64,000 nucleotides of DNA from Bordetella genomosp. 4 (GTDB lineage: Bacteria; Pseudomonadota; Gammaproteobacteria; Burkholderiales; Burkholderiaceae_B). The translations under genes and the position numbers were made by a program. Location: NCBI RefSeq assembly GCF_002261185.1, contig NZ_NEVQ01000001.1:124001-188000 (forward strand), in the 5' to 3' direction. Below the pieces are notes generated by a model. It worked only from the letters and a program-made list of their open reading frames with translations, was not told the origin of the DNA and searched no databases. Positions 1 to 64,000 of the stretch are shown here, in pieces (positions within the stretch are counted from its first letter, which is position 1; each line of letters opens with the position of its first letter).

Positions 1-1
1 T

Positions 2-244
2 ACGACCAATCGCGGTCGTTATTCGAATCCGGAGATGGATAAATTGGCACGTGAGGCGGCCGGGACAATGGACGACGCCAAGCGTTCGGCACTGCTGCAA
101 CAGGCCAGCAATATGGCGATGGATGACTATGCCCTGCTGCCCTTGCACTTTGAGCTGTCTGTATGGGCGATGAAGGATGATATTCGTTACGAAGGCCGGC
201 CGGACCAGACTACCTTGGTGCAATACGCGACCGTAAAGAAGTAA
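2..244 (+). CDS. Peptide-type ABC transporter substrate-binding protein, C-terminal fragment
   Basis: Only the last 80 residues are in the window; the reading frame is open to the left edge, so the start lies outside. The tail resembles the C-terminus of family 5 (DppA/OppA-like) periplasmic receptors, with a conserved stretch around ALLPLHFELSVWAM before the end. The gene is followed 18 bp later by two permease and two ATPase genes in the same direction, which supports its role as the receptor of that importer. The ligand cannot be read from this fragment; peptides, nickel chelates or other small molecules are possible. Confidence 0.85.
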   Translation, partial: TTNRGRYSNPEMDKLAREAAGTMDDAKRSALLQQASNMAMDDYALLPLHFELSVWAMKDDIRYEGRPDQTTLVQYATVKK

Positions 245-262
245 GCCAGGAGTCGCATCGAC

Positions 263-1237
263 GTGCTGGCAACTATCATTCGCAGGCTGTTGCAGACGCT
301 GATCGTGCTGCTGGTCATGTCGGCGTTGGTGTTCACCGGAATCTATCTGGTGGGCGATCCGATCTCGATGCTGGCCAGCCCCGAGGCGACCGATGTGCAG
401 CGTGAAGCAATCCGTGTGTCGCTGGGCTTGGACAAGCCCTTGTGGATGCAGTATCTGGTGTTCATCGGCCATGCCGTACAGGGCAATTTCGGCAATAGCT
501 TTTTGACGGGCGAGCCGGCGATGCGCTTGATCCTGGAGCGCATGCCGGCCACGCTGGAGCTGGCCTGTGTAGCCATGCTGATGTCGGTCCTGATCGGTGT
601 GCCATTAGGCATCATCGCGGGCCTGCGGCCCAAGGCGGTAGGTTCTCGCGCCATCATGACGGGCTCGGTGTTGGGATTTTCCCTGCCCAATTTCTGGGTC
701 GGCTTGATGTTGATCATGCTTTTTGCCGTCACGCTCGGGTGGCTGCCGGCGAGCGGACGCGGCGAAACGGTCTCGGTGTTGGGCGTGCCGTTGAGCGTGT
801 TGACGCTGGATGGATGGGCGAGCCTGATTTTGCCGGCGTCCACGATTGCATTGGCCAAATGCGCCATGATTGTGCGCGTCACACGGGCGGCTACGCGCGA
901 GGCGCTGCCCATGGACTACATCAAGTTTGCGCGGGCCAAGGGGCTCGCAGAAAAGCGCGTGCTGGGCGTGCATTTGCTCAAGAACATCCTGATCCCCATC
1001 GTCACGGTCGCGGGATTGGAGTTTGGCCAGGTCGTGGCGTTTGCCGTCGTGACAGAAACGGTGTTTTCCTGGCCAGGCATGGGCAAGCTGCTGATTGATT
1101 CCATCATCAATCTGGATCGCCCCGTGGTGGTGGCTTATCTGATGCTGATTGTATTTTTCCTGGTGATCCTGAATCTGGTGGTGGACATTATCTATACCGT
1201 GCTGGATCCGCGCGTACGTCTGGAGCGTCGAGCATGA
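263..1237 (+). CDS. Peptide/nickel-type ABC transporter permease (DppB-like)
   Basis: The 324-residue inner-membrane protein has an N-terminal membrane helix (about residues 9-31) and several later ones. The binding-protein-dependent transport EAA loop lies near residues 215-245 (REALPMDYIKFARAKGL). Length and layout fit the DppB/OppB half of a heterodimeric permease. The start is GTG at 263 behind AGGAG at 248-252. Its stop codon overlaps the ATG of the next gene (ATGA at 1234-1237), implying translational coupling. Family assignment is strong, but substrate is unknown. Confidence 0.93.
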   Translation: MLATIIRRLLQTLIVLLVMSALVFTGIYLVGDPISMLASPEATDVQREAIRVSLGLDKPLWMQYLVFIGHAVQGNFGNSFLTGEPAMRLILERMPATLELACVAMLMSVLIGVPLGIIAGLRPKAVGSRAIMTGSVLGFSLPNFWVGLMLIMLFAVTLGWLPASGRGETVSVLGVPLSVLTLDGWASLILPASTIALAKCAMIVRVTRAATREALPMDYIKFARAKGLAEKRVLGVHLLKNILIPIVTVAGLEFGQVVAFAVVTETVFSWPGMGKLLIDSIINLDRPVVVAYLMLIVFFLVILNLVVDIIYTVLDPRVRLERRA

Positions 1238-2166
1238 CGACACCCGCCTCCCCTGTCGACACGACGGCAACATCAACGCACGCGGTAAAGGTGGAAACGC
1301 CGCTGCGCCGTTTTCTAGCGGATTTCTGTGCCAGCAAACTGGCCTTGTTCGGCGTCGTGCTGCTGCTGTTGACGGTAGGCGCAGCGATATTCGCACCATG
1401 GATCGCACCGCAGAATCCATTCGACATTGCCACCTTGGATATTCTCGATTCCAAATTGCCGCCCGGCAGTGTGAGCGGCGATGGCAGTATGACGTACTGG
1501 TTGGGAACGGACGGTCAGGCGCGGGATGTGTTCTCGGCGATCCTGTATGGCATGCGCACGAGTTTGATGGTCGGTTCGATTTCGGTGCTGGCGGCATTTG
1601 CGATCGGCGCTACAGTGGGATTGATCGCTGCGTATTTTGGTGGCCGCATCGATGCGTTTTTGATGCGGGCTGTGGATATCCAGTTATCGTTCCCAGCGAT
1701 CCTGGTGGCGTTGATCTTGCTGGCTATCCTGGGCAAGGGTGTGGATAAAGTCATCATTGCGCTGGTGGTGGTGCAGTGGGCCTACTTCGCGCGTGCAGCG
1801 CGCGGAGCTGCGCTGGTCGAACGCGGCAAGGAATATGTCGAGGCTGCCCGTTGCATGTCATTGGGTTGGGGACGCGTATTGTTTCGCCACGTGTTGCCCA
1901 ACTGTATGCCGCCGCTCATTGTGATTGCGACGATCGATCTGGCGCATGCCATTGCTCTGGAAGCCACGCTGTCGTTTCTGGGGGTAGGCGTGCCGGTGAC
2001 AGAACCCTCGCTGGGCATGTTGATTTCCAATGGCTTTGAATACTTGCTGTCGGGACTGTATTGGATTTCTTTCTTTCCCGGCATCGCCCTGGCCATTGCG
2101 ATCATCGGCATCAATCTCGTGGGCGATCACCTGCGGGATGTGTTGAATCCGCATAACGCGGCATGA
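1234..2166 (+). CDS. Peptide/nickel-type ABC transporter permease (DppC-like)
   Basis: The 310-residue partner permease has a polar N-terminal tail of about 35 residues, then a first membrane helix (about 36-56) and a periplasmic loop containing the typical WLGTDGQARD sequence of DppC/OppC proteins. The EAA loop is near residues 190-215 (ERGKEYVEAARCMSLGWG). It starts inside the stop codon of the DppB-like gene and is followed 13 bp later by the first ATPase gene. It should pair with the upstream permease to form the translocation channel. Confidence 0.93.
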   Translation: MTTPASPVDTTATSTHAVKVETPLRRFLADFCASKLALFGVVLLLLTVGAAIFAPWIAPQNPFDIATLDILDSKLPPGSVSGDGSMTYWLGTDGQARDVFSAILYGMRTSLMVGSISVLAAFAIGATVGLIAAYFGGRIDAFLMRAVDIQLSFPAILVALILLAILGKGVDKVIIALVVVQWAYFARAARGAALVERGKEYVEAARCMSLGWGRVLFRHVLPNCMPPLIVIATIDLAHAIALEATLSFLGVGVPVTEPSLGMLISNGFEYLLSGLYWISFFPGIALAIAIIGINLVGDHLRDVLNPHNAA

Positions 2167-2179
2167 GCAGTGGACAACT

Positions 2180-3220
2180 ATGAGCTATCACACGACCATT
2201 GATCATCGCGATAGTGCACCCATAGCGCCCCCTGCGAGTGCGGCGAACCGTGACCTCAGGACAGTGCTGGAGGTGCGCGGCCTGAAAACGCATTTCTTTA
2301 CGCGCGCCGGCGTGGTCAAGGCTGTCGACGGTGTGGATCTGTCGGTGGGAGCGGGCGAGATCCTGGGATTGGTCGGAGAATCAGGCTCGGGCAAGAGCAT
2401 CACGGGTTTTTCCTTGCTGGGTCTGATCGATGCGCCAGGCCGCGTCGTCGATGGTGAGATCCGTTTCAACGGCGAAGACTTGCGCCAAGCGTCGGCGCAA
2501 CGCTGGCGCGAGCTGCGTGGCAACGATATCGCGATGATCTTTCAAGATCCGATGATGACGTTGAATCCCGTATTGCGCGTGGATACGCAGATGATAGAAA
2601 CGGTGCTGGCGCATCGCCGTGTCAGCCGTGATCAGGCACGGGCCCGTGCATTGGAGGTGTTGACCAAAGTCGGCATTCCCTCCCCTCAGGAACGATTGCG
2701 CGCCTATCCTCATCAGTTGTCGGGCGGCATGCGGCAGCGGGTGGCGATCGCGATCGCCTTGTTGAATGAGCCGCGCCTGATCATCGCGGACGAGCCCACG
2801 ACCGCGCTGGATGTGACGATTCAAGGGCAGATCCTCTACGAGATGCAGAAACTGTGCCGCGAGACGGGAACAGGCCTGATCTGGATCACGCATGATCTGG
2901 CCGTCGTGGCAGGATTGGCCGACCGTGTGGCGGTCATGTACGCCGGTCGTGTCGTAGAAACCGGAACGACCGAAGCCGTGATCAGCCATGCCCTGCACCC
3001 CTATACGCATGGCTTGATTGCGTCGATCCCCACACCGCACACGCGCGGCCAGCCCCTGGACCCGATACCAGGCATGACGCCCTCGTTATTGAATCTGCCG
3101 CAAGGCTGTGCCTTTCGCACGCGCTGTCATCGGGCGACTGAGGCCTGTACGCAGTCGCCCGCGGCGGTGGAACATCGGCCCGGCCATTGGGCACGTTGCT
3201 GGCATGCAGGAGAACGCTAG
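2180..3220 (+). CDS. Peptide-type ABC transporter ATPase (DppD-like)
   Basis: This 346-residue ATPase has Walker A GESGSGKS, signature LSGGMRQR and Walker [13 protein letters not shown]. The C-terminal oligopeptide-transporter extension carries the cysteine-containing sequence [14 protein letters not shown], typical of the DppD/OppD family and often associated with an iron-sulfur site in those proteins. The first 25 residues are variable, and the ABC domain begins near residue 28 (LEVRGLKT). It energises the two upstream permeases together with the next gene, which begins on its stop codon. Confidence 0.93.
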
Positions 3221-4287
3221 TGCAGACTGTTGAATTCGCGGCGCCGGATTCCAGCGTCTCTGTCGCCACCGCCAAGCCAATTGTGTCGCTGCGGCAGGTC
3301 GAGCAGCACTTCATCCAGCCGGTCGATCTGGCCGGGCGTATTGCGAACTTGTTTGGCGCAGGCCTGAAAACGCTGGTGGTGCAGGCGGTTGCCGGGGTGG
3401 ATCTGGATGTCTATCCGGGTGAAGTGATCGGCATTGTGGGAGAGTCGGGCTGCGGTAAATCGACGCTAGGCCGCATGGTGGCGGGAATTTTGCGCCCGAC
3501 AGGGGGACAGATCGATTATCAGGGGACCCCTGTGACGCAGATGTCGGCGGCGCAGCGGCGTGCTTACGAATTGAGCGTGCAGATGATTTTTCAGGATCCG
3601 TACGCCTCCTTGAATCCCCGTATGCGGGTGGTCGATATCATTGGCGAGGCGCCCGTGGCGCATGGCCTGATCCGCTCGGGCGAGCAGGCCAGCTACGTGG
3701 CGGGGCTGATGAGCCAGGTGGGGCTGGACCCGACTTATGCACAGCGTTATCCACACCAGTTTTCCGGCGGACAGCGCCAGCGTATAGGCATTGCCCGGGC
3801 GTTGGCGTTAAAGCCGTCGGTCATCGTGTGCGACGAGGCTGTGGCAGCGCTGGATGTGTCGATTCAGGCCCAGGTGTTGAACCTGTTCGCGCAATTGCGC
3901 CGCGAGCTGGATTTGACCTATCTGTTTATCAGCCATAATCTGAGTGTGGTGAGCCATATCTCGGATCGAGTCGCCATCATGTATCTGGGGCGTATCGTCG
4001 AGATTGCTTCGACCGATGCGGTATTTTCCCGGGCGAATCACCCCTATACGCAGGCATTGCTGAAAGAACTGCCGGATCTGCAGCCTGGCCGGCGCGATTA
4101 CCGGCCGATCAAGGGAGAACTACCCTCGCCGCTGGCGCCCCCGACGGGTTGTGCTTTTCATCCTCGGTGCCCGCACGCGATGCCGCGCTGCAGTACGGAA
4201 CGGCCGCTGTTGCGAGCGGTGGCGCCGGGTCATGCCAGCGCCTGCCATTTGAATGACGCGCCGGCGGGCCATTTGCCATCAGGATGA
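3220..4287 (+). CDS. Peptide-type ABC transporter ATPase (DppF-like)
   Basis: Second ATPase of the importer, 355 residues from the chosen start. GTG at 3220 overlaps the TAG of the previous gene and has a purine-rich site (CAGGAGA, 3207-3213) at good spacing. An in-frame TTG at 3187 would overlap the upstream gene by 34 bp and is less likely. Walker A is GESGCGKS, signature FSGGQRQR and Walker B VIVCDEAVAALD. The C-terminal CAFHPRCPHAMPRC motif matches the DppF/OppF family. It closes the five-gene transporter operon; a 100-bp gap follows. Confidence 0.92.
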   Translation: MQTVEFAAPDSSVSVATAKPIVSLRQVEQHFIQPVDLAGRIANLFGAGLKTLVVQAVAGVDLDVYPGEVIGIVGESGCGKSTLGRMVAGILRPTGGQIDYQGTPVTQMSAAQRRAYELSVQMIFQDPYASLNPRMRVVDIIGEAPVAHGLIRSGEQASYVAGLMSQVGLDPTYAQRYPHQFSGGQRQRIGIARALALKPSVIVCDEAVAALDVSIQAQVLNLFAQLRRELDLTYLFISHNLSVVSHISDRVAIMYLGRIVEIASTDAVFSRANHPYTQALLKELPDLQPGRRDYRPIKGELPSPLAPPTGCAFHPRCPHAMPRCSTERPLLRAVAPGHASACHLNDAPAGHLPSG

Positions 4288-4387
4288 CGGCCCAACCCTG
4301 ATCGCAGTGCCCCCGCCGGCTGAAAGTTTGATATCGGACGCGGACTCCTACGGGATCTAACCCAATTTATTTTGTTTATCTTCTGCC

Positions 4388-5587
4388 ATGAAAACTCTAG
4401 ACGAAATCGAACGTGCCCATGCTGACCTGACCGCTTTGCGACGTGATATCCACGCGCATCCGGAATTGGCTTTCCAGGAAACGCGGACATCGGCGCTGGT
4501 CGCCGAGCGCCTGCGCAGCTTCGGGATAGAGGTGCATACTGGCTTGGGCAAGACGGGTCTGGTGGGCGTGCTGAAGTCCGGCAACAGCGGCAAGACCTTG
4601 GGGTTGCGCGCCGATATGGACGCCCTGCCGATGCCGGAGCACAACCGCTTTGAGCATAAATCGACGATAGCTGGCCGCATGCATGGCTGTGGCCACGACG
4701 GGCATACGACGATGTTGCTGGGCGCGGCGGAATATTTGTCCAAGCACCGTAATTTCGATGGCACAGTACATTTTATTTTTCAGCCGGCCGAAGAAGGCGG
4801 CAACGCCGGGGCGCGGGCCATGATGCAAGACGGTCTCTTTGACCGCTTTCCGTGTGACGCGGTGTTTGGTCTGCATAACATGCCTGGCATGCCGGTCAAT
4901 CAATTCGGTTTTCGCAGCGGGCCTGCCATGGCCTCCAGCAACCGCTGGGATATCACGATCCGCGGTGTGGGCGGCCATGCCGCGCAGCCGCATAGCGCGG
5001 TAGATCCCATCATCATTGCGGCCGATATGGTGCATGCCTTGCAGACCTTGATTTCGCGCAGCAAGGATCCTTTGGAATCGGCGGTGCTGACGATCACGCA
5101 GATCCACGCGGGAGACGCCTATAACGTGATCCCTGGCGATGCCGTGTTGCGCGGTACGGTGCGCACCTATACCGTGGACGTGCTCGACAAGATCGAAGAC
5201 GGCATGCGCCGCATCGCCACGACCTTGCCTCAGGTATATGGCGCGACCGGCGAGCTGGATTTCGTGCGGGCATATCCGCCCCTGGTGAACTGGGAAAAAG
5301 AAACTGCGTTTGCTGCGCAGGTCGCACGCGAGGTGTTTGGCGACGAACACGTCAATTGCGATATTCCTGCGTTCATGGGCGCCGAGGATTTTTCCTTTTT
5401 CCTGGAGAAAGTGCCGGGCTGCTACCTGTTTCTAGGCAATGGCGATGGAGATCATCGGATCGCCAGTTATCACGGCATGGGCCCATGCCAGTTGCATAAC
5501 CCCAACTACGACTTTAACGATGCGTTGCTGCCGGTAGGCGCGACGTATTGGGTCAAGCTGGTCGAAAAGTTTTTAGCAAAGGCATAA
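4388..5587 (+). CDS. M20 family amidohydrolase (hippuricase/aminoacylase-like)
   Basis: This 399-residue zinc hydrolase of the M20D/HipO group would cleave N-acyl amino acids or similar amides in the cytoplasm. Visible family motifs are LRADMDALPM (metal site and catalytic Asp), MHGCGHDGHTTML (metal His), the catalytic Glu pair in FQPAEEGG, and a dimerisation-domain sequence around GGHAAQPHSAVDP. The C-terminal metal His may lie in the HGMGPCQLHNP region. It follows the peptide-type importer with a 100-bp gap in the same direction, so imported acylated amino acids or small peptides are plausible substrates. Substrate specificity is inferred only. Confidence 0.9.
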   Translation: MKTLDEIERAHADLTALRRDIHAHPELAFQETRTSALVAERLRSFGIEVHTGLGKTGLVGVLKSGNSGKTLGLRADMDALPMPEHNRFEHKSTIAGRMHGCGHDGHTTMLLGAAEYLSKHRNFDGTVHFIFQPAEEGGNAGARAMMQDGLFDRFPCDAVFGLHNMPGMPVNQFGFRSGPAMASSNRWDITIRGVGGHAAQPHSAVDPIIIAADMVHALQTLISRSKDPLESAVLTITQIHAGDAYNVIPGDAVLRGTVRTYTVDVLDKIEDGMRRIATTLPQVYGATGELDFVRAYPPLVNWEKETAFAAQVAREVFGDEHVNCDIPAFMGAEDFSFFLEKVPGCYLFLGNGDGDHRIASYHGMGPCQLHNPNYDFNDALLPVGATYWVKLVEKFLAKA

Positions 5588-5672
5588 GTTAATAACTCCA
5601 AACCCATATGAAAAAGTGATCTGATTAAACTCCGATAACGTCGTTTGGGTTTGAATTCGCCTTTTGCATAAT

Positions 5673-5699
5673 GGATTGCTCTGAATACCGGAGCAATCC
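5673..5699 (+). promoter_or_regulatory. Dyad overlapping the RBS of the TauD-like gene
   Basis: GGATTGCTC (5673-5681) and GAGCAATCC (5691-5699) form a 9-bp inverted repeat with a 9-bp centre that ends directly before the ATG at 5700. The likely Shine-Dalgarno bases GGAG (5690-5693) lie in its right arm. A possible -10 hexamer CATAAT is at 5667-5672, putting the dyad across the start of transcription. It could be an operator for a repressor or an RNA hairpin limiting translation. No regulator gene is adjacent. Confidence 0.4.
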
Positions 5700-6602
5700 A
5701 TGTCTACACGTAGCAACGCGGCACGCCTTGATGCAGTCGACGACGCTGCGCAGGCATTCGAGGTGCGACCTCTGCCTGGCGGTATCGGCGCGGAGATCGT
5801 CGGCATTGATTTGGGCCAGACGCTGAACGCCAGCGATTTTGCGCGTGTGCATCGCGCGCATCTGGATCACCACGTGGTGGTGTTCCGCGATCAACGCATT
5901 ACTCCCCAACAGCACATCGATTTCAGCCGCCGTTTTGGCAAGCTGATGATTCATGTGCTGCATCAATTTCACTTGCCAGGGCATCCCGAGATCCTGATCG
6001 TCTCGAACATCGTCGAAGACGGTAAACCGGTGGGCTTGGGCGATGCCGGCAAATACTGGCATTCCGATATCTCGTACAAACCCTTGCCCAGCCTGGGGTC
6101 GCTGCTGCATGCGCAAGAGTTGCCGTCCGAAGGCGGCGATACGCTGTTTGCCGATATGCATGTGGCCTACGACACCCTGCCTGCGCACTTGCGAGACGCG
6201 ATCGAGGGCCGCCAAGCGGTGCACTCGTATCTGGCGAAATATGGCCAGATGCAGAAAGAGGCGAATTGGCGGCCGACGCTCAGCCCAGAGCAACTCGCAC
6301 AGGTCAAAGAAGTCGTCCATCCCGTGGTGCGTACGCATCCTGAAACGGGGCGCAAGGCGCTATTCGTCAGCGAAGGCTTCACCACCCGCATCGAGGGGCT
6401 GCCCGAAGATGAAAGCCAACAGATCCTCGCGGAACTGTTTGCCCACAGCATCAAGCCCGAACACATTTATCGCCATCAGTGGCGCGAACACGATCTGGTG
6501 TTCTGGGATAACCGTTCATTGATCCATTTGGCGGCAGGCACTCCCGCGCATCTGCGCCGCAAACTCTACCGCACCACTATTGAAGGCGACACGCCGTTCT
6601 GA
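5700..6602 (+). CDS. TauD/TfdA family Fe(II)/2-oxoglutarate dioxygenase
   Basis: This 300-residue cytoplasmic oxygenase has the iron-binding facial triad typical of the family: His121 and Asp123 in YWHSDISY, and His276 in SLIHLAAG. Arginines 287 and 291 near the C-terminus are placed to bind 2-oxoglutarate. The family hydroxylates sulfonates such as taurine, aryloxyalkanoates or related acids and releases the oxidised fragment. It is the first gene of a run with a periplasmic receptor, ATPase and permease of the taurine/sulfonate/nitrate class. This supports uptake and oxidation of a small organic anion; taurine itself is not proven. Confidence 0.9.
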   Translation: MSTRSNAARLDAVDDAAQAFEVRPLPGGIGAEIVGIDLGQTLNASDFARVHRAHLDHHVVVFRDQRITPQQHIDFSRRFGKLMIHVLHQFHLPGHPEILIVSNIVEDGKPVGLGDAGKYWHSDISYKPLPSLGSLLHAQELPSEGGDTLFADMHVAYDTLPAHLRDAIEGRQAVHSYLAKYGQMQKEANWRPTLSPEQLAQVKEVVHPVVRTHPETGRKALFVSEGFTTRIEGLPEDESQQILAELFAHSIKPEHIYRHQWREHDLVFWDNRSLIHLAAGTPAHLRRKLYRTTIEGDTPF

Positions 6603-6604
6603 CT

Positions 6605-7651
6605 ATGCCCATGACTCATATTTTCAAACAACATGTGGGCCGTGCCGTCGGTGCAGGCTTGCTTGCCGTCGCAATCGCGATCATGGCGCTCGTGTCGCCC
6701 ACTCCTGCGGTGGCGGAGGAAGGCCGCCTGCGGATCGCCGAGCAGTATGGCGTGGTGTATCTGCTGTTGAATGTCGCACGTGATCAGCAGCTGATTGAGA
6801 AGCACGGCAAGGCAGCCGGCGTAGACATCAAAGTCGATTGGGTCAAATTATCGGGCGGCGCGGCGGTCAACGATGCGCTGCTCTCGGGCGGTGTGGATAT
6901 TGCTGCGGCGGGCGTGGGTCCGCTGCTGACGATCTGGGACCGCACGCATGGCCGGCAGAACGTCAAAGGCGTGGCATCACTGGGAAATTTTCCGTATTAC
7001 CTGGTGTCGAACAACCCTGCCGTAAAAAGCATTGCAGACTTTACCGACAAGGACCGTATCGCGGTGCCCGCGGTGGGAGTGTCAGTGCAATCGCGCGTAT
7101 TGCAGTTGGCGTCGGCCAAGCAATGGGGTAATGATCAATATGCCAAGCTGGATGCGATCTCGGTCGCAGTGCCGCATCCTGATGCGACGGCGGCCATCAT
7201 CTCCGGTGGAACGGAGATCTCGGCCCATTTCGGCAATCCGCCTTTTCAAGACCAGGAGCTGGCTGAAAACCCCAAGGCGCATATCGTGCTGAACTCGTAC
7301 GACGTTTTGGGTGGTCCGGCGTCATCGACTGTGTTGTTCGCGACAGAAAAATTCCGCAACGACAGCCCCAAGACGTATCGTGCCTTTCTCCAAGCGCTGC
7401 AAGAGGCTGCGACATACGTGACGGCCCATCCGCAAGAGGCAGCCGATACCTACATCCGCGTCACAGGCGCCAAGCTGGATCGCGATTTTCTGGTCAAGGT
7501 CATCACGAATCCCGATGTGAAATTCACGCTGCAGCCGAACAATACGTTGGGCCTGGCAAAATTCATGCATCAGATCGGCGCGATAAAGAATGCGCCTGTG
7601 AGCTGGCGTGATTATTTCTTCGAAGATCCCGCCATAGGCGAGGGAAGCTGA
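6605..7651 (+). CDS. ABC transporter substrate-binding protein (SsuA/TauA/NrtA-like)
   Basis: This 348-residue periplasmic receptor has an N-terminal signal peptide of about 38 residues (hydrophobic core VGAGLLAVAIAIMALV, cleavage expected after VAEEG or PAVA). The mature part resembles NMT1/OpuAC-type receptors, with the recurring LLSGGVDIAAAGVGP and AAIISGGTEISAHFGNPPF patterns. It begins 2 bp after the dioxygenase stop and abuts the ATPase gene with no gap, so these genes are co-transcribed. An in-frame ATG at 6611 is an alternative start. Confidence 0.9.
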   Translation: MPMTHIFKQHVGRAVGAGLLAVAIAIMALVSPTPAVAEEGRLRIAEQYGVVYLLLNVARDQQLIEKHGKAAGVDIKVDWVKLSGGAAVNDALLSGGVDIAAAGVGPLLTIWDRTHGRQNVKGVASLGNFPYYLVSNNPAVKSIADFTDKDRIAVPAVGVSVQSRVLQLASAKQWGNDQYAKLDAISVAVPHPDATAAIISGGTEISAHFGNPPFQDQELAENPKAHIVLNSYDVLGGPASSTVLFATEKFRNDSPKTYRAFLQALQEAATYVTAHPQEAADTYIRVTGAKLDRDFLVKVITNPDVKFTLQPNNTLGLAKFMHQIGAIKNAPVSWRDYFFEDPAIGEGS

Positions 7652-8464
7652 ATGTCTACCGCCCCCGCTCCGTTGCTGCAGGTTCGTGACCTGACTCTGG
7701 AATACAAGACACCGCAGCGCCGCGTGCGCGCGACGCACGAAGTCAGTTTCGATGTGTATGACGGCGATCGCTATATTCTGTTGGGCGCATCGGGGTGCGG
7801 GAAATCGACGTTGCTCAAAGCGATCGCAGGCTTTGTGCCGCCGGCAGCCGGGCAGATACTGTTGGACGGCAAGGCTGTCTCGGGCCCGGGGCCTGATCGC
7901 ATTGTCGTGTTCCAGGAGTTCGATCAATTACCTCCCTGGAAAACAGTGCTGCACAACGTCGCGTTTCCGTTGATCGCCACGCGCAAACTGGGCCGCGCCG
8001 AGGCACGCGAGCGCGCATTGCATTACCTGGACAAGGTAGGGTTGACGGCGTTTGCCGATGCCTATCCACATACGCTGTCGGGCGGGATGAAGCAGCGCGT
8101 AGCCATTGCGCGTGCGCTGGCCATGCAGCCGCGAGTTTTGTTGATGGACGAACCCTTTGCGGCGCTCGATGCGTTAACGCGTCGCAAGATGCAAGAAGAG
8201 CTGCAAGCTCTGTGGGAAGAAGCCAATTTCACGCTGTTGTTCGTGACGCATTCCATCGAGGAAGCGCTGGTGCTGGGCAATCGGATACTGCTGTTATCCC
8301 CGCATCCGGGGCGCGTGCGCGCCGAACTGAACGCTCACCAATTTGCGTTGCATAGCCAGGGTTCGGCGGCATTTCAAACGGCCACACAGCGTATTCACGA
8401 CCTGTTGTTTGATGTGCCCTCACATCTGCATGCCGAGCATCAAACGCAGCGGCGTGCTGCCTGA
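7652..8464 (+). CDS. ABC transporter ATPase (SsuB/TauB-like)
   Basis: This 270-residue nucleotide-binding protein has Walker A GASGCGKST, signature LSGGMKQR and Walker B LLMDEPFAALD, followed by the H-loop FVTHSIEEAL. The VFQEFDQLPPWKTV Q-loop is typical of the nitrate/sulfonate/taurine subfamily. Its ATG follows the receptor stop codon directly. It should drive the permease encoded 90 bp downstream. Confidence 0.92.
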   Translation: MSTAPAPLLQVRDLTLEYKTPQRRVRATHEVSFDVYDGDRYILLGASGCGKSTLLKAIAGFVPPAAGQILLDGKAVSGPGPDRIVVFQEFDQLPPWKTVLHNVAFPLIATRKLGRAEARERALHYLDKVGLTAFADAYPHTLSGGMKQRVAIARALAMQPRVLLMDEPFAALDALTRRKMQEELQALWEEANFTLLFVTHSIEEALVLGNRILLLSPHPGRVRAELNAHQFALHSQGSAAFQTATQRIHDLLFDVPSHLHAEHQTQRRAA

Positions 8465-8554
8465 TCCACGAGACCGTGTCGACGGCTTGCCGGCTGCAAG
8501 GCGCTATATGCAGGCGTGATGGGCCTGCACTGTTTTGGATAAAAGGAATCTGCC

Positions 8555-9430
8555 ATGACGCTTCGTGCGGATGGCGCCGTCGTGCGCCCCGAAGTTGAAT
8601 ATGTCTTGCCTCCTCTGCCGGGATTAACGGCAGAAACCCCTCTATCCTGGTTTGAGCGGCTGCGGCAACATGCGGCATTTCGCAAGACGCTGATCTTATT
8701 GGTGTTGGCCCTGCTATGGGAGGCTGCTGCGCGCTATACCGACAATGATTTGCTGTTGCCGGGCGCGTGGCAGACGGCTCAGGCCTTTGCACAGGGCATG
8801 ATCGATGGCGAGCTGCCGGCCCGTGCGTTTCAATCGCTGGCCGTGCTTTTAAAGGGCTATGTTGCAGGCATTGTGTTGGCATTCCTGCTGACCACCTTGG
8901 CCGTGTCGACGCGTGTTGGACGGGATATCCTGTCGACCCTGACGGCCATGTTCAATCCTTTGCCGGCGATTGCTTTGCTGCCTCTGGCGCTGTTGTGGTT
9001 CGGCCTGGGCGAAGGCAGCCTGGTGTTCGTGCTGATTCATTCGGTGCTGTGGGCGCTGGCCTTGAATATTTATTCGGGATTTCAGGCGGTGCCGGAAACG
9101 TTGCGCATGGCCGGGCGCAATTATGGTCTGAAGGGACCGAGGTATGTCCTGGGTATTCTGATTCCTGCGGCGCTGCCTGCGATCCTGGCTGGATTGCGTA
9201 TCGGCTGGGCCTTTGCCTGGCGCACGCTGATTGCGGCGGAACTGGTGTTTGGCGCCTCTAGCGGTAAAGGCGGACTGGGCTGGTACATATTCCAGAACCG
9301 CAACGAGCTCTATACCGATCGCGTGTTTGCTGGCTTGGCCGCGGTGGTACTGATAGGGCTGGCCGTCGAGAATCTCGTGTTCGACACCTTGGAGCGCGTC
9401 ACAGTGCGGCGCTGGGGCATGCAACGCTAG
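8555..9430 (+). CDS. ABC transporter permease (SsuC/TauC-like)
   Basis: This 291-residue inner-membrane permease has the family's conserved sequences FNPLPAIALLPLALLWFG and an EAA-type loop near residues 182-215 (MAGRNYGLKGPRYVLG), with about six membrane helices. A good ribosome-binding site (AAAAGGA) precedes the ATG. The N-terminal 40 residues are polar. It completes the dioxygenase-receptor-ATPase-permease operon. The 90-bp gap before it holds nothing else that could be recognised. Confidence 0.91.
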   Translation: MTLRADGAVVRPEVEYVLPPLPGLTAETPLSWFERLRQHAAFRKTLILLVLALLWEAAARYTDNDLLLPGAWQTAQAFAQGMIDGELPARAFQSLAVLLKGYVAGIVLAFLLTTLAVSTRVGRDILSTLTAMFNPLPAIALLPLALLWFGLGEGSLVFVLIHSVLWALALNIYSGFQAVPETLRMAGRNYGLKGPRYVLGILIPAALPAILAGLRIGWAFAWRTLIAAELVFGASSGKGGLGWYIFQNRNELYTDRVFAGLAAVVLIGLAVENLVFDTLERVTVRRWGMQR

Positions 9431-9533
9431 CTCAGCTTGCGGACGGCCCAGGCATGCGATTTGCTGTGGGCGGTCATGATTAAGCACAATACTATCCCAG
9501 GGGTAAGCTGCCGTATCAACCCGGGGAAATTTC

Positions 9534-10619
9534 ATGCAAGCACTACTGAAGCAGGAAAAGCTGCTGCTGCTGGCTGTCGTCGCCGTGATTATTGCCTACG
9601 CTGCAGGCGAGCGGTTGACCGCTCATGGGGCCGCTACTGCAGCCGTCGCTACCGCTCTCTTAGTGATTGCCATCATTTGCGCGTCGCAGCGTGTGGCCTT
9701 TCATGCCGAGCAGCTGGCGCATCGGCTGGGCGACCCCTATGGGACGATGGTGCTGACCCTGTCAGCCGTGTTGGTAGAGGTGGTTGTGCTGGGCATCGTG
9801 ATGTCGCACGACACCTCGCCTACTCTGGTGCGCGACACCATCTATGCGGCGGTCATGCTCGATATCAATGGCATCCTCGGCCTGGCGGCGCTGATGGGCG
9901 GTATCAAACATGGCGAACAGTCATACAACGACGACTCGGGCCGGGTTTATACAGTGATGATCCTCACGGCCATGGCGATTTCCATGATCATGCCGGAGTT
10001 CGTTCCGCGCGATCGCTGGCATCTTTATTCAGGTTTCACGATTTTCATCATGATCATGCTGTATGCAGTGTTTCTACGCATGCAGACAGGACCGCACAGT
10101 TATTTTTTCAGCTATGCCTATCCCGAAAAACGGCGTCGATCAGCCACGCCGCCGCCGCGTGGTCCGGATACGTTATGGTCGGTGGGACTGTTGGTAGCAG
10201 GCGTGGTGATCATCGGCGCCCTGTCAGAGGTCATGGCCCAGTCGTTGAACGTATCGCTCGAACATGTCGACGTTCCGCCGGCTTTTCCTGCCTTGGTGGT
10301 GGCACTGATCTCAGCCAGCCCGGAAATCCTGACAGCGCTGCGGGCGGCATTGGCCAATCGCATGCAGTCGGTCGTGAATATCGCCCTGGGGGCGTCCTTG
10401 TCGACGGTCATTCTTACCGTGCCCCTGATGGAGGCGCTGGCGCTATATACCGGCCAGCCCTTCGAGATGGCCATGACGCCGATCCAGACCATGATGGTGC
10501 TGGTGACGCTGGTGGTGACCGCCATCAATCTGAACGACGGTCAAACCAATGCCATCGAGGGTATGACCCACTTTGCTTTATTCGCTACGTTCTTGATGCT
10601 GTCCGCCTTGGGTTTGTAG
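9534..10619 (+). CDS. ChaA-like calcium/sodium:proton antiporter
   Basis: This 361-residue polytopic membrane protein has two alpha-repeat-like segments of the cation/Ca2+ exchanger family. The first is GDPYGTMVLTLSAVLVEVV near residues 65-83 and the second SASPEILTALRAALANR near residues 260-276. Both contain the acidic residue expected for ion binding. The arrangement and length match ChaA, which exports Ca2+, Na+ or K+ against protons. It is followed 49 bp later by a small iron-permease-like gene in the same direction. The ion cannot be decided from sequence alone. Confidence 0.85.
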   Translation: MQALLKQEKLLLLAVVAVIIAYAAGERLTAHGAATAAVATALLVIAIICASQRVAFHAEQLAHRLGDPYGTMVLTLSAVLVEVVVLGIVMSHDTSPTLVRDTIYAAVMLDINGILGLAALMGGIKHGEQSYNDDSGRVYTVMILTAMAISMIMPEFVPRDRWHLYSGFTIFIMIMLYAVFLRMQTGPHSYFFSYAYPEKRRRSATPPPRGPDTLWSVGLLVAGVVIIGALSEVMAQSLNVSLEHVDVPPAFPALVVALISASPEILTALRAALANRMQSVVNIALGASLSTVILTVPLMEALALYTGQPFEMAMTPIQTMMVLVTLVVTAINLNDGQTNAIEGMTHFALFATFLMLSALGL

Positions 10620-10668
10620 CAAGCACCTTGGCGGGCTCCGGTTTTCCGCTATTGCAGAGGAGCATGCC

Positions 10669-11160
10669 ATGAACCAGAAAACCAAAACGGCTGAACAGCG
10701 TGACACCGAGGCTGACCGCGCTACTCGCAATTCTGCTGCGCGTGCGCATGGACGTCAGCCAGGCGGGTCCTCGCAGTCGAGGATGGCCCGCCTATTCGAT
10801 CATTTCGCCAGCGCTGTTGCCCGGGCGACAGGCTCTCCCTGGGCCTTCGGTTGTGCGGTATTGATCATTTTGATATGGGCGCTAGCCGGCCCATGGGCCG
10901 GATTTTCCGAAGTATGGCAATTGGTGGTCAACACGGGAACTACCATCATTACGTTTCTGATGGTCTTTTTGATCCAGCAAAATCAGAACAAGGACAGCCG
11001 CGCCTTACACGTCAAGCTGGATGAATTGCTGAGGGCATTGAAAGGAGCCAGCGACCAATTGGTTGACATCGAAGACATGGAAGAAGACGAAATCAACGAG
11101 ATTGCCGAACGGTATCGCCGGTTGGCCAAGGCCGCACGCAAGCTCAAGGATCCGGAATAA
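10669..11160 (+). CDS. Low-affinity iron permease family protein
   Basis: This 163-residue protein has a polar, basic N-terminal tail of about 45 residues and two hydrophobic segments (about 57-75 and 81-103). The second is followed by the characteristic FLIQQNQNKDSRALHVKLDE sequence of the Fet4-like bacterial family. The remainder is a charged, probably helical cytoplasmic tail (EDMEEDEINEIAERYRRL). Bacterial members are usually of unproven function. An intrinsic terminator follows at 11175-11214. Confidence 0.8.
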   Translation: MNQKTKTAEQRDTEADRATRNSAARAHGRQPGGSSQSRMARLFDHFASAVARATGSPWAFGCAVLIILIWALAGPWAGFSEVWQLVVNTGTTIITFLMVFLIQQNQNKDSRALHVKLDELLRALKGASDQLVDIEDMEEDEINEIAERYRRLAKAARKLKDPE

Positions 11161-11174
11161 CGCGGACTCATGAC

Positions 11175-11214
11175 AAAAGCCCCCGCGGGCCTGTGTGGCA
11201 CCGCGGGGGCTTTT
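11175..11214. terminator. Bidirectional intrinsic terminator between iron permease gene and yidC
   Basis: A perfect 14-bp stem AAAAGCCCCCGCGG (11175-11188) pairs with CCGCGGGGGCTTTT (11201-11214) around a 12-nt loop. The A and T tracts at the ends give a U-run in both directions. It lies between the convergent 3' ends of the iron-permease-like gene and yidC and should serve both. Confidence 0.9.
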
Positions 11215-11228
11215 GCCTAGGCCAGACC

Positions 11229-12923
11229 TCAGCGGCTAGCCGCCTCGGCAGCTTTACGCTCGATACCGCGCGTAATCGTCCACTGCTGTGCAATCGACAG
11301 CGTGTTGTTGACGCACCAGTACAACACCAGACCCGCCGGGAAGAAGAACATCATCCCACCGAATACCAGAGGCATGATCATCATGACTTTGGCCTGGATG
11401 GGGTCCGGCGGCGTGGGGTTCAGTTTGATCTGCAGGAACATCGTGGCCATCATCACTGCGGGCAGGATGAAGTACGGATCACGTACCGACAGATCATGCA
11501 CCCACAGGATCCAAGGCGCGCCGCGCATTTCGACGCTGGCCAACAGCACCCAGTACAAGGCGATGAACACAGGGATCTGTACCACCATGGGCAGGCAGCC
11601 GCCCAGGGGGTTGATTTTTTCGGTGCGATACATCTCCATCATGGCCTGATTGAGTTTCTGGCGATCGTCGCCGTACTTTTCTTTCAGGGCCTGCAGACGG
11701 GGCGCGACTTGTTTCATCCGCGCCATCGAGCGGTAGCTGGCTGCAGCCAGCGGGAAAAAGACCGCTTTGATGATGACGGTCAGCGCAACAATGGCCCAGC
11801 CCCAGTTGCCCAGCAGGCCATGCAACCAGGTCAACAGCGCGAACAGCGGCTTGGCGATGATGCTCAACCAACCATAGTCCACCACGGTATCGAGCCCGGG
11901 CGCCAATGCGGCCATGGCTTTTTGGTCCTGGGGACCGACCCACAGGTGCGAATCGACCTGGGTCGTCGCGCCGGGCTGGACCGTACCGACGGCTTCGATG
12001 CTGCGAGCCGCGTACAAATTAGGTTGGACCTGCAGGAGCTCGTTCGTACGGGCTTTGCCTTCCGGCGGGATCCAGGCGGTCGCAAAATAATGCTGAACAA
12101 TCGCCAGCCAGCCGTTGTCGGCCTGCTTGATGTAGGTGCCCTTCTGTTTGGCGATATCCGAGAAGGTGACTTTCTGGAATTTCTCTTGTTCGGAGTAGAC
12201 CGCGACGCCGGTGAACGTGTGATAGAAACTGGACGTGTCAGCCGGATCATTGCCGTCACGCTCGAGCTGCAGGTACAGCGAGGGCGACAGTGCCTGGCCG
12301 GAGACGTTGTTCAGCGCATGCTGGACATCGATGTCGTAGCGGCCGCGGTGCAGCGTGTAGGTCTTGGTGACTTTCAGACCACCGGACTCGGCTTCGAAGG
12401 AGACGTTCAGGGTGTCGCCCGTTAGCTCGCGCTCGGTGGAGGTCAGACGGAACGGCGTCTGGTGATTAGGAAAGCTCTGGCCATTAGGCGCACCGACCAA
12501 GCCGGATTGCACGACATAGGTCAGCTCGGGAGAGCGATCCAGCAGTACGGTGGGCTTGTTGGGCTGGCCCGCGGTCGGGTATTTCAGCAGCTCGGCCCGA
12601 ACCAGCTGGGCGCCTGCGGTATCGAAAGTCAGACGCAGCACGTCGGTCGTGATGACGACCTGCTCCGCGCGGGCGGGAGCCTGCGTGGGCGTCGCGCCAG
12701 GAACCGTGCTGGGCGCAGCGGCAGCAGGCGCGCTAGGCACCGACGGTGTCGCAGCCTGTCCGTTGGCGCTGGCTTGCGCGCCGTTGGTGGATGATTCTGC
12801 GCTGGAGGAAGCGGGAGGCGTCCCGAAAAGCGACGGTTTGCCGCTATGGACTTGCCAGTTGTTCCACAGAAGCAACAGCGAGAAGGAAAAAATCATCCAC
12901 AGGATGGTTCGTCGGATATCCAT
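11229..12923 (-). CDS. yidC: Membrane protein insertase YidC
   Basis: This 564-residue YidC/Oxa1 insertase catalyses insertion of Sec-dependent and Sec-independent proteins into the inner membrane. The start is ATG at 12923 (MDIRRTILWMIF), giving the usual N-terminal helix; the open frame extends further upstream but without family similarity. A Ser/Ala/Pro-rich linker (about residues 35-90) is followed by the large periplasmic beta domain and then the C-terminal helices with the conserved arginine-containing YRSMARMKQVAPRLQ and GGCLPMVVQIPVFIALY segments. It sits 61 bp after yidD, as usual; mnmE, often next, is not adjacent here. Confidence 0.97.
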   Translation of the reverse strand: MDIRRTILWMIFSFSLLLLWNNWQVHSGKPSLFGTPPASSSAESSTNGAQASANGQAATPSVPSAPAAAAPSTVPGATPTQAPARAEQVVITTDVLRLTFDTAGAQLVRAELLKYPTAGQPNKPTVLLDRSPELTYVVQSGLVGAPNGQSFPNHQTPFRLTSTERELTGDTLNVSFEAESGGLKVTKTYTLHRGRYDIDVQHALNNVSGQALSPSLYLQLERDGNDPADTSSFYHTFTGVAVYSEQEKFQKVTFSDIAKQKGTYIKQADNGWLAIVQHYFATAWIPPEGKARTNELLQVQPNLYAARSIEAVGTVQPGATTQVDSHLWVGPQDQKAMAALAPGLDTVVDYGWLSIIAKPLFALLTWLHGLLGNWGWAIVALTVIIKAVFFPLAAASYRSMARMKQVAPRLQALKEKYGDDRQKLNQAMMEMYRTEKINPLGGCLPMVVQIPVFIALYWVLLASVEMRGAPWILWVHDLSVRDPYFILPAVMMATMFLQIKLNPTPPDPIQAKVMMIMPLVFGGMMFFFPAGLVLYWCVNNTLSIAQQWTITRGIERKAAEAASR

Positions 12924-12984
12924 GGTGCCTACGGTAGGTATGCGGGCCGGCCAAAATCGGAGCGGCAAACCCGCAAGTTTAGCG

Positions 12985-13257
12985 TCAATTGGGATCAGTG
13001 CGGCGGTGATGCGCGCAACATGAGGCCCCATCGGGGTGGTGCGAAGGCGGTACCGGGTCGTGTCCGCCTGGTGACCAGGGGTGGCAGCGGCCGATACGGC
13101 GCGCCGCTAACCATAGACCACGCCAGGCGCCGTGTTGTTCAATCGCCTCGATCGCATAGGCCGAACACGTCGGCGTGAACCGGCATTGCCGCCCCAGCCA
13201 GGGGCTGAGAAAAAAGCGGTAAAACCGGATGGGCGCAATAAGCAAGGCTTTGAGCAT
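12985..13257 (-). CDS. yidD: YidD, membrane protein insertion efficiency factor
   Basis: This 90-residue protein from ATG 13257 has the family hallmark [13 protein letters not shown] and an N-terminal amphipathic helix. The tail [13 protein letters not shown] is typical. YidD acts at the inner membrane near YidC and assists insertion. It begins 4 bp after rnpA and precedes yidC, the standard order. The reading frame is open further upstream, but that would run into rnpA and is not conserved. Confidence 0.95.
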
Positions 13258-13261
13258 GGCG

Positions 13262-13642
13262 TCATTCCCGTGGCTTGACTCGGGCAAAGTGAGCGTCCAC
13301 TTCGGTGCGAGCGAGCCGTTTCAGTGCCGTAAGGGACATCGGTGCGACCTTGCCGTGCAGGCGCAACACGTAGTCCTGAGGGGGCAGCTGCAGCCGGCAA
13401 TGCCGGAAGGCCTCGCGAATGACTCGCTTGAGTGCGTTGCGCGTCGACGCATGCGCGGCGAAGCGTTTGGCGATGACCATGCCCAGACGTGCCTGAGCCG
13501 CCTGACCCGGGGGCAAGCCACTGGGCGCGGCGGCACTGAGAATGAAGAAAGCCCCTCGGGCCAGCCGTCGGCCTTTCAGGGCGACAGCAAACTCAGAGGG
13601 GCGATGCAGCCGCGCCTCTGGAGGAAGCGTGGCGCGCGGCAT
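13262..13642 (-). CDS. rnpA: Ribonuclease P protein component
   Basis: This 126-residue basic protein is the protein subunit of RNase P, which trims 5' leaders of tRNA precursors with the rnpB RNA. The conserved RNR-like core is present as [13 protein letters not shown], preceded by [18 protein letters not shown] at 13642 is chosen over TTG at 13648 because family members begin MPRATL or similar. No strong ribosome-binding site is visible, suggesting coupling with rpmH 48 bp upstream. Confidence 0.96.
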
Positions 13643-13690
13643 GAACAACCAGTGGTCGATGCGTGAAACGCAACAGACCCGGTGCTGACC

Positions 13691-13825
13691 TTAGACGGCC
13701 AGGCGCTTGCGGCCCTTGGCGCGGCGAGCGTTCAGCACGGCACGGCCGCCGCGGGTTTTCATGCGCACGCGAAAGCCGTGGGTACGCTTGCGGCGGGTAA
13801 CTGAAGGTTGGTAGGTGCGTTTCAT
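13691..13825 (-). CDS. rpmH: 50S ribosomal protein L34
   Basis: Short gene read directly from the sequence: 44 residues beginning [18 protein letters not shown] and ending [11 protein letters not shown], essentially the full-length bacterial L34. It is strongly basic. It is the first gene of the rpmH-rnpA-yidD-yidC operon and is divergent from dnaA across about 280 bp. No other frame in this stretch codes for a recognisable protein. Confidence 0.98.
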
Positions 13826-14104
13826 GGACGATCCACAAAAAGAACAAAAGTCAGAAGGGACCTGCCCGACGGGTTCCTGACCAGTGCATAGTGCGTTGGC
13901 CTACATAATGGCTAAGGGGCGCGGGGCCTCTCAGGCGTAGTAAAAAGAACCTTCTGACAGACAGAATTCGGAAAAGCCCATCATTTCAGCAAGTTTTCTC
14001 TGCTTTGTCAAACAGTTACGGCAAAGGAACAGTGAAGGGACCAGAATAGCCTGTGGATAACCTACCCCTAACCAAGGTAGAATCGAGGTTTGAATAAGAG
14101 CGAC
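13826..14104. other. rpmH-dnaA divergent intergenic region, possible oriC or dnaA control region
   Basis: This 279-bp spacer separates divergent rpmH and dnaA, a common site of bacterial oriC. One perfect DnaA box (TGTGGATAA, 14052-14060) is present, plus a weak 7/9 match at 13829-13837 in the rpmH leader. A -10-like hexamer TAGAAT is at 14078-14083. An A/T-richer stretch lies around 13940-14030, but no cluster of DnaA boxes and no clear 13-mer repeats were found. The sequence supports a dnaA promoter/autoregulatory region; origin function is possible but not shown. Confidence 0.5.
14052..14060 (+). promoter_or_regulatory. Perfect DnaA box upstream of dnaA
   Basis: TGTGGATAA is the exact reverse complement of the consensus TTATCCACA. 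It lies 45 bp before the dnaA start codon and just upstream of a -10-like TAGAAT, a position suited to DnaA autoregulation. Confidence 0.75.
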
Positions 14105-15568
14105 ATGAAAGAATTCTGGCAGACCTGCGTCAGTCGTCTAGAGCAGGAACTCCCCCCTCAGCAAATCAGCGCCTGGATACGGCCGCTGGTACCGCTTGCG
14201 TACGACGAAACGCAGGCAGTGTTGCGCGTAGCCGCACCCAACCGCTTCAAGCTGGATTGGGTGCGCAAGAACTTTTCTCACCAGATCGAGGCATTGGCGG
14301 CTGAATGGTTTCAGCGGCCGGTACAGGTGGCGTTCGAATTGCCCGCCAATGGCGCGGCAGCCCGTATTCCGACCGCCCCCCGGGCGCCGGCGCCCAGCGC
14401 CGCACCGCCGGGCCCAGTCGCGGTCGGCGCCGCGATTGCCGCGGCGGCGCCGCCAGCCCCAGCGGCTGTTACGCCTGTTCCTGCCGCACCTGCTGTCAAT
14501 GTGGCGGCTGCGATGCAGGCCGATGCTGCCGGTGTGGTGTACGAACGTTCGCGCCTGAACACCGATTTGACCTTTGAAAACTTTGTCACCGGCAAGGCCA
14601 ATCAATTGGCCCGCGCGGCGGCATTGCAGGTGGCTGAAAATCCCGGCATTTCCTATAACCCGCTGTTTTTGTACGGTGGCGTAGGACTGGGCAAGACTCA
14701 CCTCATTCACTCCATTGGCAACGCCATGGTGGCGGCGGGCACGGGCGTGCGCGTACGCTATGTCCATGCGGACCAGTATGTGTCTGACGTGGTCAAGGCC
14801 TATCAGCGCAAGGCGTTTGACGACTTCAAGCGCTACTACCACTCGCTGGACCTGCTGCTGATCGACGATATTCAGTTTTTCTCGGGCAAAAGCCGCACGC
14901 AAGAAGAATTCTTCTATGCGTTCGAGGCGATGGTGGCGCAGCGCAAGCAGATCATCATCACCAGCGATACCTACCCCAAGGAATTGGCGGGCATCGACAG
15001 CCGTTTGATTTCGCGCTTTGATTCCGGCCTGACGGTGGCGATCGAGCCGCCCGAGCTGGAAATGCGCGTGGCCATTCTGCTGCGCAAGGCCGAATCCGAA
15101 GGCGTGCCAATGCCTGAAGAAGTCGCCTTCTTTATCGCCAAACACTTGCGCAGCAACGTGCGCGAGCTCGAAGGCGCCTTGCGCAAAGTCCTGGCCTATG
15201 CCCGTTTTCACGGGCGCGATGTGGTGTCGGTCGATGTGTGCAAAGAAGCACTCAAAGACCTGCTGTCCGTATCGAATGGCCAGATCACGGTGGAAAATAT
15301 CCAGAAAACCGTGGCGGATTTCTACAAAATCAAGGTCGCCGACATGTATTCGAAACGGCGGCCGGCCAATATTGCTTTGCCGCGTCAGGTCGCGATGTAC
15401 CTGGCCAAGGAGCTAACCCAAAAGAGCCTGCCCGAAATCGGCGATCTGTTCGGCGGCCGTGATCACACGACCGTGCTGCACGCAGTGCGCAAGATCTCTG
15501 ATGCCCGCGCCAAGCAGGCAGAGCTGAACCATACCCTGCACGTGTTGGAACAAACTCTAAAAGGATGA
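14105..15568 (+). CDS. dnaA: Chromosomal replication initiator protein DnaA
   Basis: This 487-residue AAA+ initiator opens oriC and loads DnaB. Domain I covers about residues 1-80 ([20 protein letters not shown]). A low-complexity Ala/Pro linker covers about 80-138. Walker A is GGVGLGKTH near 190 and Walker [10 protein letters not shown] near 249. The C-terminal DNA-binding domain carries the DnaA signature [15 protein letters not shown] near 450. ATG at 14105 is preferred over TTG at 14090 because AAGAG is correctly spaced and homologues begin MKEFW. The stop overlaps an ATG just before dnaN. Confidence 0.98.
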
Positions 15569-15570
15569 AC

Positions 15571-16680
15571 ATGCAACTCGTACAAACCACGCGCGATGCA
15601 TTGCTGAAACCGCTGTCGACAGTGGCGGGAATCGTCGAAAGACGCCATACCCTGCCCATCCTCGCGAACATCCTCATGCGCAAAGAAGGCAGCAAGGTTG
15701 CTTTCATTGCCACCGATCTAGAAGTGCAAATCACCACGCACGCGGATTTTGGTGTGGGGCAGGACAACGAGTCCACGACGGTGGCCGCGCGCAAGCTGCT
15801 GGACATCTTGAAGGCGCTGCCCGATACGGGCGAGGTAAAACTGGCATTGGCCAGCAACAAGCTGTCGGTGCAATCGGCAAAGAGCCGCTTTGCTTTGCAA
15901 ACGCTGGCTGCCAGCGAGTTTCCCACGGTGGCTCAGCCCGAGAAATGGGATGTGTCGCTGACGCTGCCGCAGCGTACCTTGCGTCATTTGCTGAACATGG
16001 TCCACTTTGCCATGGCGCAGCAGGACATTCGCTATTACCTGAACGGCATGTTGCTGGTATTCGAAGCCGGCTGCGTACGCGCGGTGGCGACCGATGGCCA
16101 CCGTCTGGCGCATTGCGCGACCGAGGCCGAGGGCATTGCCCAGCGTCACGAGGTCATCGTGCCGCGCAAGACCGTGCTGGAAATGCAGCGCCTGCTCGAG
16201 GATTCGGACGAGCCGGTATCTATCGACGTGGCGCCGGGCCAGATTCGCTTCCGTTTCGGCGAAGTCGAACTCGTGTCCAAGCTGGTCGAAGGCAAGTTCC
16301 CTGATTTCACGCGAGTGATTCCGTCGAACTACACGCGCCAGTTCATCATCAGCCGCGAGGCACTGCAAGGCAGCTTGCAACGTGCGGCGATTTTGACGAC
16401 GGATAAATTCAAGGGCGTACGCCTGCAGTTGGCGCAAAACCTGATGAAGATTTCTTCTTCCAACGCGGAACAAGAAGAAGCCCAGGAAGAACTCGATATC
16501 GACTACGGCCATGAGCCCTTGGATGTCGGTTTCAATGTCAGCTATCTGTTGGACGTGTTGTCCAACGTCAAGGCTGAAAACATTCAGTGGTCGGTGATGC
16601 CCGATGCCAATGCGTCGGCGTTGCTCACCTTGCCCGATGACGACCAGTTCAAGTACGTCGTCATGCCCATGCGAATTTAA
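15571..16680 (+). CDS. dnaN: DNA polymerase III subunit beta (sliding clamp)
   Basis: This 369-residue clamp protein tethers the replicative polymerase. It begins MQLVQTTRDALLKPLSTV and contains RRHTLPILANIL, both typical of DnaN; the C-terminal YVVMPMRI is the standard end. ATG 15571 has AAAAGGA at proper spacing, whereas ATG 15565, which overlaps the dnaA stop, has the ribosome-binding site directly against it. A 96-bp gap to gyrB includes a short GGCC-GCAA-GGCC hairpin followed by six T (16738-16756), which may be a weak attenuator. Confidence 0.98.
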   Translation: MQLVQTTRDALLKPLSTVAGIVERRHTLPILANILMRKEGSKVAFIATDLEVQITTHADFGVGQDNESTTVAARKLLDILKALPDTGEVKLALASNKLSVQSAKSRFALQTLAASEFPTVAQPEKWDVSLTLPQRTLRHLLNMVHFAMAQQDIRYYLNGMLLVFEAGCVRAVATDGHRLAHCATEAEGIAQRHEVIVPRKTVLEMQRLLEDSDEPVSIDVAPGQIRFRFGEVELVSKLVEGKFPDFTRVIPSNYTRQFIISREALQGSLQRAAILTTDKFKGVRLQLAQNLMKISSSNAEQEEAQEELDIDYGHEPLDVGFNVSYLLDVLSNVKAENIQWSVMPDANASALLTLPDDDQFKYVVMPMRI

Positions 16681-16758
16681 TTTTCATCCATGGGTTGATG
16701 CCGCGGGGGCGCGTAGCTCTACCGCCCGCCGCGCTCTGGCCGCAAGGCCGTTTTTTGA

Positions 16759-19230
<2,472 letters not shown>

Positions 19231-19284
19231 TGAGGATGACGCTGATGGGAGTCTAGTGTTTCCTCAGCGGCATTCCGATTGATT

Positions 19285-19311
19285 AAAGGAGCCGCGGACA
19301 GCGGCTCCTTT
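19285..19311. terminator. Bidirectional terminator between gyrB and the RND outer-membrane factor gene
   Basis: AAAGGAGCCGC (19285-19295) and GCGGCTCCTTT (19301-19311) form an 11-bp stem with a 5-nt loop, followed by TTT on the plus strand. It lies between convergent 3' ends of gyrB and the OprN-like gene. Confidence 0.9.
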
Positions 19312-19318
19312 TTTATCG

Positions 19319-20788
19319 TCAGTTCTTGGCATATCGCTGTAGATCTGCCGCTTGATCCCAGCGTCCGGACATCGCCTTGTATACGGCGATGCTGGAACGC
19401 ACTGCATTGGTCTGGCTTTCAGCCACCATGTCCTGCGCGTCCAGTTGCTCGCGCTGGGCATCGAGGACTTCGAACAAACCCAACGTGCCGCTCTGGTACA
19501 TGCGTTGAGCGATATGCTCTGCTTTGTTGCGTTGCTGTACGGCGGCCTGCAGCGTTTGCAGCTCGTCTCTATTTCTATTCAAACGCACCAACGCATTCTC
19601 CGTTTCCTCTAGAGCGCCCAGTACGGTTTGCTGATAATTGGCCAGCGCCTCGGAAGCACCCGCCTCGCTGGCGGCGATGCGCGCACGCACGCGGCCGATG
19701 TCGAGAAAGGACCAATCCACGCCCAGAAAAACGCTGCTCGTTTCTGTATTGGCGTTGAACATGCCATGCCCGCTCAAGGCGAAACTGCCTAATAGACCGC
19801 CCAGCGATAAACGCGGAAAGAGATCGGCGGTGGCAATGCCGATACGGGCGGTAGCCGCGTGCAGCCGTGCCTCCGCCGCCGCAATATCGGGCCGGCGGCG
19901 CAGCAATTCTGCAGGTGTGCCTGGGTCCAACATGGGCGGTACTTGTGGCAGGGGCTGTACCGCGTCCAGCCGTGCAATGAGGCTCTCTGGAGGCTCACCC
20001 AACAGCACCGCGAGCCGGTGTTGCAGTACGGAAATCTGCGCCTGCAACGCGGGCAGGCGCGCCAGCGTGCTTTGCAGTTGCGCCTGCGCACGGCTCTGGT
20101 CCAGGTCCGTGCCCATCCCAGCATGTAGCCGGCGCTCCACCAGCTGCGCCGTATCGCGTTGGTTCTGCGCGTGCGACAGCGCGATCTGCAGGCGCAGTTG
20201 CGTACCGCGCAGCTGTGTATAGGTATCTGCGACTTGGGCGGCGATGACGACTTGCAACGCGGCCAAATCGGCTTGCGTCATTTGTTGCTGCGCTTGCTGT
20301 GCTTCTACCGTACGCCGTACGCGGCCGTAGAGGTCCAATTCCCAACTTGCTTGGATCTGGGCGTTGTAACTGCGCGCAGAGCGCGGCTGGCCAGGACTCA
20401 GTTGATCTTCGCTCAGCTTTTGCTGAGCGGCTTCGCCGTTCATGGTCACGGTGGGAAAACGGTCGAACTGCGTTTCGTTCAGCAGCGCATCGGCGCCTTG
20501 CAATCTAGCGTAGGCTGCATGCAAGTCGCGGTTGCCGTTCAAAGCCTGTTGCACGAGAGCGCTCAACTGCTGGTCGCCGAACTGAGTCCAGAAGTCTGCG
20601 TCACGCACATCGAAGGCGGGTAATCGCAAGCTGTCGGCTGGTTCAGTCTCGCCGGCCTCGTAGCGTGCGAATTGCGCCGAGGTGGGCACGGAGGCAGCGG
20701 GGCTATGAAAGTCCGGGCCCACTGCGCAACCCGTTATGATGAGGCTGCACGCAACGGCCAGACTGCGCACCGATAGAGATTTAGCCAT
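19319..20788 (-). CDS. RND efflux outer-membrane factor lipoprotein (NodT/OprN family)
   Basis: This 489-residue TolC-class channel is the exit duct of the tripartite pump encoded upstream. It has a lipoprotein signal with lipobox LIITGC followed by AVGPDFHSP, the usual start of the OprM/OprN group. Two outer-membrane-efflux repeats with long coiled-coil helices follow (for example YARLQGADALLNE and, later, AAEARLHAATARIG). ATG 20788 is chosen because it starts the signal peptide and overlaps the RND gene stop by 8 bp, so translation is coupled; the frame is open further upstream without similarity. Confidence 0.93.
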   Translation of the reverse strand: MAKSLSVRSLAVACSLIITGCAVGPDFHSPAASVPTSAQFARYEAGETEPADSLRLPAFDVRDADFWTQFGDQQLSALVQQALNGNRDLHAAYARLQGADALLNETQFDRFPTVTMNGEAAQQKLSEDQLSPGQPRSARSYNAQIQASWELDLYGRVRRTVEAQQAQQQMTQADLAALQVVIAAQVADTYTQLRGTQLRLQIALSHAQNQRDTAQLVERRLHAGMGTDLDQSRAQAQLQSTLARLPALQAQISVLQHRLAVLLGEPPESLIARLDAVQPLPQVPPMLDPGTPAELLRRRPDIAAAEARLHAATARIGIATADLFPRLSLGGLLGSFALSGHGMFNANTETSSVFLGVDWSFLDIGRVRARIAASEAGASEALANYQQTVLGALEETENALVRLNRNRDELQTLQAAVQQRNKAEHIAQRMYQSGTLGLFEVLDAQREQLDAQDMVAESQTNAVRSSIAVYKAMSGRWDQAADLQRYAKN

Positions 20789-23700
20789 GAGCTTGCTCCG
20801 GTGATTCTGCAGGATGGCGTTGGATCGTCGCAGCCTGTGTGGCGGCGTTGCCGTGCGGCTTGAGCTGAGTGCCGCTGAGTTTGCGTAGCGTGACATAGAA
20901 CACAGGGGTGAGAAACAGACCGAAGACCGTGACGCCCAGCATGCCGGAGAACACCGTGATGCCTGTCGCCGCGCGTACCTCGGCGCCTGCGCCGTGCCCG
21001 ATCAGCAACGGTACTGCGCCAGCGATAAAGGCAATCGAGGTCATGACGATGGGGCGCAGGCGCAGGCGGCAGGCAGTGCGGGCGGCGTCCCAAATATTGG
21101 CGCCCTGCATTTCCAGTTCGCGCGCGAATTCCACGATCAAGATGGCGTTCTTGCACGCCAATCCCATCAATACGACCAGACCGACCTGCACAAAGATATT
21201 GTTGTCGCCCCCCGATAACCACACACCGAAGAGCGCCGCGCAAATACACACGGGAACAATGAGGATGACAGCCAGCGGCATGGTCCAGCTTTCGTATAGT
21301 GCGGCGAGGACGAGAAAGACCAGCATCACCGCTAGCGCGAATACGACAACCGCCGCATCGCTCTGTTCGACCTGTTGATAACTCATCTCTGTCCACGCCA
21401 GTTCGATGCCGCGCGGTAACGTCCTCTGGGCAATGTCTTGCAGCTTGGCCAGGACTTCGGCCGAAGACAGGACGCGAGGATCGGCGTCGCCTATCAGGTC
21501 GGCTGCAGGAAAACCGTTGTATCGCATGACCGGATCGGGACCGTAGGTGGGAACCACCGTCACCATGGACGCGATAGGCACCATCTGTCCATCGCTATTG
21601 CGCGTCTGCAGTTTGCCGATGTCTTCAGCGGTTTGCCGGTAGTTGGCATCGGCTTGCAGCATCACGCGATAGACACGGCCGAAAGCGTTGAAGTCGTTGA
21701 CGTAGACGGACCCAAGATATGTTTGTAATGTTTGAAAGAGATCGTTGAGCGCCACGCCTTGTGCTTTGGCTTTGGTGCGATCCACTTTGACTTCCAGCTG
21801 GGGGATGTTGGATTGGTAGGCACTCACGGGATAGCTCATGCCAGGTGTCTTGACGATCTCGGCTTGAAAGGCATTCATGGCCTGCTGCAAAGCTGCATAA
21901 CCCAGGCCGGCGCGATCCTCCAGAAACAGGGAATAGCCCGATCCATTGCCCAGGCCTTGTATGGGAGGCGGCATGAGCGCATAACCGAAGCCGCCTTCCA
22001 TTGTGCCTAGCGCGTTGTTCAGTTCTGCACTGATTTCCGTGGCGTCCCGGCTGCGCTCGCCAAAGGGTTTGAGGGTGACATAGGCGCTGGTCAGGTTCGG
22101 GGTGTTGGTGGTTTGCAAAGCGTTCAGGCCTGCGAACGCGGACACGGATTGCACACCGTCTATTTGAAGCGCGCGACGCGTGAGTTCCTGCGTGACGTCA
22201 TCGGTGCGGCGCAGCGAGGCGCCTTCGGGCAACTTGGCGCCGGCAAACAGGTAAAGCTTGTCCTGCATCGGGATGAATCCGCCGGGCACGTTATTGAAAA
22301 GTACCGCCGTGCCTGCGAGCAGCGCGATGTAGACGGCAAATACGATCCCTCGTTTTTTGAACGAACGGCCGACGGTATGTTCATAGGCCTGCGCGCTGCG
22401 GTCAAACCCGCGATTGAAGCGTTTGAAGAACCAGCCGAGACTCCAGTCAATGACGCGCGCCAATCCATCTTTGCGTGCGCCGTGGCCCTGCAACAGCTTT
22501 GCCGCTAGTGCCGGCGACAGCGTGAGAGAGTTGATGGCGGAGATCACGGTGGAGATCGCAATCGTGACGGCAAACTGTTTGTAGAACTGTCCAGTGATGC
22601 CATCCAGAAAGGCCATCGGCACAAAGACGGCGCACAGCACCAATGCAATAGCGATGATGGGGCCGGACACTTCTTTCATCGCCAGGTGGGCTGCATCGCG
22701 CGGACTGTGGCCTTTTTCGATAAAGCGTTCTACGTTTTCCACGACAACGATAGCGTCGTCGACGACGATACCGATGGCCAGGACCAAGCCGAATAAGGTC
22801 AGCGTATTGATGGAATAGCCGAGCAGCAGCAGCCACGCGAATGTGCCTACGATGGATACCGGCACGGCCAAGAGCGGGATGATCGACGCGCGCCAAGTCT
22901 GTAAAAACACGATGACGACCAGCACGACCAGGATGACCGCCTCTATCAGGGTATGCTGAACGGCCGAGATGGATTCGCGTACGAATACGGTCGGGTCCCA
23001 CAAATATTCGAACGAGGTGGCCTGGGGCAGATCGCGAGATAAGCGATCCAGGGTCTGGTAAACCTCCTCTGCCACCTTCAGGGCGTTGGCGCCGGGTGTG
23101 AGAAAGATGCCCAATGCGGCCATGTTCTGGCCATTCAAGGAGGCGCGCAAGGTGTAGTCGCTGGCCCCCAGTTCGATGCGAGCCACATCTGATAGACGCA
23201 CGACCTGTCCGTCTGCGCCGGTTTTCAGAATGATGTCACCGAATTCCTGTTCGGTTTTCAATCGGCCTTGCACATTGATGGACAGGAGTTTGTCCGTATC
23301 CTTGGTGCTGGGCTCTGCGCCGAGCTGGCCGGCAGAGACCTGCACGTTCTGTTCGCGCACGGCGGCAATCACTTCGCTTGCGGTGAGTTGGCGGGCTGCG
23401 ACTTTGTCGGGATCCAGCCACACCCGCATTGCATAGTCGCCCGAGCCATAGACGCCGACATCACCCACCCCCTGGATACGTGCGAGCTCATCTTTGACTT
23501 TGATGGTGATGTAGTTGCGCAGGTACAGTGTGTCGAGACGGCCATCGGTAGAGGCCAATCCCACATACATCAACGGCGTTGCCGTTTGCTTTTGTGTGGT
23601 GATGCCGAATTGACGCACTTCCTCTGGCAAGCGGCTTTGGGCCTGGCTGACGCGGTTTTGTACGCGTACGGTGGCATCGTCGGGATCGGTGCCAGGGCGA

Positions 23701-23987
23701 AAGGTGGAGACCACTTGCAAGGTGCCGTCCGAAGCCGCGACGGACTTCATGTACATCAGCCCTTCTACGCCATTGATGGCTTCTTCTAACGGGACGGCGA
23801 CGGACTCGGCGATTTCTTTGGGATTGGCGCCCGGATAGGTTGCGCGCACGACGACGCTGGGTGGGACGACTTCGGGATATTCGCCGGAGGGCAGCAGAGG
23901 AATAGCGATCAAGCCCACGGCGAACATGATGATGGACAACACGATCGCAAAGATCGGCCGATCGATGAAGAATTTTGAGAAATCCAT
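20781..23987 (-). CDS. RND multidrug efflux transporter, inner-membrane pump (MexF-like, HAE1 family)
   Basis: This 1068-residue proton-driven pump has the AcrB/MexF layout: N-terminal helix with FFIDRPIFAIVLSIIMF, two large periplasmic porter loops, and the TM4 acidic motif GIVVDDAIVVVENVERF. The N-terminus, SGEYPEVVPPSVVVRA, closely resembles MexF/BpeF. It would take up drugs, organic solvents or redox-cycling compounds from the periplasm or membrane. It lies between the adaptor gene (12 bp upstream) and the outer-membrane factor (overlapping), forming a complete tripartite system. Confidence 0.95.
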   Translation of the reverse strand: MDFSKFFIDRPIFAIVLSIIMFAVGLIAIPLLPSGEYPEVVPPSVVVRATYPGANPKEIAESVAVPLEEAINGVEGLMYMKSVAASDGTLQVVSTFRPGTDPDDATVRVQNRVSQAQSRLPEEVRQFGITTQKQTATPLMYVGLASTDGRLDTLYLRNYITIKVKDELARIQGVGDVGVYGSGDYAMRVWLDPDKVAARQLTASEVIAAVREQNVQVSAGQLGAEPSTKDTDKLLSINVQGRLKTEQEFGDIILKTGADGQVVRLSDVARIELGASDYTLRASLNGQNMAALGIFLTPGANALKVAEEVYQTLDRLSRDLPQATSFEYLWDPTVFVRESISAVQHTLIEAVILVVLVVIVFLQTWRASIIPLLAVPVSIVGTFAWLLLLGYSINTLTLFGLVLAIGIVVDDAIVVVENVERFIEKGHSPRDAAHLAMKEVSGPIIAIALVLCAVFVPMAFLDGITGQFYKQFAVTIAISTVISAINSLTLSPALAAKLLQGHGARKDGLARVIDWSLGWFFKRFNRGFDRSAQAYEHTVGRSFKKRGIVFAVYIALLAGTAVLFNNVPGGFIPMQDKLYLFAGAKLPEGASLRRTDDVTQELTRRALQIDGVQSVSAFAGLNALQTTNTPNLTSAYVTLKPFGERSRDATEISAELNNALGTMEGGFGYALMPPPIQGLGNGSGYSLFLEDRAGLGYAALQQAMNAFQAEIVKTPGMSYPVSAYQSNIPQLEVKVDRTKAKAQGVALNDLFQTLQTYLGSVYVNDFNAFGRVYRVMLQADANYRQTAEDIGKLQTRNSDGQMVPIASMVTVVPTYGPDPVMRYNGFPAADLIGDADPRVLSSAEVLAKLQDIAQRTLPRGIELAWTEMSYQQVEQSDAAVVVFALAVMLVFLVLAALYESWTMPLAVILIVPVCICAALFGVWLSGGDNNIFVQVGLVVLMGLACKNAILIVEFARELEMQGANIWDAARTACRLRLRPIVMTSIAFIAGAVPLLIGHGAGAEVRAATGITVFSGMLGVTVFGLFLTPVFYVTLRKLSGTQLKPHGNAATQAATIQRHPAESPEQAHG

Positions 23988-23999
23988 GGCGGCCTCGAT

Positions 24000-25265
24000 T
24001 TATGGCCGACGCAGGGCGGCGGTTTCTTTTGCGGACGACGTGACGTGTAACTGTGCGACAGAGTCTCGCGGCTGATCTCGATCTGTCGAAGCGGGTTTTG
24101 CTGGTTCTTTGTCGTTGCGTGTGGTGGGCGCCAACGGCATTCCTGGGTAGTAGATCCGCTGCATGCCTGCGACGACCACTTGGTCGCCGGGCTGGAGTCC
24201 TGACTCGACAATGCGCCGGCCCTCGAACAGGCGGCCTAACTGCAATTCGCGGCGTTCGGCGCGGTTGCCCTGACCCACCACGTAGGCGTACTTGCGGTCT
24301 TGGTCCGTCAGGACGGCTTTGTCGTCGATCAGTATGGCGTTGAATTTGGCGGGGGTCTGCATCTGCACGCGCGCGAACATGCCAGGCGTGAACAGACCTT
24401 GAGCATTGGGGAGCGTGGCGCGCACGCGCAGGGTGCCGGTTTGCGGATCGAGGCGATTGTCGGTGAAGCTCACTGTGCCTTGATGTGCAAAGCTGTCTTC
24501 GTTTGCCAAGGCGATGCGTACGAGTGTGGTGTCTGTGCTGCGGTCGGCGGCGGTGCGGGCAATCTGTTTATTGCGCAACAGGCTTTGCTCGTCCGCATCG
24601 AAATAAACATAAACGGGATCCTGGGATACCAGTGTGGTCAGGACGCTCGTATTGGCCTGCGCTAGATTGCCAGCCGTCAGCATCGCACGCCCGACTATCC
24701 CATCTATCGGCGCGCGTACCACGGTAAAGTCCAGGTCCAGTTGCGCTGTGGCAAGCGCCGCCTCGGCGGCCTGTACGTTGGCGAGGGCTTGTGCCAAGGT
24801 GCTCGCACGGTTGTCGGCTTCTTCCGCGGAGATTGCCCGGTCAGGCAATAGCGCACGGGCGCGCTTGTCCTGTGTCCGGGCCAAGGCCGCCGCCGCTCTG
24901 GCGTGTTGCAACTGTGCCTGGGCGCTGGCGAGCGCTGCCTGATAGGGTCTGGCGTCGATCGTGAACAGCGCTTGGCCTTTGCGTACCGGTTGCCCATCCT
25001 GGAAGTTCACGGCGTCGATATAGCCGCTCACGCGCGGCCGGATCTCCACGCTCTCCATGGCGGCAATGCGGCCGTTGAACGTGTCCCATTGTTGTATCTG
25101 CCGTTGTTCCACAAGTTCGACGGTTACCTGGGCGGGGAGAGGCTCGGCGGCCTGCTCCTTGCCTTCGGCAGCCTGTTCGCAGGCGGTCAAGCCCAATGAT
25201 GCGGCCAGGGCTATGGCCGCCGTACCCAGTCGCATGAACCAGCGCGGGCTGAGGGTCGATGTCAT
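24000..25265 (-). CDS. RND efflux periplasmic adaptor lipoprotein (MexE-like)
   Basis: This 421-residue membrane fusion protein links the inner pump to the outer channel. The signal sequence ends in lipobox LTAC (LAASLGLTACEQ). The lipoyl half-motifs IRPRVSGYIDAVNFQDGQPV and VRAPIDGIVGRAML flank an alpha-helical hairpin rich in Ala/Gln (about residues 115-185). The C-terminal 40 residues are polar. It is the first gene of the pump operon; its promoter region faces soxR. Confidence 0.93.
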   Translation of the reverse strand: MTSTLSPRWFMRLGTAAIALAASLGLTACEQAAEGKEQAAEPLPAQVTVELVEQRQIQQWDTFNGRIAAMESVEIRPRVSGYIDAVNFQDGQPVRKGQALFTIDARPYQAALASAQAQLQHARAAAALARTQDKRARALLPDRAISAEEADNRASTLAQALANVQAAEAALATAQLDLDFTVVRAPIDGIVGRAMLTAGNLAQANTSVLTTLVSQDPVYVYFDADEQSLLRNKQIARTAADRSTDTTLVRIALANEDSFAHQGTVSFTDNRLDPQTGTLRVRATLPNAQGLFTPGMFARVQMQTPAKFNAILIDDKAVLTDQDRKYAYVVGQGNRAERRELQLGRLFEGRRIVESGLQPGDQVVVAGMQRIYYPGMPLAPTTRNDKEPAKPASTDRDQPRDSVAQLHVTSSAKETAALRRP

Positions 25266-25344
25266 CTTTACATTCCAGGAATGAGCATGGCCGCAGCGGC
25301 CGCACGGGGCACAGGTGCCCGCGATTTACTCGTTGAAGGAATGT

Positions 25345-25375
25345 ATTTTCAAAGTTAAAGTCAACTTTAAGTCAA
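25345..25375 (-). promoter_or_regulatory. Predicted SoxR-type operator within 19-bp-spacer promoter of the efflux operon
   Basis: On the minus strand, a -35 hexamer TTGACT (25370-25375) and a -10-like GAAAAT (25345-25350) are separated by exactly 19 bp (25351-25369). Within the spacer, AAAGTT and AACTTT (25351-25356 and 25363-25368) form an 18-bp dyad. An over-long spacer holding a dyad is the hallmark of MerR-family activated promoters, and the adjacent divergent gene encodes SoxR. The half-sites differ from the enterobacterial SoxR box, so the match is by architecture. Confidence 0.65.
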
Positions 25376-25396
25376 GTGATAAAAGGAGTTTGCGAC

Positions 25397-25873
25397 ATGG
25401 ACGAGTGGGATGATGCCCTGCTTCCAATAGGGTTTATCGCGCAGCGCAGTGGGGTCAATGCCTCGGCATTGCGTTATTACGAATCGCTCGGCTTGATCGA
25501 GTCCACGCGCACCGGATCAGGTCATCGCCGCTATCGCCGATCGACATTGCGGCGAGTGGCCTATATCGTGTTTGCCCAGCGGTTGGGATTTCAACTGGAC
25601 GAAATCGCTGCGCAGCTCGACGGGCTGCCGAAACATCACGCCCCCACTGGGGAAGAATGGAGTCGTCTTTCGCCTGTCTGGATCAGCCGCGTAGATGAGC
25701 GCATACAGGAACTGAAGCAGTTGCGCCGCAACCTCGAGTCCTGCATAGGGTGCGGTTGTTTGTCGATGAAAGTCTGCAATGTGTTCAACCGCGCTGATTG
25801 CATCGGCCGCAAGGGACCCGGGCCCAGATTGTGGCTGGGTGATCAGTTGACGCCTGCTGGTGATGAGGCGTGA
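25397..25873 (+). CDS. soxR: Redox-sensitive transcriptional activator SoxR
   Basis: This 158-residue MerR-family regulator has a winged-helix N-terminus (IGFIAQRSGVNASALRYYES), a dimerisation helix (about 95-115) and the [2Fe-2S] cluster ligands Cys116, Cys119, Cys121 and Cys127 in CIGCGCLSMKVC, the diagnostic SoxR pattern. ATG 25397 has AAAAGGAG eight bases upstream; an in-frame GTG at 25376 would place that site inside the gene. SoxR senses redox-cycling compounds or superoxide. It is divergent from the RND efflux operon and probably controls it. Confidence 0.93.
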   Translation: MDEWDDALLPIGFIAQRSGVNASALRYYESLGLIESTRTGSGHRRYRRSTLRRVAYIVFAQRLGFQLDEIAAQLDGLPKHHAPTGEEWSRLSPVWISRVDERIQELKQLRRNLESCIGCGCLSMKVCNVFNRADCIGRKGPGPRLWLGDQLTPAGDEA

Positions 25874-25896
25874 AGCCGTTGCGAGTCGTCGGTAGC

Positions 25897-25927
25897 GCAC
25901 CGCCCGAGGTTTCCCGCCGGGCGGTGC
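25897..25927. terminator. Hairpin between convergent soxR and YcaC-like gene
   Basis: GCACCGCCCG (25897-25906) pairs with CGGGCGGTGC (25918-25927), a perfect 10-bp stem with an 11-nt loop. No long T-run follows on either strand, so termination is probable from position but unproven. Confidence 0.5.
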
Positions 25928-25937
25928 AATAAGCTGA

Positions 25938-26564
25938 TTACTTCGCCTGCGTCAGCGTGTTGTAGCTGGTGATCAGGTTGCGATAGTCAGGAATGTGGTT
26001 CGAGAACAATTCGGCCAGGCCTTCGATGTCGTTGCGCCAGTCGCGATGCAGTTCGCATGCTGCGCCGAACCAGGTCATCAACTGGGCGCCCGCGGCGCTC
26101 ATGCGGTCCCAGGCGGCGTCGCGGGTGAGCGGGTTAAAGGTTCCGGAGGCATCGGTAATGACGAATACTTCGAAGCCCTCTTCCAGTGCGGACAGCGCGG
26201 GGAATGCGACGCAGACTTCGGTGACGACGCCGGCGATGATCAGCTGTTTCTTACCAGTGGCCTTGATGGCCTTGACGAAATCTTCGTTGTCCCAGGCGTT
26301 GATCTGACCGGGGCGAGCAATGTACGGGGCATCGGGGAACTGGGCTTTCAGTTCGGGGACGAGCGGGCCGTTCGGGCCGGTTTCGAAGCTGGTGGTCAGA
26401 ATGGTAGGCAGATTGAAATACTTGGCCATGTCGGCCAGGGCCAACACGTTGTTCTTGAATTTGTCGGGATCGATGTCGCGTACCAGGGACAGTAGGCCGG
26501 CTTGGTGATCTACCAGCAAGACGGCGGCGTTGTTTTTGTCCAGGCGGGTGTAGGGTTTGGTCAT
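25938..26564 (-). CDS. Isochorismatase-family cysteine hydrolase (YcaC-like)
   Basis: This 208-residue hydrolase starts at ATG 26564 (MTKPYTRLDKNNAAVLLVD). It matches the YcaC branch of the isochorismatase/nicotinamidase fold, with Asp19 in LLVDHQ and the candidate nucleophile Cys118 in VVTEVCVAFPAL, preceded by the usual cis-peptide VVT context. Substrates for YcaC proteins are largely unknown. It lies downstream of a pirin gene on the same strand and converges on soxR, so a role in stress or detoxification is only an inference. Confidence 0.9.
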   Translation of the reverse strand: MTKPYTRLDKNNAAVLLVDHQAGLLSLVRDIDPDKFKNNVLALADMAKYFNLPTILTTSFETGPNGPLVPELKAQFPDAPYIARPGQINAWDNEDFVKAIKATGKKQLIIAGVVTEVCVAFPALSALEEGFEVFVITDASGTFNPLTRDAAWDRMSAAGAQLMTWFGAACELHRDWRNDIEGLAELFSNHIPDYRNLITSYNTLTQAK

Positions 26565-26641
26565 GACGGTCTCCAGTTGCACTCAGGTGGTGCCCGGGTG
26601 GGCGGGGTTCAAGCATGGCTCGCAGGGGCGAGGGGGTAGGT

Positions 26642-26675
26642 GATGCGCACCGCCGGGTCGAGGACGGTGCGCATC
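26642..26675 (-). terminator. Hairpin after pirin gene
   Basis: GATGCGCACCG (26642-26652) and CGGTGCGCATC (26665-26675) form a perfect 11-bp stem immediately after the pirin stop codon. The minus strand continues without a T-run, so it may be a 3'-end stabiliser or a factor-aided terminator before the YcaC-like gene. Confidence 0.45.
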
Positions 26676-26684
26676 GGGTCAAAG

Positions 26685-27551
26685 TTAATGCGTCATCTGG
26701 CCAAAACGGCCGCGGTTGAAATCGTCGATGGCCTGACGGATTTCGGCGTCGCTATTCATGACGAAGGGACCGTAGCCCACGATGGGCTCGTCGATCGGTT
26801 CGCCGCTGAGCAGCAGCAGCGTGGCGTCGTTGTTGGCCTCGACCTGGACTTGGGTGCCGTCGCGCTCAAGATGGACCAGCTGCGCTTCGCGAACGATTTC
26901 AGCGCCGTTGACCATCACTGTGCCACGCAACACCACTAATGCCAGGGTGTGGCCTTCGGGTACGTCAAACGTCGCGACACCTTGCTGATTCATACGCACG
27001 TCCCAGACATTCATGGGGGTGTGGGTCTGAGCCGGGCCGCGATGGCCGTCGAATTCACCAGCGATGACACGGACCTGGCCTGCACCGTCGGGCAGCGCTA
27101 CCGAGGGAATGTCGCGATTCAACAGGGTTTGGTAGCCTGGCGCGGACATTTTGTCGCGTGCCGGCAGGTTGACCCAGAGTTGCACCATTTCCAGCGCGCC
27201 GCCTTGGCGGGTTAACGCTTCGGAATGAAATTCCTCGTGCAGGATGCCGCCGGCCGCCGTCATCCATTGGACGTCGCCCGGACCGATGTGGCCGCCGGCG
27301 CCGGTGGAGTCGCGGTGGTCGACTTCGCCCTGGTACACGATGGTGACCGTTTCAAAGCCGCGATGCGGATGCTGACCTACGCCACGGGGACGGGCGGCTG
27401 GCGCGAATTGCGCGGGGCCGGCGTAGTCCAGCAGCAGAAACGGGCTGAGATGTTTGCCGTGGCTGTCGTAGCCGAACATCGAACGAACCGGAAAGCCGTC
27501 GCCGACCCAGTGGGGACGCGGTGCGCTGTAAACGCCGAGGACTTTCTTCAT
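26685..27551 (-). CDS. Pirin family protein
   Basis: This 288-residue bicupin protein starts at ATG 27551 (MKKVLGVYSAPRPHWVGDGF). The immediately preceding ATG 27554 is an alternative; GGAG lies 4-7 bases upstream. The N-terminal cupin carries the metal-binding HPHRGFETVTIVYQGEVDH and the distal WMTAAGGILHEEFH motifs that define pirins. Some pirins act as quercetin dioxygenases or redox-linked regulators; the exact role here is unknown. It is divergent from a LysR-type gene. Confidence 0.93.
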   Translation of the reverse strand: MKKVLGVYSAPRPHWVGDGFPVRSMFGYDSHGKHLSPFLLLDYAGPAQFAPAARPRGVGQHPHRGFETVTIVYQGEVDHRDSTGAGGHIGPGDVQWMTAAGGILHEEFHSEALTRQGGALEMVQLWVNLPARDKMSAPGYQTLLNRDIPSVALPDGAGQVRVIAGEFDGHRGPAQTHTPMNVWDVRMNQQGVATFDVPEGHTLALVVLRGTVMVNGAEIVREAQLVHLERDGTQVQVEANNDATLLLLSGEPIDEPIVGYGPFVMNSDAEIRQAIDDFNRGRFGQMTH

Positions 27552-27694
27552 CATCTTTCTCCAGTGCCGGCTGCGAGCTATGTGTCGCAGCGCCATGGGT
27601 ATAACTATAGATTCGGGACAATTTCGGCGGTAGTACGTAAAATTCGCTATCAGCGTTCCATCATGAGAACGATTAGGGAGAGTGAGGAGCCGCC

Positions 27695-28600
27695 ATGCAG
27701 GATTTGAACGATCTCTATTATTTTGTACAGGTCGTGGATTACGGCGGTTTTGCGCCCGCGGGCCGCGCATTGGGGGTGCCCAAGTCCAAACTCAGCCGGC
27801 GCATTGCTTTGTTGGAGGCCAGGCTGGATACGCGATTGCTGATGCGTACGACCCGCCATTTTGCGGTGACGGAGATCGGCCAGACGTTCTATACCCATTG
27901 CAAGGCCATGCTGGTCGAAGCGGAGGCGGCGCAGGAGGCCGTGGCGCTCACGCAGGCCGAGCCGCGCGGTACGGTCCGGGTGACTTGTCCTGTGGCGTTG
28001 TTGGATGCACAGGTGGCTGACATGCTGGCGGCTTTTATGGTGCAGTATCCGCTGGTCCAGATTCACCTCGAGGAAACGAATCGCCGGGTGGACGTGGTGG
28101 CCGAAGGCATCGATGTGGCGATCCGGGTACGGCCGCCACCGCTGGAAGACAGCGATCTGATCATGCGGGTGTTCTGCGAGCGGGGGCAATGCCTGGTCGC
28201 CAGCCCGGCCCTGTTGCAGCGTGTTGGCAAGCCCGCAGCGCCGGCTGACTTGTCTAATTTGCCTAGTCTGGGCTTGGGATTACCGCAGAGCGAGCATGTA
28301 TGGAAGTTATTCGGACCGAATGGCGCGCATGCCGCTATCCGTCATCAACCGCGCCTGATTACGCGCGGCATGCTGGCGTTGCGGGCGGCTGCAGTGGCTG
28401 GCGTCGGGATTGTGCAATTGCCCACCATGTTGCTGCGCGGACAATTCGAACGGGGCGAGCTGGTGACGATATTGCCGGATTGGGCGCCGCGCCGCGAGAT
28501 CGTGCATGCGGTGTTCGCGTCTCGGCGGGGGCAACTGCCGGCGGTCAGGGCGCTGATCGACTTCCTCGCCGATCACTTTGCGGCATTGGCCGACGATTGA
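27695..28600 (+). CDS. LysR family transcriptional regulator
   Basis: This 301-residue regulator has an N-terminal winged HTH (LYYFVQVVDYGGFAPAGRAL, PKSKLSRRIALLEARL) and a periplasmic-binding-protein-like effector domain from about residue 88. It resembles the AaeR/QseD-like group that often neighbours pirin and YcaC-type genes. It is transcribed divergently from the pirin gene across about 140 bp, so pirin and the YcaC-like hydrolase are the likely targets. No clear T-N11-A site could be singled out. Confidence 0.9.
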   Translation: MQDLNDLYYFVQVVDYGGFAPAGRALGVPKSKLSRRIALLEARLDTRLLMRTTRHFAVTEIGQTFYTHCKAMLVEAEAAQEAVALTQAEPRGTVRVTCPVALLDAQVADMLAAFMVQYPLVQIHLEETNRRVDVVAEGIDVAIRVRPPPLEDSDLIMRVFCERGQCLVASPALLQRVGKPAAPADLSNLPSLGLGLPQSEHVWKLFGPNGAHAAIRHQPRLITRGMLALRAAAVAGVGIVQLPTMLLRGQFERGELVTILPDWAPRREIVHAVFASRRGQLPAVRALIDFLADHFAALADD

Positions 28601-28659
28601 ACGCCGCCGCCATGGCAGGCCATGTGCCATGAGATGGGGACGCAAGGCGACGGCCGGTT

Positions 28660-28944
28660 CTACAACTGCTCAAAGCGTGCGTAGCGTTTGTCCGCGTAGA
28701 TGCGTTCGGTAATCAGCTCGCGTACGACGGCGGCGGGCGGGCCGCGGCGCAGCCATTCCAGCATGTGGTCGACCTGATCGGGGCTGCCTTGCACCATGGC
28801 TTGCACGGTGCCGTCTTCCATGTTCTGCACCCATCCGGTCACACCCAGCATATGGGCGCGGCGCACGGTTGCGTGCCGGTAGCCCACGCCTTGTACGACG
28901 CCTTTGATGACTGCGTGTACGGTTTCGTGTTGAGGGACTTGCAT
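28660..28944 (-). CDS. acyP: Acylphosphatase
   Basis: This 94-residue enzyme hydrolyses carboxyl-phosphate bonds such as acetyl phosphate. Catalytic Arg23 lies in VVQGVGYRHATVR and Asn41 in GWVQNMEDGTV, the two invariant family residues. Length is standard. ATG 28944 begins MQVPQHETVHAVIKG; the open frame continues upstream without similarity. It converges on the LysR gene and is divergent from the FMN dehydrogenase gene. Confidence 0.93.
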   Translation of the reverse strand: MQVPQHETVHAVIKGVVQGVGYRHATVRRAHMLGVTGWVQNMEDGTVQAMVQGSPDQVDHMLEWLRRGPPAAVVRELITERIYADKRYARFEQL

Positions 28945-29034
28945 GAGAATCCTTTGATACCTGATTGAGCTGCCGCAGAGGCGCCGGGAGCGGCGCGTAT
29001 ACTTTCGGAGCCGTCTATTTTGCAATACTGTCCT

Positions 29035-30198
29035 ATGACCCAGAATCTTGCCAAGATAACCTGCATCGAAGACCTGCGTGTATTGGCGCAGAAACGCGTG
29101 CCACGCATGTTCTATGACTACGCCGATTCGGGGGCATGGACTGAGAGCACGTATCGTGCCAACGAAACTGATTTTCAGAAAATCAAGCTGCGTCAGCGGG
29201 TTGCCGTCAATATGGAAGGCCGCTCGTTGCGCACTACGATGGCGGGCGTCGATGCCATTATGCCGGTGGCGATCGCGCCTACGGGCTTGACAGGCATGCA
29301 GCACGCGGACGGCGAAATGCTGGCCGCGCAGGCGGCGGCCGAGTTCGGTGTGCCCTTTACGCTGTCGACGATGAGCATCTGCTCGATCGAAGACGTGGCG
29401 CGCGCGACGGGCAAGCCGTTCTGGTTTCAGCTGTATGTGATGCGTGATCGCGATTTTGTCGGGAATCTGATCGATCGTGCCAAGGCGGCAAATTGCTCGG
29501 CGCTGGTGCTGACGCTGGATCTGCAGATCATGGGGCAGCGCCACAAAGATATCCGCAACGGTCTGTCTACGCCGCCCAAGCCAACCTTGGCGAATCTGAT
29601 CAACCTGGCGACCAAGCCACGCTGGTGCCTGGGAATGCTGGGCACACCGCGTCGTACGTTCGGCAATATTGTCGGTCATGCCAAAGGCGTCGCCGATATG
29701 TCGTCGCTCGCGTCGTGGACGGCAGAGCAATTTGACCCTTGCTTGAGCTGGAGCGATGTCGAGTGGATCAAGCAGCGCTGGGGCGGAAAATTGATTCTGA
29801 AAGGCATCCTGGATGTCGAGGATGCGCGTCTGGCTGCCGATAGCGGCGCTGACGCATTGATTGTCAGCAATCACGGCGGGCGCCAATTGGACGGCGCCAT
29901 GTCGTCAATCGCGGCGCTGCCCGCCATTGCGGATGCGGTGGGATCACGGATCGAGGTCTGGATGGACGGCGGCATTCGATCGGGCCAGGACGTGCTGAAG
30001 GCCGTGTCCCTGGGCGCGCGCGGAACCATGATCGGGCGCGCGTTTCTGTATGGCCTGGGAGCATATGGAAAAGCGGGCGTGACCCGTGCCCTGGAGATCT
30101 TGTACAAGGAGCTGGACGTGACGATGGCGCTGTGCGGGCGCAAGTCGCTGACGCCTGGGGATCGGGGCATGCTGCTGCCGGGGACTTATCCGACCTGA
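29035..30198 (+). CDS. FMN-dependent alpha-hydroxy-acid dehydrogenase (LldD family)
   Basis: This 387-residue flavoprotein of the L-lactate dehydrogenase/glycolate oxidase family oxidises 2-hydroxy acids to 2-oxo acids. It contains DYADSGAWTESTY near the start, the catalytic-His segment LIVSNHGGRQLDGA, and the phosphate-binding VWMDGGIRSGQDVLKA and GARGTMIGRAFLYGL. ATG 29035 is preferred to an upstream TTG at 29020, as MTQNLAKITCIEDLR fits the family start. A TATACT hexamer at 28998-29003 may be its -10. L-lactate is the likely but unproven substrate. Confidence 0.9.
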   Translation: MTQNLAKITCIEDLRVLAQKRVPRMFYDYADSGAWTESTYRANETDFQKIKLRQRVAVNMEGRSLRTTMAGVDAIMPVAIAPTGLTGMQHADGEMLAAQAAAEFGVPFTLSTMSICSIEDVARATGKPFWFQLYVMRDRDFVGNLIDRAKAANCSALVLTLDLQIMGQRHKDIRNGLSTPPKPTLANLINLATKPRWCLGMLGTPRRTFGNIVGHAKGVADMSSLASWTAEQFDPCLSWSDVEWIKQRWGGKLILKGILDVEDARLAADSGADALIVSNHGGRQLDGAMSSIAALPAIADAVGSRIEVWMDGGIRSGQDVLKAVSLGARGTMIGRAFLYGLGAYGKAGVTRALEILYKELDVTMALCGRKSLTPGDRGMLLPGTYPT

Positions 30199-30328
30199 TC
30201 TGCTTGAGGCGATCGCAAGGCCGCGTGCAAGGGTCTGCATTGGCTTGGGCACGGTGAGTCATCGCAAGACCGCAAAACCGCAAAATCTGCAAATCGGCCC
30301 TCGTTACAGTGCAAGCACTGGAGAACGA

Positions 30329-31159
30329 ATGAAAGCCAAAACCCGCATTCAGTACGCCAATCGGCTGGACCCTGTATTGCAGTGGTTGGCGTCGCATCCT
30401 GATGCGACGCCGGACCTGTATCTGCTGGCTGATTTGGCATGCCTGTCGCCGTATCACTTTCATCGTGTCTATCGCGCGGTGATGGGTGAGACGGTGAACG
30501 CGACGATGTTGCGCTTGCGCATGCATCGTGCATCGACGGACCTCGCGGGTGACCGGCCTATGCACCAGGTGGCGCAACGTGCGGGATATACCTCGCAAGC
30601 GGCGTTCAACCGGGCGTTCGGGACCGCCTTCGGCGTACCGCCGGGGCGTTACCGGCATGCGCGCTCCAGGCCTTTTAATCCTCAGGAGCTTGGCATGTAT
30701 CCCACTACTATCGAAACTTTCGCGGGCGCATCGTTGGCAACGCTGGCGCATCACGGCGATTATCAACACATCGGCACGACGTTCGACCGCTTGTTCTTGT
30801 TGGCGTCCGGTCGCGAACTGATCGGGCCCGCGACACGGTCGTTTGGCGTGTATTTCGACGATCCGCAACAGGTGCCGGCCGATCAATTACGTTCGCTTGC
30901 GGGTTTTACGTTGCCCGATGGGGCGGCCGTGGATGCGGTGTTTGAACCATTTTCGTTGCCTGCCACGCGTTGCGCCGTATTGGAATATACGGGGCCGTAC
31001 AGTGAGTTGGAGTCGGCATATAACTGGCTGTTCGGGCAATGGTTGCCGACCAGCGGCTATGAAACGCGGGATTTTCCCATGTGGGAGGAATACGTCAATG
31101 ATCCGAAGACGACCCCTGCTGCGGAACTAAAAACGCGTATTTATTTGCCGCTCATTTGA
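30329..31159 (+). CDS. AraC family regulator with GyrI-like effector domain
   Basis: This 276-residue protein has an N-terminal AraC/XylS DNA-binding domain (two HTH motifs, LADLACLSPYHFHRVYRAV and VAQRAGYTSQAAFNRAFG, residues about 30-105) and a GyrI-like small-molecule-binding domain from about residue 125, as in Rob/BmrR-type regulators. ATG 30329 follows GGAGAACG. Its 3' end overlaps the convergent BMP-receptor gene by 19 bp. The target genes are not evident; the preceding 130 bp to lldD hold no recognisable site. Confidence 0.9.
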   Translation: MKAKTRIQYANRLDPVLQWLASHPDATPDLYLLADLACLSPYHFHRVYRAVMGETVNATMLRLRMHRASTDLAGDRPMHQVAQRAGYTSQAAFNRAFGTAFGVPPGRYRHARSRPFNPQELGMYPTTIETFAGASLATLAHHGDYQHIGTTFDRLFLLASGRELIGPATRSFGVYFDDPQQVPADQLRSLAGFTLPDGAAVDAVFEPFSLPATRCAVLEYTGPYSELESAYNWLFGQWLPTSGYETRDFPMWEEYVNDPKTTPAAELKTRIYLPLI

Positions 31160-32196
31160 GTCGCTGAGCGGCCGGTCGGGGACAACGGCGCGTCATTGAG
31201 CTTGATGGTGAAGCGCCCATCGAGCATGGTCTGTTGACGAGCCTCTACGCGAGCGATCAGGGCGCTGGGGACTTTGTCTTTAAAGGTCCCTAGCGGCGCC
31301 AGCATCGCGCCTTGGTAGCGCATTTGCGAGTATTTGCCGTAGTCATCTGCCTTGAACGTGCCACGCTTGACCATGGTCAATGCGCGCTCGATGGTCGGCG
31401 CCATATCCCATACGGCCGAGGAGATAACGGTATCGGGATATTGAGCTTGCATGTCGACGATATTGCTGATGATCAGCTTGCCACGTTGTTCCGCTGCCTC
31501 GGCAGCGCCAAAGTGCTCTGCATAGAGGACATCGGCACCCTGATCGATCTGGGACAAAGCCGCTTGTTTGGCTTTGAGCGGATCAAAGCGCGAATGGATG
31601 AACGTGAGGAGAAATTTTGCGTCGGGATTGATTTCGCGTACCCCATCCATAAAGGCATGCAGTAAGCGGTTGATGCCCGGGATGGGATCGCAGGCGATCA
31701 GGCCGATAGTGCCGGTTCGGCTCATGCCGCCGGCAAGCATGCCGGCCAGATAGACGGGTTCCTGGATGTAGTTGTTGAAAACCGAAAGATTGGGTTGTTG
31801 CGGACGGTTGGTGGAGCCGACCAGGAACGCAATGTTTGGGTACTCTTTGGCTATCCGATAGACGCTGGACTCGCTGCTGAAAGCTTCACCGATGATGAGT
31901 TGTACGCCCTGCCGGGCGTATTTGCGCATGGTTGCCTCATAGTTTTCGGGAAGGATGTTTTCCGAATAGAGGTAATCGATCTCGCCGCGCGTGCGGGCCA
32001 GCACCAGTGCTTTGTGTACGCGTGATGCCCACGGTTGTCCGATCGGGACAGTGTAGACGGCGGCGACTTTGATCTTGTCGTCGGATTGCGCGTGGAGTTT
32101 TCCTGCTATCAGGATAGCGCCCACGGCGGCGCCGAGCTGCAGTAGCGCGCGTCGTCGTGTTAGTTCGGTTGTTGGCAAAGAAGCACCAATAGTCAT
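31141..32196 (-). CDS. BMP family ABC transporter substrate-binding protein (orphan)
   Basis: This 351-residue periplasmic receptor of the basic membrane protein/purine nucleoside group has the typical VAAVYTVPIGQPWASRVHKAL start of the mature protein. The signal peptide carries a twin-arginine-like TRRRALLQL before a hydrophobic core and ends in LHAQ, so Tat export is possible. No permease or ATPase gene is adjacent, so its importer is elsewhere or it acts with another system. It is divergent from the PanE-like gene; its 3' end overlaps the AraC-type gene. Confidence 0.88.
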   Translation of the reverse strand: MTIGASLPTTELTRRRALLQLGAAVGAILIAGKLHAQSDDKIKVAAVYTVPIGQPWASRVHKALVLARTRGEIDYLYSENILPENYEATMRKYARQGVQLIIGEAFSSESSVYRIAKEYPNIAFLVGSTNRPQQPNLSVFNNYIQEPVYLAGMLAGGMSRTGTIGLIACDPIPGINRLLHAFMDGVREINPDAKFLLTFIHSRFDPLKAKQAALSQIDQGADVLYAEHFGAAEAAEQRGKLIISNIVDMQAQYPDTVISSAVWDMAPTIERALTMVKRGTFKADDYGKYSQMRYQGAMLAPLGTFKDKVPSALIARVEARQQTMLDGRFTIKLNDAPLSPTGRSATQMSGK

Positions 32197-32315
32197 GGGT
32201 GAGGTTCCTGATCGCCCAGTAACATTGCGGCATGAGATCGCGCCATGCGCGTAAGTCACGCAGTGCAACATGACGGAGCTGGCGCTGTACTGTGTCATCA
32301 CTGCGCGTAGCGATG

Positions 32316-32343
32316 ATTATAGGCAGCTTGTGCCCGGTGTGAG
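32316..32343 (-). promoter_or_regulatory. Putative sigma-70 promoter for the BMP receptor gene
   Basis: The minus strand has a perfect -10 TATAAT (32316-32321) and a 4/6 -35 CTCACA (32338-32343) with 16-bp spacing. It would give a leader of about 110 nt before the ATG at 32196. Prediction by eye only. Confidence 0.35.
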
Positions 32344-32415
32344 GCCTGCCTGGGTGCATAATCTCAGATTCCGCGCCCGGCCTGAAGCGGTGCGCAGCAT
32401 TCACTGGAGAAACGC

Positions 32416-33345
32416 ATGAGATTGTTGTTCCTTGGCGCTGGCGGTACTGGCGGCTATTTCGGCGGACGGGCGGCGCAAGCGGGCGCCGATGTGACGTTTC
32501 TGGTGCGAGAAGCACGTGCGCAGAAGCTGCGGGCAGAGGGGTTGAAGATCGAAAGTCCGCGCGGCGACGCTGTTGTGCGGCCGCAGCTGGTGACGGCGAA
32601 CGACCTGACAGCGGCCTACGACGTGGTGGTGCTCAGTTGCAAGGCTTATGACTTGTCCAGCGCGATCGAGGCAATTCGCCCTGCGGTCGGGCCGGACACG
32701 GCGATCTTGCCGATCATGAACGGGGTGCTGCAATACGATGCCCTGGATGCGGCGTTTGGCGCATCGCGCGTATTGGGCGGACTCTGTCAGATCAATGCGA
32801 CGCTGGGGGCGGAGGGCCAGGTCAAGCATCTGGGACAACATGCCGTGTTTGTGTACGGCGAACGCGCCGGCGAGCCGCGCAGCGCGCGTTGCACTGCGCT
32901 GGAGGCCGCATTGGCCGACGCGGCGTTCACCAGCCGCCTGAGCACGGAGATTCAGCAGGACATCTGGGAAAAGTACGTGTTCCTGACCACCATGGCGTCG
33001 GCGACGTGTTTGATGCGCGGCTCTATTGGGCAGATCGCGTCGACGGATTCAGGAGAGGACATCCTGCGCAGCTTGCTGAGGGAATGCCAGCAGGTGGCGG
33101 CGGCGTCCGGGCATGCCGTGCGCGCCGGGGCGGACGAGTCGGCACTGAAGATCCTGACGGACCGTCAGTCGCCTATGACTGCGTCCATGTATCGCGATCT
33201 GAGCTTGAATGCGCCGGTTGAGGCCGATCACATCGTCGGCGATATGGTGCGGCGTGCGGGCGTATTACAGCTGGACGTGCCGTTGCTGCGAGTGGCTTAT
33301 ACCCATCTGCAGGTCTATCAGGCGCAGCGCGCCGCGAGTGTGTAG
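32416..33345 (+). CDS. 2-dehydropantoate 2-reductase family protein (PanE/ApbA)
   Basis: This 309-residue NADPH-dependent reductase has an N-terminal Rossmann glycine motif (FLGAGGTGGYFGGR) and the C-terminal helical ApbA domain, including the lysine in WEKYVFLTTMASATCLMR that matches the catalytic Lys of PanE. It would convert ketopantoate to pantoate in CoA synthesis, although many genomes hold several paralogues acting on other 2-oxo acids. The nearest downstream gene in the same direction is the deoxyribosyltransferase, 43 bp away. Confidence 0.88.
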   Translation: MRLLFLGAGGTGGYFGGRAAQAGADVTFLVREARAQKLRAEGLKIESPRGDAVVRPQLVTANDLTAAYDVVVLSCKAYDLSSAIEAIRPAVGPDTAILPIMNGVLQYDALDAAFGASRVLGGLCQINATLGAEGQVKHLGQHAVFVYGERAGEPRSARCTALEAALADAAFTSRLSTEIQQDIWEKYVFLTTMASATCLMRGSIGQIASTDSGEDILRSLLRECQQVAAASGHAVRAGADESALKILTDRQSPMTASMYRDLSLNAPVEADHIVGDMVRRAGVLQLDVPLLRVAYTHLQVYQAQRAASV

Positions 33346-33388
33346 CTGTAGGGGCCTGGGCGCGGGTTGTGTGGCAACGAGGTAACCG

Positions 33389-33904
33389 ATGAAGACGATC
33401 TATCTGGCCGGCTTTGATGTGTTTCGTGCGGACTCGCTCGCCCACGGTGCATGGTTGAAACAGCAATGCCGCCGCTATGGCTTTGAGGGGCTGTATCCCC
33501 TGGATAACCAAACGCCGGCAGAACTGTCGGGACGCGCTTTGGCACAGTGGATTTACGAGGCCAATATTGAACTGATTCGCCAGGCCGATGCGGTGATGGC
33601 GAATCTGAATGCGTTTCGCGGTGCCGAGCCCGACTCGGGTACGGCGTTTGAGGTGGGCTATGCCACGGCGTTGGGCAAGCCGGTATGGGCCTATATGGAT
33701 GAGGCGGATTCGTTGGTGCAGCGTCTGGCAGTGGCGCAACGTGATGATCCACCGCGCCATGTCGATGCCGAAGGCTATACCGTCGAGGACTTCGGCCTGA
33801 ATCTGAATTTGATGCTGGCCTGCAGTGCTACGGTGGTCGTAGGGGATGCAGCGCAGTGCCTGGCTCGTATGGCGCAGGCACTGCGTGATGCCTCAGGCGC
33901 CTGA
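33389..33904 (+). CDS. Nucleoside 2-deoxyribosyltransferase
   Basis: This 171-residue enzyme transfers deoxyribose between nucleobases or hydrolyses deoxynucleotides. It starts MKTIYLAGFDVFRADSLAHG, with Asp82 and the probable nucleophile Glu88 in EPDSGTAFEVGYATALGKPV, matching the DRTase fold. Its last codons and stop (TGA 33902-33904) lie inside a perfect 32-bp palindrome. It may form a short operon with the upstream PanE-like gene. The exact substrate base is not deducible. Confidence 0.88.
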   Translation: MKTIYLAGFDVFRADSLAHGAWLKQQCRRYGFEGLYPLDNQTPAELSGRALAQWIYEANIELIRQADAVMANLNAFRGAEPDSGTAFEVGYATALGKPVWAYMDEADSLVQRLAVAQRDDPPRHVDAEGYTVEDFGLNLNLMLACSATVVVGDAAQCLARMAQALRDASGA

Positions 33905-33914
33905 GGCATCACGC
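33883..33914. repeat. Perfect 32-bp palindrome over the end of the deoxyribosyltransferase gene
   Basis: GCGTGATGCCTCAGGC (33883-33898) is followed directly by its exact reverse complement (33899-33914), with no loop. It encodes the last residues and stop codon of the gene. A T7 run occurs 20 nt later (33935-33941), separated from the palindrome. It may act as a terminator stem for the plus-strand gene or as a protein-binding site between convergent genes. Confidence 0.7.
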
Positions 33915-33942
33915 CACACGCGCAACACGGGGGCTTTTTTTA

Positions 33943-34680
33943 TTACGCAGCGACAGCATCTGGCGCTGTTACGCTGGCCTGCTCCAGTTGACGGCGATGG
34001 TCGGCCAGCTCCGCGATGGTCAAGGCGACCAGGCCATGCTCCGCTGCATAGCGTGCAATGGCTGGGCCTCGCATCATGGTGCCGTCGGGATTCATCAGCT
34101 CGCACAGTACCGCGGCTGGGCGCAGACCTGCCAGCATAGCGAGGTCGACCGAGCCTTCGGTGTGGCCGCGCCGCGTCAACACGCCGCCGGGCTGCGCACG
34201 CAAGGGAAACACATGGCCGGGGCTGACGATATCGTCCGCTTGTGCGCCAGTGGCGATCGCGGCCCGGATCGTGGTGACGCGGTCGGCGGCAGAGACGCCG
34301 GTGGACACGCCATTGCGGGCTTCGATAGACACGGTAAATGCAGTGCTGAACCGGCTTTCGTTGCGTGCCACCATGGGGGGCAGTTGCAACTGATCCAAGG
34401 TTTCATCAGTCAGGCACAGGCAGACGATACCGCTGCAGTCGCGGATCAGTTGTGCCATGACTGGGACGGTGAGCTTGTCGGCAGCGACGATCAGGTCGGC
34501 CTCGTTTTCGCGATCGAAGTCGTCCATCAAGATGACCGGACGGCCCAGGCGCAGATGATGCAAGGCCCGCGTCAGCCGGCTCTGAAATGGCTGTGCGTAG
34601 AGATCGGGAGGGGAATACGGTGAGGCAGGGATACCGGCGCTGTGGCTGGCGGGAACTGCGGTAGAAATAACGGTAGACAT
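33943..34680 (-). CDS. ribB: 3,4-dihydroxy-2-butanone 4-phosphate synthase
   Basis: This 245-residue enzyme converts ribulose 5-phosphate to the four-carbon riboflavin precursor. Active-site signatures [13 protein letters not shown] and the [16 protein letters not shown] segment are present; there is no GTP cyclohydrolase II domain, so it is a stand-alone RibB rather than a fused RibBA. The first 38 residues are a variable extension rich in Ser/Pro. It is preceded by an FMN riboswitch and a hairpin covering its ribosome-binding site, so it is feedback-controlled by FMN. Confidence 0.95.
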
Positions 34681-34719
34681 TGAAACGCTCTCGCAGAAAA
34701 GGTGGCGAAAAACGTTTCA
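34681..34719 (-). promoter_or_regulatory. Hairpin sequestering the ribB ribosome-binding site
   Basis: TGAAACG (34681-34687) pairs with CGTTTCA (34713-34719), and inside it TCGC (34691-34694) pairs with GCGA (34705-34708). On the minus strand the outer arm abuts the ATG and the GAGAG ribosome-binding site lies in the internal loop/inner arm. This fits a translational expression platform of the upstream FMN riboswitch. Confidence 0.6.
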
Positions 34720-34820
34720 GGGCACATGATAGCCATCTTTGCCCGTGCAACAGCCAAGCAGCGCGCGACGGCCTATGGCCGAGACGTATTGCCCGCGATT
34801 GGGTGGGTTCAGCTGGCACA

Positions 34821-34963
34821 TCTTCTCTCATCCGGACTGTGACCGTCGGCCCTGGAATCGCACCAGATCTGCTGACCCCGGCTGTCATGAGACAGACCGG
34901 GCGCTCGCGGGCTTGCCAAGTGTGGCTTACCGCCGGTGGGGAGTTTCGCCCCGCCCTGAAGAC
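34821..34963 (-). ncRNA. FMN riboswitch (RFN element)
   Basis: On the minus strand the conserved RFN landmarks occur in order. The 5' side reads GGGGCGAAACTCCCCACCGG then CGGT (34927-34952). It is followed by a variable stem with AAGCCCGCGAGC (34903-34914 region), GGTGCGATTCCAGGGCCGAC (34845-34864) and the 3' closing CAGTCCGGATGAGAGAAGA (34821-34839). These match the FMN aptamer upstream of riboflavin genes. It lies about 140 nt ahead of ribB. Confidence 0.96.
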
Positions 34964-35006
34964 GTACTGCTATGCCGCAACACGCGGCACGGAGGACATT
35001 GTACGC

Positions 35007-35534
35007 CTAGTCCGAGGAGGCCTGATCTTTCAGGTCCTTCTTGTCTTTCTTGTTTTTCTTTTTCTTTGTCTTGATCGCCAGCATGGTGCCGCGGCAGGTC
35101 GGCGCGCCGCACAGGCAGAGATAAGCTGCCTTGAGCTTTTTGGTGATCTTGTCCTCGAGCACCAGTCCGTAGTCGTAAAACAGTTCTTCGCCGCGCGCGA
35201 TATCGCGCAGTGCCGTGATGAAGACTCGCTTGCCGTTCGCGCTTTCCTGAGATTCGCAATTGGGCTCGCAAGCGTGGTTGATCCAGCGCGCATCATTACC
35301 GTTGTCGCCGCCATCGATGACACGGCCCGAGCTCAGCGAAAAGAAGAACGTGTGGAACGGATCGTCGGGATTGGTGGGGTGACGGCGATCGGCTTCCTTG
35401 GCGCTGATGCGTGCGCCTTGATATTCGATGATCTGAGTACCGGCGGGGATCTTGCGGGCAGCAAAGACACCGTTGCCGTGCAGCTTGGAGCGGCGCACGA
35501 CGTGCCAGGGCTTGGGGGATTCTGCAGTGGTCAT
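35007..35534 (-). CDS. SET-domain protein-lysine methyltransferase-like protein
   Basis: This 175-residue, nearly pure SET domain uses S-adenosylmethionine to methylate lysine side chains in characterised relatives. The N-terminal SKLHGNGVFAARKIPAG, the cofactor/pseudoknot motif NHACEPNC (residues 86-93), the catalytic-region GEELFYDYG and a post-SET cysteine motif (Cys140, Cys142, Cys147 in CLCGAPTCRG) are all present. A lysine-rich tail (about residues 155-169) follows. The post-SET cysteines with a Cys in NHxCxPNC normally bind zinc. The target protein is unknown. It lies upstream of ribB on the same strand, separated by the riboswitch. Confidence 0.9.
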   Translation of the reverse strand: MTTAESPKPWHVVRRSKLHGNGVFAARKIPAGTQIIEYQGARISAKEADRRHPTNPDDPFHTFFFSLSSGRVIDGGDNGNDARWINHACEPNCESQESANGKRVFITALRDIARGEELFYDYGLVLEDKITKKLKAAYLCLCGAPTCRGTMLAIKTKKKKNKKDKKDLKDQASSD

Positions 35535-35671
35535 GAAGGCAAAGCCAGGTAGCGGGCCAGCGGGGATTATAGGTGCAATGGATGACAGTCTCTAAGCGCT
35601 GCGTTTTGCCAGATCCGTGCAGCCCTCGGAGGGCGGGCAAATGGGGCAAGGCAACGCGTTTTGCGCAGGCA

Positions 35672-36145
35672 TCACGTGGTGATCTCGGTATTCAAGGGCA
35701 ATTGCGTTTCTTTCAGCCGGCGCAAGACAAAACAGGACTTGCTATGGCGAATGCCTGGAATGCGATAAAGCTGTTCACGCAATAGCCGTTCATAGTCGCG
35801 CGTGTCGCGCACGGCGATGCGGATGTAGTAGTCATAGTCGCCCGATACGAGAAAGGCCTCCAGGACCTCGGGAATCTGCGCCAGCGCGCGGCCAAATTCG
35901 TAAAGGGTTTCTTCGCTGTGGCTTTCCAGCGTGATGTGCACGATGACGGTATCCATGAAGCCCAGGCTGGCGGGATCCAGGTCCACCGTATAGCCGCGAA
36001 TGACACCCGCGGACTCCATGCGTTTGATGCGATTCCAGCAGGGCGTGGACGACAGGCCGACCTCGGCGCCGATCTCGTTCAGGCTGGCGCGCGCGTTCTG
36101 CTGTAAGGCCCGCAAAATGGCGAGATCAAATTTGTCTAGTTTCAT
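35672..36145 (-). CDS. Lrp/AsnC family transcriptional regulator
   Basis: This 157-residue regulator has an N-terminal HTH (LDKFDLAILRALQQNARASL, then VGLSSTPCWNRIKRMESAG) and a C-terminal RAM ligand-binding domain (DTVIVHITLES, GDYDYYIRIAVRD). Start ATG 36145 is chosen because it gives the canonical family N-terminus; a longer open frame exists but runs through the divergent gene. It is divergent from an acetolactate synthase gene with 102 bp between, so control of that gene by amino acids such as leucine is likely. Confidence 0.93.
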   Translation of the reverse strand: MKLDKFDLAILRALQQNARASLNEIGAEVGLSSTPCWNRIKRMESAGVIRGYTVDLDPASLGFMDTVIVHITLESHSEETLYEFGRALAQIPEVLEAFLVSGDYDYYIRIAVRDTRDYERLLREQLYRIPGIRHSKSCFVLRRLKETQLPLNTEITT

Positions 36146-36247
36146 TTTCCGGATTTCCTTAAAAACAAAGATTAATTTACTGGAAAATCCCGGAATCTGG
36201 AGAAAATAAGAGAAATCTTCTGGGCGGAAAGGCATAAGATATCCACT
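36146..36247. promoter_or_regulatory. Lrp-regulator / acetolactate synthase divergent control region
   Basis: This 102-bp region is A/T-rich compared with its flanks and contains imperfect dyads: ATTTTCCGGATTTCC (about 36144-36158) against GGAAAATCCCGGAAT (about 36182-36196), and a nearby TCTGGAGAAAATAAG. Such loosely repeated TTTTCC/GGAAAA elements are plausible sites for the adjacent Lrp-type protein. No unambiguous -10/-35 pair is called. Confidence 0.4.
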
Positions 36248-38062
36248 ATGAACGATCGACTCCACGCCAGCGCCCTCGCCGCCTTGAACTCCGACACCCG
36301 CCCCGCCCGCAACGGGGCGCAAATTTTGCTCGACACGCTGATTGCACGTGGTGTCGATACCGTGTTCGGTTACCCGGGGGGCGCCGTGCTGCCGCTTTAC
36401 GATGCGCTGTATGCCGAGCCGCGTTTGCGTCATGTGCTGGTGCGCCATGAGCAGGCGGCCGTCCATGCGGCCGAAGGCTATGCACGCACCACCGGTCGGC
36501 CCGGCGTGGTGTTTGTGACCTCCGGTCCGGGGATGGCCAACACGACCTCCGGTTTGCTGGACGCCATGTGTGATTCGATTCCGGTGTTGTGTATCAGCGG
36601 CCAAGTGGCTACCACCGCGATTGGCACCGATGCGTTCCAGGAGTGCGACGCTATGGGCATCTCGCGCTCGGTCACCAAGTGGAATACCCAGATTCGCGCC
36701 GTCGACAACGTGGCCGATGTGGTCGGGCGCGCTTTTGATCTGACGCGTCAGGGACGGCCAGGGCCGGTGCTCGTGGATTTTCCGAAAGACGTGCAGTTGA
36801 CTCCGTTGCCGTCATCACCCGAGACGGCAGAGCTCTCAGAAGACTCGCGTGTTGCCGCATTGCGCGCGCGCCGGCAAGCGGGCAAAGCCCCGTTGAAACT
36901 GCCGCAAACCGCGGTGCGCCGTGCTGCGGCCCTGATCGCGCAGGCGCGCCGCCCCGTTTTTTATGGTGGTGGCGGCCTGATCAACTCTGGCCCGCAGTCC
37001 TGCCAGGCATTCACCGATCTCGTGCGTCACACAGGGGCGCCCTGCACGCTGACATTGATGGGCCTGGGGGCGTTTCCCGCATCAGATTCGCAATTCGTGG
37101 GCATGCTGGGCATGCACGGTACGCTGGAGGCCAACATGGCCATGCACGAAGCCGACCTGGTGGTGTGCATCGGTGCGCGCTTTGATGACCGCATCACTGG
37201 CAAACTCGCCGAGTTTTGTCCCCATGCGCGCAAGATCCATATCGACATCGATCCTGCGTCCATCAACAAGGTCGTGCGCGTCGACGTTGCTCTCGTTGGC
37301 GATTGCCTGCCTTTGATCGATGCACTGCGCAATGCGCTGAACGAGCATCCCCTGCCGGCTGCGAGACTGGCCGATTGGTGGCGCCGGATCGACACATGGC
37401 GTGCGAAAGATTGCCTGGCCTACTCGTCCACGCCGGAAGCGATCTTGCCGCAGCAGTTGATGCAGCAGTTGAACACTGCATTGGCCGGCCACGACGCGAT
37501 CGTTTCCACCGATGTAGGCCAGCACCAGATGTGGGCCGCGCAGTATCTGCGTTTTGATAAGCCGAATCGTTGGCTGACCTCGGGCGGTGCGGGGACGATG
37601 GGCTATGGGCTGCCGGCTGCAATCGGCGCGCAAGTGGCGCATCCCGATAAAACGGTGGTGTGTGTCAGTGGCGATGCTTCGGTGTTGATGAACATCCAGG
37701 AGTTATCCACTGCCATGCAGCATGACACGCCTGTCAAAGTCGTGTTGTGCAATAACGGTTATATGGGGATGGTGCGTCAATGGCAGGAATTGATTCACGG
37801 TGGACGTTATAGCCACAGCTATAACGCATCTCTGCCCGATTTCGTTGCGGTTGCCAAAGCGTTTGGCTGGGGATCGGCACGGGTGGATGATCCGGCGCAG
37901 TTGGATGAGGCGTTGGCGCAATGCCTGGCGCATCCTGGGCCGTATTTTCTGGATGTTGCAGTGGCTGCGCAGGAGAACTGTTTTCCCATGATGCCTGCTG
38001 GTGAGGGGCATCATCGGATGATGTTGGCTGAAGGGGTTTGGTATGAGGATGACAGCGTTTGA
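36248..38062 (+). CDS. Acetolactate synthase, large (catalytic) subunit
   Basis: This 604-residue thiamine-diphosphate enzyme condenses pyruvate (or pyruvate and 2-oxobutyrate) in valine/leucine/isoleucine synthesis. Glu68 in [15 protein letters not shown] is the cofactor-activating Glu. The ThDP-binding [12 protein letters not shown]... NN motif begins near residue 475, and FAD-contact sequences such as GGGGLINSG are present, as in anabolic IlvB/IlvG. No regulatory small-subunit gene follows; instead a repeat-rich intergenic stretch does. Control is probably by the divergent Lrp-type gene. It could be an anabolic paralogue or a catabolic form. Confidence 0.92.
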
Positions 38063-38087
38063 TGGCGTAGGCTTTCGCTGTTAACAC

Positions 38088-38219
38088 GTCGCGGGCGGTT
38101 GCCATGGGCCATGCTGGCCTAATCGCCGCGACTCGGCCCATGACCAGGGGCCTCGGCCCGCTTCGCGGGCTAAATCGCGGCTCAAAAGGCCAGCATGGCC
38201 CATGGCAACCGCCCGCGAC
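38088..38219. repeat. Structured intergenic element A (long inverted repeat with branched core)
   Basis: Perfect 33-bp arms at 38088-38120 and 38187-38219 enclose 66 bp. Nested stems are GCCGCGA/TCGCGGC (38125-38131 with 38175-38181), GGCCC/GGGCC (38135-38139 with 38148-38152) and GCCCGC/GCGGGC (38156-38161 with 38165-38170). Topology and core sequence match the element at 50931-51063, with compensatory stem changes. It lies just downstream of the acetolactate synthase gene. Confidence 0.85.
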
Positions 38220-38320
38220 TCACAGTCATGGCATGCCACCGCAGTCCCTCACCACAACCAGGCCGTCATTCAAAGCACGACCCACCGCATCAAAGCATCC
38301 GCAGCCTGCAGACATTGCGA

Positions 38321-38538
38321 GCCGGCGTTCGTCGCGTATAGGCGCTGCCGGCCCGTAGAGCCCGCCGAACCAGCCTTGTCAGGCGGGGGGCAGTCGGCTG
38401 GGCATGTCTGAGCGCAGCGCAGCGGAGCGAGTTTGCCCAGCCGCCCCGCCTGGCAAGGCTGGTGAAGGGCAGTCTGGCTGCGCAGGCGGCCAGACCGGGC
38501 GATAGGGCCGGCAGCGCCTATACGCGACGAACACCGGC
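38321..38538. repeat. Structured intergenic element C (long inverted repeat with nested stems)
   Basis: Arms of 34 bp at 38321-38354 and 38505-38538 pair with a single mismatch (38326 against 38533). Inside, 38370-38388 plus 38395-38404 pair with 38434-38462 around a 6-nt bulge (38389-38394), and GTCTGGC/GCCAGAC (38472-38478 with 38488-38494) forms a small hairpin. The arm sequence resembles that of element B at about 25 of 34 positions. The core differs from elements A and B. Confidence 0.8.
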
Positions 38539-38623
38539 GCCTAAAGAACTCAGTACGATGAGTCGAGCCCAGGGGCAAGGGTAAAAAATCTCAACGCACC
38601 CGTACTGACATCCCCCCCACCTA

Positions 38624-40060
38624 TCAATCGTGCTTGATAGAAATCGTCTTCAGCACCGTAAACCCATACAGCGCCTCAAAGCCCTTCTCACGCCCGTGCC
38701 CGCTGGCCTTCACACCACCGAACGGCAGTTCGATGCCGCCCCCCGCTCCGTAGTTGTTGATAAATACCTGCCCGCTGCGCACCTTGCGAGCGATACGCAG
38801 TTGGCGCGCGCCATCCCGAGTCCAGACACTAGCGGCCAGGCCGTATTCCGTGGCGTTAGCAATACGCACTGCATCGGCCTCATCATCGAACGGCATGGCT
38901 GCCAACACCGGACCGAAGACTTCCTCTTGTGCCAGACGATGATCGACCGGCACATCGCGCAGCAGCGTCGGAGCCTGGTAGTAGCCTTCAGCGGGCGCAC
39001 CATCGGCGACCTTGCCCTGCGCAGCGGTAGCGATGCCGTCCTGCGCGGCGGCCTTGAGAAAGCCTTGCACACGTTCCTGCTGCGTTTTACGAATCAACGG
39101 ACCGCAATCCAAGTCCATCGTCGCGGGACCCGTACGCAGCGCCGAAAACGCCTGAGACAAGCGTTCGAGCACACGATCGTAGGCACTGCGTTCAATCAGC
39201 AAACGGCTGCCTGCCGAGCACGTTTGTCCCGAGTTCTGCACAATGGCATTCACAGCCACGGGAATCAATGCATCGATATCCGCGTCGCCGAACACGATCT
39301 GCGGTGACTTGCCGCCCAGCTCCAGCGTCACCGGAACATGGCGTTCCGCAGCGACCTGGGTGACCAGCACGCCGATGCGAGGCGAGCCCGTGAACGAGAT
39401 GTGATCAATGCCCGGGTGGCGCGTCAACGCATCGCCTGCCTCATGACCGTAGCCCGTGACGATATTGATCGCACCCGGCGGGAACCCCACGTCGGCGGCC
39501 AGCTCAGCCAGGCGCAGCAGCGACAGGCAGGCGTCTTCAGCGGGTTTGACGACGCAGGCATTGCCCGCTGCCAGTGCACCGCCCACGCTGCGGCCGAAAA
39601 TCTGCAGCGGGTAGTTCCACGGGACCACGTGGCCCGTCACGCCATGCGGCTCGCGCAGCGTCAGTACGGTATAGCCGTTTTGATAGGGCAAGGTTTCGCC
39701 GTGCAGCTTGTCTGCCGCACCGCCGTAGTACTCGAAATAGCGCGCCACAGCCGTGACGTCGGCACGGGCTTGTTTGGTGGGCTTGCCGCAATCGCGCGAT
39801 TCGATCTCGGTCAGTTCGTCGATGTGATCGAGGATCTTCAGCGACAGTTTCAGCATCAGCCGGCCGCGTTCGGCTGCGGTGAGTTTGCCCCAGGCGCCTT
39901 CGTCGTAGGCCTTGCGGGCGGCGCGTACGGCGACGTCGATGTCGGCGGCATTGCCGCGTGCGATGGCGTCGTATTCCTGCCCCGTAGAGGGATCGATGAC
40001 GGGAATGGTTTCGCCCGAGAGACCCGGTACGGAACGGTTATCAATGAAATGCTGCTTCAT
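38624..40060 (-). CDS. NAD(P)-dependent aldehyde dehydrogenase
   Basis: This 478-residue enzyme oxidises an aldehyde to the acid. Catalytic Cys281 in NSGQTCSAGSRLL and general base Glu247 in TLELGGKSPQ are present, as are the NAD-binding VPWNYPLQIF and the C-terminal PFGGVKASGHGREKG. It is the last gene of a minus-strand unit, 57 bp after an SDR dehydrogenase, so an alcohol-aldehyde-acid sequence is plausible for the cargo of the ABC importer upstream. Betaine-type, gamma-aminobutyraldehyde-type and other substrates cannot be separated by eye. Confidence 0.92.
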   Translation of the reverse strand: MKQHFIDNRSVPGLSGETIPVIDPSTGQEYDAIARGNAADIDVAVRAARKAYDEGAWGKLTAAERGRLMLKLSLKILDHIDELTEIESRDCGKPTKQARADVTAVARYFEYYGGAADKLHGETLPYQNGYTVLTLREPHGVTGHVVPWNYPLQIFGRSVGGALAAGNACVVKPAEDACLSLLRLAELAADVGFPPGAINIVTGYGHEAGDALTRHPGIDHISFTGSPRIGVLVTQVAAERHVPVTLELGGKSPQIVFGDADIDALIPVAVNAIVQNSGQTCSAGSRLLIERSAYDRVLERLSQAFSALRTGPATMDLDCGPLIRKTQQERVQGFLKAAAQDGIATAAQGKVADGAPAEGYYQAPTLLRDVPVDHRLAQEEVFGPVLAAMPFDDEADAVRIANATEYGLAASVWTRDGARQLRIARKVRSGQVFINNYGAGGGIELPFGGVKASGHGREKGFEALYGFTVLKTISIKHD

Positions 40061-40117
40061 GCCTGTGAACCTCTAGTGTGTCGTTGCAGAAAATGCCGGC
40101 GGGTGGATGCCGGGCAG

Positions 40118-40909
40118 CTAAAACAAAATGGACAAACCCCCGTCCACCGCCAGCACCTGGCCGTTGATGTACGAGGCGGCAGGCGATGCCAGGAATACGG
40201 CAGCGCCGGCGATTTCTTCGGGTTGGCCCCAGCGTCCGGTCGGATTGCGGGCGCAGATGCGTTCGTTGACTGCAGGGTCCGCGACCATGGCAGCATTGGT
40301 TTCGGTAGCAAAGGTCCCAGGAGCGATGGCGTTGCTGGTGATGCCCAGCGGCCCGAACTCGACGGCCAACGCGCGCATCATGCCGGTCAGTCCTTGCTTG
40401 GCCGCAGGATAGACGGCGTCGCCGGGACGAGCCAATTCGCCGGCTACTGATGTGATGGTGATAAGGCGCCCCGAACCCTGGCGCACCATGCGTTCGGCAG
40501 CGAGCTTGGCCAGCACCATGCCAGCGACCAGATCGGTATCGATCAAGGCGCGAATTTCCGCTGCGGTAATGGCTTGCAGCGTCTTGCGGTTACGGGCGCC
40601 GACGTTGTTGACCAGGATGTCGAGGCGGCCATGTTCGCGGTCGATACGGTCGAATGCGTCGGCGACGGCTTCGTCATCAGACACATCAAACGGCAGCGCG
40701 GATGCGGCCAGGCCTTGTTCGCGCAGCGTATGCGCCGCGGCCTCGGTGGCGTCGGCGCTGCGGCCATTGATGAGGACATGCGCGCCGCTACCCGCCATGG
40801 CGCGCGCCATGCACAGGCCCAGACCGCGCGCCGATCCCGTGATCAGGGCGACTTGGCCGGCCAGCGAAAAGCGCTGTAGATAAGCTTGCGAAGCAGTCGG
40901 GTTAGTCAT
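40118..40909 (-). CDS. Short-chain dehydrogenase/reductase
   Basis: This 263-residue classical SDR has the cofactor motif TGSARGLG (residues 24-31), NNVG at about 101-104 and the catalytic Ser154, Tyr167 and Lys171 (YPAAK). It resembles gluconate 5-dehydrogenase-type or 3-oxoacyl-ACP reductase-like SDRs. It lies 13 bp after the ABC permease gene and upstream of the aldehyde dehydrogenase, forming one operon. Substrate is presumed to derive from the imported compound. Confidence 0.91.
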   Translation of the reverse strand: MTNPTASQAYLQRFSLAGQVALITGSARGLGLCMARAMAGSGAHVLINGRSADATEAAAHTLREQGLAASALPFDVSDDEAVADAFDRIDREHGRLDILVNNVGARNRKTLQAITAAEIRALIDTDLVAGMVLAKLAAERMVRQGSGRLITITSVAGELARPGDAVYPAAKQGLTGMMRALAVEFGPLGITSNAIAPGTFATETNAAMVADPAVNERICARNPTGRWGQPEEIAGAAVFLASPAASYINGQVLAVDGGLSILF

Positions 40910-40922
40910 GGCTGGATATCAA

Positions 40923-41774
40923 TCAATCGCGGAACTCGGGTGCCCAATGCAACAGTCTGCGCTCAATCCACGTCACAGCATAGACTAACGCAATACCGAC
41001 GAGGGAAAGCAAGGTGACTGCGGCAAACATGTCGGTCGCGTTCAGCGTGGCCAAGGCAGTGACCATGAGATAGCCCATGCCGGTGGTGGATCCAACGAAT
41101 TCGGCCAGTACGACGCCGATGAGCGCAAAGCTGATGGCGTTGGGCAACGCGGCAAAGGTCCAAGCGGCGGCCGTGGGGACGCGTACGCGCCACAGGATCT
41201 GGCGCGGCGAGCCGCCCAGCGTGCGACAGAAATCGACGAGTTCGCGTTCGACGCTGCGTCCCCCTTTGTAGGTGTTGAAGAACACCAGGAAGAACACCAC
41301 GAACCACGATGTCACGACTTTGGAGGCCAGGCCCAAGCCGAAAAACATCGTGATCAGCGGAACAAATGCAATGCGCGGCATGGAGTTGAACGCCACGATA
41401 AAAGGATTGAACACATCCGCCAGCATACGGCTGCGGCTGAGCACCATCCCTACGAGGAATCCGCTGCCCACGCCGACGACCAGGCCCACCAGGGTGGCTT
41501 GCAAGGTCAGCCACAGGTGCGGCCAGACGGACCGCGGTCCCGGTTGCAGCCATTCCCACAACCGCACGGCGATGCGCGACGGTTGGCTGATAAAAAATGG
41601 GTCAAAGATGGTGTTCTGCGCGAACCAGGGAATGCGAGTCAGGATTTCCCAGCCGCCGATGATGATGGCCAGGATCAGGATTTGCCACGCGGTGATGCGC
41701 AGCCGGCGTTGTACCTGGGCTCGCCGGTCTTCGCGCAGTTGGTCTTGCAAGGTGGAAACGTCGGAAGCAGTCAT
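40923..41774 (-). CDS. ABC transporter permease (SsuC-like)
   Basis: This 283-residue inner-membrane permease of the nitrate/sulfonate/taurine class has about six helices, the FNSMPRIAFVPLITMFFGLG segment and the EAA-type loop VERELVDFCRTLGGSPRQIL near residues 165-190. It has a polar, charged N-terminus (about 25 residues) and lies 14 bp after the ATPase gene and 13 bp before the SDR. It completes the import channel of this operon. Confidence 0.92.
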   Translation of the reverse strand: MTASDVSTLQDQLREDRRAQVQRRLRITAWQILILAIIIGGWEILTRIPWFAQNTIFDPFFISQPSRIAVRLWEWLQPGPRSVWPHLWLTLQATLVGLVVGVGSGFLVGMVLSRSRMLADVFNPFIVAFNSMPRIAFVPLITMFFGLGLASKVVTSWFVVFFLVFFNTYKGGRSVERELVDFCRTLGGSPRQILWRVRVPTAAAWTFAALPNAISFALIGVVLAEFVGSTTGMGYLMVTALATLNATDMFAAVTLLSLVGIALVYAVTWIERRLLHWAPEFRD

Positions 41775-41788
41775 GGATATCAGAACGC

Positions 41789-42559
41789 TCAGGCAGCCGT
41801 ACGGAATTGTTCGCCGAGCACGCTCCAGAGGCTTTGCACGTGAGAGACAAACTGCGGGGTTTCACGCAACACAAAAACATCGCGCGGATGCGGGATCTGA
41901 ATGCGCTCATCGAGCAGGACGCGGCTGGGCGGCCCCGACAGCACGACGACGCGATCCGAGAGCGTGATGGCTTCGTCGAGATCATGAGTGACCATGACGA
42001 CGGTTTGGCCGAGCTTGCGCCAGATCTCGATGAGCTCACGATGCAAGTGCGTTTTGGTATGCGTGTCCAAGGCACCGAAGGGCTCGTCGAGCAACAGGAT
42101 ACGAGGCTCGACGGCCAGGCTCATCAACAGCGCAACGCGGCGGCGCATGCCGCCCGACAACTGGTGAGGATAGGCCTGCGCGAAAGCGCTGAGGTGACCC
42201 AGTTCGAGCAACTCGGCGACGCGGCGGTCGATCTGTGCGACGGGCATGCCCAGGAATTTCAGGCCCAGCGCGACGTTCTTGCGTACGTTGTACCAGGGCA
42301 GCAGCGTGTCTTTCTGGAAGATATAGCCCAGTGCGGGCGGCACCTGTCCGTTGACCGGTGCGCCGGCCACCCGGATGGTGCCGGTGGTGGGGGCCAGAAA
42401 ACCCGCCATCATGTTGAGCAAGGTGCTTTTGCCACAGCCAGAGGGCCCGACGATGGAGACGAATTCGCCTTCGGCAATGGAGAGCGACACATTGCCCACG
42501 GCGTGCACCGTACCGCCGCGTGCCTGATAGGCTTTGCCGACCTCAGTGAGTTCGATCAT
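41789..42559 (-). CDS. ABC transporter ATPase (SsuB-like)
   Basis: This 256-residue nucleotide-binding subunit has Walker A GPSGCGKST, signature LSGGMRRR and Walker B LLLDEPFGALD with the H-loop MVTHDLDEAI. The YIFQKDTLLPWYNV Q-loop is typical of sulfonate/nitrate-class ATPases. It follows the receptor gene by 93 bp and precedes the permease gene by 14 bp. Confidence 0.92.
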   Translation of the reverse strand: MIELTEVGKAYQARGGTVHAVGNVSLSIAEGEFVSIVGPSGCGKSTLLNMMAGFLAPTTGTIRVAGAPVNGQVPPALGYIFQKDTLLPWYNVRKNVALGLKFLGMPVAQIDRRVAELLELGHLSAFAQAYPHQLSGGMRRRVALLMSLAVEPRILLLDEPFGALDTHTKTHLHRELIEIWRKLGQTVVMVTHDLDEAITLSDRVVVLSGPPSRVLLDERIQIPHPRDVFVLRETPQFVSHVQSLWSVLGEQFRTAA

Positions 42560-42652
42560 CCGCAGCCCCCACAGGCGTCACTCTGCGCGCGGAGAAAGAG
42601 CGCATCCCCATCGGGCTGGAGCCCGGCTTCAGTATCCAGATACATCATGAAA

Positions 42653-43720
42653 TCACGACGCCTTGCGGGCTCGCTGGACGAACGACATGTCGACGCAGGT
42701 GGCGTAAGGGACTTTTTTCATTTCCTCGTTCGAGAATTGGCGTCCATCCCCCATGATGGCCGCCATCCGGTTGTAGGCGTCTTCGGTGATGAGGTTGTCT
42801 TTCAGAAAAACGGTTTCTTTGTAGATGCCTAGCGTTTTTTCGATGGCAGGACGGGGAAAGGCGCTCAGGTAATCGTCGTAGATCGCGTCAGTGACGGCCT
42901 GGGCGCTGTTGGCGGTGATGAAGTCCTGCGCCTTGACCAGCGCTGTCACAAAGGCCTGTACGACCTCAGGGCGCTTTTGAATGGTGTCTTGCAGGGTCAA
43001 GGCGGCGATGCCCGGGACGTCGCCCCCCATGAAGGCATTCCATGAGGCTTCGGTGGTGGCGTCGAAGATCGGTACGCCCCAGCCTTCGGCTTGCGCTTGT
43101 TCCATCATGGACATGGTCGCCATGCTGGCCGATATCGAGCCGGTTTTCAGCGCGCCCAGCATGGTGGCCAGGTCCCCCAGGGGGCGAATGTCGACTTGAT
43201 CGGCGATGCCCGCCTGTTGCATCAGGTAGACGGCCATGAGCCAGGTGCTGGACTGCGGTTGTGTCGCGCCCACGCGTTTGCCCGCCAGATCTTTCAGGGT
43301 TTTGATTTTGCCGCTGTCGAAATCCTCACGCCGGACGATGACATTGGCGTAGGTGAGCTTGCGGTCAAAGCCAAAGATCAGGCTGGCGGGCTTGCCTGCG
43401 AGCGTCAATGCCGGCGCGGCGGTCGCAGCGGTGGCGCCAAAGAGGATCTGCCCTGCCGCCAGCATTTGCATGGTGCGAGGACCGCTTTGCGAGTTCAGGT
43501 ATTCGACCTCCAGTCCGCCCTCGCCAAAATAGCCCTGTTTGAAGGCGACGTAAGCAGCGGCAAAGAAAGGATCAATGCTGCCCAGGCCGAATGCGGCTTT
43601 GCCGCGTGCGGTCTGGCTGAACGCCGGGGCGCCGAGCAGGCTCGTTCCAGCGAGCGCGGTGGCGCTGGCAAGAAAATGGCGGCGGGTGTAGTGGCCCGAG
43701 TGCAAAAGGGATCGCTGCAT
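42653..43720 (-). CDS. ABC transporter substrate-binding protein (NMT1/SsuA-like), Tat-type signal
   Basis: This 355-residue periplasmic receptor starts at ATG 43720. The signal has a clear twin-arginine motif (YTRRHFLASATALAG) and a probable cleavage after APAFSQ. The mature domain shows the NMT1-like pattern AAYVAFKQGYFGEGGLEVEY and LAAGQILFGATAATAAP. It is the first gene of an operon with ATPase, permease, SDR and aldehyde dehydrogenase. Ligand is unknown; an alcohol, amine or sulfonate precursor of an aldehyde would fit the enzymes. Confidence 0.9.
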   Translation of the reverse strand: MQRSLLHSGHYTRRHFLASATALAGTSLLGAPAFSQTARGKAAFGLGSIDPFFAAAYVAFKQGYFGEGGLEVEYLNSQSGPRTMQMLAAGQILFGATAATAAPALTLAGKPASLIFGFDRKLTYANVIVRREDFDSGKIKTLKDLAGKRVGATQPQSSTWLMAVYLMQQAGIADQVDIRPLGDLATMLGALKTGSISASMATMSMMEQAQAEGWGVPIFDATTEASWNAFMGGDVPGIAALTLQDTIQKRPEVVQAFVTALVKAQDFITANSAQAVTDAIYDDYLSAFPRPAIEKTLGIYKETVFLKDNLITEDAYNRMAAIMGDGRQFSNEEMKKVPYATCVDMSFVQRARKAS

Positions 43721-43778
43721 TTGTCGTCCTGGAATGTTGTCGTGAACAGCTGTTTGACGACAACGATACTGCAAACGG

Positions 43779-43808
43779 ACAAAGACCGTGGCAAGCCACG
43801 GTCTTTGT
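43779..43808. terminator. Hairpin terminator after topB
   Basis: ACAAAGACCGTGG (43779-43791) and CCACGGTCTTTGT (43796-43808) form a perfect 13-bp stem with a CAAG loop; TTTGTTT or TTTGTCC follows depending on the strand. It lies between topB and the next minus-strand gene and probably ends the topB transcript. The 166-bp gap also holds a TGTGGATAA at 43833-43841. Confidence 0.7.
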
Positions 43809-43886
43809 TTGACGGCAAACGCGTCATCGGGGTGTGGATAACTCGTTTGCCGCAGGAGTTACCTGCTGCGAGCGCGGTGCGCGCCG

Positions 43887-46496
43887 TCAGCCGCTGGTCT
43901 TGGTGGCGGCTTTCTTGGCTGCCGTTTTTTTGACCGCGGCCTTTTTGGGGGCGGCTTTTTTCGCTGCGGTTTTTGTTGCCGTTTTGCTCGCGGTCTTGCT
44001 GGCGGTTTTGCCCGCTGCCTTGGCCGGCGCGCGGCCCGGCTTGGCTGCACGGGGCTCGAATTCGAAGCCGGTTTTGCCGTCCGGTTGGCGGACGAGGAAA
44101 GCTTTGAATTTGCGATTCGTGCGGCTGGAGACAAATCCCTCGAGCAAATCGGTGCGGCCATCGGTCAGCAGCTTGTGCATTTGATCCCGTGAGATCTCTT
44201 GCTGCAAGATGATCTTGCCCGAGCGGAAATCGCAGGTCTTGTCCGGACCGACCGATTTTTCGCACACATAGCTTAGGCCATGTTCGAACACACGCGAGTT
44301 GCATTTAGGGCAGTTGCCGACCGGCGTATGGCCGGAAAAGTCGACGGCCTCGTTGTCTTCTTCGTCTTTTTGGCCGAAGTCGAATTCGAGCTTGTATTCG
44401 TCGCTGATGCGCAGAATGGCGGCAAAAGGCCGGCCCATTTTGCTGATGAAGCCTTGCAAGGGGCCGATCTCGCGCTTGGCGAGCAGCTCTTCGACTTCGG
44501 GCAGCTCAAAGGTGCGCCCGCCAGGGTGCTTGCCGATCGAGAAATCGCATTGGGTGCAAGCATAGCGGCGGTAGTTTTCCTTGACCACGCCGCCGCATCT
44601 CGGGCAGGGAGTCTGCAGCGTGGCATAGTCGCCAGGCACCGTATCGCGTTCATACTCTTTGGCGCGCTTGACGATGATCTGAGTCATCTGCGCGATCTCG
44701 CGCATAAAGGCCTCGCGGCCCAATCCGCCCTGCTCGATCTGCTTGAGCTTGTGTTCCCATTCGCCGGTGAGCTCTGGCGAGGTCAATTCCGTGACGTCCA
44801 ATCCGGACAGCAGCGTCATCAATTGGCGGGCCTTGGCGGTAGGCACCAGGTCGCGGCCTTCGCGGCGCAGATAGCCCTCGCCCAACAGGCCTTCGATGAT
44901 GCCTGCCCGGGTGGCCGGTGTGCCCAGCCCACGCTCGGACATCGCCTCGCGCAGTTCTTCGTCATCCACGAGTTTGCCCGCGCCTTCCATGGCAGACAGC
45001 AGTGTGGCTTCGTTGTAGCGGGCCGGCGGCTTGGTCGACAGGCCGATTGCCTCGACGTCCTCGGTGCGGACGGTTTCGTTGTCGGCCACGGGAACCAGGT
45101 TGGCGTCTTCGCCTTGGGCTTCTTTGCCATAGACGGTCAGCCAGCCCGGGGCGACCAGCACCTTGCCCTCGGTCTTGAAGCGATGGCCCTGGACTTCGGT
45201 GATGCGGGTGGTGACGCGGTATTCGGCTGCCGGGAAAAACACGGCCAGGAAGCGCTTGAGTACCAGGTCGTAGAGTTTGCCTTCGGCTTCGCTGAGATCA
45301 TGGGGAATCTGCAGCGTGGGGATGATGGCAAAGTGATCCGACACCTTTTTGTTGTCGAAGATCCGGCGATTGGGCTTGATCCAGTTTTGCGTGACCACGG
45401 TGTCGGCGTGGCGCGACAGCTGCCCCACGGCGTTGGAGCCGCCCTTGGCCAGCGCCTGCATGGTGTCGCGCACCGTGCCGAGATAGTCTTCGGGCAGATA
45501 GCGCGAATCGGTACGCGGGTAGGTCAAGGCCTTGTGGCGTTCGTACAGCGTCTGGGCCAGCGCCAGCGTGGTCTTGGCCGAGAAACCGAAACGGCCGTTG
45601 GCCTCACGCTGCAACGACGTCAGGTCGTACAGGGCTGGCGACATCTGGGTCGAGGGCTTGGATTCCTCGGTGACGCTGCCAGGCTGCTCGCGGCAAGCCG
45701 CTACGACGCTCTGGGCGGCGGCCTGTGACCAGAGGCGCGATTCGCGTTTTTCGGGGTCGCGCTCGTCTTTCTTGAAGTCCGGATCGATCCAGCGGCCCTG
45801 GTACAGGCCCGCGGCGGCGACAAAAGTGGCGTGGACTTCCCAGTAGTCGCGCGGCACGAAACTGCGGATCCGCTCCTCGCGCTCGGCGACGATAGCCAGC
45901 GTCGGGGTCTGGACACGGCCCACGGGGGTTTTGAAGAAGCCGCCGTCCTTGCTGTTGAAGGCCGTCATGGCGCGGGTGCCATTGATGCCCACCAGCCAGT
46001 CGGCCTCGGCGCGCGAGCGCGCGGCAGCCTCCAGCGGCTTGAGCTGGGCGTCGTCGCGCAGGTTCGAAAAGGCCTCGCGGATGGCGGCCTGAGTCATGGA
46101 CTGCAGCCAGAGCCGCTTAATGGGTTTTTTGACCCCTGCATACTGGATGATGTAGCGAAAGATCAGTTCGCCCTCACGCCCGGCGTCACAGGCGTTGATG
46201 AGGCTGTCCACGTCCTTGCGCTTGGCCAGCTTGACCAGCAGTTTGAGGCGTTCGGCCGATTTCTTGTCGGCAGGGCCGAGTTCGAATTCAGGCGGAATGA
46301 CGGGCAGGTGCGTGAAGCTCCACTTTCCCTTGACGGGATCATTGGGCGCGACCAAGCCCAGCAAATGTCCGATACTGGAAGCCAGTACGTAACGTTCGCT
46401 TTCAAAATAGTCACCCTCGCGCGCGAAGCCTCCGAGGGCGCGGGAAATATCAAGGGCGACCGAGGGTTTCTCGGCAATAATCAGCGTTTTGCTCAT
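43887..46496 (-). CDS. topB: DNA topoisomerase III
   Basis: This 869-residue type IA topoisomerase decatenates DNA. The N-terminal TOPRIM starts MSKTLIIAEKPSVALDI and includes DAGREGELIFRYIIQ. The catalytic tyrosine is Tyr326 in LTYPRTDSRYLPEDY. C-terminal four-Cys motifs (CPRCGG...CTQC and CPKCNS) suggest zinc-ribbon modules. The last 50-60 residues are an Ala/Lys-rich tail with repeated KKAA/KTAAKK units, resembling histone H1-like proteins, probably a nonspecific DNA-binding extension. It is divergent from the large fused membrane protein gene. Confidence 0.95.
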   Translation of the reverse strand: MSKTLIIAEKPSVALDISRALGGFAREGDYFESERYVLASSIGHLLGLVAPNDPVKGKWSFTHLPVIPPEFELGPADKKSAERLKLLVKLAKRKDVDSLINACDAGREGELIFRYIIQYAGVKKPIKRLWLQSMTQAAIREAFSNLRDDAQLKPLEAAARSRAEADWLVGINGTRAMTAFNSKDGGFFKTPVGRVQTPTLAIVAEREERIRSFVPRDYWEVHATFVAAAGLYQGRWIDPDFKKDERDPEKRESRLWSQAAAQSVVAACREQPGSVTEESKPSTQMSPALYDLTSLQREANGRFGFSAKTTLALAQTLYERHKALTYPRTDSRYLPEDYLGTVRDTMQALAKGGSNAVGQLSRHADTVVTQNWIKPNRRIFDNKKVSDHFAIIPTLQIPHDLSEAEGKLYDLVLKRFLAVFFPAAEYRVTTRITEVQGHRFKTEGKVLVAPGWLTVYGKEAQGEDANLVPVADNETVRTEDVEAIGLSTKPPARYNEATLLSAMEGAGKLVDDEELREAMSERGLGTPATRAGIIEGLLGEGYLRREGRDLVPTAKARQLMTLLSGLDVTELTSPELTGEWEHKLKQIEQGGLGREAFMREIAQMTQIIVKRAKEYERDTVPGDYATLQTPCPRCGGVVKENYRRYACTQCDFSIGKHPGGRTFELPEVEELLAKREIGPLQGFISKMGRPFAAILRISDEYKLEFDFGQKDEEDNEAVDFSGHTPVGNCPKCNSRVFEHGLSYVCEKSVGPDKTCDFRSGKIILQQEISRDQMHKLLTDGRTDLLEGFVSSRTNRKFKAFLVRQPDGKTGFEFEPRAAKPGRAPAKAAGKTASKTASKTATKTAAKKAAPKKAAVKKTAAKKAATKTSG

Positions 46497-46558
46497 GGGT
46501 ATCCATTGGCGGTAGACCCGCCGGTGTAGCGCGGATAATACGAGGGGAGATTCGCCGC

Positions 46559-49396
46559 ATGCAAGTCAAGCCGGAAATTAAGGTGGGATCAGAATTGCAC
46601 GCTTGGCGCCAATTTTTGTCTCGCGGCACCCTGTGGCTGGGCATTTGGCTGCTCGGGAGTGCGGTAATTTGCGGGGTGGCGGCGAATTGGGAGGCGCTCT
46701 CGAAAACCCAGCGTTTCGCTGGGGCGCAGGTCTTGTTGGCCGTCTGTGTGGTGGCGGCCGCCTGGTTGGGCTGGCGGCTGCGTGCGGCTGACGGCGCCCG
46801 CCGATACGGGCCCGAGGCCCTGCTGGCGCTCGCGGGGTTGCTGCTGGGAGCGCTTTTGGCCTTGCTGGGGCAGACGTATCAGACGGGGGCCGATACCTGG
46901 GAGCTTTTCGCCTGGTGGGGGGTATTGCTGCTGCCCTGGGCGCTGGTGGCCATGAGTCAGGCAGTTTGGCTGCTGTGGCTGGTGGTCGTCAATGTTGCCA
47001 TGGTGCTCTACGTGCAAGAGGGCAGCATGTTTCTGTGGATTCTGGTGCCTACCCAGCAGATGTTGGCCGTGGCGGTAGTGAATCTGCTGTTCCTGGCCGG
47101 CTGGGAGGCCGCCAGCTGGCGCTGGCGCGCCAGTACGGTACTGGGGCCCAGGGTACTCGTGGCATGGATTCTCGGCCTGCTGGGGATCGCGACGTTTTTT
47201 GATTACGCTCCTCTGTTCGGGCTCGGGTCCAGTGCGGGGTTGCTCTGGATCCTGACGACGCTGGGGCTCGGCTACTACTATCAACATGTGCGCCGTGACC
47301 TGGTCATTCTGGCTTTGCTGGCAGCGGGCGTTATCGGGATGTCGCTACGGGTCGTCGGCGAGTTGCTGGTGGAAGTCGCCAATGATTTCTGGGCCGCATT
47401 GCCCCTGGCGGCCCTGCTGATAGGCGAGGCCGTGATTGCGGCCGGGTGGTTGCGTCGTCTGGCGGCACGGCCGGCGCCGGTGTGGCCGCCGGCGAGAGCA
47501 GCGGTTAGCGATGCGGCGTCACAGGGGCAGACGGTGGCAGCAGCAAGTCATCTGCAAAGCGGATCGGCGGAGGACGCCACGTCGAGGGCGGGGACACCAG
47601 GGTCTGACAGCGCACGTCATGATGCCGGCGCGGCAGCGGGTGATGTGCGCGCGGCCAGTATCAAGGGTGAGCGAGAGGCAGGTATTCAGCACCAGGCGAA
47701 TCCTCCCTGGTATGTGCAGGGGCTGTTGGCCTTGAGCGCATGGCTGGCGACGCTGTTGCTGCTGTTGTTTTTGGTGGCCTCCGAGCTGATTGATTCGGGA
47801 ACAGGAGCGAAGATTACCGGGGTGGCGCTGTGCGCGCTCGCTGTCGGCGGGCTGCGTGTGTCGGCGGGGCTGTTCTGGCGGCAATGCTTGACGGCGATGG
47901 GATTTGCGGGCCAGTTGCTGGTGCTGTTCGGCCTGCTCTACCCCGATTCGTCGGCCTATTTCGAGTCCGGCATGTGGTTCTATGTTCTTGTGCTGGGGGC
48001 TGTGGTGTATGCGCTGGGCGCCGAGACGCTGTTGCGTTTCCTGAGCGCGGGCATGATGGCCACGGCGCTGGCAGGATTGATTGTGCAGTATCTCGTGCCC
48101 GGCTTTTTGCAGTCTGACCGGATGTGGGATTGGCTGGACTACGAGGCCATCGGCGCGACGAGGGTGTGGCTGCCCGTGGCAGTGGCGGGCGCGTGGACGG
48201 CGGCGATTGCGTTTTACCTGGGCTATGCCCCTGCGCTGGGCCTGTTTCGCGCACGGCGGGGCGCGATGCCGGAACCGATTGATAGCCCACAAGGCAGACC
48301 TGCTGTTCGTGACGCCGTGCCCGGTGCGGATAGCACGCCTTGTAATGCACTGGTGCACGGCAGGTTCGAGGCCTTGAAACCGTTGGCCTGGGCGTTCGCC
48401 TTGGCAGTGCAGACCATGGTGTGGCTGGCGGCCGGCGTGTCGCTGATGCGATGGCCGGCCTTGTGGCGTGCAGATGCGTTGGTGGCGCTGATCATGGTCC
48501 TGGGAGTGCTGCTGCCCGTAGCATGCGCATGGGCCGTGCTGTGGCCACGCCGTCACGTCCTGACCTCGGGTGTCGTATGGGGTGTGCCGTTGGGGCTGTT
48601 GGCGTTGGCGCTGTTTTGGTTGCCCAGCCCCGGTGTGGCGTTCGCGTTGGCCTGGATGCTGCTGGGTTTCGGGTTGCGCGAGCTGCGCTTGACGATGGTG
48701 GGCGGGCTCAGCTTGCTGGTGTATCTGCTGGTGTACTACTACCAATTGGAAATCCCGCTGCTGGACAAGGCATTCTGGCTGGGCGGCGCCGCATTGCTGT
48801 TGTTCGCCCTGCGAGCGCTGGTGTATCTGGTGCCCCGCTGGATGAAGACAATCGAATTGCCTGCGGTGACGCGCCCTGCCCCTGTGACATCGGCGTTGCG
48901 CTGGCGCACTGCAGTGGTGTTGGGCGGGCTGATACTGGTGCTGGCGGTGGTCAACCACACGATCTGGCAACGGGAGACCTTGCTCGCCCAGGGGCGGGTT
49001 GTCGTGCTTCAGTTGGCGCCGGTCGATCCGCGTTCGTTGATGCAGGGCGACTACATGGCGCTCAATTTTGCGGTGAGCGATCACTTGAGGCCGGGTTTCG
49101 ATCCCGACGAGGCTGCCAAACAGCCCGCCGACGGCTATGTGGTGTTAGTACCGGACGGAAATGGCGTGGCGCAATGGGTACGGACTCAAGCCGGCGCGCA
49201 ACCTGTGACGGGTAACGAAATTGCATTGCGCTATCGCATCCGTGATCGCGACGTGCGTATTGTCACGAACGCGTATTTCTTTCCGGAAGGCCAGGCCGAG
49301 CGCTATGCACAGGCGCGTTATGGCGAAATACGAGTGGGGGATGACGGTACGGGACTGCTGGTGCGTATGCTGGGAGAAAATCGTCAGCCGCTATAA
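46559..49396 (+). CDS. Large fused membrane protein (DUF2157 + DUF4401 + GDYXXLXY domains)
   Basis: This 945-residue protein has about twenty predicted membrane helices. The N-terminal part (about 1-305) resembles DUF2157 ([16 protein letters not shown]). A hydrophilic, low-complexity linker of about 75 residues follows (about 305-381, rich in Ala, Gly, Ser, Asp and Arg). A second membrane region resembles DUF4401 (about 381-800). The C-terminal soluble domain carries [13 protein letters not shown] near residue 828, the defining GDYXXLXY motif. These domains are commonly separate adjacent genes. Function is unknown; an envelope or stress role has been suggested only by context in other bacteria. 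Its end overlaps the convergent gluQ gene by 6 bp. Confidence 0.85.
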
Positions 49397-50266
49397 CGGA
49401 AAGCGCCGGCCCCATTGCGGGATCGCCTGGGCAAGAAAGATTTCCGGTGTGCCTGCAGCGATGGGCGCAAAGCCCAGCGCCTGCCAGGCCTGCGCCAGCA
49501 TCGTCAGGGGCCGGGTGATATCCAGCGGCGCCGCGCCATTTTGCTTGGACAATTTCAGGCCGCTGTCGGGGTCGGTGATCAACGGCACATGCATGACACG
49601 CGGAGGTTCGGCGCCCAACAGGCGGGCCAGGATGCGTTGGCGGGCGGTGGAACTGAGCAGGTCCGCGCCGCGCACGATATCGGTGACGCCCTGCTCTGCA
49701 TCGTCCACGACGACTGCCAGTTGATACGCCCACAGCCCGTCTGCACGGCGTAGGACGAAATCGCCCACTGCTTGTGCAACATTTTGCTGCTGGGGGCCCA
49801 GCCAGCGGTCGATAAAGGTTTCGGTGCCGTCGGGCACGCGTAATCGCCAGGCACGCGCCTGGCGGCCTGGCGGCAGGCCGTGACGGCAGGTTCCGGGATA
49901 AGGACGCTCACCGTCCAGTGCAGGCAAGGTTCCTCGCAGCGCCGAGTCCACGATTTCCCGGCGCGTGCAGCCGCAACCGTAGACCAGTCCACGCGCCGCC
50001 AGCGCATCAAAGGCCTGTTGATAAGTGCTGTTGCGTTGAGATTGCCACAGGATATCCCCATCCCAATGCAGGCCCATGGCGCGCAGTTGGCTCATGATGG
50101 TCTCTGCGGCGCCGGGGACGGTGCGAGGCGTGTCGACGTCTTCGATGCGCAGCAGCCAGCGCCCGCCTTGGGCGCGCGCATCCAGCCAGCTGGCCAAGGC
50201 GGCAACGAGCGAGCCCAGGTGCAGGGGCCCGCTGGGACTGGGGGCAAAGCGGCCGACGTAGTGCAC
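49391..50266 (-). CDS. gluQ: Glutamyl-Q tRNA(Asp) synthetase
   Basis: This 291-residue truncated GluRS paralogue attaches glutamate to queuosine of tRNA-Asp. The class I signatures are [11 protein letters not shown] (HIGH-like) and LKLSKQNGA (KMSKS-like); the zinc site is CGCTRRE with YPGTC. The anticodon-binding domain of true GluRS is absent, as expected for the GluQRS (YadB) group. Start is GTG 50266. Smg begins upstream, 3 bp away on the same strand, so the two are probably co-transcribed. Confidence 0.94.
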
Positions 50267-50269
50267 GGC

Positions 50270-50728
50270 TCAGTGGAGCCGGCGTGCACCGTCGTCGTCG
50301 AGCAGCTCTTCCAGGACCAGGTTGTCGATGTCGGCTTCCTGGCTCCAGAGCACCATCAGCGCGATGATTTTGATCTTGGCCAAGGGTACCGGGGTTTCGG
50401 GGGCCGCCAGTGCACGGTCGATGACGATTTCGCGCAAGGGGGCGGGCAGAACGCCGGCGGATTCGAGAAAGGCGATGAAGCCGATGGACTCGGACCCCAG
50501 TTGCCGGTATTCGGAATCAGCGTAGATGCGCGTGCCGGTGCTGGGCACCTGGGCCAGATCAACGCAGCGTTCGGTGGTTTCGGCCAGACCGTATAGCCAA
50601 CCCAGGGCGTCGTCTATGTCGTCGTGCTCGAAGCCGGCCGCGGCGAGGCGTTTGGCCAGGATGTCAGCCGCGGGACAGGCTTGCGGCGTGTAGTAGTTTT
50701 CGAACAAATAAACGAGGATATCGAACAT
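50270..50728 (-). CDS. smg: Smg family protein (DUF494)
   Basis: This 152-residue protein starts at ATG 50728 with MFDILVYLFENYYTPQ, the characteristic Smg start, and ends in the conserved acidic WSQEADIDNLVLEELLDD. Smg is a conserved gammaproteobacterial and betaproteobacterial protein, often near dprA and topA; its biochemical role is not established. The open frame extends upstream past 51000 but through an inverted-repeat element, so that extension is rejected. It lies immediately upstream of gluQ on the same strand. Confidence 0.93.
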   Translation of the reverse strand: MFDILVYLFENYYTPQACPAADILAKRLAAAGFEHDDIDDALGWLYGLAETTERCVDLAQVPSTGTRIYADSEYRQLGSESIGFIAFLESAGVLPAPLREIVIDRALAAPETPVPLAKIKIIALMVLWSQEADIDNLVLEELLDDDGARRLH

Positions 50729-51164
50729 ATGGCGCAAAGTAGTGCCTGTTTGCCCAGTCGGCCCGCATATCGGCAAACCAGCAAACATGAATTTAAATGT
50801 ACGCTGAATTGTCATCGGGGGCAACTTGGGGGGCTGCTGGCCAGGGCTGTCGTCCGGGGGCGTTTCTTTATTGCCACGGTAGTCGCTAAGGCAGAGGATT
50901 AGATATCGCTCCCGGTGGAGTTCTTTAGGCGCCGGGGTCCGTTGTGTAAAGGCCGCACCGGCCCTATCACGCGGGCTCGGCCCCATCCCCAGGGGGCCTC
51001 GGTCCCTGCGGGACTGCCCCGCGCTCAACGGGCCGGTGCGGCCTTTACACAACGGACCCCGGCTCGCAACGATTGCTTGCTACGGTTGGTCGGACCGGCG
51101 GCGATTGTTCGTGCCGGGATCTTGCGTTGCGAGCGATGAGTGTTGTGAGGGATAGTGGCCCGGT
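50729..51164. other. Intergenic region between the TRAP permease and smg genes
   Basis: This 436-bp region has no credible gene. It contains the long inverted-repeat element B at 50931-51063 and a flanking 10-bp inverted repeat GCTCGCAACG/CGTTGCGAGC (51062-51071 with 51125-51134). The 200 bp next to smg include an A/T-rich patch at about 50785-50815 that may be its promoter; no hexamers could be assigned confidently. Confidence 0.8.
50931..51063. repeat. Structured intergenic element B (long inverted repeat with branched core)
   Basis: Perfect 34-bp arms at 50931-50964 and 51030-51063 enclose 65 bp. Nested stems are CGCGGG/CCCGCG (50970-50975 with 51018-51023), GGCCCC/GGGGCC (50979-50984 with 50993-50998) and GTCCC/GGGAC (51002-51006 with 51010-51014). 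The same topology occurs in the element at 38088-38219, including a shared CTCGGCCC and GGCCTCGG core. It lies in the 3' region of the TRAP permease gene. Confidence 0.85.
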
Positions 51165-53198
51165 CTACGTTGCGGGGAGCGCCTTATCTGTTTTTTCGGC
51201 CTTTAGCTGCGCCAGTTGGCGGATGAATACGGGGATGCAGACGGCCAAGCCCACAATGCCGCTGGTGAAGCCCGGAATGATGGTCAGCAGTGCACCGATG
51301 GTGCATAGCCACCGTTCCCATGATTTCATGCCGACCAGCATGTAGCGCGAAAAGGCGGCGGACAGCAATACCAGGCCGATCATGCAGCCTATCAACGTTT
51401 CGAGGAAGGCAAACCACGTGAAACCCTGCACCGAGATCAGCAGCGACGGTGAAAAGACGAATACAAAGGGCACGATCAGTTTGGTAATGCCCAGCCTGAA
51501 GGCGGTGACGCTGGTTCGCAATGGATCGCTGCCCGCCATGCCCGCCGCGGCATAGGCGGCGAGTGCGACAGGTGGAGTGATGTCTGCCAGGATGCCGAAA
51601 TAGAACACGAAAAAGTGCGCGGCAATCGGTTGAACGCCCAGTTGCACCAGGATGGGTGCGGCGATGGCGACCATGATGAGATAGTTGGCGGTGGTGGGCA
51701 CACCGCAGCCCATCAGCACGCACACGATGCCGGTCATGACCAAGGCGGCCATCAAGGTCAAGGTCTGCGTGGATGCCAGGAATTCCGGAATGACGGCATG
51801 CAGACCGCCCGAGATGAACTGGGCTGCCGAGATCACGATGTATGACACCTTGAAGCCCACGCCCGTCAGGGTGACGACGCCGATGACCAGGCCCACTGTG
51901 CCGGCGGCTGCACCGACGGCCAAGGCGTATTTGGCGCCAGTTTCGAAGGAGTCGTACAAGTCCCGCCATTTCAGGCGTTGGAGCGGATTGAGCAAGCCTA
52001 CCAGGATACAACCGGTGATGCCGGCGAACGCAGCCAGATACGGGGTGCGGCCGCTGGCCAATACAGCGATCAGGGCGATGAGTGGCAGCAAGGTTGGCCA
52101 ACGGCGTTTGAACGATTCACGCAGATTGGGCATTTCGTCTTCGCGCAAGCCACGCAGTCCTTCGCGCTTCGCCTCGAAGTGCACCTGCATGAACATGCCA
52201 AAGAAATACAGGAAGGCCGGGCAGATACCGGCCATGATGATCTGTTGGTATGGAATGTCCAGGAACTCGATCATCAGGAAAGCCGCGGCTCCCATGATGG
52301 GTGGCGTGATCTGGCCGCCGGTGCTGGACGCGGCTTCGACGCCTGCAGCGAAGTGGCGCGGGTAGCCGATACGGATCATGGCCGGGATGGTGAGTGATCC
52401 CACCGTGACGGCATTGGCGACAGACGAGCCTGACAGCATGCCGAACATGGCCGAGCCAAAGACGGAAACTTTGGCAGGACCTCCGGCATAACGGCCCGCG
52501 ATGGCGGAAGCGACGTCCAGAAATAATTGCCCCAGGCCGATACGGCTGGCCAGCACGCCGAACAGCACGAAGTGAAAAACGTAGGTAGCGACCACGCCAA
52601 CGGCCACACCATAAATGCCCTGGCTGGTCAGGTACATGTGGTTGACGATTTGCGGCCACGTATTGCCGGCATGCTTGAGCAGTCCAGGAAACCAGGGCCC
52701 GAATGCAGCGTAGGCGAGAAACACCAGCGCGATGATGGGCAAGGGCCAGCCCATGGCGCGGCGCGTGCCCTCCAGCAGGCCGACGATCAAAACCGAACCC
52801 ATGAATACATCCATCGGCAGCGGGTTGCCGACACGGAACGCGAGGTCCTCGAAGATGTACGGGATATACAACACGCTGAAGGCCAGCACGATGGCGATGA
52901 TCCAGTCGTACAACGGCACGCCGCCCGGCGATAGCAGCGTCGAGCGGGGCTCGCGCTGATAATGCGATTTGCTGAAACCGAACACCAGAAAAATCAGGCT
53001 CAGTACAAAGGCCAGATGCACACCCCGGTGCGTGGCCTCGCGCAACAGGCCAAATCCGGCTGTGTAATAGTGAAATATCGACAGCGATACGAGCAGGACC
53101 GACACGATCGCAGTGGCGGTTTTGGCCAAGGGCCGGAAGCGGATTTCGGAATCGAATTTTTCCGCGAGTTGCTGGGTTTTATCGTGATCGATTTCCAT
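51165..53198 (-). CDS. TRAP transporter fused permease (DctQM-type, TAXI-TRAP system)
   Basis: This 677-residue inner-membrane protein combines the small and large TRAP membrane subunits, with about 16 or more helices. The conserved DctM-like segments FGSAMFGMLSGSSVANAVTV and SSTGGQITPPIMGAAAFLMI match fused 4TM/12TM permeases paired with TAXI receptors. ATG 53198 (MEIDHDKTQQ) is chosen; TTG 53213 is an alternative. It imports a small organic acid or similar anion using a sodium or proton gradient, with the receptor encoded 78 bp upstream. Confidence 0.93.
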   Translation of the reverse strand: MEIDHDKTQQLAEKFDSEIRFRPLAKTATAIVSVLLVSLSIFHYYTAGFGLLREATHRGVHLAFVLSLIFLVFGFSKSHYQREPRSTLLSPGGVPLYDWIIAIVLAFSVLYIPYIFEDLAFRVGNPLPMDVFMGSVLIVGLLEGTRRAMGWPLPIIALVFLAYAAFGPWFPGLLKHAGNTWPQIVNHMYLTSQGIYGVAVGVVATYVFHFVLFGVLASRIGLGQLFLDVASAIAGRYAGGPAKVSVFGSAMFGMLSGSSVANAVTVGSLTIPAMIRIGYPRHFAAGVEAASSTGGQITPPIMGAAAFLMIEFLDIPYQQIIMAGICPAFLYFFGMFMQVHFEAKREGLRGLREDEMPNLRESFKRRWPTLLPLIALIAVLASGRTPYLAAFAGITGCILVGLLNPLQRLKWRDLYDSFETGAKYALAVGAAAGTVGLVIGVVTLTGVGFKVSYIVISAAQFISGGLHAVIPEFLASTQTLTLMAALVMTGIVCVLMGCGVPTTANYLIMVAIAAPILVQLGVQPIAAHFFVFYFGILADITPPVALAAYAAAGMAGSDPLRTSVTAFRLGITKLIVPFVFVFSPSLLISVQGFTWFAFLETLIGCMIGLVLLSAAFSRYMLVGMKSWERWLCTIGALLTIIPGFTSGIVGLAVCIPVFIRQLAQLKAEKTDKALPAT

Positions 53199-53276
53199 CG
53201 CCAGGCCTATCAAAAGAAACGCAGCGCGCCGGAGGGCGTCCCGGCGCGCTGAGAGAGATACTGCAAGCGGTACGGC

Positions 53277-54239
53277 TTACTTCAGCAGGCCGGCTTCTTT
53301 GTAGAATTTTTCGGCGCCCGGGTGGAACGGGATGCCAGCGCCTTTGACGGCGTTTTCCTTGGTGATCAGCTTGCCTTTGGCGTGACCGTTGTCCAGCACT
53401 TTACGGGTTTCCGCGTTGTAGAGGGCTTTGGTGATGTCGTAGATGGTGTCGTCGGACAGCTTGGCAGAGGTCACCATTTGCGCATTGACGGAGATGGTCT
53501 TGATCTCGCCCACGCCCTGGTACATGCCGGCGGCGATGGTATCGGGTGTGAAGAACTGTTGTTCGCTGCGCAGTTTGTCAATCTCGGGGCCGACCAGGGG
53601 AACGAGCTCGATACCTGCGCCGCTGGAAGCCAGTTCCGCGATTGCACCGGCGGGTGCGCCGCCTACAAAGAAGAATGCGTCCAGGCCGCCGTCGCGGATC
53701 TTGTCGCCGGCTTGGTTGGGCTTCAGATATTCGGCTTTGATGTCCTTGTCGGTCATCCCGTACGCGCCGAGGATCAGGCGCACGTCGACCAAGGTGCCCG
53801 AGCCGGGCTCATCCATCGAGACGCGCTTGCCGCGCAGGTCGGCAACGGATTTGATGCCGGAGCCCTTGCGTGCGACCAGGTGGATGCTTTCGGGATAGAG
53901 CGTAGCGATCAAGCGCAGATTTTCGGCTTTGGGTTTGCCGTCGAACGTGCCTGTGCCGGTGTAGGCCCAATAAGCGACATCGGATTGCGTGAAGCCGGCC
54001 TCGAGCGAGCCGCCCAGGATGCCGTTGATGTTGGCGACTGAACCATTCGAGGCAACCGCCGTCGCGATGAGCTTGCCCGGTTGCGAAATCGCGTTGGCGA
54101 TCATGCCGCCTACGGGATAGTACGTGCCCGCGGTGCCGCCGGTACCGATGCGAAAGAATTGTTGTGCGTGCACAGTGCCGACACTGCCGGCAACGGCCAG
54201 CGCGACGGTCAAGGTCTTGATCCAGTTTTTCAACGACAT
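53277..54239 (-). CDS. TAXI family TRAP transporter solute receptor
   Basis: This 320-residue periplasmic binding protein has a signal peptide ending in VHAQ (hydrophobic LTVALAVAGSVGTV). The mature start is FFRIGTGGTAGTYYPVGGMI, diagnostic of TAXI receptors. ATG 54239 gives the proper signal peptide; an upstream in-frame start adds 12 residues without similarity. It is the first gene of the TRAP unit and is divergent from the aldolase-like gene, suggesting shared control and cargo. Confidence 0.94.
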   Translation of the reverse strand: MSLKNWIKTLTVALAVAGSVGTVHAQQFFRIGTGGTAGTYYPVGGMIANAISQPGKLIATAVASNGSVANINGILGGSLEAGFTQSDVAYWAYTGTGTFDGKPKAENLRLIATLYPESIHLVARKGSGIKSVADLRGKRVSMDEPGSGTLVDVRLILGAYGMTDKDIKAEYLKPNQAGDKIRDGGLDAFFFVGGAPAGAIAELASSGAGIELVPLVGPEIDKLRSEQQFFTPDTIAAGMYQGVGEIKTISVNAQMVTSAKLSDDTIYDITKALYNAETRKVLDNGHAKGKLITKENAVKGAGIPFHPGAEKFYKEAGLLK

Positions 54240-54334
54240 GAAGCTTCTCCAGGTGCGGGTGTTTTCGATCCCCACGCGATTTTGTCACGCGAGGGATTCG
54301 GCGAGGCATAGGGTTTGCCTGGGGGATACACTAT

Positions 54335-54349
54335 GTACTTCTCCAGTAC
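54335..54349. promoter_or_regulatory. Small dyad in the TRAP / aldolase divergent region
   Basis: GTACT (54335-54339) and AGTAC (54345-54349) form a 15-bp dyad in the 158-bp divergent spacer. GntR-family sites often have this shape, but no regulator gene is adjacent. Weak candidate. Confidence 0.2.
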
Positions 54350-54397
54350 GCCGGATTCGATGGCGTTCATGTTCGTTCGAAAAGGAAACGCGCATCC

Positions 54398-55597
54398 ATG
54401 GCCGCCATCCCTGCCGCCCCGATTTTGACCTTGCCGCCTGCCGCAGTGCCAGGCGATTCGCTCGCGCACGTCGACACGCCCAGCTTGGTGCTGGATCTGG
54501 ACGCGTTCGAATCGAATCTGCGTGCAATGCAGGCCTGGGCCGATCGTCATGGCGTGAACCTGCGGCCGCACGGCAAGGCCCACAAATGTCCGGAAGTCGC
54601 GCGGCGTCAGATCGCATTGGGCGCCCGCGGGATCTGCTGCCAGAAAGTCAGCGAGGCCTTGCCGTTTGTCGAGGCGGGCATTGACGACATTCATATCAGT
54701 AACGAGGTCGTAGGCCCGGCCAAGCTGGCCTTGTTGGCGCAATTGGCCCGCGTGGCGCGTGTCAGCGTGTGCGTCGATGATGCAGGGAATCTGGTCGATA
54801 TCTCGGCCGCCATGGTCGCGGCCCAGGCACAGGTCGAAGTGTTGGTCGAAGTCAATGTGGGCCAGGGACGCTGCGGCGTGTCGGATGCAGCCTTGGTGCT
54901 GGCGTTGGCGCAGCAGGCTCAAACCTTGCCTGGCGTGAGTTTTGGCGGATTGCAGGCCTATCACGGTTCGGTGCAGCACGTGCGCAGCCATGGCGAGCGC
55001 GCCGCCGAGGCGGCTCGGGCCGCACAGGCTGCCGCAGACTATGCCAATCATCTGCGCGCGGCTGGCATCGCCTGTGATCGCATTACGGGTGCAGGGACCG
55101 GCAGCGCCGAGTTTGACGCTGCATCGGGCGTCTACACCGAGTTGCAGGCCGGTTCGTACGCGTTCATGGACGGCGACTATGGTGCGAACGACTGGTCTGA
55201 CGCGTTGGCTTTTCGCAACAGTCTGTTTTTGCTGACCACAGTGATGAGTGTGCCCGCGGCCGACCGTGCAATCGTGGATGCCGGCCTGAAATCGACGACC
55301 GTGGAGTGTGGCTTGCCCCGGATCGCGGAATCAGTCGGGTTGCAATACACGGCCGCCAATGATGAGCACGGCGTGTTAAAGACGCCTCAGGCCGTCTCGG
55401 CCATGGAGCGTTCTGACGCCAAATCAGCCTCGGACGGTGCTTATTCCCAGGGTTCAGGCGTACGTCTGGGCGATAAGCTGCGATTGATCCCGTCGCACGT
55501 GGATCCGACATTCAATCTGCATGACCAGCTCGTGACCTACCGCAATGGCGTGGTCGAAGGCGTGTGGGATATCGCTGCCCGAGGGTTGAGCCGATAA
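54398..55597 (+). CDS. D-threonine aldolase / 3-hydroxyaspartate aldolase-like PLP enzyme (DSD1 family)
   Basis: This 399-residue fold-type III PLP enzyme has the PLP lysine Lys60 in RPHGKAHKCPEVARRQ and the C-terminal metal site His367 and Asp369 in IPSHVDPTFNLHD, as in D-threonine aldolase. Such enzymes cleave D-3-hydroxy amino acids to glycine or glyoxylate-related products plus an aldehyde, or act as D-serine/3-hydroxyaspartate lyases. It is divergent from a TAXI-TRAP importer and upstream of an aminotransferase, pointing to catabolism of an imported 3-hydroxy amino acid. The exact reaction is not decided. Confidence 0.87.
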   Translation: MAAIPAAPILTLPPAAVPGDSLAHVDTPSLVLDLDAFESNLRAMQAWADRHGVNLRPHGKAHKCPEVARRQIALGARGICCQKVSEALPFVEAGIDDIHISNEVVGPAKLALLAQLARVARVSVCVDDAGNLVDISAAMVAAQAQVEVLVEVNVGQGRCGVSDAALVLALAQQAQTLPGVSFGGLQAYHGSVQHVRSHGERAAEAARAAQAAADYANHLRAAGIACDRITGAGTGSAEFDAASGVYTELQAGSYAFMDGDYGANDWSDALAFRNSLFLLTTVMSVPAADRAIVDAGLKSTTVECGLPRIAESVGLQYTAANDEHGVLKTPQAVSAMERSDAKSASDGAYSQGSGVRLGDKLRLIPSHVDPTFNLHDQLVTYRNGVVEGVWDIAARGLSR

Positions 55598-55603
55598 CGG
55601 ACA

Positions 55604-55620
55604 GGCCGGTGGCACCGGCC
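55604..55620 (+). terminator. Weak hairpin after the aldolase-like gene
   Basis: GGCCGG (55604-55609) and CCGGCC (55615-55620) form a 6-bp stem with a TGGCA loop, followed by CGTTTGT. It is short and lacks a full T-run, so partial termination at best. Confidence 0.35.
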
Positions 55621-55725
55621 CGTTTGTGCCGATTGCCGTGCGCGTACTGCGCCAGCGGCAACAATACGGTGCTAAATTCTTTAATTCTTCCTTTTCTTTA
55701 GTTTTCCCATTCCGTAGGAACCGCC

Positions 55726-56919
55726 ATGGAATTCAGCCAGTTCAACGTCAACGCCCTCATGGAGATCACCTCCCGCCCGGACCTCGTGTTCGTGCGAGGC
55801 CAGGGCTCGTGGCTGGAGGACCATACCGGCAAGCGATATCTGGACTTTATTCAGGGCTGGGCCGTCAACACGCTGGGTCACTGCGATCCGGCGATGAAAA
55901 AAGCCCTGCTGGAGCAAGCCGACAAGCTGATGAACCCCTCGCCGGCGTTCTACAACCAGCCGTCCATCGATCTGGCGCTGCGTCTGACCGGCGCATCGTG
56001 TTTTGACCGCGTTTTCTTTGCCAACAGCGGCGCAGAGGCCAACGAGGGCGCCATCAAACTGGCGCGCAAATGGGGCCGCGTGAATCGCAATGGCGCCTAC
56101 AAGATCATCACGATGAACCATGGCTTTCATGGCCGTACGCTGGCGACGATGTCGGCCTCGGGCAAGCCCGGTTGGGACACGATGTTTGCGCCCCAGGTTG
56201 AGGGTTTCCCCAAGGCCGAGCTGAACGACCTCGATTCGGTACGTGCGCTGATCGATGACAAGACCGTGGCCATCATGCTCGAGCCGGTACAAGGCGAGGC
56301 AGGTGTCAATCCCGCGACGCGCGAATTCATGCAAGGCCTGCGCAAGCTGGCTGATGAGCACAAGCTGCTGTTGATCGTCGACGAAGTGCAAACCGGCATG
56401 GGCCGTACGGGCTCGATGTTTGCCTATCAGCAATTCGACGTGGTGCCGGACATCATGACGCTGGCCAAAGGCATTGGCGGTGGCGTGCCGCTGGCCGCAT
56501 TGCTGGCGCGCCAAGACGTTTGCGTGTTCTCGCACGGCGATCAAGGCGGCACGTACAACGGCAATCCTCTGATGGCCGCCGTGGGTGTAGCGGTATTTGA
56601 TACCTTGGTGTCGCCGGGCTTCATGGAGTCGGTGCAGGCGCGCGCCAAGCAGTTGTCCGAAGGCCTGCTGGCGTTGTCGGCCAAATGGGGCATGGGCGGC
56701 GAGCGTGGCATGGGTCTGCTGCGCGCCCTGGTGCTGGATCGCGATGACGGGCCTGCGATTGTCGATGCCGCTCGCGTTCTGGAGCCGCAAGGCATGCTGT
56801 TGAACGCGCCGCGCGCCAATCTGCTGCGCTTCATGCCGGCGTTGAACGTCAGCGAGCAAGAAGTCGCGCAAATGCTGACCTTGCTGGATCAGGTGATTGC
56901 GTCGGTACGTAAGAGCTGA
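55726..56919 (+). CDS. Class-III PLP aminotransferase (acetylornithine aminotransferase-like)
   Basis: This 397-residue PLP enzyme of the ornithine/acetylornithine aminotransferase group has the PLP lysine Lys248 in LAKGIGGGVPLAA, the aspartate-containing VDEVQTGMGRTGSMFAY and the NSGAEANEGAIKLAR phosphate site. It transfers an amino group from an omega-amino acid or acetylornithine to 2-oxoglutarate. Its position behind the aldolase-like gene (128-bp gap containing a weak hairpin) could mean a linked pathway or an independent argD. A strong terminator follows. Confidence 0.88.
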   Translation: MEFSQFNVNALMEITSRPDLVFVRGQGSWLEDHTGKRYLDFIQGWAVNTLGHCDPAMKKALLEQADKLMNPSPAFYNQPSIDLALRLTGASCFDRVFFANSGAEANEGAIKLARKWGRVNRNGAYKIITMNHGFHGRTLATMSASGKPGWDTMFAPQVEGFPKAELNDLDSVRALIDDKTVAIMLEPVQGEAGVNPATREFMQGLRKLADEHKLLLIVDEVQTGMGRTGSMFAYQQFDVVPDIMTLAKGIGGGVPLAALLARQDVCVFSHGDQGGTYNGNPLMAAVGVAVFDTLVSPGFMESVQARAKQLSEGLLALSAKWGMGGERGMGLLRALVLDRDDGPAIVDAARVLEPQGMLLNAPRANLLRFMPALNVSEQEVAQMLTLLDQVIASVRKS

Positions 56920-56936
56920 TCAGGGCTAACGCTATG

Positions 56937-56970
56937 ATGCAAAAGGGGCGCGGTTGCGCCCCTTTTGCAT
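56937..56970. terminator. Strong bidirectional terminator after the aminotransferase
   Basis: ATGCAAAAGGGGCGC (56937-56951) and GCGCCCCTTTTGCAT (56956-56970) form a perfect 15-bp stem with a GGTT loop. The A4/T4 tracts lie inside the stem. It separates the plus-strand aminotransferase from the convergent acyl-CoA ligase operon. Confidence 0.88.
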
Positions 56971-57029
56971 TGATGTCCATGAAGCTCAGAACCGCATGCG
57001 TTTCATCGCGCTGCATCGGACGGGGCCGA

Positions 57030-58673
57030 TCAGCCGCTTTCACCGTTCGCCGAATTCAACGCGGCGGCCTGATCACGTAAAACGAATTTCTGGACTTTAC
57101 CGGTCGCGGTTTTGGGCAACTCGCAAAAGACTACCGTGCGTGGCACTTTGAATCGTGCGAGATGTTCGCGGCAATAACGCAGTACGTCGTCTTCTGTGCA
57201 CATTGCTCCGGGTTTGAGTGTGACGAAGGCGCATGGCGTTTCACCCCATGTGGTGTCCGGCCTTGCCACTACCGCTGCTTCCAGGATGTCGGGATGCCGG
57301 TACAACACGCTTTCGACCTCTACTGTCGAAATGTTTTCTCCGCCCGAGATGATGATGTCTTTGGCGCGATCCTTGATCTCGATATAACCGTCGGGATGCA
57401 TGACACCCAGGTCTCCGGAGTGAAACCATCCGCCCGCAAAGGCCTGTGCGGTCGCATCGGGATTGCGCAGATAGCCTTTCATGAGCGTGTTGCCACGCAG
57501 CACGATTTCTCCCATGGTCTTGCCATCGGCGGGTACCGGGCGTAGTTCGTCGTCGACGACTTGTACGTGCTCTACATTGAGTTTGCGCACGCCGATGCGT
57601 GCCTTGAGCGCGGCGCGTTCGGCTAGAGGCAGCTCATCCCATTCATCATGCCAGGCACAACTGATGGACGGCCCGTAGGTCTCCGTCAGCCCATATAAAT
57701 GTGTGACGCCTATGCCGAGTTGTTCCATGGATTCGATCACGGCGGCTGGCGGCGCTGCGCCACCGGTCAATACTTGTACAGGATGCGTGGCGCGGTACTG
57801 GAATTGTTTGGGTGCATTGATCAGCATGCTCAGCACGACGGGAGCTGCGCAAAAGAAGCCGACATGGTGACGCCGGATGGCCTCGAAAATCGCTGCGGGC
57901 TCGACGCGGCGCAGGCAGACGCTGGTACCTGCCAGCGCGGCGAGCGTCCACGGAAAGCACCATCCGTTGCAGTGGAACATGGGCAATGTCCACAAATACA
58001 CGGCATGCGGAGGCATGCCGCACGCCAGTACATTGCCGGTGGCATTGAGATAGGCGCCGCGATGGTGATAGACGACGCCTTTAGGGTTGCCGGTGGTGCC
58101 GGACGTATAGTTCAGGCAAATGCTCTGCCATTCGTCGGCCGGCCATTCCCAAGCATGATCCGAGGGCTGTGCCGCCAGCCAGGATTCGTATTCCGCGTCG
58201 CCCAATGTGCCGTGATCACCATGGTATTCGCGGTCCTCGATGCGGACGGTGCGCGGCGGCGTGGAGAGCCTGGAGAGCACGTCGCTCACGAGTTCCGCAT
58301 ATTCGCTGTCATACAGGAACACGGTGGCGCGGCCATGTTCCAGGATGAACGCCAAGGTGGCAGCATCCAGCCGGGTATTCAAAGCATTGAGCACCGCACC
58401 GGCCATCGGCACGCCGAAATGCGCCTCGTATAGCGCGGGCGTGTTCGGCGCCAGAATGGCCACCACATCGTCGCGGCGAACGCCCCAAGCCTGCAGCGCT
58501 GCCGCCATTTGTTGGCAGCGTTCTCGCGTGGTTTGCCAGTCCTGGCGGTAGTCGCCATGCAGCAGCGCGGGTCTCTGTGGATAAACGTCCGCGGCCCACT
58601 GCAGAAAACCCAACGGGGTCAGCGCGACGTGATTGGCGGGATTGGGTGGCAAAGCATCATTCGGATCAGTCAT
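57030..58673 (-). CDS. AMP-forming acyl-CoA synthetase (medium/long-chain type)
   Basis: This 547-residue adenylate-forming enzyme activates a carboxylic acid to its CoA thioester. The P-loop-like motif NYTSGTTGNPKGVVYHHRG, the YGLTETYGP motif, the hinge region GWFHSGDLGVMHPDGYIEIKD and the C-terminal catalytic Lys in PKTATGKVQKF are present. ATG 58673 (MTDPNDALPPNP) is chosen; the frame is open upstream without similarity. It is the last gene of a minus-strand operon with AtuA-like proteins and a second CoA ligase. Confidence 0.92.
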   Translation of the reverse strand: MTDPNDALPPNPANHVALTPLGFLQWAADVYPQRPALLHGDYRQDWQTTRERCQQMAAALQAWGVRRDDVVAILAPNTPALYEAHFGVPMAGAVLNALNTRLDAATLAFILEHGRATVFLYDSEYAELVSDVLSRLSTPPRTVRIEDREYHGDHGTLGDAEYESWLAAQPSDHAWEWPADEWQSICLNYTSGTTGNPKGVVYHHRGAYLNATGNVLACGMPPHAVYLWTLPMFHCNGWCFPWTLAALAGTSVCLRRVEPAAIFEAIRRHHVGFFCAAPVVLSMLINAPKQFQYRATHPVQVLTGGAAPPAAVIESMEQLGIGVTHLYGLTETYGPSISCAWHDEWDELPLAERAALKARIGVRKLNVEHVQVVDDELRPVPADGKTMGEIVLRGNTLMKGYLRNPDATAQAFAGGWFHSGDLGVMHPDGYIEIKDRAKDIIISGGENISTVEVESVLYRHPDILEAAVVARPDTTWGETPCAFVTLKPGAMCTEDDVLRYCREHLARFKVPRTVVFCELPKTATGKVQKFVLRDQAAALNSANGESG

Positions 58674-58768
58674 CGTGGTCTCTTTTGATGCAGCGCAGAC
58701 ATTCAATGGTGCGTCTCCTGCCATGTCAGCGCGACTTGGGTTTCCAGAAAAAAACCTGCACGCCCTAT

Positions 58769-59125
58769 TTATACCTCTTGAGGCCCGCGTAGTAACGGTA
58801 ACCATGCGTCGGGGACCTCCAATTCGAAGCGTAATACTGCACTGGCAAGCGCTTTACCGTAGTTGTCGATGGCCAGGCTGCGCGATACGCCGCCGCCTAA
58901 TGCGCCTTGCAGCACAAAGTTCAAGACGCCCAGGCCATCGACGTCGTAGCGGGTGATGGTGCCGCGCACCGCTGTGCCGTTATAGATCGATCGCATGGCG
59001 TCGACCGTCAGGGTTTGTTTTATCAGTGGATAAAACACGGGCTCGTAGGCGATGACAGCGATATTCGAGGTGTTGCCCTTGTCGCCCGAACGGGTATGGG
59101 CGATACGTCGCAAGTTGACTCTCAT
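58769..59125 (-). CDS. AtuA-type C-terminal ferredoxin-fold protein
   Basis: This 118-residue protein resembles the small C-terminal domain of acyclic-terpene-utilisation AtuA proteins (RIAHTRSGDKGNTSNIAVIAY and VLQGALGGGVSRSL). In many genomes it is fused to the larger AtuA domain; here it is a separate gene 9 bp downstream of that domain's gene, so the two products are expected to associate. The enzymatic role of AtuA is not firmly established. Confidence 0.85.
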   Translation of the reverse strand: MRVNLRRIAHTRSGDKGNTSNIAVIAYEPVFYPLIKQTLTVDAMRSIYNGTAVRGTITRYDVDGLGVLNFVLQGALGGGVSRSLAIDNYGKALASAVLRFELEVPDAWLPLLRGPQEV

Positions 59126-59134
59126 GTTGTCTCC

Positions 59135-60499
59135 TTAGACGAATTCAATCGTGCAATGAACCGACTCGCGTGGTACCAGGGCGGACCACAGGCCGATGAC
59201 TTCGCGTACACGGTCTTGATGCGGTACGCGCTTGCCTGTCGATGCCAGACCGCATACCGCCATGCCGTCGACTTCGCGGCCGATTTTTTCTGCTTGCGCA
59301 CGCGTAGCGCAACGTGCCGCGATGCGTACGGCGATCTCTGCGGGAACATGATTCGGTGATGGCGGTGCAGAGGCGGCGCCATGCACCGCGTTCAAGCCGA
59401 TAAAATCAATGCGCAAATCATCGGCCTGCAAATTGGCCATGCGTAATCGCTCTCGCAAAATCGTATCGGCCAATCGGGCTTTTTCCAGGCATCCCGGGCC
59501 CGCGAAAAAGAACATGTCCTCGCCGATGTAACCCTCGGTGCATCCCACTGAAACTTTGAGCGTCGCGGTGCGGGGGTGTCCCGAAATTCCGCGGACTGTG
59601 ACGCGGTTTTCACCCGTCTGCTCCAGTTGTGCGGTCGTGAAGTCCACCACCACATCGGGGGTGACATAGCGCGCAGGGTCGTGCACCTCGTAGAACATCT
59701 GTTCTTTTACGGTACGCAGATCGATGCAGCCGCCCGTGCCGCTGACCTTGCCGATCTCGGCGGTGCCGTCCGCGTCGACATCTGCATAAGGAAACGCGAG
59801 GTTCCAGGGTTCGGGCACATCTTTGTAGCCAGGATCGCCAAAATAGCCGCCGGTGACTTGGGCGCCGCATTCGAGCAGATGGCCGATGCCGCTGCCCTGC
59901 CCCAGTTTGTCCCAGTCGTCATGACGCCAACCGTAGTGGTGCATCATGGGCGCGAGAAATAACGATGGATCGGCAACACGGCCGGTGATGACGATATCGG
60001 CACCCTGGTCCAACGCTTGCACGATGGCCTCGGCCCCTGCATAGGGTTCGGCCGAGATCAAGGTATCGTGCAGCGATGCAATCGGCGCACCGCTTTCCAT
60101 GATCGACAGGCCGCTGGCGGCGATGGTGCTGCTGAGATCCGTGGCCGTGATGGCGGCGACTTTGGCGTTTTTCCAGCCGACTTCCGCACACAACTCTGCG
60201 ACGCGCCGGGCCGCGGCTTGGGGATGGATCCAGCCCTGGTTGGAGATGATGTGTGTACCGTTGGCCATGCAGTGCGGCAGTACCGCACGCATGCGATCGT
60301 CCAGCCAAGTGTCATAACCGGGAAAGCCCGGGTCGCGGCGTTTGCGGACCTGCGCGGCAGAGACCGTGGCTTCGGCCATGGTCTCAAAGCACAGAAAATC
60401 CAACTCACCGCGTTCGGCGTTCCAGCGCGCGGGATCGATGCGATCGCCCCACCAGCCAGCGCCGGAGCCGATACGCAATTTGTTCGAGTTGCGGGACAT
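59135..60499 (-). CDS. AtuA family protein, large domain (DUF1446)
   Basis: This 454-residue cytoplasmic protein matches the DUF1446/AtuA family (RIGSGAGWWGDRIDP, DIVITGRVADPSLFLAPM, TGGYFGDPGYKDVPE). AtuA is required for growth on acyclic terpenes in Pseudomonas, but related proteins occur in many acid-degradation clusters. It lies between a Bug-type receptor gene (51 bp upstream) and the small AtuA domain gene. Its substrate is presumed to be a CoA ester or acid made by the nearby ligases. Confidence 0.88.
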   Translation of the reverse strand: MSRNSNKLRIGSGAGWWGDRIDPARWNAERGELDFLCFETMAEATVSAAQVRKRRDPGFPGYDTWLDDRMRAVLPHCMANGTHIISNQGWIHPQAAARRVAELCAEVGWKNAKVAAITATDLSSTIAASGLSIMESGAPIASLHDTLISAEPYAGAEAIVQALDQGADIVITGRVADPSLFLAPMMHHYGWRHDDWDKLGQGSGIGHLLECGAQVTGGYFGDPGYKDVPEPWNLAFPYADVDADGTAEIGKVSGTGGCIDLRTVKEQMFYEVHDPARYVTPDVVVDFTTAQLEQTGENRVTVRGISGHPRTATLKVSVGCTEGYIGEDMFFFAGPGCLEKARLADTILRERLRMANLQADDLRIDFIGLNAVHGAASAPPSPNHVPAEIAVRIAARCATRAQAEKIGREVDGMAVCGLASTGKRVPHQDRVREVIGLWSALVPRESVHCTIEFV

Positions 60500-60550
60500 T
60501 GATCTCTCCTGATGAGTATGGCTATATGAGCGTTGTGGCGCGTGCCGCCA

Positions 60551-61528
60551 TCATTGCGGTTTGATTCCCGCGTTGCGGATGACTTGCTGCCACTTGTCGG
60601 TATCGGCGCGGATGGTGTCGCTGAACGCTTGTGGCGTGCTGGCAACCGGGATGGCGCCCAGGGCCTCGATCTGGCGGCGTACGGCTGGCTCGGCCACCGC
60701 GTTGGCGACGGCCGAATAGATACGGTTCACGATGGCGTCGGGTGTCCCGGCGGGGGCGAGTAAACCAAACCATGCGTTGACCTCATAGCCAGGGAGTCCG
60801 GCCTCGGCCACCGTGGGGACATTGGGTAATAGCGGCACGCGTGCGGGCGTCGTTACTGCCAGGGCCTTTACCGTACCTGCCTGGATCTGCCCCATGGCCG
60901 ACGGCAAGTTGTCTATCATCATCTGCACTTGGCCGCCGAGCAGATCAGTCATCGCCGGGGCGGATCCCTTGTATGGCACATGACGAATATCGACCTTGGC
61001 CATGCTGTTGAACAGCTCCCCGGACAGATGAGGCGAGCCCCCCAGACTGGTCGAAGCAAAATTCAATGCGCCTGGCGTACCTCGTGCGCGCTCGAGCAAT
61101 TCCGCGACGGTGGAGATGCCCAGCTTGGGACTGACCAACAAGACGTTCGGAGAGTTGGCAACCAATGTGACTGGCGCAAAGTCCCGCGCCGAGTCGTAAG
61201 GCATCTGCGCATAAATGAATTGATTGGTGACTTGCGTGCCTAGCGTGCCCATCACCACCGTGTAGCCATCGGGCTGCGCGCGTGCGACGGCTGCAGCGCC
61301 AATGCCGCCGCCAGCACCGGGGCGGTTTTCGACGACCATGTTCTGGCCCAGGCGGTTGCCGGCTTCGCGGGCGACGAGACGCGCCAGCAGATCGGTCGTG
61401 CCTCCGGGCGGAAACGGCACGATCAAGGTGATGGGACGTGTTGGCCAGTCGGGTGTCTTCTGGGCATGAGCTGCCGGTGCAAAAGGGATTGCCGACATCA
61501 ACACCATGGATAAGAACAAACCGCGCAT
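60551..61528 (-). CDS. Bug family (tripartite tricarboxylate transporter) solute receptor
   Basis: This 325-residue periplasmic receptor has a signal peptide ending AAHAQ and the Bug hallmarks WPTRPITLIVPFPPGGTTD, VVENRPGAGGGIGAA and PTVAEAGLPGYEVNAWFGL. No TctA/TctB membrane genes lie in the window, as is common for Bug receptors in Bordetella-like genomes. It lies between AtuA and a CoA ligase in the same direction, so it probably delivers the acid that these enzymes degrade. Confidence 0.93.
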   Translation of the reverse strand: MRGLFLSMVLMSAIPFAPAAHAQKTPDWPTRPITLIVPFPPGGTTDLLARLVAREAGNRLGQNMVVENRPGAGGGIGAAAVARAQPDGYTVVMGTLGTQVTNQFIYAQMPYDSARDFAPVTLVANSPNVLLVSPKLGISTVAELLERARGTPGALNFASTSLGGSPHLSGELFNSMAKVDIRHVPYKGSAPAMTDLLGGQVQMMIDNLPSAMGQIQAGTVKALAVTTPARVPLLPNVPTVAEAGLPGYEVNAWFGLLAPAGTPDAIVNRIYSAVANAVAEPAVRRQIEALGAIPVASTPQAFSDTIRADTDKWQQVIRNAGIKPQ

Positions 61529-61554
61529 GGGTGTCTCCAGATAGTTGTGGTGCT

Positions 61555-63681
61555 TCAGGTTTCAGAGGAGTTTGACAGTTCGACTAATGCATCCAGTGCG
61601 ATCGCGCCTTGACCTTGCGCACGCACCAGGACAGGGTTGATGTCGATCGAGGCAATTTTTCCGTTGGCGGCCAACGCACACTGACCAAGCCGCACGGCCT
61701 GTTCGGCGAGCGCCTCCATATCCGCGGGCGGATCGCCGCGCACGCCTGCCAGCAGCGTACCGATGCGCAGGCCCTGCAGTTTGCGGATGACATCTGCGGT
61801 GTTGAAGGGCGGCAGCAACAGTGCGACGTCCTGCATGGCTTCGACATATTTACCGCCACTGCCGATCATGATCACGGGGCCAAAGACCGGGTCATGCCGC
61901 ATACCCAGCGCACATTCGTGCAGGCCGTCCTGCATGCGCGCGACGATCCATGCGGCGTCGTGTACGTTCAAGTCTTTTAGCGTTTGTGCTTGCCGACGCA
62001 GCGCCTCGCGCAGGTCGTGTTCGCTGTTCAGGCGCAGTGCGACGAGGCCGTGTTCGGATTTGTGCGGCAACTGCGCCGAGCAGGCTTTTAATGCGACCGG
62101 CCCATTTATCGTGCGCCAGGCCGCCACGGCGGTGTCTGCATCGGTGCAGCAGTGGTAGTCGGCCACGGTCAAGCCGTAATCCGACAACAGTGCGAGACTT
62201 TGAGATTCAGAAAGAAAGCGTGAAGGCGATGACAATCCATCGAGCGAACCCGGGGCGCCCGATGCGGCGTCATGGTGTGGCGCAGTGTCGCGCGTTTGCC
62301 ATTGGTGCAGGCGATACAAACTCGCCATGGCATTGGCCGCCTGTTGTTCATCGGCATAGACCGCGACACCGCGTGCACGAAACGTGGCGGCCACGTTTTC
62401 TTGCCAGGCGACGACGGCGACGGGTTTGCCAGAGGCGGCGGCAAACGCTGCCGTGTCCGCCGCAAACGTCTCAACGTCATAGCCACGTCCCGCGACCGGA
62501 ATATCGATCAGAAACATATCGGCGGCGGGGTCGTCAGCGATGATGGGCAGGACCTGTCCGAACAGCCCATTGTTCGACAGCAGTGCCGCCGTGATGTCGA
62601 TCGGGTTGGTCGTGGTCGCATAACCGGGCAGGCGATCGGTCAAAGCCTGCTGAGTACGATCGGCCAGCGGCGTAATCTGCAGGCCGTATTCGACAGCGGC
62701 ATCCGATGCCAGCACGCAGCTCGCACCGGAATTGCTGACGGCGACGACTCGCGGGCCCCGAGGTAATGGACCGCGCAATGACAGCTCCGCCCAGCGCACC
62801 AATTCATGCGGATCGCGCGCGCGCAAGATACCGTGATGTTCGAAGTACGCATCCACCACGCGGTCTTCGCTCGCCATCGCCCCCGTGTGCGACGCCGCCG
62901 CGCGTGCTCCGGCCTCGGAACGGCCGGATTTGACAGCGATCAATGGGACGCCACGTTCACGTGCGAGTGCGGCAGCCCGCGCCAGGACGTCGGCGTCCTG
63001 CAGCGACTCCAGATACAGCAACACCATACGTACCTGCGGATCGCGCAACACAGCGCAGGCCAGCTCCGATACGGTGACATCGGCCTCATTGCCGGTGGCA
63101 TGCATGTGACGTACACCGACACCGCGTTGGCGCAACAACCCATATATCATCGCGCTCATTCCACCACTTTGGCTGATGACAGCGACCGGCCCATCGGCTG
63201 GTTCGACCTCCAGGAACATGGTCGAAAAGCAGGCGATCGCACCATTGCCAAAATTGGCGAGGCCTTGCGAGTTAGGACCCACGATGCGCATGCCCGCCGC
63301 GCGGGCGCGTGCGGTCATGGCATCCTGCAAGGCTTTCCCTGAGCTGCCCGTTTCAGAAAAGCCCGCCGAGATCACGATGGCTGTGGATACCCCAAGCTCC
63401 GCGCATTTATCCACAGCTTGCACGGCTTGTTCACCGGCGACTGCCACGATGGCCAGATCGGGCGTCGCGGGCAGTGCATCCAGACTAGGCCAGGCGCGTT
63501 CGCCTTGCACCTCGGCGCGTTGCGGATTGATGGGATATATCGTGCCCGCATAGCCGTGCCGGCGCATATAAAAAATGGGCCGCCCGCCGATTTTGTCGGG
63601 ATTATCCGAGGCGCCCACGATGGCAATGGATGCCGGTTCGAGCAAGGTTTTCAGGTCGTCATGGCGAGAATTAAAGCCCAT
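61555..63681 (-). CDS. ADP/NDP-forming acyl-CoA ligase family protein (acetate-CoA ligase-like)
   Basis: This 708-residue protein has an N-terminal CoA-binding domain (SIAIVGASDNPDKIGGRPI), succinyl-CoA-ligase-like middle domains with the phosphohistidine region ASHTGAMASEDRVVDAYF, and a C-terminal ATP-grasp domain (VALKACSAQLPHKSEHGLVA). This is the acetate-CoA ligase (ADP-forming)-like or pimeloyl/citryl-type ligase family. It should activate a carboxylic acid or regenerate CoA esters. It lies 26 bp upstream of the Bug receptor gene, and another Bug receptor precedes it. Confidence 0.9.
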   Translation of the reverse strand: MGFNSRHDDLKTLLEPASIAIVGASDNPDKIGGRPIFYMRRHGYAGTIYPINPQRAEVQGERAWPSLDALPATPDLAIVAVAGEQAVQAVDKCAELGVSTAIVISAGFSETGSSGKALQDAMTARARAAGMRIVGPNSQGLANFGNGAIACFSTMFLEVEPADGPVAVISQSGGMSAMIYGLLRQRGVGVRHMHATGNEADVTVSELACAVLRDPQVRMVLLYLESLQDADVLARAAALARERGVPLIAVKSGRSEAGARAAASHTGAMASEDRVVDAYFEHHGILRARDPHELVRWAELSLRGPLPRGPRVVAVSNSGASCVLASDAAVEYGLQITPLADRTQQALTDRLPGYATTTNPIDITAALLSNNGLFGQVLPIIADDPAADMFLIDIPVAGRGYDVETFAADTAAFAAASGKPVAVVAWQENVAATFRARGVAVYADEQQAANAMASLYRLHQWQTRDTAPHHDAASGAPGSLDGLSSPSRFLSESQSLALLSDYGLTVADYHCCTDADTAVAAWRTINGPVALKACSAQLPHKSEHGLVALRLNSEHDLREALRRQAQTLKDLNVHDAAWIVARMQDGLHECALGMRHDPVFGPVIMIGSGGKYVEAMQDVALLLPPFNTADVIRKLQGLRIGTLLAGVRGDPPADMEALAEQAVRLGQCALAANGKIASIDINPVLVRAQGQGAIALDALVELSNSSET

Positions 63682-63706
63682 GGAGATTCCTATGCTGTGA
63701 TGGTAT

Positions 63707-64000
63707 TCAGTTGACAGTGGCGCCCGACGTCTTGACCACGTCTGCCCATTTCTTGATTTCGTTGTCGACGAACTGTTGATAATCCCCGGGACTCATCCAT
63801 TGCGCGTCAAATCCTTGTTGGGCAAATTGCTGCTGTAGCGCCTTGTCTGCCAGGACCTTTTGCAACGTGGCGCTGAGCTTTTGTACGACCGCATCGGGAG
63901 TTCCTGCGGGGGCCATGAGGCCGTTCCACGCGGTCGCCTCATAACCGGGCAAGCCGGACTCCGCGACAGTAGGGATCTCTGGCGCCGCAGGCGATCGCGC
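63707..64000 (-). CDS. Bug family solute receptor, C-terminal fragment
   Basis: The C-terminal 97 residues of a second Bug receptor are present; the frame is open to the window edge, so its start lies beyond. PTVAESGLPGYEATAWNGLM and PAGTPDAVVQKLSATLQKVL match the family. It is the upstream neighbour of the CoA ligase on the same strand, 25 bp away, indicating one operon. Confidence 0.9.
   Translation of the reverse strand, partial: ARSPAAPEIPTVAESGLPGYEATAWNGLMAPAGTPDAVVQKLSATLQKVLADKALQQQFAQQGFDAQWMSPGDYQQFVDNEIKKWADVVKTSGATVN

What the first reader, a model, noticed from the sequence alone, without database searches (positions are those of the whole stretch)
38088..51063. A family of three structured intergenic repeats with covarying arms
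Three elements (38088-38219, 38321-38538 and 50931-51063) are each bounded by 33-34-bp inverted repeats. Seen in sequence: the arms of elements B and C are equal in length and identical at about 25 of 34 positions; element A aligns to B at about 21 positions. Yet within each element the two arms still pair, perfectly in A and B and with one mismatch in C. Inter-element divergence with intra-element complementarity is the signature of compensatory evolution or gene conversion of a structure. Inference: a repeat family maintained as a stem, perhaps a nonautonomous mobile or REP-like element, a structured 3'-UTR RNA or a protein-binding cruciform. I do not recognise it as a named family.
Basis: partly seen in the sequence, partly recalled or inferred. 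Interest (0 to 1): 0.8.

Follow-up and report, generated by a model that had tools for sequence, protein, structure and literature searches.

The report
Variable-stem 3'-end RNA repeats of Bordetella
Three hairpins between genes belong to a dispersed family of RNA-like structures in Bordetella whose long stems differ from copy to copy yet still pair, and which probably mark where gene transcripts end.

Summary
The elements are real and belong to a dispersed family. Each copy is a stem of about 33 bp, copy-specific in sequence, around a conserved three-way-junction core. Covariation is overwhelming: 99.6% of cells paired against 75.3% shuffled. Stem mismatches are strand-biased: G.U 37 to A.C 5 in the own genome, 23 to 4 in relatives, so one strand, probably RNA, is selected. 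On that strand a C-rich, G-poor stretch follows the stem in 124 of 125 elements, against 36 of 71 controls; window element B is the exception. Elements favour gene 3' ends and convergent genes; 30 of 31 close pairs point outward. Best reading: a 3'-end RNA hairpin followed by a rut-like loading stretch for Rho. No RAYT gene was found in this genome, and no Rfam match at gathering score. The catalogued Bor-1 and Bor-2 families could not be compared. Function is untested.

The parts
38088..38219 (-). Element A (T-type, RNA strand minus): 33-bp arms 38088-38120/38187-38219 around a 66-nt three-way-junction core
38008..38087 (-). RNA 3' flank of A: C-rich, G-poor (28 C, 12 G over 80 nt; 19 C, 5 G at +15..+60), running antisense into the end of the TPP-enzyme gene
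38220..38320 (.). 101-bp spacer between the outward-pointing elements A and B; holds their 5' flanks (..GGCATGCCATGACTGTGA on A's RNA strand, ..CAGACATTGCGA on B's)
38321..38538 (+). Element B (C-type, RNA strand plus): 34-bp arms 38321-38354/38505-38538 with one C.A mismatch, around a 150-nt 'type II' core with an additional long inner hairpin
38539..38618 (+). RNA 3' flank of B: starts GCCTAAAGAACTC; weak C excess over 80 nt (26 C, 18 G) but G exceeds C at +15..+60 (10 C, 14 G), against the family trend
50931..51063 (-). Element C (C-type, RNA strand minus): 34-bp perfect arms 50931-50964/51030-51063, 65-nt core; downstream of and sense with the gene at 51165-53213 (-)
50851..50930 (-). RNA 3' flank of C: starts GCCTAAAGAACTCC; modest C excess (26 C, 18 G over 80 nt; 14 C, 11 G at +15..+60)
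36248..38062 (+). Thiamine-pyrophosphate enzyme gene (PF02776/PF00205/PF02775), ending 25 bp before A
38624..40060 (-). Aldehyde dehydrogenase gene (PF00171), convergent, ending 85 bp after B
51165..53213 (-). TRAP transporter DctM gene (PF06808), upstream of C in the sense direction, ending 101 bp before the stem

Best explanation
The elements are copies of a dispersed, strand-specific RNA structure that acts at the 3' ends of transcripts. Shown by sequence: a stem of about 33 bp (34 in most own copies) that is free in sequence but held to pairing, a conserved three-way-junction core, one preferred strand, location at gene 3' ends, and a weakly folded C-rich, G-poor stretch directly downstream. 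Inferred: RNA polymerase reads through the hairpin, Rho loads on the C-rich stretch and ends transcription further on, and 3'-5' exonucleases trim the RNA back to the hairpin, which becomes the protected 3' end. An outward-pointing pair between convergent genes would stop both transcripts just before they run antisense into the other gene. Also inferred: the stem drifts because only pairing matters, kept in register by selection against unpaired bases on the RNA strand and probably by copying of one arm from the other. How copies spread is unknown.
For: Covariation: own genome, 35 sequences, 99.6% of cells paired against 75.3% shuffled and at most 41.5% slid, covariation score 0.660 against 0.192, 0 of 500 shuffles as high; relatives, 18 sequences, score 0.257 against 0.078, 0 of 500. 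Strand: G.U 37 to A.C 5 in 51 own elements (p 4e-7), 23 to 4 in 74 relatives' elements (p 3e-4); 45 elements with more G.U against 6 with more A.C (p 1.8e-8). The bias persists inside outward pairs, 21 to 3 over 28 pairs (p 3e-4), where a strand bias of the locus would cancel. An inner-stem pair is G.U in 16 of 35 on the same strand. 3' flank: C>G at +15..+60 in 124 of 125 elements, in all four gene contexts, against 36 of 71 control regions just after stop codons without an element; C/G 2.3-2.4 at +20..+60 falling to about 1.1 by +300; mean 70-nt energy -9.9 against -22.5 upstream and -20.9 far downstream; a rut-like pattern (six C spaced 11-13 nt, C/G>=2) in 85 of 126 downstream, 10 of 127 upstream, 20 of 126 far downstream, 1 of 126 antisense. 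Context: 35 of 95 single or paired loci lie between convergent genes against 6 of 93 control intergenic regions, divergent 9 of 95 against 28 of 93; sense 25 to antisense 10 among co-directional singles. 30 of 31 close pairs point outward. No intrinsic-terminator-like or promoter-like site at A, B or C by simple scans; the one terminator-like site lies inside the upstream coding region. PMC7815308 (passages) states that Rho acts from unstructured rut sequence, ends transcription typically 100-200 nt downstream of it, and that such 3' ends are processed by 3'-5' exonucleases.
Against: No transcript data: transcription, Rho dependence and trimming are all inferred. Two of the three window elements have only a weak C excess, and B is the one element of 125 that fails the C>G test. 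41 of 126 elements lack the stricter rut-like pattern. The strand bias would also arise if one DNA strand folded alone, since G.T is tolerated there too (general knowledge). In relatives, mismatches of other kinds (27) are as many as G.U (23). Orientation relative to the gene is not strict: 10 of 35 co-directional singles are antisense. A 33-bp stem could be cut by RNase III, which would weaken an end-protecting role (general knowledge). Gene contexts rest on my own simple gene calls with the own genome's codon usage.
Confidence: 0.5

Rival explanations
1. Non-autonomous mobile DNA (MITE- or REPIN-like): the elements spread as single-stranded hairpins, and an outward C-type/T-type pair is the two ends of one unit. 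Gene 3' ends are merely safe landing places. (Compatible with an RNA role gained later, so the odds overlap with the best explanation.)
For: Near-identical copies at different places: composites of about 505-580 bp at 93-94% identity on contigs C9, C4 and C6, and a single element sharing 202-228 bp at 95-98%, whose stem starts 33 bp after the preceding gene. 28 of 31 close pairs join one C-type with one T-type stem. Of 13 G007 elements, 4 at three loci were matched to own elements by long flanking homology; one further flank match of 206 bp was weak and unclear.
Against: No Y1/RAYT transposase (PF01797) in the own genome, nor in G003 and G007. No match in the plasmid collection for two query elements or in the phage collection for one. 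Movement alone does not predict the one-sided C-rich flank. At the A/B locus both elements are shared with another species.
Confidence: 0.25
2. Paired changes come mainly from DNA-level copying of one arm from the other during replication (quasi-palindrome correction), with little or no selection on the structure.
For: In 63 nearest-neighbour stem comparisons two-sided Watson-Crick changes were 86 transitions and 86 transversion-type; the latter cannot pass through G.U.
Against: Copying alone gives no reason for six- to sevenfold more G.U than A.C on one strand, for the conserved core, or for the flank bias. 32 of the differences in the same comparison involve a mismatch, so correction is not immediate.
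Confidence: 0.15
3. The structure is a processed small RNA or a binding site for an RNA-binding protein or RNase III; the C-rich flank is incidental.
For: Conserved unpaired core bases (GUWGA/GAUA internal loop in the own genome, CCUG in most second-hairpin loops, mostly GNA in the first) beyond what a protective hairpin needs.
Against: No promoter-like site at A, B or C in a simple scan. The flank bias is nearly universal, 124 of 125.
Confidence: 0.25

Closest known systems
REP / REPIN / BIME elements (GTAG- and CGTC-tagged; many RAYT-associated)
   Same: Dispersed palindromes downstream of genes, mostly between convergent and co-directional genes, often in opposite-orientation dimers, with G-T pairing suggesting RNA function (PMC3733652, abstract and passages); compensatory changes in the spacer hairpin of REPINs (PMC3116915, passages).
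   Different: REPs are 20-40 bp, with stems of 6-9 bp in most GTAG families (up to 13) and 8-9 bp in CGTC families, and near-constant unpaired tags. Here the stem is about 33 bp and variable, the core is the conserved part, no RAYT is found in this genome, and a C-rich 3' flank is attached.
Rho-dependent terminators whose 3' ends are trimmed back to a hairpin (E. coli trp t/t' is the parallel I recall; not looked up)
   Same: Stable hairpin upstream of an unstructured C-rich, G-poor stretch.
   Different: The cases I recall are individual sites; this would be a dispersed, structurally conserved family supplying the hairpin. Rho action here is inferred only.
Bor-1 and Bor-2 stem-loop families of Bordetella bronchiseptica (PMC2267715)
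   Same: Intergenic, structured repeat families in a Bordetella; model lengths 117 and 167 bp, 196 and 17 sequences found (tables seen as passages).
ERIC, YPAL and NEMIS (recalled)
   Same: Long intergenic palindromes that fold in mRNA.
   Different: By recall their stems are sequence-conserved between copies; not compared here.

Membership tests
REP/REPIN (RAYT-mobilised) | Cognate RAYT (Y1 transposase) in the genome | tested here: not met
   PF01797 at E<=0.001: 0 matches in G000, G003, G007; one each in G001, G002, G004, G005, G006, G008
REP/REPIN (RAYT-mobilised) | Short stem (6-13 bp) with unpaired GTAG or CGTC tag | tested here: not met
   Stems 31-36 bp in 51 own elements, 27-37 in 74 relatives' (my finder required long arms, but every type-I row with R1 in the own genome spans the full model except one cut by a contig end). 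The letters CGTC occur at many T-type feet, but GTC lies inside the stem
Intrinsic terminator | Hairpin followed at once by a U tract | tested here: not met
   Own 3' flanks start G-Y-C-T-A-A-A-G-A-A-C in consensus; no terminator-like site at A, B or C
Rho-dependent terminator | C-rich, G-poor unstructured RNA | tested here: met
   124 of 125 elements C>G at +15..+60; mean energy -9.9 against -22.5 upstream. Exception: window element B
Rho-dependent terminator | Termination lost on Rho inhibition | not testable with these tools
   needs transcript data
Structured RNA family | Covariation above shuffled and slid controls | tested here: met
   (shuffles ignore relatedness; the slid control keeps it but favours a structure derived from the same alignment)
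Any Rfam 15 family | Match at the gathering score | tested here: not met
   window and six relatives' loci give only an FMN and an SAH riboswitch elsewhere; a permissive scan around A/B gave nine miRNA hits and one antizyme element, all below gathering
MITE | Target-site duplication and empty site | not tested
   near-identical copies at different places seen; no clean empty-site pair was obtained
Bor-1/Bor-2 (PMC2267715) | Sequence match to their models | not tested
   no consensus in the passages; no named B. bronchiseptica genome was reached

The most novel reading that the evidence does not exclude
A new class of bidirectional insulator: two distinct RNA subtypes, C and T, set back to back between convergent genes. 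Each is a private, copy-specific long stem on a shared Y-shaped core followed by a Rho loading stretch, so each transcript ends just before entering the opposing gene. The stems diverge from copy to copy because pairing with a partner or with other copies is harmful, so each hairpin pairs only with itself.
Probability: 0.2. Interest if true: 0.8.

Novelty: new variant of a known kind. Interest (0 to 1): 0.66.

Why it matters
It would be a natural compensatory-evolution experiment: dozens of copies in one genome of one structure whose long stem evolves under pairing alone, in orthologous and paralogous copies. It links a dispersed repeat family to Rho-type 3'-end formation in GC-rich bacteria and gives a testable explanation for how convergent genes are kept apart.

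Tried and rejected
REP/RAYT origin: no PF01797 match in this genome. Intrinsic terminator and local promoter: simple scans found none at the elements. Plasmid or phage carriage: no match for the elements queried. attC-like integron sites: considered because recognition there is by structure, dropped on recalled features; no integrase search was run. Empty site for the recent single copy (L005): its neighbour gene is only 64-68% identical in 7 relatives and has no match in G007, so no clean empty site was obtained. Orthologous stems as a tree-like record: in G007 the A and B orthologs are the closest and second closest to the own same-type stems (0.73, 0.74), but the C and C20:172861 orthologs are not (0.50, rank 3 of 21; 0.65, rank 11 of 30), so stems saturate or are replaced. 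A genus-wide MAFFT alignment (A3) seemed to shift arms and was not used for pair counts; a model-fitted one (A2) mixed both strands and was not used. Copy numbers are lower bounds: 150 candidates scored per genome, at most 11 and 3. (10 genomes of genus g2, 0 matches) has no positive control. Whether B. pertussis or B. bronchiseptica carry the family is unknown. Literature: the listings of nine searches showed no paper describing this family, and passages of five papers were read (with 81, 80, 82). Only open-licence PMC papers are searched and no supplements were read.
Full report
WHAT WAS CHECKED. The three inverted repeats exist at the given places. B and C left arms agree at 25 of 34 positions, A and B at 20 of 33 with one gap.

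A GENOME-WIDE FAMILY. With A or C as DNA query the own genome gives 38 and 39 rows, opposite-strand rows included. Merging these loci (38 segments, 116,431 bases) and searching them for inverted repeats gives 54 elements. Two had no clear orientation and one is cut by a contig end; these were dropped where orientation or full arms were needed. A covariance model R1 from 35 type-I elements gives 100 rows on both strands in the own genome; I count 64 distinct places at E<=1e-5 and two weaker ones. In the window only A, B and C are found. Cores are mostly 65-68 nt (type I). Six elements including B have a 150-151-nt type II core, and seven more rows have that length.

ANATOMY. On the RNA strand of own copies: a 5' flank ending mostly in YGA (the last A is invariant), a stem of mostly 34 bp that starts with G in 35 of 35, an internal loop GUWGA/GAUA, a 7-bp inner stem, a first hairpin with a three-base loop (mostly GNA), a second with CCUG in its loop in most copies, then the 3' arm and the consensus GYCTAAAGAAC. 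Arm length is 31-36 in own copies (42 of 51 are 34) and 27-37 in relatives (58 of 74 are 32-34). Arm sequence varies: mean identity between copies 0.56 in the own genome and 0.53 among relatives, while pairing holds.

COVARIATION. On A1 (35 distinct rows) 99.6% of 1818 cells pair, 38 of 52 pairs show changes on both sides, and the covariation score is 0.660 against 0.192 (sd 0.009) shuffled and at most 0.103 slid. On A4 (18 relatives' elements, chosen for equal length) the score is 0.257 against 0.078 (sd 0.008) shuffled and at most 0.044 slid. A1 includes some recent duplicates.

ORTHOLOGS. The aldehyde dehydrogenase gene next to B is found in 9 of 9 genomes of the genus. In G007 the same two genes flank an outward pair. 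Its first stem differs from A at about a quarter of positions (identity 0.73) and still pairs at all but one base pair, one pair being G.U; its second has B-like arms but a type I core. Four of 13 G007 elements at three loci (A/B, C, C20:172861) were matched to own elements by long flanking homology. The C and C20 orthologs are no closer than paralogs. In at least six of the other seven species the slot shows no such pair but different palindromes (read by eye).

WHICH STRAND. Counting stem mismatches on the strand defined by the core: own 51 elements, 1729 pairs, G.U 37, A.C 5, other 4; relatives 74 elements, 2420 pairs, G.U 23, A.C 4, other 27 (identical elements counted once; own elements of unclear orientation or with arms under 31 dropped). 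Within outward pairs the ratio is 21 to 3 (28 pairs; left members 13 to 0, right members 8 to 3), so a strand bias of the locus does not explain it. An inner-stem pair is G.U in 16 of 35 on the same strand. Window element B carries one of the rare A.C mismatches. This points to selection on one strand, most simply as RNA; single-stranded DNA is not excluded.

HOW PAIRED CHANGES ARISE. In 63 nearest-neighbour comparisons (1-6 pair differences) two-sided Watson-Crick changes were 86 transitions and 86 transversion-type; 28 differences involve a wobble and 32 a mismatch. Transversion-type pairs cannot pass through G.U, so copying of one arm from the other probably adds to selection. This is inference.

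THE 3' FLANK. At +15..+60 after the stem, C exceeds G in 124 of 125 elements (41 of 41, 26 of 26, 46 of 47 and 11 of 11 in the four gene contexts), against 36 of 71 control regions at +1..+60 after stop codons without an element. The exception is window element B, and C is weak. The bias peaks at +20..+60 (C/G 2.3-2.4) and fades to about 1.1 by +300; upstream it is 1.0-1.2. The stretch folds weakly (mean -9.9 kcal/mol per 70 nt against -22.5 upstream and -20.9 far downstream). A rut-like pattern with C/G>=2 is seen in 85 of 126 downstream, 10 of 127 upstream, 20 of 126 far downstream and 1 of 126 antisense. Beyond the first 20 or so bases information content per position is low, so composition rather than sequence seems to be kept.

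GENE CONTEXT. By my own codon-usage gene calls: 65 singles, of which 25 lie between co-directional genes in sense, 10 in antisense, 23 between convergent and 7 between divergent genes; 30 pair groups, of which 12 are convergent, 16 co-directional and 2 divergent. Control intergenic regions of at least 60 bp without an element in the same stretches: 59 co-directional, 28 divergent, 6 convergent of 93. Elements without a called gene on both sides were left out. Of 31 close pairs, 30 point outward and 28 join one stem with C and one with T at its second base; in two of the other three one partner has C-type features.

DISTRIBUTION AND NAMES. R1 finds the family in 12 of 61 genomes: all 9 of the genus, 3 of 28 from other genera of the family, 0 of 24 from other families of the order. 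R2 on 268 genomes of the family: 16 with matches at E<=1e-6, in 5 of 43 genera (at most 11 candidates scored per genome). Four hits from genus g56 fold into the same architecture. G013's genus: 1 of 6. 2 AU8256, G007 as Bordetella sp. 02P26C-1, G008 and G001 as B. petrii strains, G004 as Bordetella sp. BOR01, G005 as B. genomosp. 7, G018 as Paracandidimonas soli and G014 as Mesopusillimonas faecipullorum; B. ansorpii and B. genomosp. 13 also match the pattern. G002's single contig of 5,287,950 bases fits B. petrii DSM 12804 as I recall it.

SPREAD. Near-identical composites lie at different places, and one single element follows 33 bp after a gene, so copies move or are copied. No Y1 transposase is found in the own genome; two queried elements have no match in the plasmid collection and one none in the phage collection.

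KNOWN FAMILIES. No Rfam match at gathering score (permissive scan). REPs share location and dimer habit (PMC3733652, abstract and passages) but are short and tagged. REPIN spacers also show compensatory changes (PMC3116915, passages). Bor-1 and Bor-2 are catalogued intergenic stem-loop families of B. bronchiseptica (PMC2267715, passages). Their sequences were not seen, so the possibility that this family was partly catalogued before remains open.

VERDICT. The family, the structure, the strand preference and the 3' flank are shown by sequence. Rho termination, end trimming and insulation of convergent genes are the best-supported inference, not shown. The odds given to the explanations overlap, because mobility, arm copying and an RNA role do not exclude each other.

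Noticed in passing
window 34816-34967 (-): FMN riboswitch, 112.2 bits against a gathering score of 66.2.
   Followed up: no
L116-L119, L121, L122 (A/B slot in other species): Different palindromic repeats of the GGTGTCTGACACC kind fill the same slot in relatives that lack the pair (read by eye); five of these six genomes carry a RAYT-like Y1 gene, G003 does not.
   Followed up: partly
window 38381-38453 (inner hairpin of B): The inner part of the type II core has 75-82% matches in genomes of several other genera of the family, as if another repeat had been taken into the core.
   Followed up: no
contigs C8 end and C6 start of the own genome (L006, L007): The assembly breaks inside the duplicated composite; the elements at both contig ends look like the same copy.
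   Followed up: no
L197:2373-2505 and 2617-2750: The only close pair in tandem (same strand), both T-type; probably a local duplication.
   Followed up: no
L164:2095-2218 (-): SAH riboswitch close to an outward pair in G006.
   Followed up: no
own contig C7:61231-61382: A member with 42-bp arms and an unrelated core but C-type flanks, paired with a T-type element.
   Followed up: no
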